From assembly GCA_030789695.1 (NCBI GenBank), contig CM061141.1:280619871-280683870 (forward strand): 64,000 nt of DNA. Direction: 5' to 3'. Below, piece after piece: positions 1 through 64,000 of the stretch (position 1 is the first letter of the stretch; each line of letters begins with the position of its first letter). Both the position numbers and the translations under genes were made by a program. The DNA is from Scilla litardierei. Lineage: Eukaryota > Streptophyta > Magnoliopsida > Asparagales > Asparagaceae. Under the pieces are notes generated by a model that saw only the letters and a list, made by a program, of their open reading frames with translations, searched no databases and had not been told where the DNA came from.

Positions 1-723
1 GACTTTGTGAAAGGCTAACTTTAAAATTGAAATTAAGCCAAATGGCTTAATTGTTTTTCTCTCCATGGGAATTGTCCCACATTGCCCGCAACGAGATGTT
101 GAGTGCTCACTCCCTATATAAATAGGGGTGCACTCTCCTCGTTGTAAAAACACACCAGTCAACGATCGGGTAGCTCCAAATTATTGAGCAAGCTCGGTCC
201 GTGACTAAATCTCTCTCTCTACTTTCCTATTCTCTGGAGTAGTCCTAGCACGACTACGAAAGGGGTTTGGATCCGATCCGGATGTCTAAGACGCGGGTTT
301 CTTCTCAAGTGAAACTTTCTACCGCGTGTGATTGGCTCGGAGGCGAAAGCGGCTCGGGCGGATCAGTGCGAGGGTGCGAGGCGGCTCAGGGAGATCGGGT
401 CAACGCGGCTCGGCTACGAGGAGCTTCTCAAGACGGTGCGGTACATCTTGCCTGCTCCAGGGCCAAGATTCCGGGTATGTGGTTAAGCGTTTTAGCGTAA
501 TTTTAATTAGTCGCTTAGTGTAGATCCTTCTTGGAGTGGTCAGACCCACTCCAAGTCGGCATAGATCGGGCTGGGTTCTGGCTCCCCAGAGCCTAGCTAA
601 ATAGTTTAGCTAGTGTAGAAATTTTGATTTCTGGTTTTCCGCTGCGCCTTTTGTGCCTCCGTGGTCCGTCCGACTTAGGACGGATACGGATCCGAGCTCT
701 GGGGGTCCGCCAAAACCCCAACA
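1..723 (+). repeat. 5' LTR of TR-GAG-1, last 723 bp
   Basis: It ends in CAACA directly before the primer site and matches the last 722 bp of the right LTR; one difference is a G missing from the run near 702 in the right copy. A TATA box lies at 115-124. The U3 part with the GC-rich array seen in the right LTR is outside the window. The 77-codon ORF at 267-500 recurs in the right LTR but is not convincing as a gene. Confidence 0.9.
115..124 (+). promoter_or_regulatory. TATA box of the TR-GAG-1 left LTR
   Basis: TATATAAATA follows CTCCC and is followed by a short GGGG run. The same word occurs in the right LTR and, inverted, in the TR-GAG-2 LTR at 21261-21270, so it is conserved across copies whose surroundings have diverged. 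Transcription would be expected to start about 30 bp downstream. Confidence 0.75.
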
Positions 724-724
724 G

Positions 725-737
725 TGGTATCGGAGCC
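725..737 (+). other. Primer binding site (tRNA-iMet type)
   Basis: TGGTATCGGAGCC starts two bases after the LTR end. It differs by one base from the usual plant iMet primer site TGGTATCAGAGCC, which is present unchanged in TR-GAG-2 and Sirevirus-1. Confidence 0.85.
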
Positions 738-2624
738 ACGGTTATGATATAGATCTACTATAGCGATTCTTTAAATTATTAAAAATGCTTAGCCTGCATG
801 TTCAAATTTTTTTTTTAGTTTTGAAACTAATTTTGTGTCTCAAAAATTAATTTTGCAACACGAAAATTTGTTTAATTTTGGGAAAATTATTTTTATGCGA
901 TAAATCTAAAAGTAGTCTACTATGTTTTAAATACTTTGTAAATTTTTATGAGACATTAAAAATTTTAAAGGGTGTTTAAAGTTTATGTAAACTTTAGAAA
1001 ATTTTATTTTTGGAAAATTAAGAATTTTTCTTTAGTTACATAAAGTTAGAAATCTTTAAACTTTATTTGAAAGCTTCTAAAAAGGATTTCTAAAAGATTT
1101 TAAAAGAGTTTTAAAATTGTTTTAAATATGTTAATAATAGAAATAATTTTATTTCATGAGATGTAATATAAATTAATTTCTTTTACTACATAGATGTTTC
1201 TAAAATTTTTATGTGATATTTTAATTTTAGAAATAAGGTTAAAAATTTTTAAAAGGCCTAGGTTTAAAATTATTAGATAATTTTGTACGACCTAGTTTTA
1301 TGCGATAAATTTTTTTTATGAAAGCTTTAAATTTTTAATCTTTAATTTTAAGTGTTAAAATTTAGATTTGCATGTTTGTATTATGTAGATAATTTTTTTA
1401 AACTTGCAAATACCTTTTATATGTCACTAAAAATGAAACTTTCTTTTATGCCGATAAAGTTAGTTGCTTCATTTCATGTTGTATAATGTATACACAAACC
1501 TTGTTAGGTTAGCCATTAAAACATGATAGTGACATGTTATGTTTGATAAAACAAAACAACATTGAACCTAATACCTGATTAGGGTAGTCCCCTTGTTTGT
1601 AAATCATTTCATTAAATCGTTTAATTAATGATTTTCATAAAAGACAAAATGTTGAATTGTTTTATAAAATCCTAATTAGATTGGGGTAGCAAGTTGAACG
1701 TAGAACCTTATAGTTGATAAGGACTTAATAAAAGATGTTCAACCAATCTAAAAAAAATTTGAATTTTTAGGATCAACTAGTTGATAAGGATTAACTAGTT
1801 CTCTTAATTAAAAGCCATTTAGTTGTTTGGAAAACATAAGATTGATGACAACTCCTTCAATGGATCATGATGTCGGTCAATGTGCTTGGCTAAAGTTTTT
1901 GGACCAACCTAGCTAGACTGGGTAACAAGTGGTCCTGGCTTAGTCAATTCCCTGGCCGCGTCCGCTGGACCGCAAGGAGTCGATTCATGACTATGTAAGT
2001 CCATCGACTATACCTAAGTCAATACGATAATAATCTTGTTCAAGATAAATCGTAGCCCTCCTTGTTTTAGGAGTTGGCAACTGTAAGAAACATGTTCCGG
2101 TTGTTGAGCTACACTCAAGCCGTGACTTGTCAATCTTATAGAAACCGATTTCTTGATTGACATCTTAACCTGACTGAAACCGTTGTCTTATCCCTCGAGC
2201 TTCGGCGTAAGTCTAACCAAGAATGTAGTCTAAGACCTGACCCAAACCGGTGCGTCGTGCATACACCGAGCAAAGGGGCAAGTCAGGCTAGACACGAAAA
2301 CAAGGGTCCGACTAGGCTAGCCATTGTGATCCGGTTGAGCACACTCATGATCACAAATGACTAGGGGTAAAAATCGATAGGGAATCATAGTAAATATGAT
2401 TGACGACGAGTTCGTCTACCGACTGCAGAGTCGGACAACTTGTTGAGATACACTCAAGGTTGTCAGACTCACGGTAGTCGGATCCCTCTCTCACAAATAT
2501 TATTTTATAATAAATTGTTTATTATTATGGCTTTAAATAAATTTAGTGGGAGAATATAGTTTTATTAAAACCATTAAAACTATACTACGAACATATACTA
2601 ACTAAAGTATCTATAAAATACAGA
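738..2624 (+). other. TR-GAG-1 long untranslated leader
   Basis: About 1.9 kb without a credible ORF. The first 800 bases are very AT-rich with many A and T runs; the rest is more mixed. The first part is related, inverted, to 7264-8216, so it is a family feature and not later filler. I see no further genes in it. Confidence 0.7.
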
Positions 2625-3449
2625 ATGGATTCGGGACTTAGATACATGGTTGAGAAGAACGTGCTGGATGGAACGAACTACAAAGACTGGCTTAGGAACA
2701 TCAAGTTGGTCCTTTCCCTAGTCGGAATAGGATACGTACTGTTCGAGGACGCTCCAGATAAGCCGGATGAAGATTCGACCCACGAGGAAAAGGAAGCCTA
2801 CAAATTGTACCAGAGGGATGCAGAGAAGGCCAGGTGCCTTACTCTGGCTTCGATGACCAACGAGTTGCAGAGGAAGCATGAACATATGGATGTTCAAAGA
2901 ATGCTCCTCAACGCACAAGAGTTGTATGGCAAGCGATCAAGAGCTGCCAAGTTCGAGGCCACTAGCAACCTCTGGGGCACCAAGATGGGGACGGAACCCG
3001 TACAGGATCATGTTATCAAGATGATCGGGTACGTAGAGGACGCCGCCCAGTTAGGATTTATCCTGGACAATGAGATGTCCACGGACATTATCCTAAAGTC
3101 TTTGACTCCCGATTTCAAGCCTTTTATAACTGGCTTTATAATGAACAGCCTTGAGACGGATCTTCCGGGTCTCCTCAATATGCTCCGGCAGTTTGAGGAG
3201 ATTCATAAGAAGCCGGCTGCACTGGTTGTTGGCTCTGCTACTTCCGACCAGCCGAAAGGCAAAGGGAAGAAGATGCAGGTCCCACAACCTGCGAAGGCTA
3301 AGAATGGGAAGAAAAAGAACAAAGGGGCCCCGTCGAAATCTGAGTGCTTCCATTGCCACAAGATTGGCCACTGGAAGAGGAACTGCAAGATCTATCTTGC
3401 AGAGAAGAAGAAGGGGCATACTGATGCCTCTACCTCAGGTACAAATTAA
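2625..3449 (+). CDS. gag: Copia-type Gag polyprotein of TR-GAG-1
   Basis: The 274-codon product is the capsid/nucleocapsid protein that packages element RNA into cytoplasmic virus-like particles. Residues about 10-200 look like the UBN2/DUF4219 Gag family, with an N-terminal GTNYKDWLRNIKLVL block and the conserved LQxxHE-like region around residue 85. A lysine-rich stretch at about 208-238 leads to one CCHC zinc knuckle at about 241-254 (CFHCHKIGHWKRNC, spacing C-X2-C-X4-H-X4-C). The frame is intact and stops soon after the knuckle, with no fusion to protease or integrase. The ATG at 2625 is the first in frame and fits the family start. Retention of only gag suggests cis or trans use of Gag while pol comes from an autonomous relative. 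Confidence 0.85.
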   Translation: MDSGLRYMVEKNVLDGTNYKDWLRNIKLVLSLVGIGYVLFEDAPDKPDEDSTHEEKEAYKLYQRDAEKARCLTLASMTNELQRKHEHMDVQRMLLNAQELYGKRSRAAKFEATSNLWGTKMGTEPVQDHVIKMIGYVEDAAQLGFILDNEMSTDIILKSLTPDFKPFITGFIMNSLETDLPGLLNMLRQFEEIHKKPAALVVGSATSDQPKGKGKKMQVPQPAKAKNGKKKNKGAPSKSECFHCHKIGHWKRNCKIYLAEKKKGHTDASTSGTN

Positions 3450-4690
3450 AATTCAATTAAATGCAATCATTTCCATTCATATAGTATGAGATACTTATAG
3501 ACATCTGTGTACTGTATACAGGTGGCTGATAAGAACTGGAGATTAGAGAAGCACGGAGATCGGTCGGCAATTAAAGCAACAGTTGCTGCTGGGACCGCTC
3601 AAAGACTTCTGGAGACGCTGATAGTGATGGAGATGATATTTTTCTTATTTGAATAAAATGTATCATCTTTAAGGATCGAAAACAATGAATGAGTGCTTTG
3701 CACTCAAAGTTTATTTTTGATAAACAAATGAAGGTTCCTTTTATGAACCCGTTGTTTTGGAATGAATGTCTCGATTGTTGCAATTGAAATTGAATTGGCT
3801 CAAATTCTGTGGATGTGACTTTTCTGTGATGGTTGCGTATATTTTCGAATAATGATGTATAGCTTCGATAATATTGATTTTGAAGCTGACTAAATGTCTG
3901 AAGTCAATCAGTAGTTAAGTATAGGTTCCAGGGGGCGTATAAATTGTGTGCAATCACAATAAATACGCATATCAATATTAACTCGTGATTAACTGCATTT
4001 AGTTATTAAAAGAGTTAATACTAAATGTGGTTAAAGGAATAAGTACAGTGTAGGACGTTTTGATTGAACGAGTCAATGTCAAGTTTCCTTAAAACGATCT
4101 TGACTTGACTCATTCGTCAAACCGAATCTGACACTTGTGCATTCCATCTAAAGCACTTACCAAATGGTTATATTTTGCACATAAACCTAAATATGATTTA
4201 GATATTATGTTAAAGAAATTTGACCAGGTAATTCTTAAAGTCAGTGGGAGCGAGCTCATATACTTAGTTCCGTTTTTCGGACTAAGTAAAAAGGATTTTT
4301 CACTTTAATGAATCTTCTATATAAATCATTAAGTCAAAATTGTTTTGATTTAATAGTATATATGTAGAGACTTAGGGCGTCAAAAGTGTACTTGACATAT
4401 TGACACAATAAAGTGGAGTGAGCTAGAACTGACTTACGGAAATGTAAGACCCCACATCTAAATAGTATAAGCTAACTGTTAGCTATACAAAGTTAGGAAA
4501 ATTGATCCATATCATTTTTCCAAAGGATCAACCCTGTGTGATCAAGAGATGTAATTTCAATCCATTAAAATTCGTTGTAGATACTTATTAGTAGAACCAT
4601 TCTTAGGTTTGCCATATCAAATGTCAAAGTGACTGATATGCTATAACGGCATGAGATACCGAGATAAATAGCCTAAGTGCAAGTGGGAGA
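3450..4690 (+). other. TR-GAG-1 3' untranslated region with polypurine tract
   Basis: I find no pol motif here. The region is AT-rich and contains only short ORFs in the wrong strand. It ends in AAGTGGGAGA at 4681-4690, the polypurine tract that primes plus-strand synthesis just before the LTR start TGTCGG. A similar purine word with GTGGGAGC lies near 4243. Confidence 0.7.
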
Positions 4691-6002
4691 TGTCGGAAGA
4701 TATATGCCCATAAGGCAATTTATCTTGATTATACGTCTTGTTCATACCGTATATGGTACGTATTATTCTAAGTATAAAATCGTTTGTATTAATATACTTG
4801 GATAATATCCATAGACTTAGAGTTAGGTCCTTACATATCTAGATGAGATCTCGATTATGAGTAAGTAAGAGACCGAATAGAAACGTAAGTCTAAAACGGT
4901 TCGTGATCATAGATGTGTCGAGAACTGGATATCGACACATCGGATAGATCACTGTGTCTTCGCCTTACATCGGGTAATGATGATCTCATAGTCATTCGAC
5001 TTGCTGAAGTCGGAGACGAGACACAGGTGCTCATTGGAGAATGAGTTCACTGAACGACCAAGTTAGAGTTATTAAATGGTTAACTTTAATGATCTGTCTT
5101 CAATAACTCTAGGGTGATGATAGGTTAGTTGATCCTTAAGACCTGAAGTCATCTGTATAAACCTGTGAACGGACGGTGTAGCTTAGACCCATGATCTAGC
5201 TTCGAGGACCAGTCCTGATGAAAGATCTTAGGTTGGGTTGCACCAGAAGCTCTCTAGGTGAGTAAGTGACTAAGATGGGATTCGTCACTTCCATTAAAGG
5301 GAAGTTAGTGTTATAGGCTCAGTACGGTCTTTATGTTAATCCTCGGCCGGGGTACGTTGCAAGTAGTACAACGTGTATACAATAAAGACCGCCGTATACT
5401 GACCAATGTTGTCTAATGGGGTTGACAGAAAACCATACCCTAGGCCACCATCAAACACAGTCTTGACGAAGGGATTTTTGCTAACGGAATTCATCACTGA
5501 CACAGCCAATGCAAACCCTATGATACTTTTGTCAAAGGGTCGATCACGTTATGATGACTCTGAAACAGGGACGACAGCTACTGCTCGTAGTGACCGTCGT
5601 CTAGGGGTTTCGAGCCCCAACCTGTAGTAAGGTCAGGCTGTAGGGTCTCACACCGAGTAGTACTCGTGTCTTAGTAATAGGAATATAGAATAGAGAGAAA
5701 TGTCATTTGATGATATTCACAAGTTAAGTTGTGAAAGTTAGTCGCAATAGCAATAGGGACATAACGTTGCATTAGATGCTAACTTTAACTAAACGTGTTG
5801 TAAATTAGTTACGACGAATTTAGTAGGAACAAACTTGTTGGAAAGGGTTACCTGGATGACGGGATCGTCCCGGTCTAAACACAGGTTCAAACCGTGTCCA
5901 AATCGGAGCTCAAACGAGCCCAGAAACGCAGAAAGAGTTCAAGGGGAAGTGGGTTAGACCCACCGGGCCAAGAGGGCCCATGTGCAAGGGCAAAACGGGC
6001 GC

Positions 6003-6329
6003 GGCCCGCTGCAGCAGCGGGCATGGCCCGCTGTGTGCAGCGGGCGGGCGCCCGCTGCATTAGCGGGCGTGGCCCGCTGCACAGCGGGCCAGCGCCCGCT
6101 GATGCAGCGGGCATGGCCCGCTGCACGCAGCGGGCCAGCGCCCGCTGCAAGCGGGCGCAGACCGCTGCACAGCGGGCCCGCGCCCGCTTGTGCAGCGGGC
6201 GCAGCCCGCTGCTTGCAGCGGGCCAGCGCCCGCTGCTTGCAGCGGGCGCCCGCCCGTTGCAGCAGCGGGCGGGTGGCCCGCCCTTCCCCCCTTGGGCGGG
6301 CGCGCCCGCTAAGTCTAGCGGGCGCGCCC
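6003..6329 (+). repeat. GC-rich hairpin array in TR-GAG-1 U3
   Basis: About eleven inverted repeats built on GCCCGCTGC / GCAGCGGGC, period near 30 bp, with loops of 0-6 bases (for example the loop at CTGCAGCAG). The last unit has a different stem: a 14-bp arm GGGCGCGCCCGCTA at 6298-6311, loop AGTC, and its exact complement at 6316-6329. GC content contrasts sharply with the AT-rich neighbours. All six frames are open here only because the word lacks stop codons. Confidence 0.85.
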
Positions 6330-6655
6330 GCAACTTAAGTCAATTAGGGTTTTTAGAAACCCTAATGACTGCTACGAATTTTGAGAAATTGCTAAACTTT
6401 GAGCAATTGTTTGAGGGGTCAAACGAAGTCGAAATTCGTCGCCGTCAGTTCCTACACGTTCACCATTCCAAGCTCTTCTGATTGATAGCTTGTTTGGTGT
6501 CTGAAGTTTAGTATGTGAGGAGAATTAATTCGTTAAAGTTTGACTTTGTGAAAGGCTAACTTTAAAATTGAAATTAAGCCAAATGGCTTAATTGTTTTTC
6601 TCTTCATGGGAATTGTCCCACATTACCCGCAACGAGATGTTGAGTGCTCACTCCC

Positions 6656-6665
6656 TATATAAATA
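6656..6665 (+). promoter_or_regulatory. TATA box of the TR-GAG-1 right LTR
   Basis: Same TATATAAATA as in the left LTR, about 330 bp downstream of the GC-rich array. Confidence 0.75.
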
Positions 6666-7263
6666 GGGGTGCACTCTCCTCGTTGTAAAAACACACCAGT
6701 CAACGATCGGGTAGCTCCAAATTATTGAGCAAGCTCGGTCCGCGACTAAATCTCTCTCTCTACTTTCCTATTCTCTGGAGTAGTCCTAGCACGACTACGA
6801 AAGGGGTTTGGATCCGATCCGGATGTCTAAGACGCGGGTTTCTTCTCAAGTGAAACTTTCTACCGCGTGTGATCGGCTCGGAGGCGAAAGCGGCTCGGGC
6901 GGATCAGTGCGAGGGTGCGAGGCGGCTCAGGGAGATCGGGTCAACGCGGCTCGGCTACGAGGAGCTTCTCAAGACGGTGCGGTACATCTTGCCTGCTCCA
7001 GGGCCAAGATTCCGGGTATGTGGTTAAGCGTTTTAGCGTAATTTTAATTAGTCGCTTAGTGTAGATCCTTCTTGGAGTGGTCAGACCCACTCCAAGTCGG
7101 CATAGATCGGGCTGGGTTCTGGCTCCCCAGAGCCTAGCTAAATAGTTTAGCTAGTGTAGAAATTTTGATTTCTGGTTTTCTGCTGCGCCTTTTGTGCCTC
7201 CGTGGTCCGTCCGACTTAGGACGGATACGGATCCGAGCTCTGGGGTCCGCCAAAATCCCAACA

Positions 7264-8216
7264 TGACATAGACTAAAAGGCTTTTATTAACAACTAATTA
7301 ATCCTATCAACTAGTTGAATCCTTAAATTCAAAATTTTAGGATTTGTTTAATAACTTTTATTAAATCCTTATCAACTATAAGGTTTACGTGCTATCCTAA
7401 TCGTTATTAGGATTTTAATAAATTTATTAACAATGCTAAAAGCGTAGTCCTTTAATGAGAATTAATTTATTAGAATTAAAATTCATTAAAGGGACTACCC
7501 TGCTCAGGAATTAGGTCTTGGAGTGTTGTTAATGTTTTATTAAAACATAGCATGTCATTAGAATTTATCTCATAAATTTTAACGAGTTCTTTAATGGCTA
7601 ACCTAAGAGGTTGTCTTGTGTTATCAAATAAGGGACAAGATGTCATAGCCAATAACATAGTGTTACACTAATTTTATCGCATAAAATAAAAGCGTATAAC
7701 TATTTAACAATTAAATAGACTAATGTTTATCAAATAAACAAGTTTAGCATGCATACTTACATTTAACATTTAAATTTAAAATGTGAGTTTTAAAACATTT
7801 TATTTTATCTCATAAAAATAATTACTTGTTTTAAAAGATCATCAAATTTGCATGCTACTAAAAATATTTATCGCGTAAAAATTTTAAAACTTTTAAAATC
7901 AGTTTTAAAAGTATCACATAAATTTAAAACATCATTTTAAAAAATTTCATGCTTAAAAATTTATCATATAAAATTTTTAAAAATCTAAAATTATTTTAAA
8001 TTTATCGCATAAATTTAAAGAAACATTTTCAAAAGGGCTTCTAAAACACTTTTAAAAAAATTATCTCATAACTTTAAAACATTTTATAAGCCATCTAAAA
8101 ATATTTTAAAATTATCTCATAACTTTAAAACATTTTAAAAGTATTTTAAAAAGCATTTCAATGTTTAATAAAATCGCAGTGCTAGATCGTTACGCAAACC
8201 TAGGCTCTGATACCAC
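7264..8216 (-). mobile_element. TR-GAG-2 leader, minus strand, cut by TR-GAG-1
   Basis: Between the TR-GAG-1 LTR end and a minus-strand primer site lies AT-rich sequence related, inverted, to the TR-GAG-1 leader: the same runs of A and T and the repeated ACTAGTTGATAAGG words. No credible ORF is present. The rest of TR-GAG-2 (gag and 3' LTR) would lie upstream of the window beyond the TR-GAG-1 insertion. Confidence 0.7.
8203..8215 (-). other. Primer binding site of TR-GAG-2
   Basis: GGCTCTGATACCA on the plus strand is the exact complement of the plant iMet primer site. It lies one base inside the minus-strand LTR boundary at 8216/8217. Confidence 0.85.
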
Positions 8217-8373
8217 TGAAGGGTGTTCTGGGACCCTTAGAGCACAAAAAACTCTATTACCGTCCTAAGTCGGACGGAACATAGACATAAAAAGTATGCA
8301 ACGAAAAAATTGACATTATGTTAATCTAATTAACATGCAGTTAAACAATTTAACTTAGCCCTAAGGTACATGA
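8217..8373 (-). repeat. TR-GAG-2 5' LTR, inner fragment
   Basis: It starts TGAAGGGTG and contains CCTAAGTCGGACGG, the inverse of the word near the end of the TR-GAG-1 LTR. It is cut at 8373 by Sirevirus-1 and resumes at 20796. Confidence 0.8.
8369..8373. repeat. Target site duplication CATGA, left copy
   Basis: CATGA directly before the Sirevirus-1 terminus TGTAATG; repeated exactly at 20791-20795. Confidence 0.9.
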
Positions 8374-9113
8374 TGTAATGCCCTACCAGCTACTGCACAA
8401 GTACTAGAGGGGGGGTGAATAGTACTTTAAAATAATAAGGCGTATTATTCCAAATTAAATTGCACACAACTACCAAATCAATTTGCGGAAGCTTAAATTG
8501 AATGACAACACAAAATTAACAATGCTAACAAACGATGTTAATGGGTTCGGATCCACCCAAGTCTCCCCGACTTGTTCCCGGTGATCCTACGTCCCAACCA
8601 CCCGGATCCCTTCCGGATACTTGAGTTAGAAACCCTAACTCAAGATTTCCACTATGAATATCTTGTGAAAAACCTTCACAAGATCAAATCATACATGCAA
8701 TAGCAAACGTGAATCCCACAACCCGGGATCACAACCTTCTCTCACAACCGAGAGAATCACAAAGCAATATTAAAGAGTTTAATATGAAATAAACAAGCTT
8801 ACCACAAAATCCTATACCTTGAGTTTTTCTTACCCAATAGGTGGAATGAAGGATTTGAGGAAGATGAAGTTACCAAACCCTAGCACCAAGGAAATGAGCA
8901 GCAATGGGTGCCTAGGGATGATTTGGAAACTTGAATCAAGCAATAGCTTGAAGAGCTCACCAAGAACAAGCTTCTCTCTAGATCTAGAAATGAGAGAGAA
9001 TGGGTTTCTTGTGAGGAAGAGAGCTTTAGATTTGAGGGAGAATAGCTATCTCTTTAGAACTCAATGAATCTCTTAATGGCAGCTCTATTGAAGATAGAAA
9101 TGACCTAGGTTCG

Positions 9114-9121
9114 TATTTATA
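9114..9121 (-). promoter_or_regulatory. TATA box of Sirevirus-1 3' LTR
   Basis: TATAAATA on the minus strand, about 55 bp downstream of the last hairpin unit. It is identical in the other LTR at 19789-19796. Confidence 0.65.
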
Positions 9122-9176
9122 GGGTCCCATAAAAACAAGTTAGGTCAATCTCCAACGGAAAGAATTCTGTGAGAAT

Positions 9177-9713
9177 TAGTCGGTCAAAGAACACTCACTG
9201 ACCGACTAGTTCATCAACTAGTCGGTCAGTCACAAAGCATGGACCGACTAAGAGCAGATCTGAGAAGAGATAGAATTTCAGACCTAGAAAACTAGTCGGT
9301 CCAAGAACACTGTCTGACCGACTAGTTTCACAACTAGTCGGTCATCCAATGAACGTAGACCGACTAAGAGGCAAAACAACATAGTCTGAAGGCAAGTTGA
9401 CTTAGTCGGTCCAAGAACAAAAGTTGACCGACTAGATTGTCAACTAGTCGGTCATCAAACGTTCTTAGACCGACTAACGGTAAACAGTAGCTTAGGAGAA
9501 TTTTAGAGTGAACAGTAAGTCTCAACTAGTCGGTCAAAGAAGCATCACTGACCGACTAGTTCACAAACTAGTCGGTCGGTGAGTCAACGTAGACCGACTA
9601 ACTGTAAACAGTAAAGTCCAAGAATTTAAGGAATCAAACTAGTCGGTCCAAGAACAGTTGCCGACCGACTAGATCACCATCTAGTCGGTCAATACTTGTT
9701 CTTGTACCAACTA
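9177..9713 (-). repeat. Five-unit long-hairpin array in Sirevirus-1 3' LTR
   Basis: Units at 9177-9250, 9291-9366, 9403-9476, 9525-9600 and 9638-9713, spaced 112-122 bp. Each has the order TAGTCGGTC, spacer, GACCGACTAG, 4-8 nt loop, CTAGTCGGTC, spacer, GACCGACTA. The inner stem is up to 12 bp (GACCGACTAGTT at 9200-9211 against its complement at 9216-9227, loop CATC). In the fifth unit the inner arms end in AGAT and ATCT instead of AGTT and AACT, a paired change. Several left and right spacers are also partly complementary. Confidence 0.9.
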
Positions 9714-10115
9714 ACATGCACAATAAAGTCCGAATCGAAGCGCGACGCTTCGAGGAAGTTAGAATGAACTTGTGCAAGGATCCTAGAGCTACGAAATGAG
9801 CGTAATGAAGATAGAAACGTAAGATATACTCAAGGCTTAACATTCTATCAATCGAATCTAAAAGACTATAAATAAAACCTTAATAAACGGTCTTCGATAG
9901 CTTCGATTGAATCTTCATATTTTCCAAAGCGTCGCAAGAGCTTCAACGAAGCTTTAGGCATGAATATGAGCTTTGGAAAGTGTTGAGATGTCGCTTTGAA
10001 TGTTCACGTGAAATTGGCGACGATCTCCAATACTGCGCTCACAAATTGTTAGTTCATGAATTATTTATGTTTGCTCATCATCCAAAACCAAATCCGGGGA
10101 GTCCAATATTCAACA

Positions 10116-10415
10116 TTCTCCCCCTTTTTGGTGATGACAAACCAACATAAATAATAATCAAAGATAATAATTCAAATGTAAAATACTTACTCCCCCTGCA
10201 TTGATGACACGTTAATTCCAAAATGAATATAAATGAATTGCATCAAGCAGACGAGTAAGAGAAATAAAATGAATTGATTTTTGAAATATCGGATTTTGAA
10301 AATCCTTATATGTATCTTAACTCCCCCTGAATCTAACATATCAAACTAGATTCTTGGAAATTGAGTTAAATTTTCATTTGCGCTATTTTATTATCATTAT
10401 CTCTCCCCCTTTGGC
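10116..10415 (-). other. Sirevirus-1 polypurine tract and repeated PPT-like words
   Basis: The working PPT abuts the LTR (TTCTCCCCCTTTTTGG from 10116). CTCCCCCT-type words recur at about 10191, 10321 and 10401. The same four words in the same order lie at 45051, 45124, 45252 and 45334 in Sirevirus-2. Multiple PPT copies are a described Sirevirus feature. Confidence 0.75.
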
Positions 10416-11086
10416 ATTATCCCAAAAATGGGGGGCATACAACGACAACAATTAGGAAATGTAAAATCCAACATCGGGAGTCGTAGACAAAGGCAATGGA
10501 CCAACTTGACACCAAGGGAAAAATTGTGGAAATCAAAACAAGGTGTGCCAAATTTTCCATTATCAAAAAAAGAAAAAATCAAAATCATCAAAAACACCAA
10601 ATCATTATTCATTTCTTGAATAAAGAAACATACTCTTCAATATTCAATATTCTTGGTTAATTTTGTGCATGGAAAACAATTCTATAAAATTACAGAATTT
10701 AAATCCATTTAACCAAGTTTTTATGCGTCGAGCGACGAAATCACATTTCAAATATATTCAACGAATATTAAAAATTTGCACGACGAATAAAAGACAAAGT
10801 GAACGATGATGAACATATATATATATATATAGACAACATGAGTACATCCAAAAAGATATCACATCGAATATATGAGGTACATCATATGAAGTGAGACACA
10901 TCATCTATAAAAACAACAAAAAATACATCATCATTATCAACATCGTCATATCATAAAATCCAACACCGACAACCAGAAAGCACAAAAAAAATACATCAAA
11001 GCATCTCTCAACCCCATCCTAACCCAAAACACTCTCACTAAAAATATATCATCCAAAGCGTATATGGAGAGTCCTCGGAACAACGA
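10416..11086 (-). other. Sirevirus-1 3' UTR
   Basis: Non-coding, A-rich sequence between ORF3 and the PPT cluster. It holds a short (AT)n run at about 10814-10831 and a GTCGAGCGACGAA word also present near 45645 in Sirevirus-2. Nothing else is recognisable. Confidence 0.6.
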
Positions 11087-12736
11087 TCACGAGGAGGAGG
11101 CTGGATCTGCAGCGTCCGTGGGTCCAGTCGACGGAGTGGACTCAGGATCTGCAGGGAGTAGAGGTGTCTCAACAGATGGAATCGTCGGGGCAGGAGTCGA
11201 GATCTCAGGAACAGGCTCAACAGCAGCATGAGTCTCGACAGAAGCAGCAGGAATATCAGCAGGCTCAGCAACAGGGTCTACAGCAGGCTCAGAAGACTGA
11301 AGAGCTGCAGCAGAAGGCTCTGGAACACCGAAAGTGGTGCCAACTCCAGGAGCAGAAGTGGAAGTACCAGCAGCAGCAGCAGCAGTGGCCTCATCGCCAC
11401 GGGCAAAAGAAGTAGCAAGCTCGTCAAGCTCCTCATCGTCCATCTCCTCGGCCTCAGACACTGAAGGAGGAAGCTCAATCCCCATCATACGAGCCATACG
11501 GCAGACTACCTCCTCAGTACGAGCCAAACGGGAGTCGTGCTGACGAAGTAGGCGTACGACATCGTCCAATGTAGCAGGGGAAGACGAGGCTGCAGCAGCT
11601 GACGGAGTAGACTGGGAAGCAGATGCGGTAGACCTCTACACGTGACGAAGAGCCGCTAGAGATTTCTTCACGGCCGTCGCGTTCAGAGGCGTACCCAAAG
11701 GACGCTCATCGTCAGGAGGGAGGGGAACTCGAAAATGACAAAATACGAGGGTCAACAAGCAGGGGTATGGAATGTGCGCAGACTTATTGGTCTTGCGTAT
11801 ACACTCGAAAGAATCCATCTTATCGAGTATCACACGAGCCCAATTTATCTCGCACCCCAAGAAAAGAGCGTATATGAGCTTCAAAAACGGCTGAGAGGGG
11901 AGAGAAGAGGATCCATACTTAGGGAGGAGACACGACTTCAAAATCAAGTTAAGAACCCACGCATTCGGCTTAAAAGATTTCGATGGAACACCAATGAATG
12001 CGGAGGGGATAACCTGGAAAATCTCTGAAAGAATAGACTGATCCAAGGAAGAAATGTCGTCTACGGAAATGTCCGAAGGGAGGAGACCACACGACGCACA
12101 ACCAAGGATCTCCCCCAAGATTTCTGCTGTGAGAACTATAGGAGTTCCCAAGACAGTCGTCTCAATGGAGTGACTGGCGTCGTACTGGCCTCGAATACGG
12201 TTGGCATAGAACAATTTCACGAGGCGAGGGTACGGTTTGGGATTGGCCTTGGGGTCGTATCGGAGATAATCTAGAAGGCCACTATAAGACAGAAGATCAG
12301 CAAGGCCGAGAAAATCAGAGAACTGAACGTAATGCTCCAACAACAGTGGACAGTGTTCTATACGGTTGTACGCGGCGAGACACTGAGGGTCATCGCGGCA
12401 CAACGATATGTCTACACCGCCAACTGGCATAGGAGCTTTACCCTTGGCCTTACGGGTCTTCGGAGGTGGGGTAGGTTCCTTAGTAGGCTCATCCTCTGGG
12501 ATAAAATCAGTATCAGAATCGGGAGGAGTAGCCGGAGTGTGAAGAATAGGCTTTTTGGTCTTGGATTTACAGGGTTTAACTATGGCAGTCCTAGGCTTCT
12601 TAGGAGGAGGCGAAGATGGAGAGCCTTGGGTAGACTTGGCACGACGCTTAGGCTTCGGGGGATTCCTAGGGTCGGAAGGACCTACGGTCATAGGAGAAGC
12701 CCCGGAAGAGGCGATCGGAATACGATTCTTAGCCAT
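11087..12736 (-). pseudogene. Sirevirus-1 ORF3 (env-position plant-transposon protein), one internal stop
   Basis: One frame of about 550 codons broken by TAG at 11638-11636. Codons 1-366: a basic proline-rich N-terminus with nuclear-localisation-like KPKRRAK and PPPKKPR patches, then from about residue 120 a domain resembling the putative plant transposon protein family (LVKLFYANRI, GTPIVLTAEILGEILG, SFKPNAWVLNLILKSC). After the stop the same frame continues with a heptad-like stretch (VVRLLRQHDSRLARTEEVVCR) and an acidic Ala/Pro/Thr-rich tail. Sirevirus-2 has CAG at the homologous codon, so the stop is a C-to-T change. I see no signal peptide or membrane segment, so an envelope role is unsupported. 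Its function is unknown. Confidence 0.75.
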
Positions 12737-13606
12737 AGCACTACGAGCACAAGCAATCGAAGACTAGGTCACTAACAACCTAGAGATCACAAGCTAACAA
12801 CCCTAGAGATCAAGAAAATTCGAAAATCACAAGCCCTAGGTTAGAAATTGAAACCCTAGGAGAGGGAGGGAGATACCTATGGGGTGGAGTCGACGACGGT
12901 GATCGACGGAGAAACGGCCGGAAGACGAAGGGTTTCGAGAGGGGGGTTTGGGGTTTTCGAGTTTGAGCTGAGAGGAAACCGACTAAAAATGAAATTAGTC
13001 GGATGAAAGATGAGTATAAGTCGGTTGGAAGACGAAAAGACTCAACTGCCCTAACCCACGTAGTCGGTCACAGTTCAAGCACTGACCGACTAGATTACGA
13101 TCTAGTCGGTCGGTCAATGAGCTTGAACCGACTAAGTCGAAACAGTAGCTCAGAGTGATTTTTAGGGCTAGATTTAGTCGGTCGTAGTATACTTACTGAC
13201 CGACTAGTTTTCAATCTAGTCGGTCGGAAAGTGTACTATGACCGACTAACGAAAGAAAATGATAGGAGATGGATATTTGCATGATCTAGTCGGTCTGAGT
13301 TCATTTGCTGACCGACTAGATGAGCATCTAGTCGGTTGACAAGTGTACTGAAACCGACTAGTAGAGTCAAAAAATAGAAATTTGATTTCTCTTCACAAAC
13401 CACTTGGATGAAACATCCTAACTCACTCATTAGTCATCTAAATTACCCCATAAAACGTCGAAATCTTAAGTACGACATTGAAATACGAATTCGAGCAATA
13501 AATTCGAATAAATCACATAAAATTCCCAAAAATTCAATTAATCTAGCATGAATGAAATATCGCGAAATATATTAGCATGCAAGATGATTGAATTTAAATA
13601 TGAATC
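12737..13606 (-). other. Sirevirus-1 region between pol and ORF3
   Basis: About 870 bp without genes. On the element strand it reads: pol end, a hairpin array (13360-13061), one short hairpin (13002-12979), then a leader with CCCTAGG-type words and the ORF3 ATG at 12736. The order resembles a promoter and 5' UTR more than a random spacer. Confidence 0.6.
12979..13360 (-). repeat. ORF3-proximal hairpin array of Sirevirus-1
   Basis: Three long units at 13061-13134, 13175-13248 and 13286-13360 use the same TAGTCGGTC/GACCGACTA words as the LTR array, with different spacers. In the first, GTTCAAGC in one spacer faces GCTTGAAC in the other. In the second, GTAGTATACTTACT faces GGAAAGTGTACTAT. A smaller hairpin CCGACTAA (12979-12986) / TTAGTCGG (12995-13002) lies nearer ORF3. 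Confidence 0.85.
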
Positions 13607-16600
13607 CTATATCTCGGATTCACCCATAATCCCCAATTCTCGACGCAACCGCACAAAGGAGTCCTCCTTTAGGGGTTTCGTGAAAATATCGGCGATTTGC
13701 TTTTGGGTTTCAACGTTCACTAAAATGATGTCCTTTTTAGCAACATGATCATCTAAGAAATGGTGTCGGACATCTATGTGTTTCGATCGGGAATGGTGCA
13801 CCGGATTCTTTGAAATACAAATAGCACTTTGGTTATCCACCATGATAGGGCTAGTATCACAATGAATACCAAAATCCTTCAATGTGTGTCTCATCCAAAG
13901 AACCTGGGCACAAGCGGCACCGGCGGCAATATATTCCGCCTCGGTGGTTGAAAGTGATACCGAATTTTGCTTCTTGGAAAACCAAGAGACAAGAGAATTT
14001 CCTAGAAAATGGCAAGTGCCACTAGTACTTTTCCTGTCGGATTTGCATCCCGCATAATCAGCGTCACTATATGAGACTAACTCATATGTGCTAGATCTCG
14101 GATAAAGTAATCCAAAATCTAATGTGTAACTTAGATAGCGAAAAATACGCTTTACCGCTACTAAGTGAGACTCCTTAGGTTGAGACTGATAACGAGCACA
14201 TATACATACGGCAAACATAATATCGGGCCTACTTGCGGTAAGATAAAGCAAACTACCTATCATACCTCGATATAGACGAATGTCTACATCCTTACCGCCC
14301 GTATCCTTGTCAAGATGCGTAGTCGTGCTCATTGGAGTCTTTTTCCCGGAGGCATTCTCCATTCCAAATCGCTTTAGCAACTCCACCGTGTACTTCGTTT
14401 GGTGGATGAAGATTGCATCGTTCATTTGGCGAATTTGGAGACCTAAGAAATATTTGAGTTCGCCCATGTGGCTCATCTCAAATTGTTCCTTCATCACATT
14501 AGAAAACTCTTCGCAAAGAGCGAAGTTAGTAGCACCGAAAATGATATCATCAACATAAATTTAAACTAATAAAATATCATTATTCGCATGCTTAATAAAA
14601 AGTGTTGAATCGGCTTCGCCCATTTTAAAATTCAAATCCAAAAGAAAATTCTTTAGGCGATCATACCAAGCTCGAGGAGCTTATCTCAAACCATAAAGAG
14701 CTTTCTTTAGTTTAAAAACGTGATTTGGAAAATTTTCATTTACGAAGCCCGGAGGTTGAGAAACGTAAACTTCCTCAACGACATCTCCGTTTAAAAATGC
14801 ACTTTTAACATCCATTTGAAATAATTTAAAATTCTTATGGCATGCAAAAGACAAAAGTAATCTAATTGATTCTAATCTAGCTACCGGAGCGAAAGATTCT
14901 TCGAAATCGATACCTTCCTCTTGACGATAGCCTTGAGCTACTAACCGAGCTTTGTTCCGGACGATGACTTGGTTTTCGTCGGTTTTGTTCTTGAAGATCC
15001 ACTTTGTCCCTATGACGGTGTGGTTCTTCGATGGCAATGGAACAAGCTCCCAAACTTCATTCCTCTCGAATTGAATGAGCTCCTCCTCCATGGCTAAGAT
15101 CCAAGCGCTATCTTCGCATGCTTCATTAATATTCTTTGGCTCTATCGATGAGGCAAAGGCACAATTTGCGAAGTGGTGAACTTGCGATCTCGTCTTGACA
15201 CTATCATAGATATTGCCAATGACTTGCTCATGGGGATGGTCACGAACCGAATGAAGCCGTTTGGGAATACCTTGATCACTTGGAACATTCTCAATAACTT
15301 CATTAGTTGGGTTAGTCTCAATAGAATCAATAGAATCATTAGACTTAGAATTATCAAACGAATCACATAAAACATCCATAGAATCATTATCATTTGAAAT
15401 TCTAGTTGGAACAAATCCTTCATTAAATGAGACATGAAGCGATTCCTCGATCGTTGAGGTTCGTTTGTTGAAAATCCGGTAGGCTTTGCTACGCGTAGAA
15501 TATCCAACAAAAATCCCCTCATCGGATCTCGGATCGAATTTGTCCAAACTACCATATGTGTTCTTAATAAAACATTTCGAACCAAAAACACGAAAATGTT
15601 TAACTTGAGGCAACCTACCAAACAACAATTCATAACAAGTTTGTTTAGTGCCGGGCCTCAAAAGTATTCTATTAAACACATAGCAAGCGGTGTGTACCGC
15701 TTCCGCCCAAAATTGATGGCCAAGTTGGCTATCATCAAGCATAGTGCGAGCACACTCCACTAGCGTCCTATTCTTTCTCTCAACTACACCATTTTGAGGA
15801 GGTGCACAAGGGAAAGAGAAGGTGTGAGTAATACCAACTTCATCACAAAATGTCTCAAAAGACTCATTCTCAAATTCACCTCCATGATCACTACGAATAG
15901 TGACAATGGTGGTTCCTAAGAGATTTTGTACTTTCTTAACAAAAATTGTGAAGTTTTCAAAAGCTTCATTTTTATTACACAATGAAAATACCCAAGTAAA
16001 TCTTGAATAGTCATCTACGATGACAAGTCCATACCTTGCATTTCCTAAGGAAGCTACTCTAGTTGGCCCAAATAAATCTAGATGTAATAGCTCTAGTGGC
16101 CGTTTAGTAGAGATGCTTTTCTTAGGTTTAAATGAAGATTTAGGAAGCTTGCCGCGTTGACAACAATCACAAAAACTTTTCTTTTCAAAAACAAGCTTCG
16201 GAAAACCTTTAATAGAATTCAATTTTGAAAGCTTATATAGTGTTCCAAAGTTCACATGTCCAAAGCGTCGATGCCATAAGTGTTGTTCACTTGTGTTGGC
16301 AACGAGACATTGTTCATATGACTTAGGAAGATCCAAAATATAAATGTCTTTACGACGAGTTCCGGAAAATAATAATTTTTCATTATCCTTTCTTAAAATA
16401 TGACACAATCCTTTTGCAAAGCTAACTTTGTAACCTTTGTCACAAAGTTGACTTATTGAAATAAGATTATGATTTAAACCACTAACAAGATAAACATCAC
16501 TAATTAATGGTTTAGAAGGGTTACCGACTTTACCAACACCTATGATGGTTCCGCTCTCGTTGCCTCCAAATACGATGCGGTTTCCATTCGCAATGGGAAC

Positions 16601-16723
16601 CACTCCGGAGAGCAAACGAGCGTCACCCGTCATGTGTTTGGAGCACCCGCTATCGAGTATCCAATTCCCTTTGGAGCTAAATTTAAATTTGATGCTCCTT
16701 TTCTTTTTCTTTTCCTTGAGTAC
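13607..16723 (-). pseudogene. pol: Sirevirus-1 Pol: protease, integrase, RT and RNase H, two internal stops
   Basis: One frame of about 1039 codons opens at 16723, just after a TAG. Order: aspartic protease ([15 protein letters not shown] near 16680-16630); GAG-pre-integrase zinc finger (LWHRRFGH...CDCCQRGK); integrase core with D in LHLDLFGP, D in RSDHGGEF and E in [11 protein letters not shown] with [13 protein letters not shown] and catalytic YVDDIIFG near 14550; Copia RNase H ([28 protein letters not shown]). Stops TAA at 14683-14681 and 14563-14561 interrupt RT; both are CAA in Sirevirus-2. Otherwise full length. It acts in the virus-like particle and, for integrase, in the nucleus. The copy itself cannot make active RT. 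Confidence 0.9.
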
Positions 16724-16776
16724 CTAAAGATAGACACTTTCATATCATGGTACCCAAGGTCATTGGGTCCAAGGGA

Positions 16777-19020
16777 TTAGACCTTTGGAAGCCAAGTCCA
16801 AGTGGACTTAGACTTCCCCACATAATTCTTACTATGCACAACATCCGAAAAATAAGCATTCATGTACATTTGTTTTTCGTCCATGCTTGTGTCCTTTGGG
16901 CTCCAAATAGTGAAAATTTTGGGAGCCATCATCCTATTGGGTGCATGCATGCTACGTTGATTTCTACGTGATGCATGTTGTGGATAGGCATACGGGACAT
17001 GATGGAATGGTGCACGACGAGAATTATTCATATGATGAGGTGGGTGTACATATGCATGTGTGGGAACACGTGCGTGAGGGTGTCTCACTTGGTGTGCACG
17101 TGCCCGAGAATGTGTTGCATAAAAATCATCATATGTGTGAGCCGGTGGAGTAGGACGTGTGTTCCTACGTGGCATGTTATTAGTGTACATGTAGGCATGC
17201 CCCTTCTTTGGAGGTCCACCCAAAGAGGGTTTCTTTCCGAAAGAGGGTGTGGACGAGGTGGAAGCACCATTGGTAGATGAACTACTAATAGAGTGTTTGC
17301 TCCCACTCGTTGAGGCTTCGGAAGTTGGCCTAACAAAAGTAGTGACCGACTTGGATGAATTTCCCATCATATACCCCAAGCCAATGTGGTGTTTGGCCGG
17401 AAGTAAATCTTTTAGGATATTATCCAAATGGCCTTTACCCTTGTTGAATTCGTTGATTCGGCCCAATGTGTTCTCATATTTCTCTTTGAGAGAACGCAAA
17501 GAAGTATCCAAAGTGGATATTTGCGAAGTGAGCACATAAACACGAGATTTAAGATTCTCGTTCTCAATACTCAAAGTCGAGTTTTGAGAAGTTAAATCCG
17601 ATATCTCATGTTCTTCCGCATCCTCAATGCTAACATGTTCGAGTTTAGATTTGAGATTCGCAATCTCATTTCTTAACTCTTCAACAACGGTGTCGTTGTT
17701 GGTGATGATATTCTTAGGCGATGTTTGAATGCTAGCTAGGTCATCTTTTACCTTAGTATATCTATTTACTAACTTAGTGTATTTTGACCAAAGTTGAGAG
17801 TTAGCATTTCTGAGATCATCCATCGTTACCTCATCGCTTTCGTCATTACTATCATCGGAAGAGGAGGATCCTTGATCGTTCTCCTCTCTTGCCATGAAGC
17901 ACATATGTGCTTGCTCCACTTTCTCATCATCCGACTCTCCGCTTGAGGAATCCTCGGAGTCGGTGAATGTTGCTCCGACAAGTCCTTTCTTGTACCCCTT
18001 TTTGTATTTCTTGGACTTATCGAATTTTGGCGCCTTCCACTTCTCCTTTTGTTTGTTGAGAGGACACTCCGCTTTCATGTGTCCTGGCTTATTGCACTTG
18101 AAACACAAAGGAGAGGAAGAGGCGTTAGAAGAACCAAATTTACCTTTGGTCTTGAAGTTACCTTTCCGGAAGAAACGGTTGAACTTCTTGGCCATGAGTG
18201 CCATGGACTCCAAGTCCAACTCGTTTTCCGAGTCTTCATCATCGGAAGATGTGGATGAAGCCGCCTTGAATGCAATCGCCTTTTTCTTAGGCGCATCTAG
18301 GTTCAAATATGACTTCATCTTTTCTTGTAGCTTCACCTTGCTATCTTTACGTACCTCGTATGACATCAAAGTACCCATTAGTTGAACTATGGTATATTTG
18401 TTCATGTCATTACCTTCCTCGATGGCGAAGGTACGTTTTTCCCAAGAAGAGGGAAGTCCTTCAATAAGCTTTAAGCACTTCTCCTTTTGAGTGTAGATCT
18501 TGCCGAGGGCCTCTAACTCGTTTATTATGTCAACGAAGCGAGCGTAATATTCTTTCATCTTCTCGCCCTGTTGCATATGAAACATTTCGTAATCTTTGGT
18601 TACGACAACGAGTTTAGAGTCTCTTACCCGACTCGTCCCTTCATGTAGTATGAGGAGAGAGTTCCAAATTTGATATGCACTCTTACATGTGCATATCTTA
18701 TTGAAGTCCTTGGGCTCCAATGCGCATTGCAAGGCGTTCATTGCCTTGGCATTGCTTACCTCCGCGGCGACCTCCGCGGTAGTCCATTTCTCAAAATCTT
18801 CTTCTTCGGGCTCGTTGTACTCCTTCATTGTAGTCCTCCATAAAGATGCACTTCGGAGGAAGGTTTCCATCCGACATTTCCAGTACCCGTAGTTGGTACC
18901 GTTGAAGAATGGAGGCCTTGTAGAGGAATGTCCTTCCATCACCGATGACACTCCTTCACGGTTCCTGAAGGTGTCGTAGTTTGAAGGTGGAGGCACGGTC
19001 TTGTTGTCGTTGGCAGACAT
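16777..19020 (-). CDS. gag: Sirevirus-1 Gag, intact, long coiled-coil type
   Basis: 747 codons. Residues about 35-245 form the UBN2-type Gag domain (PPFFNGTNYGYWKCRMETFL, YARFVDIINELEALG, LIEGLPSSWEKR). One CCHC knuckle lies at 306-319 (CFKCNKPGHMKAEC), followed by a lysine-rich and then an acidic Ser/Glu patch. Residues about 415-560 are heptad-rich and predicted coiled coil (ENENLKSRVYVLTSQIS). The tail at about 630-715 is very rich in His, Arg and Pro, which is unusual. A long Gag with C-terminal coiled coil is typical of Sireviruses. Gag stops at TAA 16779-16777; pol opens 53 nt further on in another frame. It forms the particle shell and binds element RNA. Confidence 0.9.
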   Translation of the reverse strand: MSANDNKTVPPPSNYDTFRNREGVSSVMEGHSSTRPPFFNGTNYGYWKCRMETFLRSASLWRTTMKEYNEPEEEDFEKWTTAEVAAEVSNAKAMNALQCALEPKDFNKICTCKSAYQIWNSLLILHEGTSRVRDSKLVVVTKDYEMFHMQQGEKMKEYYARFVDIINELEALGKIYTQKEKCLKLIEGLPSSWEKRTFAIEEGNDMNKYTIVQLMGTLMSYEVRKDSKVKLQEKMKSYLNLDAPKKKAIAFKAASSTSSDDEDSENELDLESMALMAKKFNRFFRKGNFKTKGKFGSSNASSSPLCFKCNKPGHMKAECPLNKQKEKWKAPKFDKSKKYKKGYKKGLVGATFTDSEDSSSGESDDEKVEQAHMCFMAREENDQGSSSSDDSNDESDEVTMDDLRNANSQLWSKYTKLVNRYTKVKDDLASIQTSPKNIITNNDTVVEELRNEIANLKSKLEHVSIEDAEEHEISDLTSQNSTLSIENENLKSRVYVLTSQISTLDTSLRSLKEKYENTLGRINEFNKGKGHLDNILKDLLPAKHHIGLGYMMGNSSKSVTTFVRPTSEASTSGSKHSISSSSTNGASTSSTPSFGKKPSLGGPPKKGHAYMYTNNMPRRNTRPTPPAHTYDDFYATHSRARAHQVRHPHARVPTHAYVHPPHHMNNSRRAPFHHVPYAYPQHASRRNQRSMHAPNRMMAPKIFTIWSPKDTSMDEKQMYMNAYFSDVVHSKNYVGKSKSTWTWLPKV

Positions 19021-19032
19021 AGCTGAGTATCT

Positions 19033-19045
19033 GGCTCTGATACCA
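19033..19045 (-). other. Sirevirus-1 primer binding site (tRNA-iMet)
   Basis: GGCTCTGATACCA on the plus strand, the complement of the iMet site, two bases from the LTR end at 19048. Confidence 0.9.
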
Positions 19046-19788
19046 AATGTAATGCCCTACCAGCTACTGCACAAGTACTAGAGGGGGGGGTGAATAGTAC
19101 TTTAAAATAATAAGGCGTATTATTCCAAATTAAATTGCACACAACTACCAAATCAATTTGCGGAAGCTTAAATTGAATGACAACACAAAATTAACAATGC
19201 TAACAAACGATGTTAATGGGTTCGGATCCACCCAAGTCTCCCCGACTTGTTCCCGGTGATCCTACGTCCCAACCACCCGGATCCCTTCCGGATACTTGAG
19301 TTAGAAACCCTAACTCAAGATTTCCACTATGAATATCTTGTGAAAAACCTTCACAAGATCAAATCATACATGCAATAGCAAACGTGAATCCCACAACCCG
19401 GGATCACAACCTTCTCTCACAACCGAGAGAATCACAAAGCAATATTAAAGAGTTTAATATGAAATAAACAAGCTTACCACAAAATCCTATACCTTGAGTT
19501 TTTCTTACCCAATAGGTGGAATGAAGGATTTGAGGAAGATGAAGTTACCAAACCCTAGCACCAAGGAAATGAGCAGCAATGGGTGCCTAGGGATGATTTG
19601 GAAACTTGAATCAAGCAATAGCTTGAAGAGCTCACCAAGAACAAGCTTCTCTCTAGATCTAGAAATGAGAGAGAATGGGTTTCTTGTGAGGAAGAGAGCT
19701 TTAGATTTGAGGGAGAATAGCTATCTCTTTAGAACTTAATGAATCTCTTAATGGCAGCTCTATTGAAGATAGAAATGACCTAGGTTCG

Positions 19789-19796
19789 TATTTATA
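19789..19796 (-). promoter_or_regulatory. TATA box of Sirevirus-1 5' LTR
   Basis: TATAAATA on the minus strand; this copy would drive the genomic RNA. It lies just downstream of the hairpin array at 19852-20388. Confidence 0.65.
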
Positions 19797-19851
19797 GGGT
19801 CCCATAAAAACAAGTTAGGTCAATCTCCAACGGAAAGAATTCTGTGAGAAT

Positions 19852-20388
19852 TAGTCGGTCAAAGAACACTCACTGACCGACTAGTTCATCAACTAGTCGG
19901 TCAGTCACAAAGCATGGACCGACTAAGAGCAGATCTGAGAAGAGATAGAATTTCAGACCTAGAAAACTAGTCGGTCCAAGAACACTGTCTGACCGACTAG
20001 TTTCACAACTAGTCGGTCATCCAATGAACGTAGACCGACTAAGAGGCAAAACAACATAGTCTGAAGGCAAGTTGATTTAGTCGGTCCAAGAACAAAAGTT
20101 GACCGACTAGATTGTCAACTAGTCGGTCATCAAACGTTCTTAGACCGACTAACGGTAAACAGTAGCTTAGGAGAATTTTAGAGTGAACAGTAAGTCTCAA
20201 CTAGTCGGTCAAAGAAGCATCACTGACCGACTAGTTCACAAACTAGTCGGTCGGTGAGTCAACGTAGACCGACTAACTGTAAACAGTAAAGTCCAAGAAT
20301 TTAAGGAATCAAACTAGTCGGTCCAAGAACAGTTGCCGACCGACTAGATCACCATCTAGTCGGTCAGTACTTGTTCTTGTACCAACTA
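19852..20388 (-). repeat. Five-unit long-hairpin array in Sirevirus-1 5' LTR
   Basis: Same five units as 9177-9713, offset 10675. The few differences between copies fall outside the core words except one C-to-T before the third unit. Confidence 0.9.
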
Positions 20389-20790
20389 ACATGCACAATA
20401 AAGTCCGAATCGAAGTGCGACGCTTCGAGGAAGTTAGAATGAACTTGTGTAAGGATCCTAGAGCTACGAAATGAGCGTAATGAAGATAGAAACGTAAGAT
20501 ATACTCAAGGCTTAACATTCTATCAATCAAATCTAAAAGACTATAAATAAAACCTTAATAAACGGTCTTCGATAGCTTCGATTGAATCTTCATATTTTCC
20601 AAAGCGTCGCAAGAGCTTCAACGAAGCTTTAGGCATGAATATGAGCTTTGGAAAGTGTTGAGATGTCGCTTTGAATGTTCACGTGAAATTGGCGACGATC
20701 TCCAATACTGCGCTCATAAATTGTTAGTTCATGAATTATTTATGTTTGCTCATCATCCAAAACTAAATCCGGGGAGTCCAATATTCAACA

Positions 20791-20795
20791 CATGA
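20791..20795. repeat. Target site duplication CATGA, right copy
   Basis: Exact match to 8369-8373. Confidence 0.9.
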
Positions 20796-21260
20796 CCCTT
20801 AGCCAAGATCTATGCCGACTCGGGATGGATCTGACCATCCCAAGAAGAATCTAACCTACTGCGATTAAATTAAACTAATGCGTATAAAACACTTACCCGG
20901 AATCTCAACCCTAGGGCAGGCGAGATGTTCTGCACCGTCTTCCGAGCCGCTCCCCAACCCACGCCGAGCTGCTCCTCGAACCGCTCCTCGAACTTCTCCG
21001 CATCCCGAGGCGAGCAATCCTCATGTCGTTGAGCCAATTATGCGCCGAAGAAAGTTTCACGCGAGTGAAATCCTTCGCCAAGATTTCGGATCCGAATCCG
21101 AACTCCTTTTGCGGCTTTGCTAGAACCCTCAGGAGTAAGGCAGAAATATAGGGAGATAGTGAAATATTAATTTAAGCCTAGATCCGAGCGTGCTCCAACA
21201 TTTACGAGAGCCGCTCAGATCTAGAGCTTGGAACGAGTTTTGAGGAGGAGAGCAGACCCC

Positions 21261-21270
21261 TATTTATATA
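21261..21270 (-). promoter_or_regulatory. TATA box of TR-GAG-2 LTR
   Basis: TATATAAATA on the minus strand, identical to the TR-GAG-1 TATA box and in the same relative place. Confidence 0.75.
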
Positions 21271-21573
21271 GGCGGCTGACTGCTCCCCTTTACTCAAAAT
21301 CCGATGTGGGACTAAAGTTGGAGTTAATTAAATCAAGTTAGTTTGCCTTTCACAAAGTGCAAACTTCCGTGAATATTAACTCCCTCACCGTTTAACTTCA
21401 TGATTGATACAACATATCAATACAAAGGACGTTCAATGGTGAACGCATAGGAAAAAACGACTCGTCAATCCGAATCCGTTTGACCCCTCAATTGTATGTC
21501 CAAAGTTAAGCCCAAGGCAACATTTTCGCACAAAGGCTTCAACCGCCAGGAGAAAAGATAGTGTTTTAAAAAA

Positions 21574-21890
21574 CCCTTCCGTGGGGCCCACCACGTGGGC
21601 CCCACATGCGCGTTGGCACGCTTTTACCGCCGCCTGCATCTATGCAAGCGGGGCCCACCTGCCGCCCGTGTTAACGAGGGCGGCATCCTTTTTTCGCTGA
21701 AACGGGGCGGGCCCGCATCAAATGCGGGCCCGTTGGTTTTGTGTTGCCCACGTCAGCTGACGCGGGCGTCAGCCTGCATCAGCAGGCTGACTTTCGCGTT
21801 AGCGGGTGGGCCCCACTGATGCATGCGTCAGCCTGCTGATGCAGGCTGACACACGCGTCAGTGGGCCCAAACTTGGGCCCCACTTTGGGA
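21574..21890 (-). repeat. Hairpin array in TR-GAG-2 U3
   Basis: At the position of the TR-GAG-1 GC array lie different inverted repeats: GTGGGGCCCAC with GTGGGCCCCAC, GCGGGCCCGCAT with ATGCGGGCCCG, CGTCAGCTGACG, and GTCAGCCTGC with GCAGGCTGAC twice (loops ATCA and TGAT). An outer pair CCCACTGATGC / GCGTCAGTGGG encloses the last one. Word content is not that of TR-GAG-1, but placement and structure are. Confidence 0.8.
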
Positions 21891-23248
21891 TACCCCATGG
21901 GTATAATCTGCGTTTCTTTTGGGCTTTCACTGTGGGCCGTCTATTTAACACTTTAAATAGACTTATAGGGCTCGTTTGAACTCCGTTTTTGACACGGTTT
22001 GAACCTGCATTAAGAGCGGGATGAACCCGTCTTACCGGTAACCTTTTTCTTGCGTTTATTCCATTAAATATTGTCTTAAACTATTTAAGACACATTTAAT
22101 CTCTTTTTGCATCATATGCAAATTAGTCCCCTATCTTAGCTTAAATAGTCATTGGCATCAAAAATGCAATTTTCTCTTCCTTTGCATCAAATGCAAATTA
22201 TTCTCCCTAACTAATTTCTACCTATTACTAGACGAAGGTCACACTCTGTGTGAGACCCTACAGCCTGACCCTTACTACAGGTTGGGCTCGAAGCCCTATA
22301 CGGCAGTGACCACGAGCAGTGGTTGCCGTCCCTGCTTCAGAATCATCATTATGTGGTTGATTCATTGACATGAGTATTATCGGGACCACCCTGACTGTGT
22401 CCGTGATGAATTCTGCAGGTTTAGTCTGTTCATCTAAACTATGTCGTGTAGATCAAGTATAGGGTACGGTCAAACTGTCAACCCCAATAACTTGACTCCG
22501 GTTAGTTTCTATCGATCTTTAGTCAACTAATGTTGGACTTCTTCCAACATACTCTGCGCAGAGATTTTACTAAAGACTGAACTAACTCTACGACACTAAC
22601 TCCCATTTACCGGGAGAGACGAATCCTCTCTTGGTCATTACTCTCCTCGTACGCTTCAAGTGACACCCAATCAAACACCTTTCGACAGGCCTAGCCTCAA
22701 AGCTAGGTCAGTGATCTAAGTGACACTGTTCACGGACAGGTTCGTAAATTGACCTCAAGTCAAAAGACCAACTTGCATATCATCACTTAGAGTTATCATT
22801 GACAGATTGGTCAATATAACCATATGATAACTCCTGTGGATCGTTCAGTGAACTCATTCTCTAATGAGCACCTGTGTCTCGTCTCCGACTTCGCCAAGTC
22901 GAACGATCATAAAATCATCGCCACCACTTAACAGTGAAGACTAAGACATAATGGTCTATCCGATGTTTCGATATCCTTGTCTCGAAGCATCTACGACCAC
23001 GAACCCTTTTAGACTTATGCTACAGACGGTCAAACATTTCTCCATGATCGAGATACTCATCTCGATACCTGTTTGACCTTGTATAAAGTCTCAGGACTTT
23101 ACCTAAGTTGATATCTAATGTTAACTACATTATAATATAACTTAGATAAATTATTACCAAACAGTTTACTGTTATTTCGAACAAGATGTTTTGCTATTCA
23201 CACAGAGATAAATAGCCTCGAGGGCATCATTCCTCTACCGTTGGAGCA

Positions 23249-24378
23249 TGGACTTTATCGCAAGGGGAAGATGCCAATATAGGATTCGCTAAAGGGAGAT
23301 TCGCCAATGATTTTAAGTATAGAAATGATGTTCAAGATATGTGAAGAAAGAAAATATGTAACGCTCAGTTCGCTCTTTAGAATGTGCACGATAACTTTCA
23401 GCAGAGTAATGTAATCTACTTAGTTCGAACTCAGAAAGTAAACTAATCTAGTCATATCAACATGGCATACATTCAATCAACCTGAAAGTGAAGCATACAA
23501 TTTTCAAGCAATAAGAAGTGATAGCAGACAACAAAGCAGTACTCCAAATATAGGCAATCAATGCGTGAAGCTTGGTGTGTTTTCTATGAAAAGAATACAA
23601 TATAAATCATCAGACTCAGCTAATAGTAGAATTTCATTCACATCCATATAGTGAAGGTGCATGTTACTATCTCGAAGCATAGCAAAGTATAACATATGAT
23701 ATCTGAAATAAAAACGATGCCATGACAAGATAATATGCATATAGAGATAAGCTAATTACACGTCGTCGTCATCACAGAAAATTCATCTCTAGCCAAAAAG
23801 GATAAAAGAAATAAGTATAAAAGAAATCAAGATCTACTATACATATGCAGCACACAAAAAATAAGAAAGAACGATGCATGAGAAAAAATGAAAAAGTAGG
23901 TGAAAATAAGTGTAAAATAAAGAAAGATGGAAAAATGAAAATAAAAACGAAGAAAATGAAACGTGCATGAGACACTCACTCCCCCAAGCTAAACGGCACA
24001 GTGTCCTCAATGTGGAAAGTGTGGCACATCGAGAAAAAATGATATGGGCGGGGTGGGTGAGGATGCATGCATGATAAAGCATAAAAATAAAAGAAAATGA
24101 GATGGATATGCAAAAGATGCATGCGAAGATCAAGATCGTGCAATATAACTGTCCCAAAAATGCCTCCTCTCTCCCAAGATGATATAGACAAATACCAACA
24201 AAAAGTGACTAGAATGTGTGTGGAGGAGGGGTGCAACATCAGCAGACAAAATGATATCATCAATCAAAGCACCATCAAAAGTATGGGATGCATACCATGT
24301 GTGCCTAGGTGGGTGGTGGAGGTGGCTGCTGGGTAGTAGGACGCGGAGCGACAGGTGGCGGCTGTGACAGAATCTGGT
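23249..24378 (-). other. Athila-1 3' UTR
   Basis: Non-coding. It matches, inverted, 36483-37560 of Athila-2, including the block CCCCCAAGCTAAACGG / GTGTCCTCAATGTGG at 23982-24015, a conserved motif after ORF3 in both copies. No gene is seen. Confidence 0.65.
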
Positions 24379-26266
24379 TCAGGCTAGCCTTAATACCAGG
24401 GAGTAAAGCAACGCGAGACTGTCAGCACTAATGGTAGCGAAGAGAGCCCGAAAATCTCCTCTGAGCCCACTAACGGCCCCCTCTAAAGCACGCAGGTGCT
24501 GAACTAGGGTGTCGGGGGGCGGTGGAGCAGAGGGTCGAACAGGTGGTGAATGGGGCTGCCTTGCACGGCCACCGTAGACAACAGGTGCAACTACAGGGTA
24601 GGTCTGTGGTGATGTACTCACTAGAAGATGCTCAGCCTCTGTGGGAGGCTGAGACACAGGAATGCTCGTAGAAGTGTGAGCAGCGGTAAAGGCTGAAACG
24701 GTGACAGAGGACGAGGAGGTCAGAGATGTCGATGACACAGAAATGGGGACAGACGTCACGACACTCTCGGTGAAGACATCGGCAGTGTATGGTAGGGTCA
24801 ATGACTGGGGAGGCCGTGAAGTGTGCAGAAAATGACTCCCCAGGGGCCGAGAAATATCGAGTGGACATGGTCTCGGCTGCAGATACAAAAGAAGGTTTAC
24901 CTCTCTCAAGAATGGTGGTATCGGCGCTCTCAAAACTCACGAAAGAAATAGGATCAACGATCAACGGCACGGTGGTAGTGGTGGTGGTGGTGGTCGTGGC
25001 CTCGGCAAGTGTACCTCCGACACTGACAGAAGTGTGGACAGAGGTGTCGGGAGGGGCAGACAAATCATGTGCAGGCTGAGGGGTCTCCGGGTCCAGAGGT
25101 GGAAGGAGGGGCTCCTGACTGAGCGCCCTCAGGCTTTAGCACGTACGCAGCTAGGATGAGGACGTCCATCGCTGGAATACACACCCCTCCTACGGATCCA
25201 ATATGGGTCCGAGCGGGGCTCGGAAGAACCATGTAATCTGTGCCAAAAGGATTGTGCAGCCATACCCAGTGGTGCTGACCATGAGGACGCAACATCCTCA
25301 TGCGGGCCATAACGTCAATGAAAGGGAATGGGGCCCGGGTGTCGTAGCAAACCAGCTGGTAGGTCTACTCTACACATGGGAGCCAGAAGGGTAATCAGAC
25401 CGCCGCAACAGATAGGTGTCCTCGCACCGACAGAGATAATCATGCGGTCTAAATACCAACTAGATATGTCAATCTGATCTGTGGGGAGTAAGACGTCTCC
25501 ACCTACCTGTAAGGCTCTCGCTCGAGTCATCGCGTAGAGTATGCAAAGCTCAGGTGTCGACATCGTCCCCGGCTCATACCTCGCTAGAAAAGTGGTCGCC
25601 ATAAGGCGATGTGCAATGCGAAGGCATGGGTGGAGGATAGTAGAGGCCTTGGCCCGGCTAGGGTCAAATGCGAGGGGAGATCCAGTGATGCGTGTCCAGA
25701 AGGCATGGGTATCAAATGACAGTGGGGGGATGTGCGTGGGGCTATAAGCTCGGTCGGGGTCCGGGACAGGGGGCCACTGGAAGTAAGCTCGGAGCATGTC
25801 GAGAGTGACCTCGTACTCACGATCCATCAATCGAAATGAGCATCCCTATGAGTCCGACTAATGGAACTCAGGACCTCGAGTGCCGGCCGGATGTAGGTAT
25901 CTGACGACACCGACAAAAAGTCACGCTACCCCATGTTGTCATACAACTGGAGCAGGCCCTCAAGTACCCCTAGGCACTCGAAATCAGCAAGGTGCACGAA
26001 CCTGGAGGATACGATCGAATGATGGGAGAGACTCTTGAATCGGACGCGTTGTGCGTCGCCTCGGAAAGTATCCCCATCGTGTCAAAAGCAGAGACGAGAT
26101 GTGTCGGTGGTGGAATGTGTGCGGTAGGAGGCAGAAGTGTAGGTGATGGCAGGCTAGGTGGCGGGGAGTCCACTCTAGCAGAGGAGGAGCCAGGCTCGCT
26201 GGTCCTCTTCCGCTTCGAGGCGGGCGCCCGCGAACGTGCTCTAGTGCGTGGTGGCATGTGAGCCAT
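24379..26266 (-). pseudogene. Athila-1 ORF3 (ATHILA ORF1-like), broken
   Basis: Homologous to the intact Athila-2 ORF3 but split by frameshifts. The N-terminus starts at 26266 (MPPRTRARSRAPASKRKR, a basic NLS-like patch). The best conserved part lies at 25830-25315 (THIPPLSFDTHAFWTRITG, AHRLMATTFLARYEPG). The frame shifts near 25313 and continues at 25310-25065 (MARMRMLRPHGQHHWVWLH), and the Thr/Ser/Pro-rich C-terminus lies at 24933-24379. It is not functional as it stands. Confidence 0.75.
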
Positions 26267-26759
26267 GAAACGTGCCTACCCAAATGTGAAGTACTGTATA
26301 AAAGGAGCGAGTGTACCCAAACATGACGCGAGTTCAAGCGATGGATGCATGCGAAGAATCGCCTCCTTCGAGAAGCTCCAAATCAGCCCTTGTATCTCCC
26401 CAAGCTAGCCTGAAACACATATTCACAAATCAGCAATGAATATTGATAAGTATGGGGTAAAATCAGGAGTAATAGATATATAAAGAGATTAATTTGTATT
26501 TGGGTTTGAGTTGAGCGTACAAAATGGAGAAATAGAGGAAAGGGGAAGAATCGGGCAAAATGGCAGACGCACAGCGGCGGGGAAGCGGCACTGGCGCCGG
26601 CTGGTAGGCGACGTCGGCGACGAGGGATGAGCGGCTCGGGCACGGGGTCTGTGCAGCTCGGACAAAGGGAGAGATGGTTCAGGCGAATAGGGGAGAAGCT
26701 TGGGTGATAGCGAGTGAAATTTGGGAAATTTTGGGAATTTGGGAATTTGAGCCGCGCGA

Positions 26760-27000
26760 TTTCGAATTTATAGGATTAGTCACTCGGCCGAATGACGCGT
26801 CCATTCAGCCGAGTGGCTCGGTTTAAAATTTTCGAAAAAATTATTCGTAAAAGTAGCGACTCGGGCGAGTATCACTTCCCACTCAGGCGAGTAGACAAAG
26901 GTCACTCGGCCGAGTGGCAAGGCCACTCAGTGCTTTTTAAGTGCTGAAAGTGTCTGATTTACTCGGACGAGTGACAAAGTCACTCGGCCGAGAGGTATAT
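26760..27000 (-). repeat. Palindrome cluster in the Athila-1 ORF3 leader
   Basis: Several copies of CACTCGGCCGAGTG and degenerate forms (ACTCGGGCGAGT, ACTCGGACGAGT). On the minus strand the cluster is followed by a TATA-like CCTATAAATTC near 26775-26765, the counterpart of the TATATAAA before ORF3 in Athila-2. Confidence 0.75.
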
Positions 27001-27349
27001 AAATTACAGAGAGGGGTTTTAAGAATCTTCCCTGATCAGTACCCTACTAATCGGTCCATATTTTACACCTTTTTTCTGCATGTTTTCACGCTATTTCGAT
27101 TGCTCATATTGCGATTTTCACGAGTATTCGACGATATTGCGTTAATTTTCACTATTTCTTGTTTTTGTCGGATTTCAGGAAATATGGAGCGATCGGGAAC
27201 AAAAATGAGCTTAAAGGACTTGCACATGTACCGGAGCCTCGCCCATGGCTCTATCGAGGAGCTAACGGCGATGGAAGATGGGTGGAAGAAGAAGGAACTC
27301 CATAGGAGTGACGAGGAGGTGAAATGATGAAGATTGAGCATCTACAGCA

Positions 27350-27990
27350 TGTCACTCGGCCGAGTGAAGCACTCACTCGGCCGAGCAAGAAGACCACTCG
27401 GCCGACCAGACCGGACACGCACCACAGAAGGAAATCAGCGTGCACTCGGCCGAGTGACGATAGTCCACTCGACCGAGTATGGAGATCCCCTCGCCCGAGT
27501 GGCATGGAAAAATCCACCCATCGAAGGAGTCGACTTACTGGAATCTGTCAGGCGATTGAGGGTTCTGACTCGGCCGAGTACCGAATGTCCCTCGGCCGAG
27601 CGAGTAAAGCCACTCGGCCGAGTCACCTCCGAAGACAGACCCCCCAAGATCACCGACTTACTGGAATTTTACAGGGTCTGTCACTTGGCCAAGTAGAGAA
27701 GCCCACTCAACCGAGTAGAGAAGTCCACTCGGCCGAGTGACGCCGAGGACACGCAGCGCCCAGATTTTCAGACAACCATTCACTCTTTTGAAATCTGCTA
27801 TCATTCCAGCAAACAAAGTATTTTTATCATCTTTTTTATGGATAGTAGACTTCATGACGGTTCCAACACCGCCAAAAACGCGCCAATCGGAGGTCGGATG
27901 AAATCTGGAGAATTTCTGCAAGTTGACACTGCAGTGCTGGAATTCCCACTCGGCCGAGTCACATGTTCCACTCGGCCGAGTCGGCGACGG
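27350..27990 (+). repeat. Palindrome array in Athila-2 5' LTR U3
   Basis: About fourteen copies of the 14-bp palindrome CACTCGGCCGAGTG or close variants in about 640 bp. One variant, CACTTGGCCAAGTA near 27682, has changed both half-sites in step and keeps its symmetry. The array ends about 90 bp before the TATA box. Confidence 0.88.
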
Positions 27991-28076
27991 GCCCAGATTT
28001 TAAGTTGCGGTTTGGGCTGTTTTTGGGCACGAATTTGAGGGGTTTTCTAAGGTTATTTGCTAGGGTTTTGGGAGAC

Positions 28077-28084
28077 TATATAAG
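28077..28084 (+). promoter_or_regulatory. TATA box of Athila-2 5' LTR
   Basis: TATATAAG after GGGAGAC. In the right LTR the counterpart is TATTTAA at 39177-39183. It is the probable start site of the genomic RNA. Confidence 0.7.
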
Positions 28085-28468
28085 GGTTTTGTAGCCACCA
28101 TTAGAGAGGATCCCCCATTATGTTTTCTTAGCCCCCATATGTTTTTCTTAGGATTATTTTAGAGGTTAGGACATGCCCTAGGCCCCATCTTGGATCTAAA
28201 AGCTTGTATTTTGGATTGAAGATCTTCATCAAGCTAAGTATTTTCTTCTTTTTATTTGAATCTTTGTTTTTCTATCTTTTTGTATGCAAGCAATGATTTC
28301 TATTGATTCTCATATCCTTATTGCTATGCTAGAGTAGATTTGTTGTTCTAGGGTTTGGGGATGAACCCTATGGATCTAATTTCATATTTGTGATGAATGA
28401 ATTTCTAAATTTCTAGAATTGCTAGGAGGTTAGGTTGTGATTGATTTACTACGGATAGCTAGGGATTT

Positions 28469-28773
28469 CCATCGATTTGGGATTAGCAAGAGATTGGATT
28501 CTAATCGATGGGAAGGCCTAGATATTCGATTTAGATTTACAATTGGATTTCTCTAGATTTGGTTTGCAAGAGATTGGACCAAAGCTAGGATTTTTAATTG
28601 TAAATCTATACCAATATTCGTTTACAAGAGATTGGACGAATACGAACTATCACAACCTAGATCGTGACTCGAGTTTGCACGAGAGTGGGCTCGAGAAGCG
28701 ATTGGACAATGATGTCGATCCTAATGCAAGTGGCTTAGGTTAGGGTTTGCACGAGAGTGGGCTCTAACCTAGG
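28469..28773 (+). repeat. Five stem-loops with a shared loop word, Athila-2 5' LTR
   Basis: Loops at 28484-28497, 28564-28577, 28622-28635, 28675-28688 and 28747-28760 read TTGCAAGAGATTGG or TTGCACGAGAGTGG with small changes. Arms: CCATCGATT with AATCGATGG (9 bp); CTAGATTTGGT with ACCAAAGCTAG (10 of 11); TATTCGT with ACGAATA (7); CTCGAG with CTCGAG; CTTAGGTTAGGGT with GCTCTAACCTAGG (8-bp core). The arms differ between hairpins; the loop is the constant part. Confidence 0.88.
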
Positions 28774-29145
28774 TTTGCTATAGACCGGCAACAGCGCGAG
28801 AGCGTGAGCTAGGTTTTACATTCAGTTGTAACTAGTTCATCCGAAATTCTACCCTAGCAATTGTGATACCAATGAATCACATTGACGAGATACGGTGAGT
28901 AGAGGGGATTTCCTATTCCCTAGGCGTCTTTATTCGATTTTATATCTCTTTACTTTGTCTGACGATTGTGACAGCATCGCCGAAAGGCAAATTCCCTCTT
29001 TTCTGTCCCTATAGACATGTTGTTCAGAGAAGGCACTATCATACGTCCTCCATGTGTTCGATACCCGCTCGTCGCTACACCGTGCGCTTGCGGTAAAACT
29101 ACACGGTCGCTCTTTTGGGTGTACGCCCGAAATCGATCAAGTTTT

Positions 29146-29163
29146 TGGCGCCGTTGCCGGGGA
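29146..29163 (+). other. Athila-2 primer binding site (tRNA-Asp)
   Basis: TGGCGCCGTTGCCGGGGA, the classic tRNA-Asp site of Athila elements, six bases after the LTR end. Confidence 0.92.
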
Positions 29164-29435
29164 GGACATTTTGACGGTGTTCGGCATCGACCACCCGGTT
29201 ATTTTTCTTTCTTTCTTTACTTTCTTCTATATCCTTTTCTAACTCTGTTTGCATCCCTATTTGCATATTCTCCCCGTATTTTGCATAAGATCTTAACAGG
29301 TAGAATGGAGGATGCAATGTTGACAACGGAACTCAGGGAGATTATGACTCCTTCATAGACCTCCTTAAGGAGCTTGTCGATGAGGTCCACGCTACCGGAG
29401 CTTTTGCTATTGATATCAAGGACCCCGACGAACAA
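29164..29435 (+). other. Athila-2 leader with gag deletion
   Basis: A pyrimidine-rich leader leads to an ATG at 29305 that stops after 17 codons. Coding sequence then resumes in the linker upstream of RT. Compared with the usual Athila order, about 2 kb of gag and protease are missing. Confidence 0.6.
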
Positions 29436-32400
29436 TTGTTTGCTAGTTTTGTGATGGATCAAGTCTCCCCGGATGGGACTATCGGGGGCAATGTCAGAGT
29501 TGATGTGATAGACGACAAGTTATACTTCAAAGACAGTAGAACAAGTGTCGAAGAGCACTATACTCCCGAAGAATCTTTCGAGCAAACCAATGTTCAGGGA
29601 GTTACACTCTATGACACTCACTCTTGCTTTTATGAATCATCTGATGTGTTTCTTGATTCCAGGAACGAACCGGAGCAGAGTGAAGGTTTTGACGATGCTA
29701 GCACAGAATCGGAGAGCGTCTATTTCGATGCATCTTCCTCACTAAGGAGTGAGTTGGAGTCTTCACATGAGAGCACGTCACCTGAACATGAGCTAAACTC
29801 GGATGTCAAAGGAGAAGCCAAACTCATGCGACCTGATGAAGCAGAAGGAGCGGCACCTCTTGAGGTAGAACTAAAACAATTACCACCGAATCTAAGGTAT
29901 GCCTTTTGGGTAATAAATTAACTTTCCGGTGATAGTTAACTCCCGCCTCACGCATGATCAACTTGAGAGACTCCTAGACGTTCTTAGGAGCCACAAAGAT
30001 GTCCTTGGCTACACTATCTCCGATCTAAAAGGGATAAGCCCTAGGCTTTGCACACATAGGATCCATTTGGAGGATACCGACGCCACCTCCATAGAGCCTC
30101 AAAGGCGGTTAAACCCGAACATGAAAGAGGTGGTTAAAAAGGAAATCCTAAAATTGCTCGACACCGGTATTATTTATCCTATCTCTGACAGTAGATGGGT
30201 TAGCCCCGTTCACGTCGTCCCCAAGAAAGGGGGGATGACAGTTATAAAAAATGATAAAGGAGAGCCCATTTCTACATGCACCGTCACGGGATGGCGAATG
30301 TGCATTGATTATAGGAAACTAAATAAAGCGACCCGAAAGGACCATTACCCATTGCCCTTCATTGATCAAATGCTTGAACGCCTAGCTAAACATAAATACT
30401 TTTGTTATTTAGATGGGTATTCGGGGTTCTTCTAAATCCCTTTGCACGAAGATGACCAAGAAAAGACCACTTTTACTTGTCCCTATGGTACCTATGCCTA
30501 CCGTAGGATGCCGTTTGGTCTTTGTAATGCTCCCGCCACCTTTCAGAGGTGTATGACATCCATATTTTCCGATTACATTGAAAATATTATGGAAGTTTTT
30601 ATGGATGATTTTTCGGTTTATGGAAGTGAGTTTGACTCTTGTTTGGCCAATCTTACTAAAGTCCTTAAAAGGTGCCAACAAAATAATCTCACTCTAAATT
30701 GGGAAAAATGTCACTTCATGGTCACGGAAGGTATAGTTCTCGGGCACCTTGTCTCCTCGAGAGGAATTGAGGTAGATAAAGCAAAGATTGAGGTAATCGA
30801 GAAACTCCCTCCTCCTATTAATGTCAAGGGCATTAGAGGCTTTCTTGGTCATGCGGGGTTTTACCGCCGCTTTATCAAGGATTTCGCCTCGATTGCCCGA
30901 CCGCTTACTTCCTTGCTTGCTAAAGATACTCCTTTTATTTTTTCAGGAGAATGCTTGCAAGCCTTCAATACCTTGAAGGAAGCACTAGTTTCTGCGCCCA
31001 TCATACAACCACCGGATTGGAGCCTTCCCTTTGAGCTAATGTGTGATGCTAGCGACCAAGCCATTGGAGCGGTATTGGGACAAAGGAAAGATAGGAAGCT
31101 TCATGCAATATTCTATGCGAGCAAGACATTGGATGACGTGCAGAAAAACTATACAACTACCGAAAAAGAGCTTCTAGCGGTCGTCTATTCCATCGAGAAG
31201 TTTCGCTCCTACCTCCTTGGTTCCAAGGTGATTGTCCACACCGACCATGCGGCATTGAAATATCTTTTAAACAAGAAGGAGGCCAAACCTCGGTTAATTA
31301 GGTGGATACTCTTGTTGCAAGAATTCGATTTGGAGATCAGAGACAAGAAAGGTACGGACAATGTTGTGGCGGATCATTTGTCTAGGCTTATTCGTGACAA
31401 GGAGGATGAGAGTTTACCTATCGACGACACATTCGTGGATGAGAGGCTATACACCATAAGGCCCGGAGAAGTACCTTGGTACGCGGACTTCGTCAATTAC
31501 TTGGCTTGTGGAATTAAACCGCACGGGATGCCCACGCATCAAAAGAGGAGATTTTTGCATGAGGTCCGTAGCTATTTTTGGGAAGATCCATACCTCTTCA
31601 AGATATGCAAAGATAGTGTAATTCAGAGGTGTGTGTCTAAAGAGGAGGCAACGTCTATCATTTTGCATTGCCACGGTATGCCATGCGGGGGACATCATGC
31701 CGCCTCTAAGACAACTGCTAAGATTCTGCAGAGCGGATTCTTCTGGCCAACAATGTTTAGAGACACCCACGATTTTGTAAAGGGGTGCGATAGATGCCAA
31801 CGGACCGGGAATATCTCCAAACGCAATGAGATGCCAATGAGGCCCATCCAAGAAATTGAGCTTTTTGATTGTTGGGGAGTGGACTTCATGGGACCATTTC
31901 TGTCGAGCAATGGTAACAAATACATCCTATTGGCCGTTGACTACGTCTCCAAATGGGTGGAAGCAATCGCTACCCCTACCAATGATGCAAGGGTCGTCTC
32001 TAAGTTCTTCAAGCAGAATATCTTCCCACGCTTCGGAGTGTCTCGTACTTTGATAAGCGACGGGGGGAGCCATTTCATAGAAAACAAGTTTGAGGCCATG
32101 CTGAAGAAGTACGAGGTAAACCATAGAGTTGGCATGGCGTATCACCCCCAGACAAGCGGTCAAGTGGAGGTCTCAAATAGGGAGATCAAGCAAATTCTTG
32201 AGAAGACCGTGGATCGATCTAGAAAGGATTGGTCAATGAAGTTAAACGATGCTCTATGGGCGTATCGCACGGCCTTTCGCACTCCCATCGGCACCACACC
32301 GTTCCGACTTGTTTATGGGAAAGCTTGCCACTTGCCGGTAGAGTTGGAACACCACGCATATTGGGCCATCAATACCCTTAATTATGATTATAAGAGTACG

Positions 32401-33177
32401 ACGGTGAGGCGACTCTTGGACATCAACGAGCTTGATGAGATAAGAAGAGACGCCTACGAGAGCTCAAGAATTTACAAGGAAAAGACCAAGATTCTCCACG
32501 ATGCGCGCATAACCGTTACAGACTTCAAAGTAGGAGACAAGATCTTTCTTTATAATTCCCGGCTCCGACTATTTCCCGGTAAGTTGAGGTCACGTTGGTC
32601 CGGACCTTTCACCATCAAGCACATACAACCGGGAGGGGCTTTCGAGTTGGAAAGCAAGGACGGAGCCACATTCAAAGTAAATGGTCAGAGGCTCAAGCAT
32701 TATTCCGAGGGAGTCCCAATGGGAGAAATCAATAAAATATATCTGCTTAAGGGACGGCCGGATGATCTTTCATACCTCCTTGACGAAGTCATTGAGGAGG
32801 CGATCCCCCATTCCATCGGCGCTCTATTGAAGGATGATTTTAAGGAAGGGCCGGACTTGGGCCAAGAAGAAAAGATGGAGCATTCCCCCGATCCCTCCAT
32901 GGAAATTGATGAAGGCGACGCTGATGTCGCGAGAATACGAGAGCTCTGCAAGCTCTCAAAGATGAAGACTCCAAAGAAAGCCCCACCGATACGGAAATCG
33001 GTGTCACCGGTGAAGCCGAGGACCAGAGCAAGCACTAGCTTGGGGGAGCCACCCCCCAACACTACCCGAGACGAGAGACCACCGATGGAGAACACGCCGC
33101 CGCAACATCCGAATCCAAGCGTTCTTCCCGGAAAATTTGACGGGTGCATTTCATATGCACCCAATATCCCGCATTAA
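29436..33177 (+). pseudogene. pol: Athila-2 Pol: RT, RNase H and integrase, broken
   Basis: The linker at 29436-29921 ends ELKQLPPNLRYAF, then the frame breaks within T runs near 29900-29930. RT starts at 29929 (SHKDVLGYTISDLKGI, GWRMCIDYRKLNKATRKDH). A TAA at 30433-30435 after LDGYSGFF interrupts RT; where Athila RTs normally have Gln. From 30442, 911 codons are open: [11 protein letters not shown], RNase H ([26 protein letters not shown]), integrase zinc finger ([13 protein letters not shown]...CDRCQ) and core with D in WGVDFMGP, D in ISDGGSHF and E in QVEVSNRE. After the core comes a Gypsy integrase C-terminus and a basic Pro-rich tail. RT is not functional; integrase could still be intact. 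Confidence 0.88.
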
Positions 33178-33504
33178 ATTGAAAATCAAAGGGGGTCGAG
33201 CTCAAGACCTTAAATGAGCACTTGTCGGGAGGCAACCCGACGGTTATCGCTTTATTTTTACTTTTCCCTTTATTTTTGTTTTAGAAATTATTAGTGTTTT
33301 GAGTCGTTTGCCTAAAAATTTCGTGATAACGGGTCCTATTTTTCTTTGACAGGAGAGGAGAACGAGGTACCTATCATTAGGAGGGTGAACAAGGCGACGA
33401 GGAGCGCTCCAGGAATGCGCTCGATGCTTAGGAGGAAGATGAAATCAACTGGAGGAAGAAAAACAGAGTTTAGAGCCCAAACGAAGCCAAACAGCAGAAA
33501 ACAT

Positions 33505-33850
33505 GACTCACTCGGCCGAGTATACTAGTCACTCGGCCGAGCACATAAGCTCGTCCGCCCGAGCGGCTCACGAACGAGGGAAGTCTGCTGTACCCAACTC
33601 TCTGTTTCTTTTCTTGATTTCAGTATAATTTCCACTCGGCCGAGTATATATATTCACTCGGCTGAGTAATACTGATACGCTCCTAGGACGAGTATTGCCG
33701 AGTAGCTTGAGCCACTCGGCCGAATGGACTTTTACCACTCGGCCGAGGGTGGCAAGGCCACTCGGTCGAGTCGTAAGCGGGGAGGAATTTTTCAAAATAT
33801 TTCCGTTATGATCACTCGGTCGAGCGACTTAGTCACTCGGCTGAGTCGTA
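33505..33850 (+). repeat. Palindrome array upstream of Athila-2 ORF3
   Basis: About ten copies or variants of CACTCGGCCGAGTG, including CACTCGGCTGAGT and CACTCGGTCGAG forms. The last copy is about 15 bp from the TATA-like box. Confidence 0.85.
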
Positions 33851-33858
33851 ACTTTTCC

Positions 33859-33866
33859 TATATAAA
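33859..33866 (+). promoter_or_regulatory. Candidate internal promoter of Athila-2 ORF3 (TATA box)
   Basis: TATATAAA followed by GGGG and a GC-rich leader, 540 bp before the ORF3 ATG and directly after the palindrome array. Athila-1 has CCTATAAATTC in the same relative place. This suggests ORF3 is transcribed on its own. Confidence 0.5.
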
Positions 33867-34061
33867 GGGGAGCGGGTCGGCGCGTTTTTCGAAACGAGAA
33901 AAAACCCAAGACGCGCCACCGCTCGTCTCCCTCGCCCGCTGCCCCCTCCTCAATCGCCCGACCTCGCTCGCCGCCGCCGCGCTCGGCCGACCACCGTCGG
34001 CCGACGCCCCCTCCGCACCATCCAAGTCGCCGCCGGTGACCTCCTTGCCGGCCGAGCTCCG

Positions 34062-34224
34062 GTACCCTTCTTTTGCCTATTTCCTCCTCTTTCTTGTATT
34101 TTTTGACGATCCGCGCACCAATCGAGCGCCAAATTCAAATTAACTTCATTATCTATCTATTATACCCCTAACCCCCCCCATACATTTTGAATATTACTCG
34201 TTGATATCTTCGTTTGATGTGCAG
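34062..34224 (+). other. Possible intron in the Athila-2 ORF3 leader
   Basis: GTACCC at 34062 after CTCCG, a T-rich interior, and TTTGATGTGCAG ending at 34224 look like plant 5' and 3' splice sites 163 bp apart. Inference from motif only. Confidence 0.3.
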
Positions 34225-34403
34225 GGTATATTGGGGAGCTTAGGGGAGCCCAGGGGAGCTCCCGGGGAGCGATTTTGGCTTCGTGGAGGCGTCGTCTTCG
34301 CACGCATCCACTTCTTTGCTCTCGCGGCGTGTCACGGTATACTCGTTCCATTTATTTTTGCACACCGTATTTTTACTACTTTTGGTGAGCACCCGGGGCC
34401 CAC

Positions 34404-36482
34404 ATGCCGCCCCGGACACGGCCTCGGTCGAGGAGAGCTTCCGCCAAGCGGAAGCGGCCGGATGAGCCCGGCCCCTCCCACGAGGTGGAGGACTCTCCTC
34501 CGCCTACACCACCACACCTCGTTCACCCCGCACAGCCTGCAGACCCCGCACACCCCGCACAGCCTGCAGAGCCCGTTCACCCCGCACAGCCACTCCCTGT
34601 CGACCCACTGCCACCACCGGCTCCACTTGTCGGGCCGCTGGGGATTACGTTCCGGGACGACGCACACCGCGTCGTTTTTGAGTGGATTTCCCCGCGCTCG
34701 ATTGTACCCTCCAGGTTCGCACACCTTGCAGACCTAGGACGCCTGGGGGTACTTGAGGGGATGCTCACGTTGTATGACAACGTGGGTTGGCGAGATTTTT
34801 TCCAAGTGTCGGCGGACACCTTTGTCCGTCCGACACTTGAGGTTCTTAGTTCTATTGCCCGGACCGACGAGGGATGCTCGTTTAGGTTTATGGACCGGGA
34901 GTGCCAGGTCACTCTCGGTATGATGAGAGCATTCTTTTCGTGGCCCGATATCACCGGGGCCGACCGTGGTTACGCCCCCACTCACATTCCCCCACCTTCC
35001 TTCGACTCACACGCTTTCTGGGCCCGGATCACGGGTTTACCAGCTGCCTTTGACCCTAGTAGGGCCAAGGCCTCGGCCATCGTCCACCCCTGCCTCTGCA
35101 TAGCTCAGCGCCTTATGGCGACTACCTTTTTGGCGAGATATGAGCCTGGGATGATGTCCACGCCAGAGCTTTATATGCTCTATGCGATGACGCGTCCCAG
35201 AGTTCTAGCTAGGGAGAGTGACGACTTGGTCCCCGCCGTCGTGATTGATATCGCGAGCTGGTTTTTGGACCGCATCATCGTATCGGTAGGCGCTCGCTCA
35301 CCGATATGTTACGGCGGTCTGATCACCCTGCTCGCCCTGATGACCGGCGAGGACCTTCCGGCTGACCTGAGACGAGCCCCGGGCCCCACTTCACTGTCCA
35401 TAGACGTCATGGCCCGGATGAAGATGCTTCGTCCGCACGGCCAGCGGCACTGGGTTTGGTTGCACGGTCCATTCGGTGCTGATTACATGATCCTTCCGAG
35501 CCCAGCTCAGACACAGATAGCACCAGCACAGGTGGACTGGCTTCCGACGATGGATCTCCTGATCCCCGCCGCCTACGTGCTTGAGGCCGAGGAGGCCAAG
35601 CAGGCTGAGCAGGCCCACGCTGCCCCCGCTGACCCCGTGGCCCCTCAGCAGCCTGATATTTCTGCTGCTCCCAACACCTATGTCCACACTTCTGCCGGTG
35701 TCAGGAGTACACTCGCTGAGACCACCTCCACGCCCACCACCACTCCCACCACAGCTGGCCCTCTGTCTGTTGAGCCCCTTTGCTCCGCGCTACCTGAGCG
35801 CCCACCTACTATAGTTGAGAGCAGAGAGCCCTCTTTTGCTGCCGTCGTGGAGACCGTGGTTGTCACCTCTGTCTCCACCGCAGCCATTTTTTCCGAGAGT
35901 GTCGTGACGTCTGTTCCCACGTCTGTGTCACCGACCTCTCTGGCCGCCTCGTCGCCGCTTTTATACTCCACTTCCGCTGCTGCTGCTTCCACCTCATACC
36001 AGCCTGCGCCCCAGCCTCGCACTGAGGCTAGACCCACACTTGTGAGCACAGCACCCTTCCTCTACATGCCTACTGAGCCCATCCACTACACCACCCGAGT
36101 TCGCCAGCCACGTCCTGCACATCACAGACAGGTGCGTCCCTCTGCACCACCTCCCCCCCCCCCCCGACACTGTACTTCAGAGCATTCATGCTCTCGAGGG
36201 GGGGTGAGTGCCCTCAGAGGTGACCTCAGGACCATGTCTGCCACCGGCACCGCTATGGCCAGCCGCTTCGACCTACTTCCAGGCATTCACTATTGCCTCA
36301 CTCAGATTCTCGAGCGGCTTCCTCGCGTACCCACACCCACCCAGCAGGTACCCACCCCCACTCCTACACACCCCCAGCCTGCTTCCACACCCACACCCAC
36401 CCCCACACAGCAGACTATTCCCCAGCCACCACCACCTCCTCCTCCGCCTCAGGACGGAGACAGCGCAGCCCCACCCACTTAG
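34404..36482 (+). CDS. Athila-2 ORF3, ATHILA ORF1-like protein, intact
   Basis: 692 codons without a stop. The N-terminus (RTRPRSRRASAKRKRPDEP) is a strong NLS-like patch, followed by a Pro/His-rich stretch of short repeats. Residues about 75-320 resemble the ATHILA ORF-1/plant transposon protein family (LGRLGVLEGMLTLYDNVGWRDFF, HAFWARITGLP, QRLMATTFLARYEPGMMSTPELYMLYAM, YGGLITLLALM). The C-terminal half is Thr/Ser/Pro-rich and ends in polyproline. I see no signal peptide or transmembrane helix, so an envelope function is not supported despite the env-like position. Nuclear or RNA-binding roles are guesses. It is notable that this frame is intact while gag is gone and RT is broken. Confidence 0.8.
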   Translation: MPPRTRPRSRRASAKRKRPDEPGPSHEVEDSPPPTPPHLVHPAQPADPAHPAQPAEPVHPAQPLPVDPLPPPAPLVGPLGITFRDDAHRVVFEWISPRSIVPSRFAHLADLGRLGVLEGMLTLYDNVGWRDFFQVSADTFVRPTLEVLSSIARTDEGCSFRFMDRECQVTLGMMRAFFSWPDITGADRGYAPTHIPPPSFDSHAFWARITGLPAAFDPSRAKASAIVHPCLCIAQRLMATTFLARYEPGMMSTPELYMLYAMTRPRVLARESDDLVPAVVIDIASWFLDRIIVSVGARSPICYGGLITLLALMTGEDLPADLRRAPGPTSLSIDVMARMKMLRPHGQRHWVWLHGPFGADYMILPSPAQTQIAPAQVDWLPTMDLLIPAAYVLEAEEAKQAEQAHAAPADPVAPQQPDISAAPNTYVHTSAGVRSTLAETTSTPTTTPTTAGPLSVEPLCSALPERPPTIVESREPSFAAVVETVVVTSVSTAAIFSESVVTSVPTSVSPTSLAASSPLLYSTSAAAASTSYQPAPQPRTEARPTLVSTAPFLYMPTEPIHYTTRVRQPRPAHHRQVRPSAPPPPPPRHCTSEHSCSRGGVSALRGDLRTMSATGTAMASRFDLLPGIHYCLTQILERLPRVPTPTQQVPTPTPTHPQPASTPTPTPTQQTIPQPPPPPPPPQDGDSAAPPT

Positions 36483-38414
36483 GCACCCTTGATGCCATTG
36501 ATCTTTTTTACCGTCTTGCTGCCCGTCTCTGCTCGGTCCTGATGATTTTTGCCCACCCCCCCTCCCCTCACTGTTTTGGGTCCACATTCTGTTCATATCT
36601 TTCTATATCATTTTTGGGAGAGAGGGAGTGATTTTTGGTGTCACACTTTTATATCTGATTCACTCCTATATCTGCATGCATCCTGTCCGCATCATATTTT
36701 CATTTCGTTATTTTTTTTATTTCTTTTTCATCATGCATGCATCCTCACCTTCCCCTCACATTACACGTCTCTCGGTGTGCCACACTTCGCACATTGAGGA
36801 CACTGTGCACTTTAGCTTGGGGGAGTGAGTTCTCACGCTTTTCGATTTACCACCTTTATTTTTAGTTTTTTTTTCACGCCATTTTCCGCTTTTGCACTCA
36901 CTTTCATCACTTTTTCTTTTTTTTACCATGCATCACATTTTTTCTCATTTTCTTCGTGTGCTGCATTGTAAATAGCTTTATTTTCCCTCTTTATCTTTAT
37001 TTCTTTTAATCTCATGCTAGAGATGATTTTTCTGTGATGATGATGACGTGGAGTTAGCGTTCTCTATATGCATGCTATATTTGTCGTGTCTTAGATTTTG
37101 TTTCTGATATCATATGCTGTGATTTGCCTTGCATTCAGAGATAGTAACCCACACTTTTTCCGCATGAAAATGGATGAAATTTTATTATTAGCTGAGTCTG
37201 AATATTCATATGTATGCTATCATAGAAAACACACCAAGATTCACGCATTGGATGCTTATATCTGGAGTACCGTTTTCTTTTCCTATATCACTTCTATTTG
37301 CATGATTTGTACACTTCACTTCAGGATGATTGAACAATGTTAGCTATGATAAATCTGGATTAGTTTTGCTTTTTTGTGATCGAAACCGAGTAGATTAGAT
37401 TACCCTGCTGAAGTTGTCGTGTACGTCTTATAGAGTGAACTGAGACACATATTTATTTCTTTCTCCACATATCTTGAACATCAATTCTCTATTTTAAAAT
37501 CATTGGTGAATCTCTCCTTAGCGATTCTAATATATGGCATTTCCCCCGTTATTAAATCCTAGCTCCAAATTTCCCAAAACCAAAAAAAAAGAAAAAAAGA
37601 AAAAAAATTCTTGTATACCCTTATTTCTCTTTGATTTGGGATCATTGTGTATATGTGAGATTAAAAAAAGAGAGAAAAAAAAGGAAAAAAGAAAAGAAAA
37701 GAGAAAAGAATCTCAATAAACGATCCCATCTCATGTTCTCTCTTTCTTCCCTCTTTTTGTTTTTATTTTTATTACTTTTGGAGCTTCATAAAAATGGGGA
37801 AGTAAATATTGTTTTTTATGCCACCACGCTTATAGATAAGCTTGGGGGGGAGAATCCAATGATGTGTGAGAGAGTGACTACTTGACGGTGCACGACAACC
37901 TAGGCTAAGTAATATTCTATACTCGGTGAGATTGTTTTAGCTTCACGAAATCCAGAAATCTATGCCTAGCACTCATTTCATGAAATCCACGCTTTTCTAT
38001 TCTTTCTATTCTATTGTGTGATATTCTTATACTCCTCATAGAAAGCATTCAATTGAAAAGTGTGTGATCTGCGATATTGTATACCGCTTTAAATGATTCA
38101 GACGATGTTAATTTTAGAATTATTCCGTTTTTCATGCTATATCAATATTCCTGGGTTTTCTATTTCTATTTGCACCATTATACTATGATATCGAAATAAA
38201 AGTCTTTGACATGTGTTTTACATTCGGTGCATGCTATATGAGTAAGCAAAACCCACGTCCTGAGAAAAATGATCTAGCAGCTTCCCTCTTCGCTTTCTTC
38301 TTTCTTCTTCGTTTTTCGTTTTCCGTTTTTCGTCGTTTTCGTTTTCTGAATCCACCGGGTTCGCCTTTTACTTATCTTCCTCGAGGACGAGTAAGAGGTA
38401 AGCTTGGGGGATTT
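36483..38414 (+). other. Athila-2 3' UTR and polypurine tract
   Basis: No genes. It contains the conserved block ending AGCTTGGGGGAGTGAG at 36814-36829, shared inverted with Athila-1, an A-rich tract (37584-37710), a run of TTTTCGTTTTCCG repeats (38308-38345) and the PPT AAGCTTGGGGGATTT just before the LTR start at 38415. Confidence 0.7.
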
Positions 38415-38704
38415 TGATCACTCCGTATTTTACACCTTTTTTCCGCATGATTGCATGCCATTTAGATCGCTCAAATCATGTTTTTCACGATTTATCGACA
38501 ATATTGCGATACTTTTCACGATTTGTTGTTTTTGTCGTATTTCAGGAGATTTGGAGCGATTTGGAGTGATTCCGAGATACACCTACTCTGGAGTGTCACC
38601 GAAGACTTCCCTGAGGGGTATTTTCAGATTGGAGAGGAGCGGAAGAAGAAAGAACGTCGTAGGAGCGACGAGGAGGCAAAAACACTCAGAATGGACATTT
38701 TTAG

Positions 38705-39100
38705 TGTCTCACTCGACCGAGTGAAGGAGTCACTCGGCCGACCAGCGAGACCCCGCTCGGCCGGCCAGATCGGACACGCTCCAAGTGTGCACTCGGCCGA
38801 GCATCAGAAGCCACATCGGCCGAGTGACGAAACCCTGTCCGCCCGAGTGGCACTCAGACGACGCCCATCAAAAACTCCCAACTTACTGTTTTTCGTCAGT
38901 CTGAGCATCAGAAGACCCACTCGGCAGAGTGGCAATTGCCGACCGCCCGAGTGACAATAAGCCCATCAGCCGAGTGACGACAACTCACTCGGCCGAGTGA
39001 CCCCCGAAGTGAAGACTCCCAAGACCCCAGACTTACTGGAAATTCTCAGGGTCTTTCACTCGGCCGAGCGACTTTTGTCACTCGGCCGAGTGAGCCGAGC
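38705..39100 (+). repeat. Palindrome array in Athila-2 3' LTR U3
   Basis: About ten copies or variants of CACTCGGCCGAGTG. Order and spacing differ from the left LTR array, so units appear to turn over. Confidence 0.85.
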
Positions 39101-39570
39101 GCATGTAGCGGAAAACACGATTTTGAAGAGGCGCAGGGGCATTTTGGTCATGGATTTTTGGGCAGTTTTGGGGGGTATTTAACCCCTGATTCTAACCTAG
39201 GTTAGAGAGCTTTTTCCTTGCTTTTTGGCAGCCTTTTAGATTAAACTTTTTAGCTTTTGATTCTTGTGGTTGGAGAGGATAGAAAAGGTTTATTTTGTTG
39301 GATTCTTGAAGAACTACATTGGTTTGTCTCCCTCTTCATTAAAAATCTTATTTTTATTGCTTATTTGAATATTGATATGAATTCTATTGCTATTTCAATT
39401 GATTATTCTTCTATTTGTTAAATGATTTGTGAGTAGTCCTAACGTCTTAGGGCGTGGGGATGAACCCTACGAGCCCAATTTCCGATTTGTGATGATTTGG
39501 AAGAACTATTGCTAGAATTGCTATTAGGGTTAGTTTGGGATCGATATATTACGGATAGCTAGGTGTTCAT

Positions 39571-39873
39571 ATCAATTGGGATTTGCAAGAGATTGGATCC
39601 CAATTCGATAGGAAACCCTAGAAATCCGAATTGGGTTGAAATTGAGTTTCCGTAGTATCGGTTTGCAAGAGATTGGACCGATACTAGGGTTCTCGGTTGC
39701 AATTCCATACCGATACCCGTTTGCAAGAGATTGGACGGGTAGGAACTATCCCAACCTAGGTCGCAGCCCGAGTTTGCACGAGAGTGGGCACGGGATGCGA
39801 TTGGACGATGACGTTGATCCTAATGCTAGCTTGCCTAGGCTAGGGTTTGCAAGAGATTGGACCCGAACCTAGG
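39571..39873 (+). repeat. Five stem-loops with a shared loop word, Athila-2 3' LTR
   Basis: Loops at 39583-39596, 39663-39676, 39721-39734, 39774-39787 and 39847-39860. Arms: AATTGGGAT with ATCCCAATT (9 bp); TAGTATCGGT with ACCGATACTA (10 of 10); TACCCGT with ACGGGTA (7 of 7); TCGCAGCCCGAGT with GCACGGGATGCGA (10 of 13); CCTAGGCTAGGGT with ACCCGAACCTAGG (11 of 13). Same order as the left LTR, different stems. Confidence 0.88.
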
Positions 39874-40239
39874 TTTGCTATAGACCGGCAACAGCGTGAG
39901 AGCGTGAGCTAGGTTTTACATTCAGTTGCAACTAGTTCATCCGAAATTCTACCCTAGTAATTGTGATACCAACGAATCACATTGACGAGATACGGTGAGT
40001 AGAGGGGATTCCATATTCCCTAGGCGTCTTTATTCGATTTTATATCTCTTTACTTTGTCTGACGATTGTGACAGCATCGCCGAAAGGCAAATTCCCTCTT
40101 TTCTGTCCATAAAGCCAGGTTGTTCGGAGAAGGCACTTTCATACGTCCTCCCTGTGTTCGATACCCGCTCGCCGCTACACCGTGCGCTTGCGGTAAAACT
40201 ACACGGTCGCTCTTTTGGGTGTACGCCCGAAATCGATCA

Positions 40240-42132
40240 CATGATCCTTTCCTTTCGCTTCTTTCCTGCAATCAAGTCGTTTAGAAACTTAGCATAGGAC
40301 GATATTTCGACAATTGCATCCAAGAAGGGAATATTCAAGCTCATGCCTCGCAAATACTCCCGGAATTTGGCGAGCCGCTTCTCAATCTTTGCCTTTGCCA
40401 ATCGTCGTGGAAAGGGTACCGATGGCATATAAGTGCGCTCCTTTTATGGCTTATCAATTTCAGATTTTTCACCATCATTTGGCTCTTTTGGGCCCTCCTC
40501 TTCATTGACCGTCTCCTTGTCATCCGAAATTTCTTCCCCCGGCTCCTTGGTTTGAATCTTGGCGGGAGTAGTGTCTTTCCCGCCTCTTGTAGTTACCGCC
40601 ACAACCACATGATGTGGCTGGTATTGCTCCGTGGGTTTTGTTCCGGTTGAGCCGGCAATTGTTGAGTGTTCTTATTGAGCAATGCTAGTTTCTCTAATAA
40701 TTGTGCCATGACGGTGTTTATGGAGTCTTGTTGGGTCATCAATCTAGCATTAATCTTCTTTTGTTCGGCCATGAATTCTTCAACCCTCGCTTCATGTTCC
40801 GACCTCGGCGGTGCTTGCGGTGGATTCAGTGCCCTTCATCCTTGATTGTACCCCTGGGGTCTATATGGCCCCGCTTGTTGCCTCGGTGGGAAGTTTTTTT
40901 GTTGGGGTCCTCTTGGTTGATATTGTGGTTGTTGTGGAGGCCGAGCTTGTGGTTATTGCGGTGGCAGATTCAAGGCTCCATCATTGTTAGTGTATAAGAA
41001 TCCCAGGTGGTTCCTCGTAGCCGGGTTTGCCCAATAACCGGTGCTTTCCACAACATATTGAACTGCTCCATAGCTCCCTGTCCTTGCTCTCCTCCAACAA
41101 ACGTAACATGAGCTTGGTCTTTCCAATCGCTCATGCTTCCTCCAGGTGTAGAAACGGTGGGGGCTCCATGCGGTTCACTAATCAACTTCTATAATCTCTC
41201 CATGACCTTGTGAAGAGAATCAAACTTTGTCGAGAGCTCCGCTACGGCCTTCGCCTCATAAATGCTTGCCAGCTTCAAGGATGACGAAGAATATGCCCTC
41301 TCTCGGTCCATTGTTGGTTATTCGAGGCCATCTCCTCAAGTGAGGCTGTAGTATCATCCGGTGTTTTTGACAAAATAGCTCCATTGGTGGTTGCATCAAT
41401 TATTTGCTTTGTGCTCAGTTGCAATCCGTTATAAAATCTATGCACAAACTCACATGCCTCAATACTATGATGGGGACATTGGTGTTGGAGATCCTTGAAA
41501 CGCTCCCAAGCCTCATATAGAGTTTCCTGAGGTCCTTGCTTGAAGGACATGAGCGCGCTTCTTATCTTGATAGTCTTGGATGGCGGATAGAATTTGTTAA
41601 CAAATGCGCTCGCCAGCTCATCCCAAGTAATGAAGATCCCCTCGGCTTGCGTCCTCAACCAATACAATGCCTTGTCTCGAAGAGTAAACGGGAAGAGGCG
41701 CAGTCGAATAGCGTCAACCGGTACGCCAGGCATCTGGAAAGTGGCGCATTTGGCCAAGAACGACTGCAAATGGTAGTGAGTGTTTTCATGTGAGTTCCCA
41801 TGAAATGGGTCTTGTTGCATCAACACTACAAGTCCAATCTTCAGCTCAAAGTTCTTATCTGCTGCCAACTCTGACGTGGCTATGGAAGAGGTGGTAGAAG
41901 TGGTCTTAGACCGTAGCCTGTCTCGGATGGAGACAATCCTAGCCATACGTACCGCCAACTCCTCTGGTGTTTTTGGTCGGGCCATATGATCTTCCTCTAT
42001 AGCAAATCTCCTCTCGGCTCTAAGCCTTCTTGCCGTACGCTCGATCTCAGGATCAAATAATATATCTTCTTGCGACACCTTCGATCTCGTGTACATACAA
42101 GAAAAAGAGAGTCTCAATAGAATTGTTAGCAC
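40240..42132 (-). pseudogene. gag: Athila-3 Gag, broken and truncated
   Basis: An open part at 42132-41275 (285 codons) carries the retrotransposon Gag capsid domain: GVPVDAIRLRLFPFTLRDKALYWLRTQ, ITWDELASAFVNKFYPPSKT, ETLYEAWERFKDLQHQCPHH. Downstream the frame is broken several times, but Gln/Pro-rich sequence (from about 41030) and the segment at 40428-40240 (LAKAKIEKRLAKFREYLRGM, SYAKFLNDLI) match the Athila Gag C-terminus. The sequence stops at the Athila-2 border before protease. Confidence 0.8.
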
Positions 42133-42203
42133 AATAGAGTAATAAAAAGTAAAAATAATAATAATAAGAAATAACTATGTAAAGAAAATAAAATACCGTC
42201 GCC

Positions 42204-42221
42204 TCCCCGGCAATGGCGCCA
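42204..42221 (-). other. Athila-3 primer binding site (tRNA-Asp)
   Basis: TCCCCGGCAATGGCGCCA is the complement of the Athila primer site with one change (ATTGCC for GTTGCC on the element strand). Confidence 0.88.
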
Positions 42222-42227
42222 AAAACT

Positions 42228-43324
42228 TGATCGTGCCCGTATATACAACCGAAAAACGACTGTAGTCTTACCGTAAGCGTACGACGTAGTGGCGAGCGGG
42301 TATCAAACACAGGGAGGACAATTGACAGTACTTTATTTCGATCACCTAGCTATTGATGGAATAATGGAATGGTTTGGATAGTAATGTGTCACAATCGTTC
42401 AAATAGCAAATAGAATTCAATATAATAAAAGCGTCTAGGGATAGGAAATATCTACTATGGATCGTCACTTATCCTTGTGGATCATGAATCTCAATATTGC
42501 AAGGCTTGAATTTAGGTGAACTCGTCGCAACTGAATGTAGAACCAAGCTCAAGCTCTCGTACTATTACCGGTCTATAGCAACCTAGATTAGGGTCTACTC
42601 TCGTGCAAAGCCTAACCTAAACTACTAGCATGAAGATCGACATCATCGTCCAATCGCACCTCGAGCCCACTCTCGAGCAAACTCGAGCTACGATCTAGGT
42701 TATGATAGTTTGTATTCATCCAATCTCTTGCAAACGAATATTAGAATAGATTTATAATAAAAATCCTAGCTTTGGTCCAATCGCTTGCAAATAAAATCTA
42801 GAGAAGCTCGATTATAAACCTAAATCGAATATCTAGACCTTCCCATCAATTGGAATCCAATCTCTTGCAAATCCCAATCGATGGAAATTCCTAGCTAGTC
42901 GTAGTAAATCAATCACAACCTAACCTTTTATCAATCCTAGCAACCATTCAATTCATTCATCACAATTTAAAGATCGGATCCATAGGGTTCATCCCCATGC
43001 CCTAGAACAAAGAAACTACTCACAATTCATCATAGAAATCTCAGAAATAAAGAAATAGATCATAGCACAATTCATAGTTAAGAGAGAACAATTCATAAAA
43101 ACAAGAGTTTTAAAGAGAAAGATCAAACCAAATTGTGCGTATATGATCTTTAGCTAAGAATTACAATGGAATAGCTGTCAAAAATAACTTCAAGTCTCTC
43201 GAATAAAACTAGGTTTAAATACAAGTCAAATTCGTCCAGAAATTCCTGACAGAATTGCCCCTGGTGCAGCTAAAAACCCTAATTCGCGATCCAGACAGAC
43301 TGCGCCACTCGGCCGAGTGAAACA
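42228..43324 (-). repeat. Athila-3 5' LTR, partial
   Basis: R/U5 side of the LTR, 1097 bp, beginning TGATCG on the plus strand. It contains the stem-loop array at 42575-42884 and one CACTCGGCCGAGTG copy at 43306-43319, then is cut by Sirevirus-2. Confidence 0.8.
42575..42884 (-). repeat. Stem-loop array in Athila-3 LTR
   Basis: Same five positions as in Athila-2. The best kept is CCATCAATTGGAAT (42843-42856), loop CCAATCTCTTGCAA, arm ATCCCAATCGATGG (42871-42884): 12 of 14 pairs plus G-T wobbles. Others are partly decayed, as expected of an old copy. Confidence 0.75.
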
Positions 43325-45049
43325 TGTAATGCCCTGATAGCTACTGCACAAGTACTAGAGGGGGGTGAATAGCACTTTAAAATAATTAAGAAGATAATTC
43401 CTAATTATCTTGCAAACTCAACCAACAATGCGGAAAAGAAAATGTGACAACAATAAAATGCAATCGCAAACAAACGATATAACGGGTTCGGATCCACCCA
43501 AGTCTCCCCGACTTGTTCCCGGTGATCCTACGTCCCAAACACCCGGATCCCCTCCGGCTACTTGAGTTAGAAACCTCTAACTCATATTTGCACTATGAAA
43601 TTCTTGTAGAAAACCTTTACATGATCAAATCATACACAAATGAAAATGTGACTCCCACGAACCAGGATCACACACAACTCTCACAACTGAGAGTAAAACT
43701 TGCAATATTCAAAGTAAATGAAATACGAAATGCTTACCAACAAAATCCTATGCCTTGAGTAAACTTACGATTTTAGGGCAAGGAGGATTTTGGAGGAGAA
43801 GAAAGGCACCAAACCCTAGCTCCAAGAAGTTGACCAGCAATGGAAGCCTAGGGAGGAGTTGGTGACCTTGAATCAAGCTCTTGGCTTGAATGGCTCACAA
43901 TCAATGAATCTCTCTTTAGGAATAAGAGTGAGGAGAGATTCTTGTGAGAAATGAATGAGCTTTGAATGAGAATTAAAATGCTCTCTCATGATCTCTAAAC
44001 TTCAATAAATATCAGCCTTGAATGATATGAAACAGCACCTCAAGATTATATAGGATAGAGAAGAGAGATAGAGAGAAAATTCGTGCATTCAATGCTCCAA
44101 CGGATCTACTTCTGAAGCAGTCTAATCGGTCAAAGAAGGATCACTGACCGACTAGATTCACAACTAGTCGGTCAATGATTCAACATGGACCGACTAACAG
44201 CTTCACAGCCAATAAAGATAGTTTAGGGAATATAGAACTAGTCGGTCTAAGAAGACTTGCCAACCGACTAGTTTGACAACTAGTCGGTCGGTAAGTGTTC
44301 TTTGACCAACTAAGAGTTGAAAAAGTATAGGCTGAATTCAAGAAGCACTAGTCGGTCTAAGAACAAATTCCAACCGACTAGTTTCTCAACTAGTCAGTCG
44401 ACGGTTGTTCTTTGACCGACTAATGATAAACAGTAGCTCAGGCTGAGAAACTGAATACACAACTAGTCGGTCTAAGAAGGATTCCAAACCGACTAGTTTG
44501 TCAACTAGTCGGTCGGTGAACCTTCTTGGACCGACTAACTGTAAACAGTGAATGAGCTGAATTAGAGTAGGATATCTAGTCGGTTCAAGAAGGATTGCCG
44601 ACCGACTAGATTGCCATCTAGTCGGTTGGTTCTTCTTCTTGAACCAACTAAGATGCACTAGAAGCCGCGAAATGAAGCGCGAAGCTTCGGGAAAGTTTCT
44701 ATGGGCTTCTAATAAGATCCTAGCTCTAAGATATGAGCGTTATGAAGATTAAAACGTAAGACCTACTCAAGGCTTAACATTCTACGAAACGAAGCTAGAA
44801 GACTATAAATAAAACTTGACGAACCGTCTTCAAAAGCTTCGATCGAATCTTTTTGACTTCAATAATGGTCCTTGAGCTTCAACGAAGCTTCAAGCACACG
44901 ATCACGCGCTTTGAGAAGTCTTGAGACGTCGCTTTTGATGTACGTAGAATATTGGCGACGATCTCCATAACTGCGCTCACAAAGAGTTAGTTCACGATAT
45001 TTATGTTTGTTCATCATCAAAACCAAATCTGGGGAATCAATACTCAACA
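43325..45049 (-). repeat. Sirevirus-2 3' LTR (1725 bp)
   Basis: TGTAATGCCC to CTCAACA, clearly related to the Sirevirus-1 LTR but well diverged. TATA (TATATAA on the minus strand) lies at 44046-44052, downstream of the hairpin array. Confidence 0.9.
44122..44650 (-). repeat. Five-unit long-hairpin array in Sirevirus-2 3' LTR
   Basis: Units at 44122-44196, 44238-44312, 44347-44422, 44462-44537 and 44575-44650, spacing 109-116 bp. Core words as in Sirevirus-1. Spacers pair: in unit two TAAGAAGACTTGCC faces GGTAAGTGTTCTTT; in unit five CAAGAAGGATTGCC faces GGTTCTTCTTCTTG. Spacer sequences differ from Sirevirus-1 while complementarity is kept. Confidence 0.9.
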
Positions 45050-45714
45050 TTCTCCCCCTTTTTGGTGATGACAAACCAACATAAATAATAATCAATAATA
45101 ATGATTCAAATGAAATTTACTTACTCCCCCTGCATTGATGACACGTTAATTCCATATAAAATAATAATCTTAAGCATCAAGCAGACGAGGAAAGTATAAA
45201 ATGTGAATCCAATTATTGAAATTTAGGATCTAAATCCATTTTTATATCTTAACTCCCCCTGGATCTAATATATCAAATTAGATTCTCGGAAAATTGCTTT
45301 AAATTATCATTTAGCACATAGTCATTATTAATTCTCTCCCCCTTTGGCATTAGCAAAAAGAGTGGGAGGAGATCAACGACAACAACAATGGCTACAAATA
45401 AAAGCACGGGAGTCGTAGAATACGACCACGGTCCAAATGACACCAAAGTAAAATACGAAGTAAATCAAAGCGTGCCAACGAGACCATAGTCGATAAACGA
45501 AAAATAAAATCATCAAAACTCAAATCAATTTCACGTATTGAGTTATGGAACATACTCTCCAATATCAACATTCTTGATGAATTAAGTGCATGGAAAACAA
45601 TTCTATGTTTTCATAGAAATAATTTCTATTAAATCAAATTTAATCGTCGAGCGACGAAGTCAACATCAGAGACAAAAAAATAAATAATGTGCACACGAAG
45701 GTAAATGTCAACAC

Positions 45715-45716
<2 letters not shown>
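45050..45716 (-). other. Sirevirus-2 3' UTR with PPT cluster
   Basis: PPT at 45050-45066 and PPT-like words at 45124, 45252 and 45334. The rest is A-rich, non-coding, and ends at the LINE tail. Confidence 0.7.

Positions 45717-45775
<59 letters not shown>
45717..45775 (+). repeat. (TG)n microsatellite, about 29 units
   Basis: An uninterrupted TG run. It sits exactly at the 3' end of the minus-strand LINE, so it reads as a (CA)n tail on the LINE strand. Confidence 0.95.
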
Positions 45776-45777
<2 letters not shown>

Positions 45778-47430
45778 TGGAAGAATAGCGTGCACTTTAT
45801 TAAGAGTAAGAATGTACAGAGAACAAAATACAAATGACCGTGCAGAGGAGGGGAAGATGAAGGAGGGGGGAGAGGGCACAAGCGCCGTCACCCCCTACCT
45901 AACACCCCCCCACCCCCAACAGCAGCCAAGCATAATTACAACATGACAAAAGAATTAAAAATTAATCCTAGCCCGCATCTCTAAATTCCCAATTTTCCTT
46001 AGCCAGTTTAGCTTCAGGGGTATTTGCCTCCAGAAGATGGAGCGAGTCCCTAACTATTACCGCGAGCTACTCGAACAGGGCCGTCTTAGACTTCTTAATC
46101 TTATCAAATATTCTTGTATTCCTTTCCTTCCAAATGTACCAAATCATAGCTGATAGAACTGTTCTTGCTAGGATACCAATAGACTCTTTCTTCCCAAAGT
46201 GTAGCAGAAAATAGTCTCCTACTTTCTATAGCAAAGGCTCAACTGTAATTGTTACCCCCAGCTTTAGTAGACATCGGCAGAGGATGTACTTAGTATATTC
46301 GCATTCGAAGAAAAGATGGTCCTTATTTTCGGCCCCAGCAGATTCAGATTCACACAATACACAACTGGTGTCTATATGTGGATTCCATTTCTTCAGCAGA
46401 TCTCTAGTAGCCAATTTCCCCTACATAGCTCTCAGTAAGGTGAGACTCATCTTCGGCACATTCTGCTTATACCAAACTAGCGACTCATATTTGAATTGGT
46501 CATTGCGTAGTCGAATTCCTTCCCATGCGGATTTAAATGAGGATCCACCAGGGGACGCCCAAGCCCATGTATCTCGGCCGGTTGTAAGCGAGACATTATG
46601 TAGGAGCGGCCTGACCATATCTAGCTCCGCAGCCTGAGTCCAATCATTTCCCATCTAGTAGTCGCTCACCCTCCGCTTCATAATCTCCAGTGGGACATTG
46701 TGATTATCAGCTAGAGGCCCCCCTGGGAGCCAATTATCCATCCAGAAGAGGGTAGATGTGCCGTCCCTGACATGTCTTTTAATTAGGTGTTTGGAAAAAG
46801 TTCTGCATTGCAGAAGAAATTTCCATGTGCCTGACTGTGAAGCTAATCCTCTGGCTGCGAAAAACTGGCTTGTATCTGTGTAATTGGTGCGCATATACCC
46901 AGCCCATAGACCCTCCGTGGCTAATAATCGCCAAGTTAGTCTCACTCCAGCCGCCAGGTTTAGATCCTTAAGTAATCTTAATCCCACCCCACCCTCCTTC
47001 TTGGGGATGCAAATGTCCTTCCACGCCTATAGTCGGGAAGTGCCACAAATAAATTTCATGCATGTTGATGTGATGGTTCGCAGTACTGTTTTTGGGATTT
47101 TGTAAACCTGTAGCCAGAAGACCATACCATAAATAACAGTTCTGACAAGTTCAATGCGGCCAGCTATAGATAGTAAACTAGATGTCCAGCCCATAAGTCG
47201 CTTGTTACACTTGTCAATCAGTCTCCCAAACATTGAGGCCTTGGGATATTTGGTTGAGAGAGGGAGACCCAAATAGGTGGTAAAAGAGGTGCCAACCCTA
47301 ATCCCCAGCTTATTAGCAAGCTCCATGGGGGACTTAGTTCCCTTACTGAATATAGCAATACTTTTGTCCCAATTGATTTCCAAGCCCGTGAAATTAGAGA
47401 ATACTTCAAGCAATGAGAGTAGACCATCAA
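45717..47430 (-). mobile_element. 5'-truncated LINE (L1-type) remnant
   Basis: On the minus strand: the RT C-terminal part (47413-47027; FSNFTGLEINWDKS, TTYLGLPLS, GRIELVRTVIYGM), then 46987-46655 and 46654-46421, then the zf-RVT domain at 46414-46226 (HIDTSCVLCESESAGAENKDHLFFECEY). Frame breaks separate the parts. The 3' UTR has AATAAAG about 25 bp before a (CA)n tail. The 5' end is truncated within RT at about 47430; I cannot see a clear TSD. It lies in the Sirevirus-2 3' UTR. Confidence 0.8.
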
Positions 47431-47702
47431 AAGAATGTTAAATCAAAATGTAAAACATCCGCCAACATAACATGGTACAACAAAATGTACACATCCGCCA
47501 ACATACAAAATAACGATCGAAAGATCGGTGCACACATACAACATATGTCACACAGACATCAAAATGAACATACAACAAAAAGTGTATCATCAAAACATCA
47601 AAAATACATCAAAAATCCAGAACCACCCAAAATATCATGCACCATTCTCTCACTACAAAGTATATCATCCAATGTGCACAGGGAGAGTCCTCCAACGCAA
47701 GC
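47431..47702 (-). other. Sirevirus-2 3' UTR beyond the LINE
   Basis: A-rich, CATCAAAA-type repeats, non-coding; equivalent to about 10900-11060 in Sirevirus-1. Confidence 0.55.
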
Positions 47703-49089
47703 TCAGAAGGCAGAGGGAGGATCAGTAGCAGCAGCAGGCTCTGCAGAAGGGGTGGTGGTCAATGGGTCGACTGGAGTGTCCACAGAAGGGAGAGTCGCAA
47801 CAGGAGTGGTCGCGGGAGCACCAGCAGGAGTATCCACCGAAGGAATGGTGGCAGCAGGTGTGCTCTCAGGAGCACCGGCAGACGTAGCAGCAACAGACGT
47901 ACCCTCTGGAACACGAACAGCAGATCCAACAAGCTCCTGGAGCTCAGCCTCATCCATTTCCTCCTCGTCAGAAACTGAAGGCGGAATCTTAATGCCCAAG
48001 TGTGAGCAGATGCGAGCTGGCATCTCCTCAGAGCGAGAAACACGAGACTCCACACGACGCAGGGAAACTGCGAACTCAGCGAGTGATGGAGTAGGAGAAG
48101 GAGCAGGAGCAGCTGAAGCAGAGGGGGTACTACTCTGAACGTGACGAAGCGCCGCAAGAGACTTCTTGACGGCAGCTGAAGCAGAGGGGGTACTTCGGAA
48201 GGAGGCACAACTTTAGGATAAGGTTTAAGACCCAAGCATTCGGCTTAAATGATTTTGAGGGAACGCCAATCATGGCGGGAGGGATGACATGAAACATCTC
48301 GGAAAGCATGGTCTGGTCAAGATCGTGGATATCATCCACGGAGATATCGGCAGGAAGCAGGCCAGAAGATGAGACACCTATCAAATCCTCTAAGATCTCT
48401 GTCGTGAGGACAATAGGTGTCCCCAAGACAGTGGTCTCAATGGAATGGGTGTCGTCATACTGACCCCAAACACGATTCGCATAGAATAATTTGACAAGAC
48501 GGGGGTACGGGTGAGGGTTCGTCTTGGGGTCATGGCGAAGATAGTCAAGTAGGCCGATGTAGGAAAGAAGATCGACGAGATGTGGAAAATCAGAGAACTG
48601 AACGAAGTGCTCCAATATTAATGAACAGTGCTCGATATGGTTGTAAGCCGCGAGACACAACGGGTCATCGTGACACAACGATATATCGACACCACCCACT
48701 GGCATGGGAGCCTTCCCCTTAGACGGACGAGTGCTAGATCGAGGAGGAGTAGGAGCCTTATCGGTAGGCTCAGACTCAGGGATATACTCGTCGTCAGAAT
48801 CAGAATCACCGGGAGGAGTGGGAGCACGGAACTTCTTAGGCTGGGGATTGGATTGAGATGATCGGGCTCTAGGCTTCGCAGTCGCCGTCCTCTTCTTCTT
48901 AAGAGGAGGCGAAGAGGAAGATGGATGGGTCGATTTGGCTCGGCGTTTGGGTTGGGGAGGGTCGGTAGAAGGCGACTCGACGGTCATGGGAGACGGACGC
49001 GAGGGATCGATGGGGATACGTTTCTTCCCATGATTGAGACAAGACAACGCACAATCGAACGAGAAATCAAAATCTAGGTCGGAGAACAA
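47703..49089 (-). pseudogene. Sirevirus-2 ORF3, internal deletion with filler
   Basis: Starts near 49031-49089 (NHGKKRIPIDPS) and keeps the basic Pro-rich N-terminus and most of the plant-transposon-protein domain (PYPRLVKLFYANRVWGQYDD, SFKPNAWVLNLILK). After LLPKY about 80 codons present in Sirevirus-1 are missing. A 23-bp copy of sequence from 48109-48131 fills the joint at 48172-48194 and the frame is lost. The acidic Ala/Thr/Pro-rich tail (48053-47703) is still readable and has no stop where Sirevirus-1 has TAG. Confidence 0.75.
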
Positions 49090-49315
49090 CCCTAGAACAA
49101 ACCCTAAAACACACGGAAATCGATAAAGAGAGAGCCCTAAAAACGAGATAGAAGGTGAGAGTGATACCCTAGGAGGAGGGAGATGATCGGCTAGGGTCGG
49201 AGATGGCCGGAAAACGCGGCAAACGGTGGAGGAGACTGAGGGTTTTGGGCTGAGGGAGTTTTTCGCACCGATTAGAATGAGATCTAATCGGTGCGGAAGA
49301 GATTAAATCGACTGG
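49090..49315 (-). other. Sirevirus-2 ORF3 leader up to the LARD insertion
   Basis: Leader with CCCTAGG words and a 13-bp hairpin CGCACCGATTAGA (49265-49277) with its complement ending at 49296, the counterpart of the CCGACTAA/TTAGTCGG hairpin in Sirevirus-1. The LARD is inserted about 20 bp further on. Confidence 0.65.
49311..49315. repeat. Target site duplication ACTGG, left copy
   Basis: Repeated exactly at 58346-58350. Confidence 0.9.
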
Positions 49316-52315
49316 TGTAACGACCGGTTTTTAACGTTACTATTAACTGTATTTCTCTCGTGTATTATTCTTTTGTATCCGTAGCTTGACGTTTCTGTCC
49401 CCGGACTCGTACCCGTACCTGTACCACTTCTACTTTTTCATACTTATTGTTATTATTATCATTATCCTTTCTAAAATTATTTTAAATTGTCTTTTCTTAA
49501 AATTATGTTTTAAATCACCCAATTCAAAATTTAAATTCAAAATTTAAATTTTTAAATGTTTGAATGACTTCCCATTTAAAAATCGTATTTAAACCTAGTA
49601 TTAATTGACTTGATTAGCTTTAATTCCCTTGTTTAAACCTATTAAAACCTATTAATGAAATTTCAAATCACTTCCGATTTCAACCTAGCCTCTTTTTCTA
49701 CCCCTAGGCCGAACAGCTTAGACCCATGCTCAAACTTTAGCTAACCTAATCATCTAGCTATTTTTAACCTATCAGGCTGCACACAGCTAGGCTACTCACG
49801 CAGCCCTAGGCCATATCCTCTCGTACAACCCCATGCCCTGTCACCTAAAAACCCAAGCCTTCATACTTCCTTTACACCTAACCGCAATCTCTAGGCTAAT
49901 CTACAGTTCCCTACAATTATAAAACCCAGACTACATATTTTATTAACACTAGAACCCATACTCCCTTCGATCAAAGCCATGTCCTCTCCTAAACCCTAGC
50001 ACGCCTTGCCGCAAAACGCAGCCGCAGGCCTCTCTCCGCCGTACACTTCCGAAACCCTCACCCTACCGCCGGCGACTCATCTCCGAGCCCGTGCCCTTCT
50101 CTTTCCCCCACCTTCCAGTAGCACTCCCTCTCCCTCTCACTTCCGTCGACGGCCAGCACCCGTCCACCATCTCCCCGAAGCCTCCGTCGTAGCCCCTCCA
50201 CCCTTCTGACATCCCGTACGACCAGCCTCCGCCCTGTCGACTTGTGCCTTCCCCGCTCACACCCTCTGCCGCACAGCTCTCCGCCTCCAAGCACCCAGTC
50301 ACCTCCTCCTTGCCCTTGCTCTCTTCGAAGTCCAGTCCTTCCGACCTCAGACCCACCGCCTTCTCCGAGCCTTCCTCCGGTGACAGGCCCATACGAACCC
50401 CGTCAACGCCGCCTCTTTCCTCTTCAGACCCGAAGAACTCCTCCCCTGTTTCTCCCTCACCTCGTTGAACCAACGACAGCTTCCGCCATCGCTGCACAAC
50501 ACCCTCGCAACTCCGTTCGTCGCGTCTCTCTCCGACCTCCTCGACAAGCCCCCACAACCGACGTCCGCCTCTCTCATCGCCCAGCATCACACGTGCGCCT
50601 CTCTTCTTCTCCCTCACCATCATAAATCGCCACGGCCCAGATCCGACGCCGTGAGGCTGCGCACACATCTCCTAGCCATAGATCTGACGTCGACAACCCC
50701 GGGGATCCGCTGTAAATCTTCACTACTACCTACGGAGTCCCCAGACGCCGCTGTTTCGGAGTCGCACGTGTCACCCCTATCCATCGAAGCGTTCCGATCC
50801 TCCTCGGCACAACCGGTTAGTAGATCTATCTCTGTACAACTCATAACCCACACCGTAAAGTAGAGAACCTAATAAAACTGGGTGATTAGATGTCGTAGGG
50901 GCTATTTGCAAATCTATCCTGAACGAAAAACATCTATACTGATTTCATGTTTTGCCAAAATAGCAAACCAAACCCTCCATAGCGTAGTACTCGTTGAGAC
51001 GATTCCAACGACACCAAGAACATCGAAAACAGGCAAGTATTTGATTTTATATGATTTTTCGAAGTTTCGACACTTTTGCGCCATCTTTATGTATTGCTGT
51101 GTAACTCAAAAACTAGGCATGAAATGACGTAAGAAATTGACACCGTAATGACCAGGACAAAATTTGGGATCCAACGGTATATCATTTGATAGACCTTAAT
51201 TTTAAACAATTATGATAAAAAATGTTTTCTGTAGCAAGACCGATGAAAACACGTGTTCGTTATTATTTTAAAATTGCCATAAAAATTGCTTAACCCACTT
51301 TTGTTGTGTAGAACTATCACCATAATGTAATAATGTTGATAGCACCAAATTTCTGCGAATCTGGACATGTTTAACAAATTTTGGACATCGTGAAAATCGT
51401 GCGCCTCGAAGGCTGTATCGTGATATCGTGATGTCGTGTGAGTCGACTAGGCCGGCTCGTGCTCCGGCAAACTTTTGGGTGGGGTTAGGGTTGAGCGGCC
51501 ACTTGGCGTATGAAGGGTACTCTCCTCAAGAGCACCACCCGACGCGGTGGGTTAGCGTCAGTCACGGTAAGCTCCCGTGAGAGGAACGACCTTCTCATCA
51601 CGACCTAAAGGCGAGAACCCTAGATTAGATGTGAACTCTTGACATGGAAATTGCAACGCTAACTTTGGTCTCTTGGAAAATTGTCATGCTAATGGACTCA
51701 GAGGAAATCTTAACTTTAATCTTGCAACCGTCTAGAACTGCATGTTAGGGATGCTCGTTTCTGTTTCTATAAAATTGTTAAATGTTAAATTGTTGTAGTC
51801 GTTTCTTTAAAATATTAAATGCTTCCCAATTTCATATCTGTCATATACTTGTCTTGGTTTGCTAATCTTTTCTTGCAGACCCCTTGCTGACATACATTCA
51901 TGTTTGTGGATGTATGTCAGATTCTGAGCTTGAGTACCCAGAGGATCCGTTCGTGACGCCTGACTTAGAGAGCCAGAGTTTACCGTAGACGCCGAGCCGC
52001 TTTCTGCGGAAGACTAGAGCCCTTTTTCGTCACTACTTTGAGTTTTAGCTTTAGTACCTTGTAGTAGGATTTGTGTCTTGATGTAGTTCTTTTTGGCCAT
52101 GCTGAGGCCCAGTTGTCTTATTTCTTGTACGAACAATTCTGGAGGTGCTCTTTTAATTTAATGAAATGTTTTCTGATTGTTCTGAAGTGCAAATGCAAGA
52201 ACCTCATCTGTGTTTTTATCACAGACGCTTATTGAACTCGAGCTTCACCGCTCCAATTCAAGCGGACCGCGTAACGCTCTCGCTTCCGGTGTCTTTTGGG
52301 AAGCGGGGTGTTACA
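49316..52315 (+). repeat. LARD left LTR
   Basis: TGTAACGACC to GGGTGTTACA, 3000 bp. A TATA-like TTATAAAA lies at 49917-49924. Downstream is a C-rich stretch (50000-50700) with ORFs that are not conserved in frame with the other LTR; I treat them as non-coding. Confidence 0.88.
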
Positions 52316-55300
52316 GGTTTTAGTGGCGGCCCATGCAGGTCTCCTGCAACTGCGAAACTCAGAACAATGAGAACACTTTTCATTAGCCAAAACATCCAGA
52401 ACTAGTTCGTATGCAAAATTACTCGAATAACTTGTCTCAGCGTGATAAGGAACCCAATACAAGGATAATAGGTAGAGTTAGTTAGACGCTCGTGCTCATT
52501 AGTTAGACACCCTTGCCACGACTTAGTATTATCATCTTGGGAGTCACCTTAGCGATTGATCATCCAGCTCTGACCTTATTAGACTTTTTGAGTTCGTTAG
52601 TCGTTCGCTTAGATTTATCGAATCTAGGGCCCAACCGAACGTAGCGATCGTCGCTGTGCAAGTCGAACCTGGGACGCCTGCAATGAGTAGACTTCGAAGC
52701 GTAGGATATTCCAAAACTATAGATAAGACCAAGATCTCGATCCTCAACGAACCCTTACCTCGACTCTCCTATCACAGTCTAGTTCGTTGAAGAACACCAG
52801 TGCTAAACGTTAGTCGACACAATGATTATTTTTCCCCTGATTTTATTATTTTTCTAATCATTACACCTCCATATTAATGATTGTAGAAAGCCATCGTAGC
52901 GTATTCACTGGGTTACTTCTTAGTCGTCCTTACGTTTTGATCGTCAAACCTATTCCTTGTCCTTGATTCACATAAACTCTTCAGGTCCGCCATCTTGCAA
53001 GTCCGGGATCTTCTTAAAAAAAGGTATTTTCGATATTTTTATTGAATTCTTCGCTAAGTTTAAAATCCTTTCGAAAACTTTTACTTAGATTTTCTATACT
53101 TCAGTCGATGTAAACCCAATCTCGACTATGAAACACTTCTGACGCGATCTTTAGTTACTATCTTACAACGATTTTCTAACTTACATCTTCCGCACTTTTA
53201 TTTCACATAACCTCGTATAGCCACTCTATTTTCCTCATGTAACGAATTTTTTTTTAAAAAAAATTTTTATTTTTATTTCGCTAAGTTCAACATATCATCC
53301 TCTTTTTCTTACCAACATACTTCAAGAAAACAAAAAAAACAAAAAAAAATCATTCATACATACTTTTAGACTACCTTCGTAAGTTAAATAGAACTTCGAA
53401 ATCTTGAGTGTCAGTTCTATAATCATTGTCTTCATATTCCCAAAAAAACATTTCTTTTTCAAACCTATTTTCCATTTGCAAAACAAGCACTACATCACTA
53501 GGCCCGTCTTACTCTTCACCTATTATTTGATCGGTCACATTTTACGTTTTAACTTATACCATATGTTCGCTATTTTAAAGATGTTATTATTTTTACACAA
53601 ACCCTCATCTTCTTAGTTATTTAATTACTCATGTCACCCAACCAACTAATCTTTTATCCATGCCACATCCGGAACCGTCCATCACAACATTAACTCGTTG
53701 CCTCATTCGACTCTGAATCTTACCATATTACTTGGTTACCACATTAGTGCTTATCTTTCCTTATGTCAGCTTTAGTTTAAATATAGTGGGACCATTAGCT
53801 TGATTGTGGTGTTGTGGTGTAGTGTGGACCCGTGTATGCGAATCCCTATATGCCACCCATGTATGAGTGTGCTTACCCTGAGTATATTAGTATAGTGTGA
53901 TTATCTATTATGTCGTATGTGCATGTATGTACGGTAATTTGTGATATATATGTATATAGTCGAGTGTAGAGTAGTAAGTGTTATATTTATACCTAGGCGA
54001 GTGATTAGCCATATCACTATAGGAATATCGGTGCATATTAGATTTAATATTAGCTAGTTACTAGGAGTATTTGTACCTTAGTCGTACTTGTTAATGGTTG
54101 TAATTATATGCTAGTACAGTGATATGCATGTTAGGTATAATGATAATAGGGTACGTATAGTTGTGTGTACAGATTTATTATGTGATCTATATGTTAGCAT
54201 TTCTGGCGTGTGCTTGTGCGTATATATATGTATGTGGTTAGTTATCGGTATATATATATATATATATGCATTGTATGAATAAGTGTGTTTTATGTACAGT
54301 AAGATTATAATATTACCCCTACGGGATGATGATTGAGCATGTGTATACCAGGAAGTATGCCTAGTCGTATGTTTGTGACTACGTATATATGGAAGTATGT
54401 AATAGTATACTAGCCATATGTAAATTACCATGGTTGTGTATACGGGCGTGTGTATATATCTGTCCTACATGGATACGAGATAGGCGTGTAGTAATATAAG
54501 TGTGTATATGTAAGTAAAATGAACGTATGTATAGCTATTTGAAATGTCTGATATATGGGTATATATAAACATATGGATGTATATAGTTTCATTGTAATGT
54601 ATGCATGACTGGGATAGTATGACCTTAGTGTCTAAGTCCACTCACCCCTATGTCCGCCTATTTAAGGAAGTATGAGGACGGACTTGATCCTAAGGTGGGT
54701 AGATCACTATGACCCTAGTGCTATGAGTAAGGCGTGTATAAATCTGTGTTTGGTGTAAGGTAATACGTGCATGTATATATGTGTAGTGATATGTACTATA
54801 ATGTGTATGTGGTAATATGCGGTATGTAAAAGTGATTGTACGATTGAAGTGTTAATTGACTAAGAATGATTGTATTTTTATTAGTGGTATGTTTATGTGA
54901 CATGTGGTACTATATCAGTATATATTGGGAGTGTATAAGATGAATGGTAGTACTTTGTGTATTGGTAATAATGTGAGTGTGCAGGGTAATGGCACACTTA
55001 CAGCTAGTAAATTTGATGTGGTGGTGTAGTAAAGTGTTAATATTCACCCGAGTATAATTTCGGTTGGAATGTATTTTTATGATGATATTATATTAAACGT
55101 GTTATGTTAATATGTAACTATTAATGTATGTACGTGTGTTGTTACTGATATTAGCATAGACATTGATTGGTATTACAAGTAGTAATACTAGTGGTGTCGA
55201 TATTAGTATTACTATTTGGTTATGGTATGATGGTTATTTATGGGTGTGTATACGTTAGAAGAGGAGGTACGAGTGTTACCCGTATGTTTTCCCGGTGTCT

Positions 55301-55347
55301 TAGCTGATTAGATTTCGAGGACGGAATGGTCTTTAAGGTGGGTAGGA
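52316..55347 (+). other. LARD non-coding interior
   Basis: 3032 bp. AT-rich, poly-T and poly-A runs near 53250-53350, an (AT)n run at about 54249-54268, and a long stretch (53930-54920) rich in GTATAT/TGTATG words. No ORF looks like a gene. The last 40 bp hold a purine-rich tract before the LTR. Confidence 0.75.
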
Positions 55348-58345
55348 TGTAACGACCTGTTTTTAACGTTACTATTATCTGTATTTCTCTCGTGTATTAT
55401 TCTTTCGTATCCGTAGCTTGACGTTTCTGTCCCCGGACTCGTACCCGTACCTTACCACTTCAATTTTTTCATACTTATTGTTATTATTATCATTATCCTT
55501 TCTAAAATTATTTTAAATTGTCTTTTCTTAAAATTATGTTTTAAATCTCCCAATTCAAAATCTAAATTCAAAATTTAAATTTTTAAATGTTTGAATGACT
55601 TCCCATTTAAAAATCCTATTTAAACCTAGTATTAATTGACTTGATTAGTTTCAATTCCTTTGTTTAAACCTATTAAAACCTATTAATGAAATTTCAAATC
55701 ACTTCCGATTTCAACCTAGCCTCTTTTTCTACCCCTTGGCCGAACAGCTTAGACCCATGCTCAAACTTTAGCTAACCTAATCATCTAGCTATTTTTAACC
55801 TATCAGGCCGCACACAGCTAGGCTACTCACGCAGCCCTAGGCCATATCCTCTCGTACAAACCCATGCCCTGTCACCTAAAAACACAAGCCTTCATACTTC
55901 CTTTACACCTAACCGCAATCTCTAGGCTAATCTACAGTTCCCTACAATTATAAAACCCATACTACATATTTTATTAACCCTAGAACCCATACTCCCTTCG
56001 ATCAAAGCCATGTCCTCTCCTAAACCCTAGCACGCCTTGCCGCAAAATGCAGCCGCAGGCCTCTCTCCACCGTACACTTCCGAAACCCTCACCCTACCGC
56101 CGGTGAATCATCTCCGAGCCCGTGCCCTTCTCTTCCCCCACCTTCCAGCAGCACTCCCTCTCCCTCTCACTTCCGTCGACGGCCAGAACCCGTGCACCAT
56201 CTCCCCGAAGCCTCCGCCGTAGCCCCTCCACCCTTCCGACGTCCCGCACGACCAGCCTCCGCCCTGTCGACTTGTGCCTTCCCCGCTCACACCCTCTGTC
56301 ACACAGCTCTCCGCCTCCGAGCACCCAGTCACCTCCGCCTTGCCCTTGCTCTCTTCGAAGCCCAGTCCTTCTGACCTCAGACCCGCCGCCTTCTCCGAGC
56401 CTTCCTCCGGTGACAGGCCCATATGAACCCCGTCGACGCCGCCTCTTTCCTCTTCAGACCCGAAGAACTCCTCCCCTGTTTCTCCCTCACCTCGCTGAAC
56501 CAACGACAGCTTCCGCCATCGCTGCACAACACCCTCGCAACTCCCTTCGTCGTGTCTCTCTCCGACCTCCTCGACAACCCCCAACAACCGACGTCCGCCT
56601 CTCTCATCGCCCAGCATCACACGTGTACCTCTCCTCTTCTCCTTCGCCATCACAAACCACCACGGCCCAGATCCGACGCCGTGAGGCTGCGCACACGTCT
56701 CCAAGCCTCAGATCTGACGTCGACAACCCCGGGGATCCGTTGTAAATCTTCACTACTACCTACGGAGTCCCCAGACGCCGCTGTTTCGGAGTCGCACGTG
56801 TCACCCCGATCCATCGCAGCGTTCCGATCATCCTCGGCACAACCGGTTAGTAGATCTATCTCTGTACAACTCATAACCCACACCGTAAAGTAGAGAACCT
56901 AATAAAACTGGGTGATTAGACGTCGTAGGGGCTATTTGCAAATCTGTCCTGAACGAAAAACATCTATACTGATTTCATGTTTTGCCAAAACAGCGAACCA
57001 AACCCTCCGTAGCATAGTACTCGTCGAGACGATTCCAACGACACCAAGAACATCGAAAACAGGCAAGTATTTGATTTTATATGATTTTTCGAAGTTTCGA
57101 GACTTTTGCGCCATCTTTATGTATTGTTGTGTAACTCAAAAACTAGGCGTGAAATGACGTAAGAAATTGACACCGTAATGACCAGGACAAAATTTGGGAT
57201 CCAACGGTATATCATTTGATATACCTTAATTTTAAACAATTATGAGAAAAAATGTTTTCTGTAGCAAGACCGATGAAAACACGTGTTCGTTATTATTTTA
57301 AGATTGCCATAAAAATTGCTTAACCCACTTTTGCTGTGTAGAACTGTCACCATAATGTAATAATTTTGATAACACCAAATTTCTGCGAATCTGGACATGT
57401 TTAACAAATTTTGGACATCGTGAAAATCATGCGCCTCGAAGGCGGTATCGTGATATCGTGATGTCGTGTGAGTCGACTAGGCCGGCTCGTGCTCCGGCAA
57501 ACTTTTAGGTGGGATTAGGGTTGAGCGGCCACTGGGCGTATGAAGGGTACTCTCCTCAAGAGCACCACCCGACGCGGTGGGTTAGCGTCAATCACGGTAA
57601 GCCCCCGTGAGAGGAACGGCCTTCTCATCACGACCTAAAGGAGAGAACCCTAGATTAGATGTGAACTCTTGACATGGAAATTGCAACGCTAACTTTGGTC
57701 TCTTGGAAAATTGTCATGCTAATGAACTCAGAGGAAATCTTAACTTTAATCTTGCAACCGTCTAGAACTGCATGTTAGGGATGCTCGTTTCTGTTTCTAT
57801 AAAATTGTTAAATGTTAAATTGCTGCAGTCGTTTCTTTAAAATATTAAATGCTTCCCAATTTCATATCTGTCATATACTTGTCTTGGTTTGCTAATCTTT
57901 TCTTGCAGACCCCTTGCTGACATACATTCATGTTTGTGGATGTATGTCAGATTCTGAGCTTGAGTACCCAGAGGATCCGTTCGTGACGCCTGACTTAGAG
58001 AGCCAGAGTTTACCGTAGACGCCGAGCCGCTTTCTGCGGAAGACTAGAGCCCTTTTTCGTCACTACTTTGAGTTTTAGCTTTAGTACCTTGTAGTAGGAT
58101 TAGTGTCTAGCTATAGTTCTTTTTGGCCATGCTGAGGCCCAGTTGTCTTATTTCTTGTACGAACAATTCTGGAGGTGCTATTTTAATTTTATGAAATGTT
58201 TTCTGATTGTTCTGATGCGCAAATGCAAGAACCTCATCTGTGTTTTTATCACAGACGCTTATTGAACTCAAGCTTCACCGCTCCAGTTCTAGCGGACCGC
58301 GTAACGCTCTTACTTCAGGTGTCTTTTGGGAAGCGGGGCGTTACA
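55348..58345 (+). repeat. LARD right LTR
   Basis: TGTAACGACC to GGGCGTTACA, 2998 bp, colinear with the left LTR; TTATAAAA at 55948-55955. Confidence 0.88.
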
Positions 58346-58350
58346 ACTGG
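58346..58350. repeat. Target site duplication ACTGG, right copy
   Basis: Exact match to 49311-49315. Confidence 0.9.
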
Positions 58351-58383
58351 GAAGTGGAAATGACACAACAGCCCCTGCGTATT

Positions 58384-58570
58384 TAGTCGGTCACAGTTCA
58401 AGTGCTGACCGACTAGATTGCAATCTAGTCGGTCGGCCAGTGAACATGAACCGACTAAGTGCAAACAGTAACTGAAGCCAAAATTAGGACAAGAGTTAGT
58501 CGGTCTGCGTTCATTCACTGGCCGACTAGAACTGAATCTAGTCGGTCGGCCAATGAACATGAACCGACTA
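58384..58570 (-). repeat. ORF3-proximal hairpin array of Sirevirus-2
   Basis: Two long units at 58384-58456 and 58497-58570 with the TAGTCGGTC/GACCGACTA words. In the second, GTTCATT and GGCC in one spacer face GGCC and AATGAAC in the other. The LARD separates this array from ORF3. Confidence 0.85.
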
Positions 58571-58820
58571 AGAGAGTCCAAAAATTTGAAATGTCGAAAT
58601 TTTGAGTTTTCTCCTACGCGCACTTAGACGAAACATCTAAATACTCTCACACATCATTATACTACCCCATAAAACATCGAAAATCTTAAATACGACGTTC
58701 ATGAATAATTCGAGCATAAATTCCGAAAATTCAACCAAAAATCCAGAAAATCTTAACAAATCTAGCATGAGCATATATAAAGAAAATTATTATTATGCAA
58801 GATTATTGAAAATATGAATC

Positions 58821-61800
58821 CTAAATCTCGGATTCACCCATAATCCCCAATTCTCGACGTAACCGCACAAAGGAGTCTTCCTTGAGTGGTTTCGTGAAAA
58901 TATCGGCGATTTGCTTCTGGGTTTCAACGTACACTAAAATGATGTCCTTTTTAGCAACATGATCATCTAAGAAATGGTGACAGACATCTATGTGTTTAGA
59001 ACGGGAATGGTGTACCGGATTCTTAGAGAGACATATTGCACTTTGGTTATCCACCATGATAGGGCAAGTATCACAGTTTATACCAAAGTCTTTAAGAGTG
59101 TGTCTCATCCAAAGAACCTGAGCACACTCAGCACCGGCGGCAATATATTCCGCCTCGGTGGTTGAAAGTGATACGGAATTCTGCTTCTTGGAAAACCAAG
59201 AGACAAGAGAATTTCCTATAAAATGGCAATGCCACTAGTACTTTTCCTGTCGGATTTGCATCCCGCATAATCTGCGTCACTATATGAGATTAACTCATAT
59301 GTGCTAGACTTTGGATAATATAATCCGTAGTCGATGGTGTAACTTAAATAACGGAAAATACGTTTTACTGCTACTAAGTGAGATTCCTTAGGTTGAGACT
59401 GATAACGAGCACATACACATACGACAAACATAATATCGGGCATACTAGCAGTAAGATATAATAAACTACCTATCATACCTCGATATAGACGAATGTCTAC
59501 ATCTTTGTTGCCCGAATCTTTATCAAGATGTGTAGTAGTGTTCATTGGAGTCTTCTTGCCTGAGGCATTCTCCATTCCAAATCGCTTTAGCAACTCCACC
59601 GTGTACTTTATTTGGTGGATAAAGATCGCATCGTTCATTTGGCGAATTTGGAGACCTAAGAAATATTTGAGCTCACCCATGTGGCTCATCTCAAATTGTT
59701 TCTTCATAACATTAGAAAACTCTTCGCAAAGAATGAAGTTAGTAGCACCGAAAATGATATCATCAACATAAATTTGAACTAAAATAATATCATTATTCGT
59801 ATACTTAACAAATAATGTAGAATCAACTTCACCCATTTTAAAACCCAAATCCAAAAGAAAGTTCTTTAGGCGGTCATACCAAGCTCGAGGAGCTTGTCTC
59901 AAACCATAAAGTGCTTTCTTAAGTTTGAAAACGTGATTTGGAAATTTTTCATTTATAAAACCCGGAGGTTGAGAAACATAAACTTCCTCATCAACATCTC
60001 CGTTTAAAAACGCACTTTTTACATCCATTTGAAAGAGTTTAAAATCTTTATGGCATGCAAAAGATAACAATAACCTAATAGATTCTAATCTAGCTACCGG
60101 AGTAAAGGATTCTTCGAAATCTATACCTTCCTCTTGCCGGTAGCCTTGAGCTACTAACCGAGCTTTGTTCCGGACGACGATTTGGTTCTCGTCGGTCTTG
60201 TTCTTGAAAATCCACTTCGTTCATATAACGGTGTGGTTCTTCGAAGGCAATGAAACAAGCTCATAAACCTCATTCCTCTCAAATTGAATGAGTTCCTCCT
60301 CCATGGCTAAGATCCAAGCACTATCTTCGCACGCTTCGTTAATATTCTTTGGCTCTATTGAGGAGGCAAAGGCACAATGAGCGAAGTAGTTGACTTGAGA
60401 TCTCGTCTTGACACTATCAAGTATGTTGCCAATGACTTGCTCATGGGGATGGTCACGAACTGTATGAAGCCGTTTAGGAACTCCCTGATCACTAGGAACA
60501 TTCTCAAAAGATTCATCAGTAGGGTTAGTATCAATAGAATCAATAGACTTAGAATTACCAATAGAATCACATAAAACATCCATGGAGTCATCATCATTAG
60601 TAATTCTAGTAGGGACAAAACCTTCATTAAATGAAACATGAAGTGATTCCTCGATCGTTGAGGTTCGTTTGTTGTATATCCGGTAGGCTTTGCTACGGGA
60701 GGAATATCCAACAAATATCCCCTCATCGGATCTTGGATCAAATTTGTCCAAGCTACCATACGTGTTTTTAATAAAACATTTTGCGCCAAAAACTCGAAAA
60801 TGTTTAACTTGAAGCAATCTACCAAACAACAATTCATAACAAGTTTGTTTGGTGCCAGGCCTCAAAAGTATTCTATTAAACACATAGCAAGCTGTATGTA
60901 CCGCTTCCGCCCAAAATTGATGGCCAAGTTGGCTATCATCAAGCATAGTGCGAGCACATTCCACTAGCGTCCTATTCTTCCTCTCAACAACACCATTTTG
61001 AGGGGGTGCGCGAGTGAAAGAAAAGGTGTGAGTAATACCAACATCATCACAAAAATTTGAGAAAGACTCATTCTCATATTCCCCTCCATGATCACTACGA
61101 ATAGTGACAATGGTGGTTCCAATGAGATTTTGTACTTTCTTAACAAATATTGTGAAGTTTTCAAAAGCATCATTTTTATTACTTAAAGAAAATACCCAAG
61201 TAAATCTAGAAAATTCATCAACGATGACAAGTCCATATCGTGCATTTTCTAATGAAGCAACTCTAGTTGGCCCAAAAAGATCTAGATGTAAAAGCTCTAG
61301 AGGCCGCTTAGATGAAATGCTTTTCTTAGGTTTAAATGACGATTTAAGAAGCTTGCCTCGTTGACACGAGTCACAAAAGCTTTTCTTTTGAAAGACAAGC
61401 TTAAGAAATCCTTTAATAGAATTTAACTTGGAAAGCTTAAAAAGTGTTCCAAAGTTCACATGACCAAAACGTCGATGCCATAAGTGTTGTTCACTTGTGT
61501 TGGCAATGAGACATTGTTCATATGATTTTGGAAGATCTAATATATAAATATCCTTATGGCGTGTGCCAGAGAATAACACATTATTAGTATCTTTATTCAA
61601 AATATGACACATTCCTTTCGCAAAGCTAACTTTGTAACCTTTGTCACAAAGTTGGCTTATTGAAATAAGATTGTGGTTTAATCCTTTAACAATGTAAACA
61701 TCACTTATTAGTGGTTTAGAAGGATTACCTACTTTACCAACACCAATGATGGTTCCGCTCTCGTTGCCTCCAAAGACGACTCGGTTCCCATTTACAATGG

Positions 61801-61921
61801 GCACCACTCTGGAGAGCAATTGAGCATCACCCGTCAAGTGTTTTGAACACCCGCTATCGAGTATCCAATTATTCTTGGAGCTAAATTTGGATTTGTTGCT
61901 CCGTTTCTTTTTCTTGAGTAC
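58821..61921 (-). pseudogene. pol: Sirevirus-2 Pol, one stop and one frameshift
   Basis: Colinear with Sirevirus-1 pol. Opens at 61921 after a conserved TAG. Protease (DSGCSKH), zinc finger ([16 protein letters not shown]), integrase core ([25 protein letters not shown]), RT ([24 protein letters not shown]) and RNase H ([10 protein letters not shown]...KHIDVCHHF). TGA at about 60223-60221 interrupts the start of RT, and a one-base deletion near 59229 shifts the frame in RNase H. At both sites where Sirevirus-1 has TAA this copy has CAA. Confidence 0.88.
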
Positions 61922-61974
61922 CTAAAGATAGAAATATCATTCCATGGTACCCAAGGTCATTGGGTCCTAAAAGA

Positions 61975-64000
61975 TTAGACCTTTGGATGCCAAGTCCAAT
62001 TGGACTTAGACTTCCCAACATAATCATCATTATGCACTACATTCATAAAATAAGAATTCATGTAAGCTTGTTTTTCATGCATATTAGTGTTCTTCGGGCC
62101 CCAAATAGTGAATATTTTGGGAGCCCTATTCCTATTGGGAGCATGCATATGTTGTTGATTTCTACGTGATGCATGTCTTGGATATGCGTATGGCACATGA
62201 TGAAATGGTGGTGACATCATATGAAATGATGCATGATGGTAATCATTCATATGATAGTGATGTGGATGAACATATGCATGTGGAGGAACACGTGCGTGAG
62301 GGTGTCTCACTTGGTGTGCACGTGCTCATGGACGTGGTGCATAAAAATCATCATAATTGTGAATCGGTGGAGTAGGATGTGTGTTCCTACGTGGCATAGT
62401 ATTGGTGTACATAAATGCATGACCCTTCTTTGGAGGTCCACCCAAAGTGGTTTTCTTTCCAAACGAGGGTGTGTACGAAGTGGAAGCACCATTGGTAGAA
62501 GAACTACCAATGGAGTGTTTGCTCCCATTCGTTGAGGCATCGGAGTTGGCCTAACCAAGGTAGTAGACGATTTGGATGAATTTCCCATCTTATACCCCCA
62601 AGCCAATGTGATGATTGGCCAGAAGTAAGTCATTTAGGATATTATCCAAATGGTCCTTACCTTTATTGAATTTATTAATTCGGCCTAATGTGCACTCATA
62701 CTTCTCAGTGAGAGAATGCATGAAGCATCCAACGTGGACACTTGCGATGTGAGTACACAAACACGAGATTTGAGATTCTCATTCTCAATACTCAGAGTTG
62801 AGTTTCGAGAAATCAAGTCCGCCATCTCGCGTTCATCCGAGTTCTCAATATGAACATGCTCAAGTTGAGATTTGAGATTTACAATCTCATTTCTCAAGTC
62901 TTCAATAACGGTGTCGTTGTTGATGACGATAGGCTTAGGTGAGGTTTGAAGACTAGCTAGCTCATCTTTAGTCTTAGTATACCTATTAACCAATTTAGAA
63001 TACTTAGACCATATTTGCTCGATTTCTAATCTAATATCATCCATAGTTACCTCATCGCCTTCATCCTCGCTTTCATCGGAGGAGGATTCTTGATCATGTT
63101 CCTCTCTAGCCATAAAGCACATGTGTGCTTGCTCCACTTGCTCATCATCTGACTCTCCACTTGAGGAGTCCTCGTCGGAGTCGGTGAATGTGCCGACAAG
63201 CCCTTTCTTGTACCCTTTCTTGTACTTCTTTGACTTGTCAAACTTTGGCGCCTTCCATTTCTCCTTTTGTTTGTTTTGAGGACAATCTGCTTTCATGTGT
63301 CCTGGCTTGTTGCATTTAAAACACAAAGGAGCAGAGGCGTTAGAAGAACTAACTTTAGATTTGTTCTTGAAATTACCTTTCCGGAAGAATCGGTTGAACT
63401 TCTTTGCCATGGGGGCAATGGATTCTAAGTCCAACTCTTCTTCCGATTCTTCATCATCGGTAGATGTAGATGGAGCGGCCTTGAACGCAATTGCCTTTTT
63501 CTTTGGCTCGTCTTGCTTCAAGTAAGACTTCATCTTGTCCTGTAGCTTTAGTTTACTGTCCTTGCATACCTCATAAGACATAAAGGTACACATTAGTTGA
63601 ATGACAGTATATTTACTCATATCATTACCTTCCTCGATGGCGAAGGTACGCTTTTTCCAACAAGAAGGAAGTCCATCAATGATCTTTGAGACTTTGTCCT
63701 TTTGGGTGTAGGTCTTTCCAAGAGCCTCCAACTCATTGGTGATGTCAACGAAGCGAGCATAGTACTCCTTCATCTTCTCACCCTGTTGCATGTGAAATAA
63801 TTCGTAATATTTATTTACAACAACGAGTTTGGAGTCTCTTACCCTACTCGTTCCTTCATGCAAGATGAGGAGAGAGTTCCAGATTTGATATGCACTCTTA
63901 CATGTGCATATCTTGTTGAAGTCTTCGGGCTCCAAAGCACATTGCAAGGCATTCATTGCATTGGCATTGCTTACCTCCGCGGTGACCTCTGCGGTAGTCC
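61975..64000 (-). pseudogene. gag: Sirevirus-2 Gag, frameshifted, N-terminus beyond the window
   Basis: Homologous to the 747-codon Sirevirus-1 Gag. The open part at 63956-62685 has the UBN2 domain, zinc knuckle (CFKCNKPGHMKADC), the acidic Ser-rich patch and the start of the coiled coil. Frames change near 62690 and again before 62310. The His/Arg/Pro-rich tail is recognisable (62310-61975) and ends at the same stop position. About 80 N-terminal codons lie past 64000. Confidence 0.85.

Follow-up and report, generated by a model that had tools for sequence, protein, structure and literature searches.

Five repeated GNRA-tipped hairpins in a predicted leader RNA domain of Athila retrotransposons from Scilla litardierei

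How plant Ty3/gypsy elements distinguish genome RNA from mRNA is, to our knowledge, little understood. Many retroviral core psi elements sit between the primer binding site (PBS) and gag, downstream of the PBS. A pair of GACG hairpins in murine-leukaemia-type retroviruses, reportedly described by Konings et al. in 1992, likewise lies downstream of the PBS and is said to be linked to packaging and dimerisation. Phage boxB, the partner of lambda N, is a single GNRA-fold pentaloop hairpin that works with a basic peptide in transcription antitermination. Among plant retrotransposons, BARE is of the Copia type. Conserved dimerisation and packaging signals have been proposed for BARE (PMC3735527), and the 5'-terminal RNA domain of the LTR retrotransposon Ty1 combines long-range stems with a role in packaging and dimerisation (PMC5454406). 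According to PMC7599994, retroviral NC binds tetraloop hairpins, and in HIV-1 it was bound to the loops of the psi and SD hairpins.

Here we analyse a hairpin array in the R/U5 leader of Athila elements, found in a 64,000-nucleotide stretch of the Scilla litardierei genome, referred to below as the window. An earlier note on this DNA had proposed five stem-loops with a constant 14-nt loop and covarying stems, and knew of no description of such an array. The open full-text literature (PMC, subscription papers aside) likewise yielded no earlier account.

The Athila element and its hairpin tips

The window holds an element with left and right LTRs and a second element, Athila-3. The Pfam domain order RT-RNaseH-integrase, with an ATHILA-type ORF after pol, places the first in the Athila lineage. 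The features are as follows.
27030-29139, + strand: left Athila LTR (27030 approximate; 3' end at CGATCA, 29134-29139)
28077-28083, + strand: TATA-like box of the left Athila LTR
29146-29163, + strand: primer binding site, which we take to be of the tRNA-Asp type
30442-33177, + strand: RT-RNaseH-integrase ORF (PF00078, PF17917, PF17919, PF17921, PF00665)
34404-36482, + strand: ATHILA ORF (PF03078, E 8.9e-12)
38415-40239, + strand: right Athila LTR, with the same hairpin domain at about 39526-39909 and five tip words
41275-42132, - strand: gag ORF of Athila-3
42575-42884, - strand: Athila-3 LTR, with the same five hairpins

Several side observations concern the same stretch. The U3 regions (27600-28000 and 38700-39080) contain many CACTCGGCCGAGTG near-palindromes and variants of them. 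The 5'-splice-site-like sequence CGGTGAGT lies just 3' of the hairpin domain in the left (28893-28900) and right LTRs and is absent at the corresponding place of Athila-3. CGATCA recurs with identical flanks at 49968 and 55999 on the + strand, about 6.0 kb apart, which suggests a direct repeat or an LTR pair. Gag-like CCHC knuckles at 18105 and 63323 (minus strand) and at 3345 (plus strand) probably belong to other mobile elements of the window.

All five places are real in each of the three LTRs: a window search allowing up to two mismatches returned 15 matches to the tip word, compared with a mean of 1.34 and a maximum of 6 in 100 shuffles.
Left LTR, + strand: tip words at 28484, 28564, 28622, 28675 and 28747
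Right LTR, + strand: tip words at 39583, 39663, 39721, 39774 and 39847
Athila-3, - strand: tip words at 42857, 42777, 42720, 42667 and 42595

One mismatch is present in two of the five words of the left LTR and in three of the five of Athila-3, and the spacing of the tips is nearly fixed at 80/58/53/72-73 nt. The arm sequences given in the earlier note for hairpins 2 and 3 are exact in both the left and right LTRs. The constant 14 nt do recur; they are, however, best read as a structured tip rather than an open loop, with a 3-bp stem (CAM/KTG) and a GAGA tetraloop of their own, because this fold recurred, though not in every case, when the single hairpins of ten LTRs were folded. From its foot upwards the tip comprises a U·G wobble, a 5' bulge of two bases (U followed by G or A), the 3-bp stem C-A-M/K-U-G and a GAGA tetraloop of the GNRA type; the stem below it is variable in the same folds.

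Genomic copies and the closed domain

In the 3.68 Gb host assembly, TTGCAMGAGAKTGG occurs exactly 200,454 times (100,983 + 99,471), against 15 for the reversed control. The inner pair is A..T or C..G in every one of 100 TTGCAMGAGAKTGG matches listed, and the C..T mismatch form of the word was found 247 times in the genome. Sampling by the anchor TTGCTATAGACCGG (14,721 genome matches; control, 3), which covers part of the base of hairpins 5 and 6, makes no use of the tip word. Judging LTR number from the word count, the domain would be present tens of thousands of times in the genome, each sampled LTR holding three to five tip words. Domains were taken from 25 LTRs by the word (seven + eighteen), from 90 by the anchor and from 3 in the window; these 118 domains yielded 108 unique sequences, of which 107 were used (L166 was dropped). 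Such genomic copies constitute a natural mutational record of the domain.

Across the 107 LTRs, 513 of 535 tips have a GAGA tetraloop (382 of 395 among the 79 LTRs sampled by the anchor). A U·G wobble is present in 523 of 535 tips, and a C-G pair in none. Since C-G would be stronger at this position, the preference for U·G suggests that sequence is recognised and not shape alone. The M-K pair of the tip stem covaries and is compensated in hairpins 4 and 5: the inner pair of hairpin 4 is C-G in 94 LTRs, A-T in 6, T-G in 4 and other in 3, and that of hairpin 5 (28752/28757) is A-T in 74, C-G in 32 and T-G in 1. On internal branches of the tree, which were taken as the element's active life, changes per column amounted to 0.05 for GAGA, 0.10 for CA, 0.91 for stem arms and 2.08 for the unpaired domain; on terminal branches the value for GAGA was about 0.95. 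The tips thus appear to have stayed fixed while the element was active, a reading to be taken with the fact that 25 of the 107 LTRs were chosen by the word itself.

The array of five hairpins can also be extended, as it sits in a larger closed domain at about 28370-28900. In the RNAalifold structure of 19 non-redundant LTRs, helix P0 closes the junction of hairpins 1-3 and is followed by hairpins 4, 5 and 6, all six hairpins being enclosed by long-range pairing (28389-28416/28854-28881). Hairpin 6 also has a GAGA loop, but its stem is a different one and lacks the constant word. About 250 nt separate the end of the domain from the PBS at 29146. Its parts in the left LTR are listed below.
28389-28416, + strand: long-range closing helix, 5' arm (pairs 28400/28870 and 28401/28869 switch from A-T to G-C)
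28431-28441, + strand: helix P0, 5' arm, enclosing hairpins 1-3
28452-28528, + strand: hairpin 1 with lower stem (tip word 28484-28497)
28532-28608, + strand: hairpin 2 with lower stem (tip word 28564-28577)
28615-28642, + strand: hairpin 3 (tip word 28622-28635; pairs 28617/28640 and 28618/28639 switch from T-A to C-G)
28649-28659, + strand: helix P0, 3' arm
28660-28703, + strand: hairpin 4 (tip word 28675-28688)
28728-28780, + strand: hairpin 5 (tip word 28747-28760)
28783-28815, + strand: hairpin 6 (GAGA tetraloop 28798-28801)
28854-28881, + strand: long-range helix, 3' arm

Pairing, covariation and the sense strand

For a held-out test, a 157-pair structure from 19 LTRs was applied to 68 others and compared with 300 simulations, the simulated null retaining the tree and, for each column, how many changes occurred and of which kind. 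The structure took 157 of 159 pairs, with the innermost pairs of hairpin 1 swapped for its three tip pairs; four hairpin 7 pairs from the all-LTR test were added, and the tree and root states came from all 107 LTRs. In the held-out LTRs, 94.5% of pair cells were canonical compared with 83.5% (sd 1.3) under the null, and canonical cells with both sides changed numbered 330 compared with 130.1, neither value being equalled in any simulation (0/300 each). Slid structures gave 28-44% paired and 25-98 both-side cells. Among structural classes, the 28 long-range and minor pairs were 92.1% paired (null 78.7%, 0/300), the 14 pairs filed as P0 95.7% (null 83.2%, 0/300) and hairpin 6 95.3% (null 86.0%, 2/300). 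The number of pairs with any both-side change lay weakly above the null (36 vs 30.3, equalled in 30 of 300 simulations). Variation is scarce in the inner stems of hairpins 1-4, which were not significant alone, their percentages being equalled in 31 to 163 of 300 simulations. Both-side cells fell below the null in the lower stems of hairpin 1 (0 vs 6.9), hairpin 4 (0 vs 8.7) and hairpin 5 (0 vs 0.6), as well as in hairpin 6 (1 vs 10.1).

Covariation over all pairs (107 LTRs x 540 columns) passed only 28752/28757 of about 145,000 pairs, as two deep subfamilies presumably link columns everywhere. The second-ranked pair, 28819/28828 (E about 5), gave rise to the idea of a hairpin 7 (28816-28831). 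We do not accept it as a fixed helix, since pairing holds in 52.6% of its cells; nor was its pairing significant (equalled in 113 of 300 simulations). When RNAalifold was run per subfamily, the two structures of 110 and 159 pairs shared 62. Placed on A LTRs, the B structure had 33 pairs that varied; pairing was kept in 30, both sides having changed in 13. With the A structure on B LTRs, 21 pairs varied and 15 stayed paired, both sides having changed in 6. The slid control, made for A, gave 0-1 both-side and 12-25 broken pairs at shifts of 1-3 columns. Between the left and right LTRs, 149 of the 157 pairs were comparable (canonical in the left LTR, no gap): 115 are the same, 20 are kept with one side changed, 10 are kept with both sides changed and 4 are broken.

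The arms therefore do not vary independently, and the covariation and the maintained RNA element that the earlier note had proposed are both borne out by held-out pairing well above a null that preserves relatedness. An origin of the complementary arms by descent alone, from a functionless tandem duplication, would draw on the shared ancestry of the LTRs and on the five similar units, which suggest an old duplication. Pairing nevertheless exceeds a null that already retains the tree and the per-column changes, and we find this origin, together with hairpins formed at the DNA level, barely credible.

The earlier note had also allowed for single-strand DNA. Excluding hairpin 7, the 16,314 pair cells comprise 13,110 Watson-Crick, 2,590 G·U, 255 A·C and 359 other combinations, and the held-out cells 8,243, 1,653, 177 and 280, respectively, with the G·U count somewhat favoured by a structure taken from a program that accepts G·U. 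Single changes from Watson-Crick to G·U outnumber those to A·C on internal (87 vs 36) and terminal branches (232 vs 154). In a DNA hairpin, G·T on one strand and A·C would be equivalent, so the G·U excess points to sense RNA; at 10:1 over A·C it makes the single-strand DNA alternative unlikely, and it led us to discard a cruciform or DNA hairpin as well. Thermodynamic folding was also compared between strands. The region 28427-28810 has a fold energy of -153.2, compared with -95.4 (sd 4.8) for 60 dinucleotide shuffles (z -12.0), and the right-LTR domain has an MFE z of -7.3. In favour of DNA-level hairpins, antisense equals or surpasses sense in two windows of the right LTR, at 39501 (z -4.4 vs -3.2) and at 39581 (z -4.7 vs -4.7); over the whole domain, however, antisense is less stable in both LTRs (left, -103.4 vs -153.2; right, -123.6 vs -148.1). 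In the left LTR, 160-nt sense windows fall below z -2 only at starts from 28401 to 28801, and the signal is weaker in Athila-3 (best window z -4.0). Taken at the level of sequence comparison, the evidence supports one conserved sense-RNA domain of about 400-530 nt in the R/U5 leader of this Athila lineage, and we are all but sure that it folds as an RNA structure.

The left LTR itself has an uneven history. Its identity to the right LTR is 0.49-0.83 in windows up to 28762 and 0.93-0.97 beyond; at 28841-28910, left-right identity is 0.971, compared with 0.633 between and 0.775 within subfamilies. This pattern suggests that the left LTR is a mosaic whose parts join near hairpin 5. Broken long-range pairs number 5 of 15 in the left LTR, compared with 1 in the right LTR and 0 in Athila-3; in 4 of 107 LTRs there are five or more. 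A broken long-range helix in a recombinant LTR fits arms that coevolve inside each subfamily. Recombination near hairpin 5, such as co-packaged RNAs could give, and the location in R/U5 would also suit a scaffold for RNA dimerisation or for strand transfer during reverse transcription. We consider this role quite improbable: a GAGA loop is not palindromic and would not be expected to form kissing-loop dimers, and the mosaic may stem from post-insertion recombination.

Candidate roles, other LTR families and known systems

Repeated identical tips on freely varying stems suggest a multivalent platform for one protein. An identical tip at near-fixed spacing, with free stems and a fixed bulge, would allow one protein to be bound many times, and the likeliest ligand would be the element's own Gag. 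As a model of the leader domain, a multivalent protein-binding platform seems probable to us. By analogy with retroviruses, the domain may more specifically be a Gag-binding packaging signal, for which we would put the chances a little short of even; in that role it would allow full-length RNA to be selected for virus-like particles.

Evidence on Gag and on psi elements bears on the packaging reading from several sides. Among homologues of the Athila-3 gag ORF, a CCHC-type pattern was present in 52 of the 120 matches listed, out of 267, and the listed names are plants. Several Athila-type Gag homologues (P0006, P0007, P0009 and others) have the knuckle spacing C-x2-C-x3-H-x4-C, the usual spacing being C-x2-C-x4-H-x4-C. 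The window's own gag copies are broken, and no zinc knuckle was found in them in three frames of 29141-34500 (+) and 36001-42230 (-). Like psi, the domain is conserved structured 5' leader RNA, with a transcription start inferred from the TATA-like box alone; its position at about 28370-28900, however, is upstream of the PBS (29146) and not between PBS and gag. According to PMC7599994, a non-native GAGA loop, among other changes, lowered the infectivity of RSV, and replacement of the HIV-1 GGAG loop had no significant effect on packaging. GAGA is accordingly not an obvious NC target.

The leader may instead serve translation, as an IRES-like or shunt element that leads ribosomes past a long leader rich in upstream AUGs to gag, with GNRA tips making tertiary contacts or binding initiation factors. 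The leaders of about 1 kb in the left LTR, right LTR and Athila-3 contain 17, 7 and 17 AUGs, several of which are conserved (28709 in 96% of the 107 LTRs), making plain scanning to gag hard. These counts do not exceed the approximately 20 expected from base composition, with leader starts taken from TATA-like boxes alone, and the domain stops about 250 nt short of the PBS. We know of no IRES that uses as many as five identical tips, a number that tells against this role. One IRES review names GNRA tetraloops 11 times (PMC5759354); on the other side, work on BARE indicates that plant retroelements may keep distinct RNA pools for translation and replication. On balance, we regard a translation element as unlikely. 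Rather less likely again is a host-factor platform, in which a host protein bound to each tip would stabilise unspliced RNA or promote its export from the nucleus, much as a constitutive transport element does. The repeated identical site and the constrained sequence of wobble and bulge (U·G in 523 of 535) would suit it, but no host protein with specificity for this tip is known to us.

Searches beyond Athila were directed at both the structure and the primer site. In Rfam, nothing in 28000-29200 scored above the gathering score; the best of three matches was MIR8706 (21.4 bits vs 95, E 0.32). Viral and prokaryote collections gave single-word matches in 94 stretches and two-word matches in 77 stretches, and in at least 117 in another search. 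Clusters of three or more tips within 350 nt, among the matches listed there, consisted of one word repeated identically or almost so and were set aside as tandem repeats. The exact Athila PBS had 0 matches in the viral collection. In the host genome, the primer site gave 29,410 matches (control, 0). Of the first 31 sites listed, 20 were examined at 0.2-1.0 kb upstream; the other 11, lying beside already sampled LTRs, were excluded. Five of the 20 upstream regions match the Athila leaders, with three to five tip words in each; because of the exclusion, this proportion provides no frequency estimate. The remaining 15 match none of the three Athila leaders and would represent other LTR families.

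One non-Athila cluster, aligned from nine LTRs (L427, L428, L430, L432, L434, L437, L438, L439 and L442), has two conserved GNRA hairpins with purine 5' bulges and covarying stems (CAC/GTG, CAT/ATG). Its loops are GGGA in 17 of 18 cases and GAGA in one; with a structure derived from the same nine LTRs, both sides changed in 33 of 136 pairs, and G·U outnumbers A·C by 178 to 22. One copy of this cluster has a Pfam gag ORF. In each of two further LTRs there is one CAY-GAGA-GTG hairpin. Since RNAs often contain GNRA hairpins, the likeness of these hairpins to the Athila tips need not mean kinship. A broader proposal, a 'hairpin code', would have the RNAs of plant Ty3/gypsy elements with tRNA-Asp-type primers marked by bulged GNRA tips that Gag reads, in a fixed number for each family (five GAGA in Athila, two mainly GGGA in the second family). 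We advance it tentatively, with doubts outweighing confidence; if true, it would be the first plant-metavirus packaging signal readable from sequence. Because the domain is abundant and recognisable from its sequence, and its tip spans about 20 nt, the way in which genome RNA is told from mRNA becomes accessible to experiment with short RNAs and recombinant Gag.

Compared with known systems, the Athila domain combines familiar parts in a different arrangement. It shares conserved-tetraloop hairpins in the 5' untranslated region with the GACG-hairpin pair, yet that pair comprises two GACG hairpins 3' of the PBS, whereas Athila has five (plus one) GAGA hairpins 5' of the PBS, five of them with a UR bulge; with five hairpins and GAGA loops in 513 of 535 tips, it does not belong to the GACG class. 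HIV-1 also has a structured leader with tetraloop hairpins (psi with GGAG, SD and the GNRA-type AUG hairpin), but in the available text of PMC7599994 its tips all differ, have other loop sequences and form no single-motif array. The Ty1 domain, similar in its long-range stems, contains a pseudoknot and complementary kissing loops according to PMC5454406, in contrast to the non-palindromic GNRA tips of Athila. For BARE, a plant element of another type, the accessible part of PMC3735527 describes no repeated GNRA array. Finally, boxB offers the likeness of a GNRA-fold hairpin bound by a basic peptide, but as a single pentaloop hairpin devoted to antitermination, whereas the Athila leader carries its GAGA tip five times within one closed domain.
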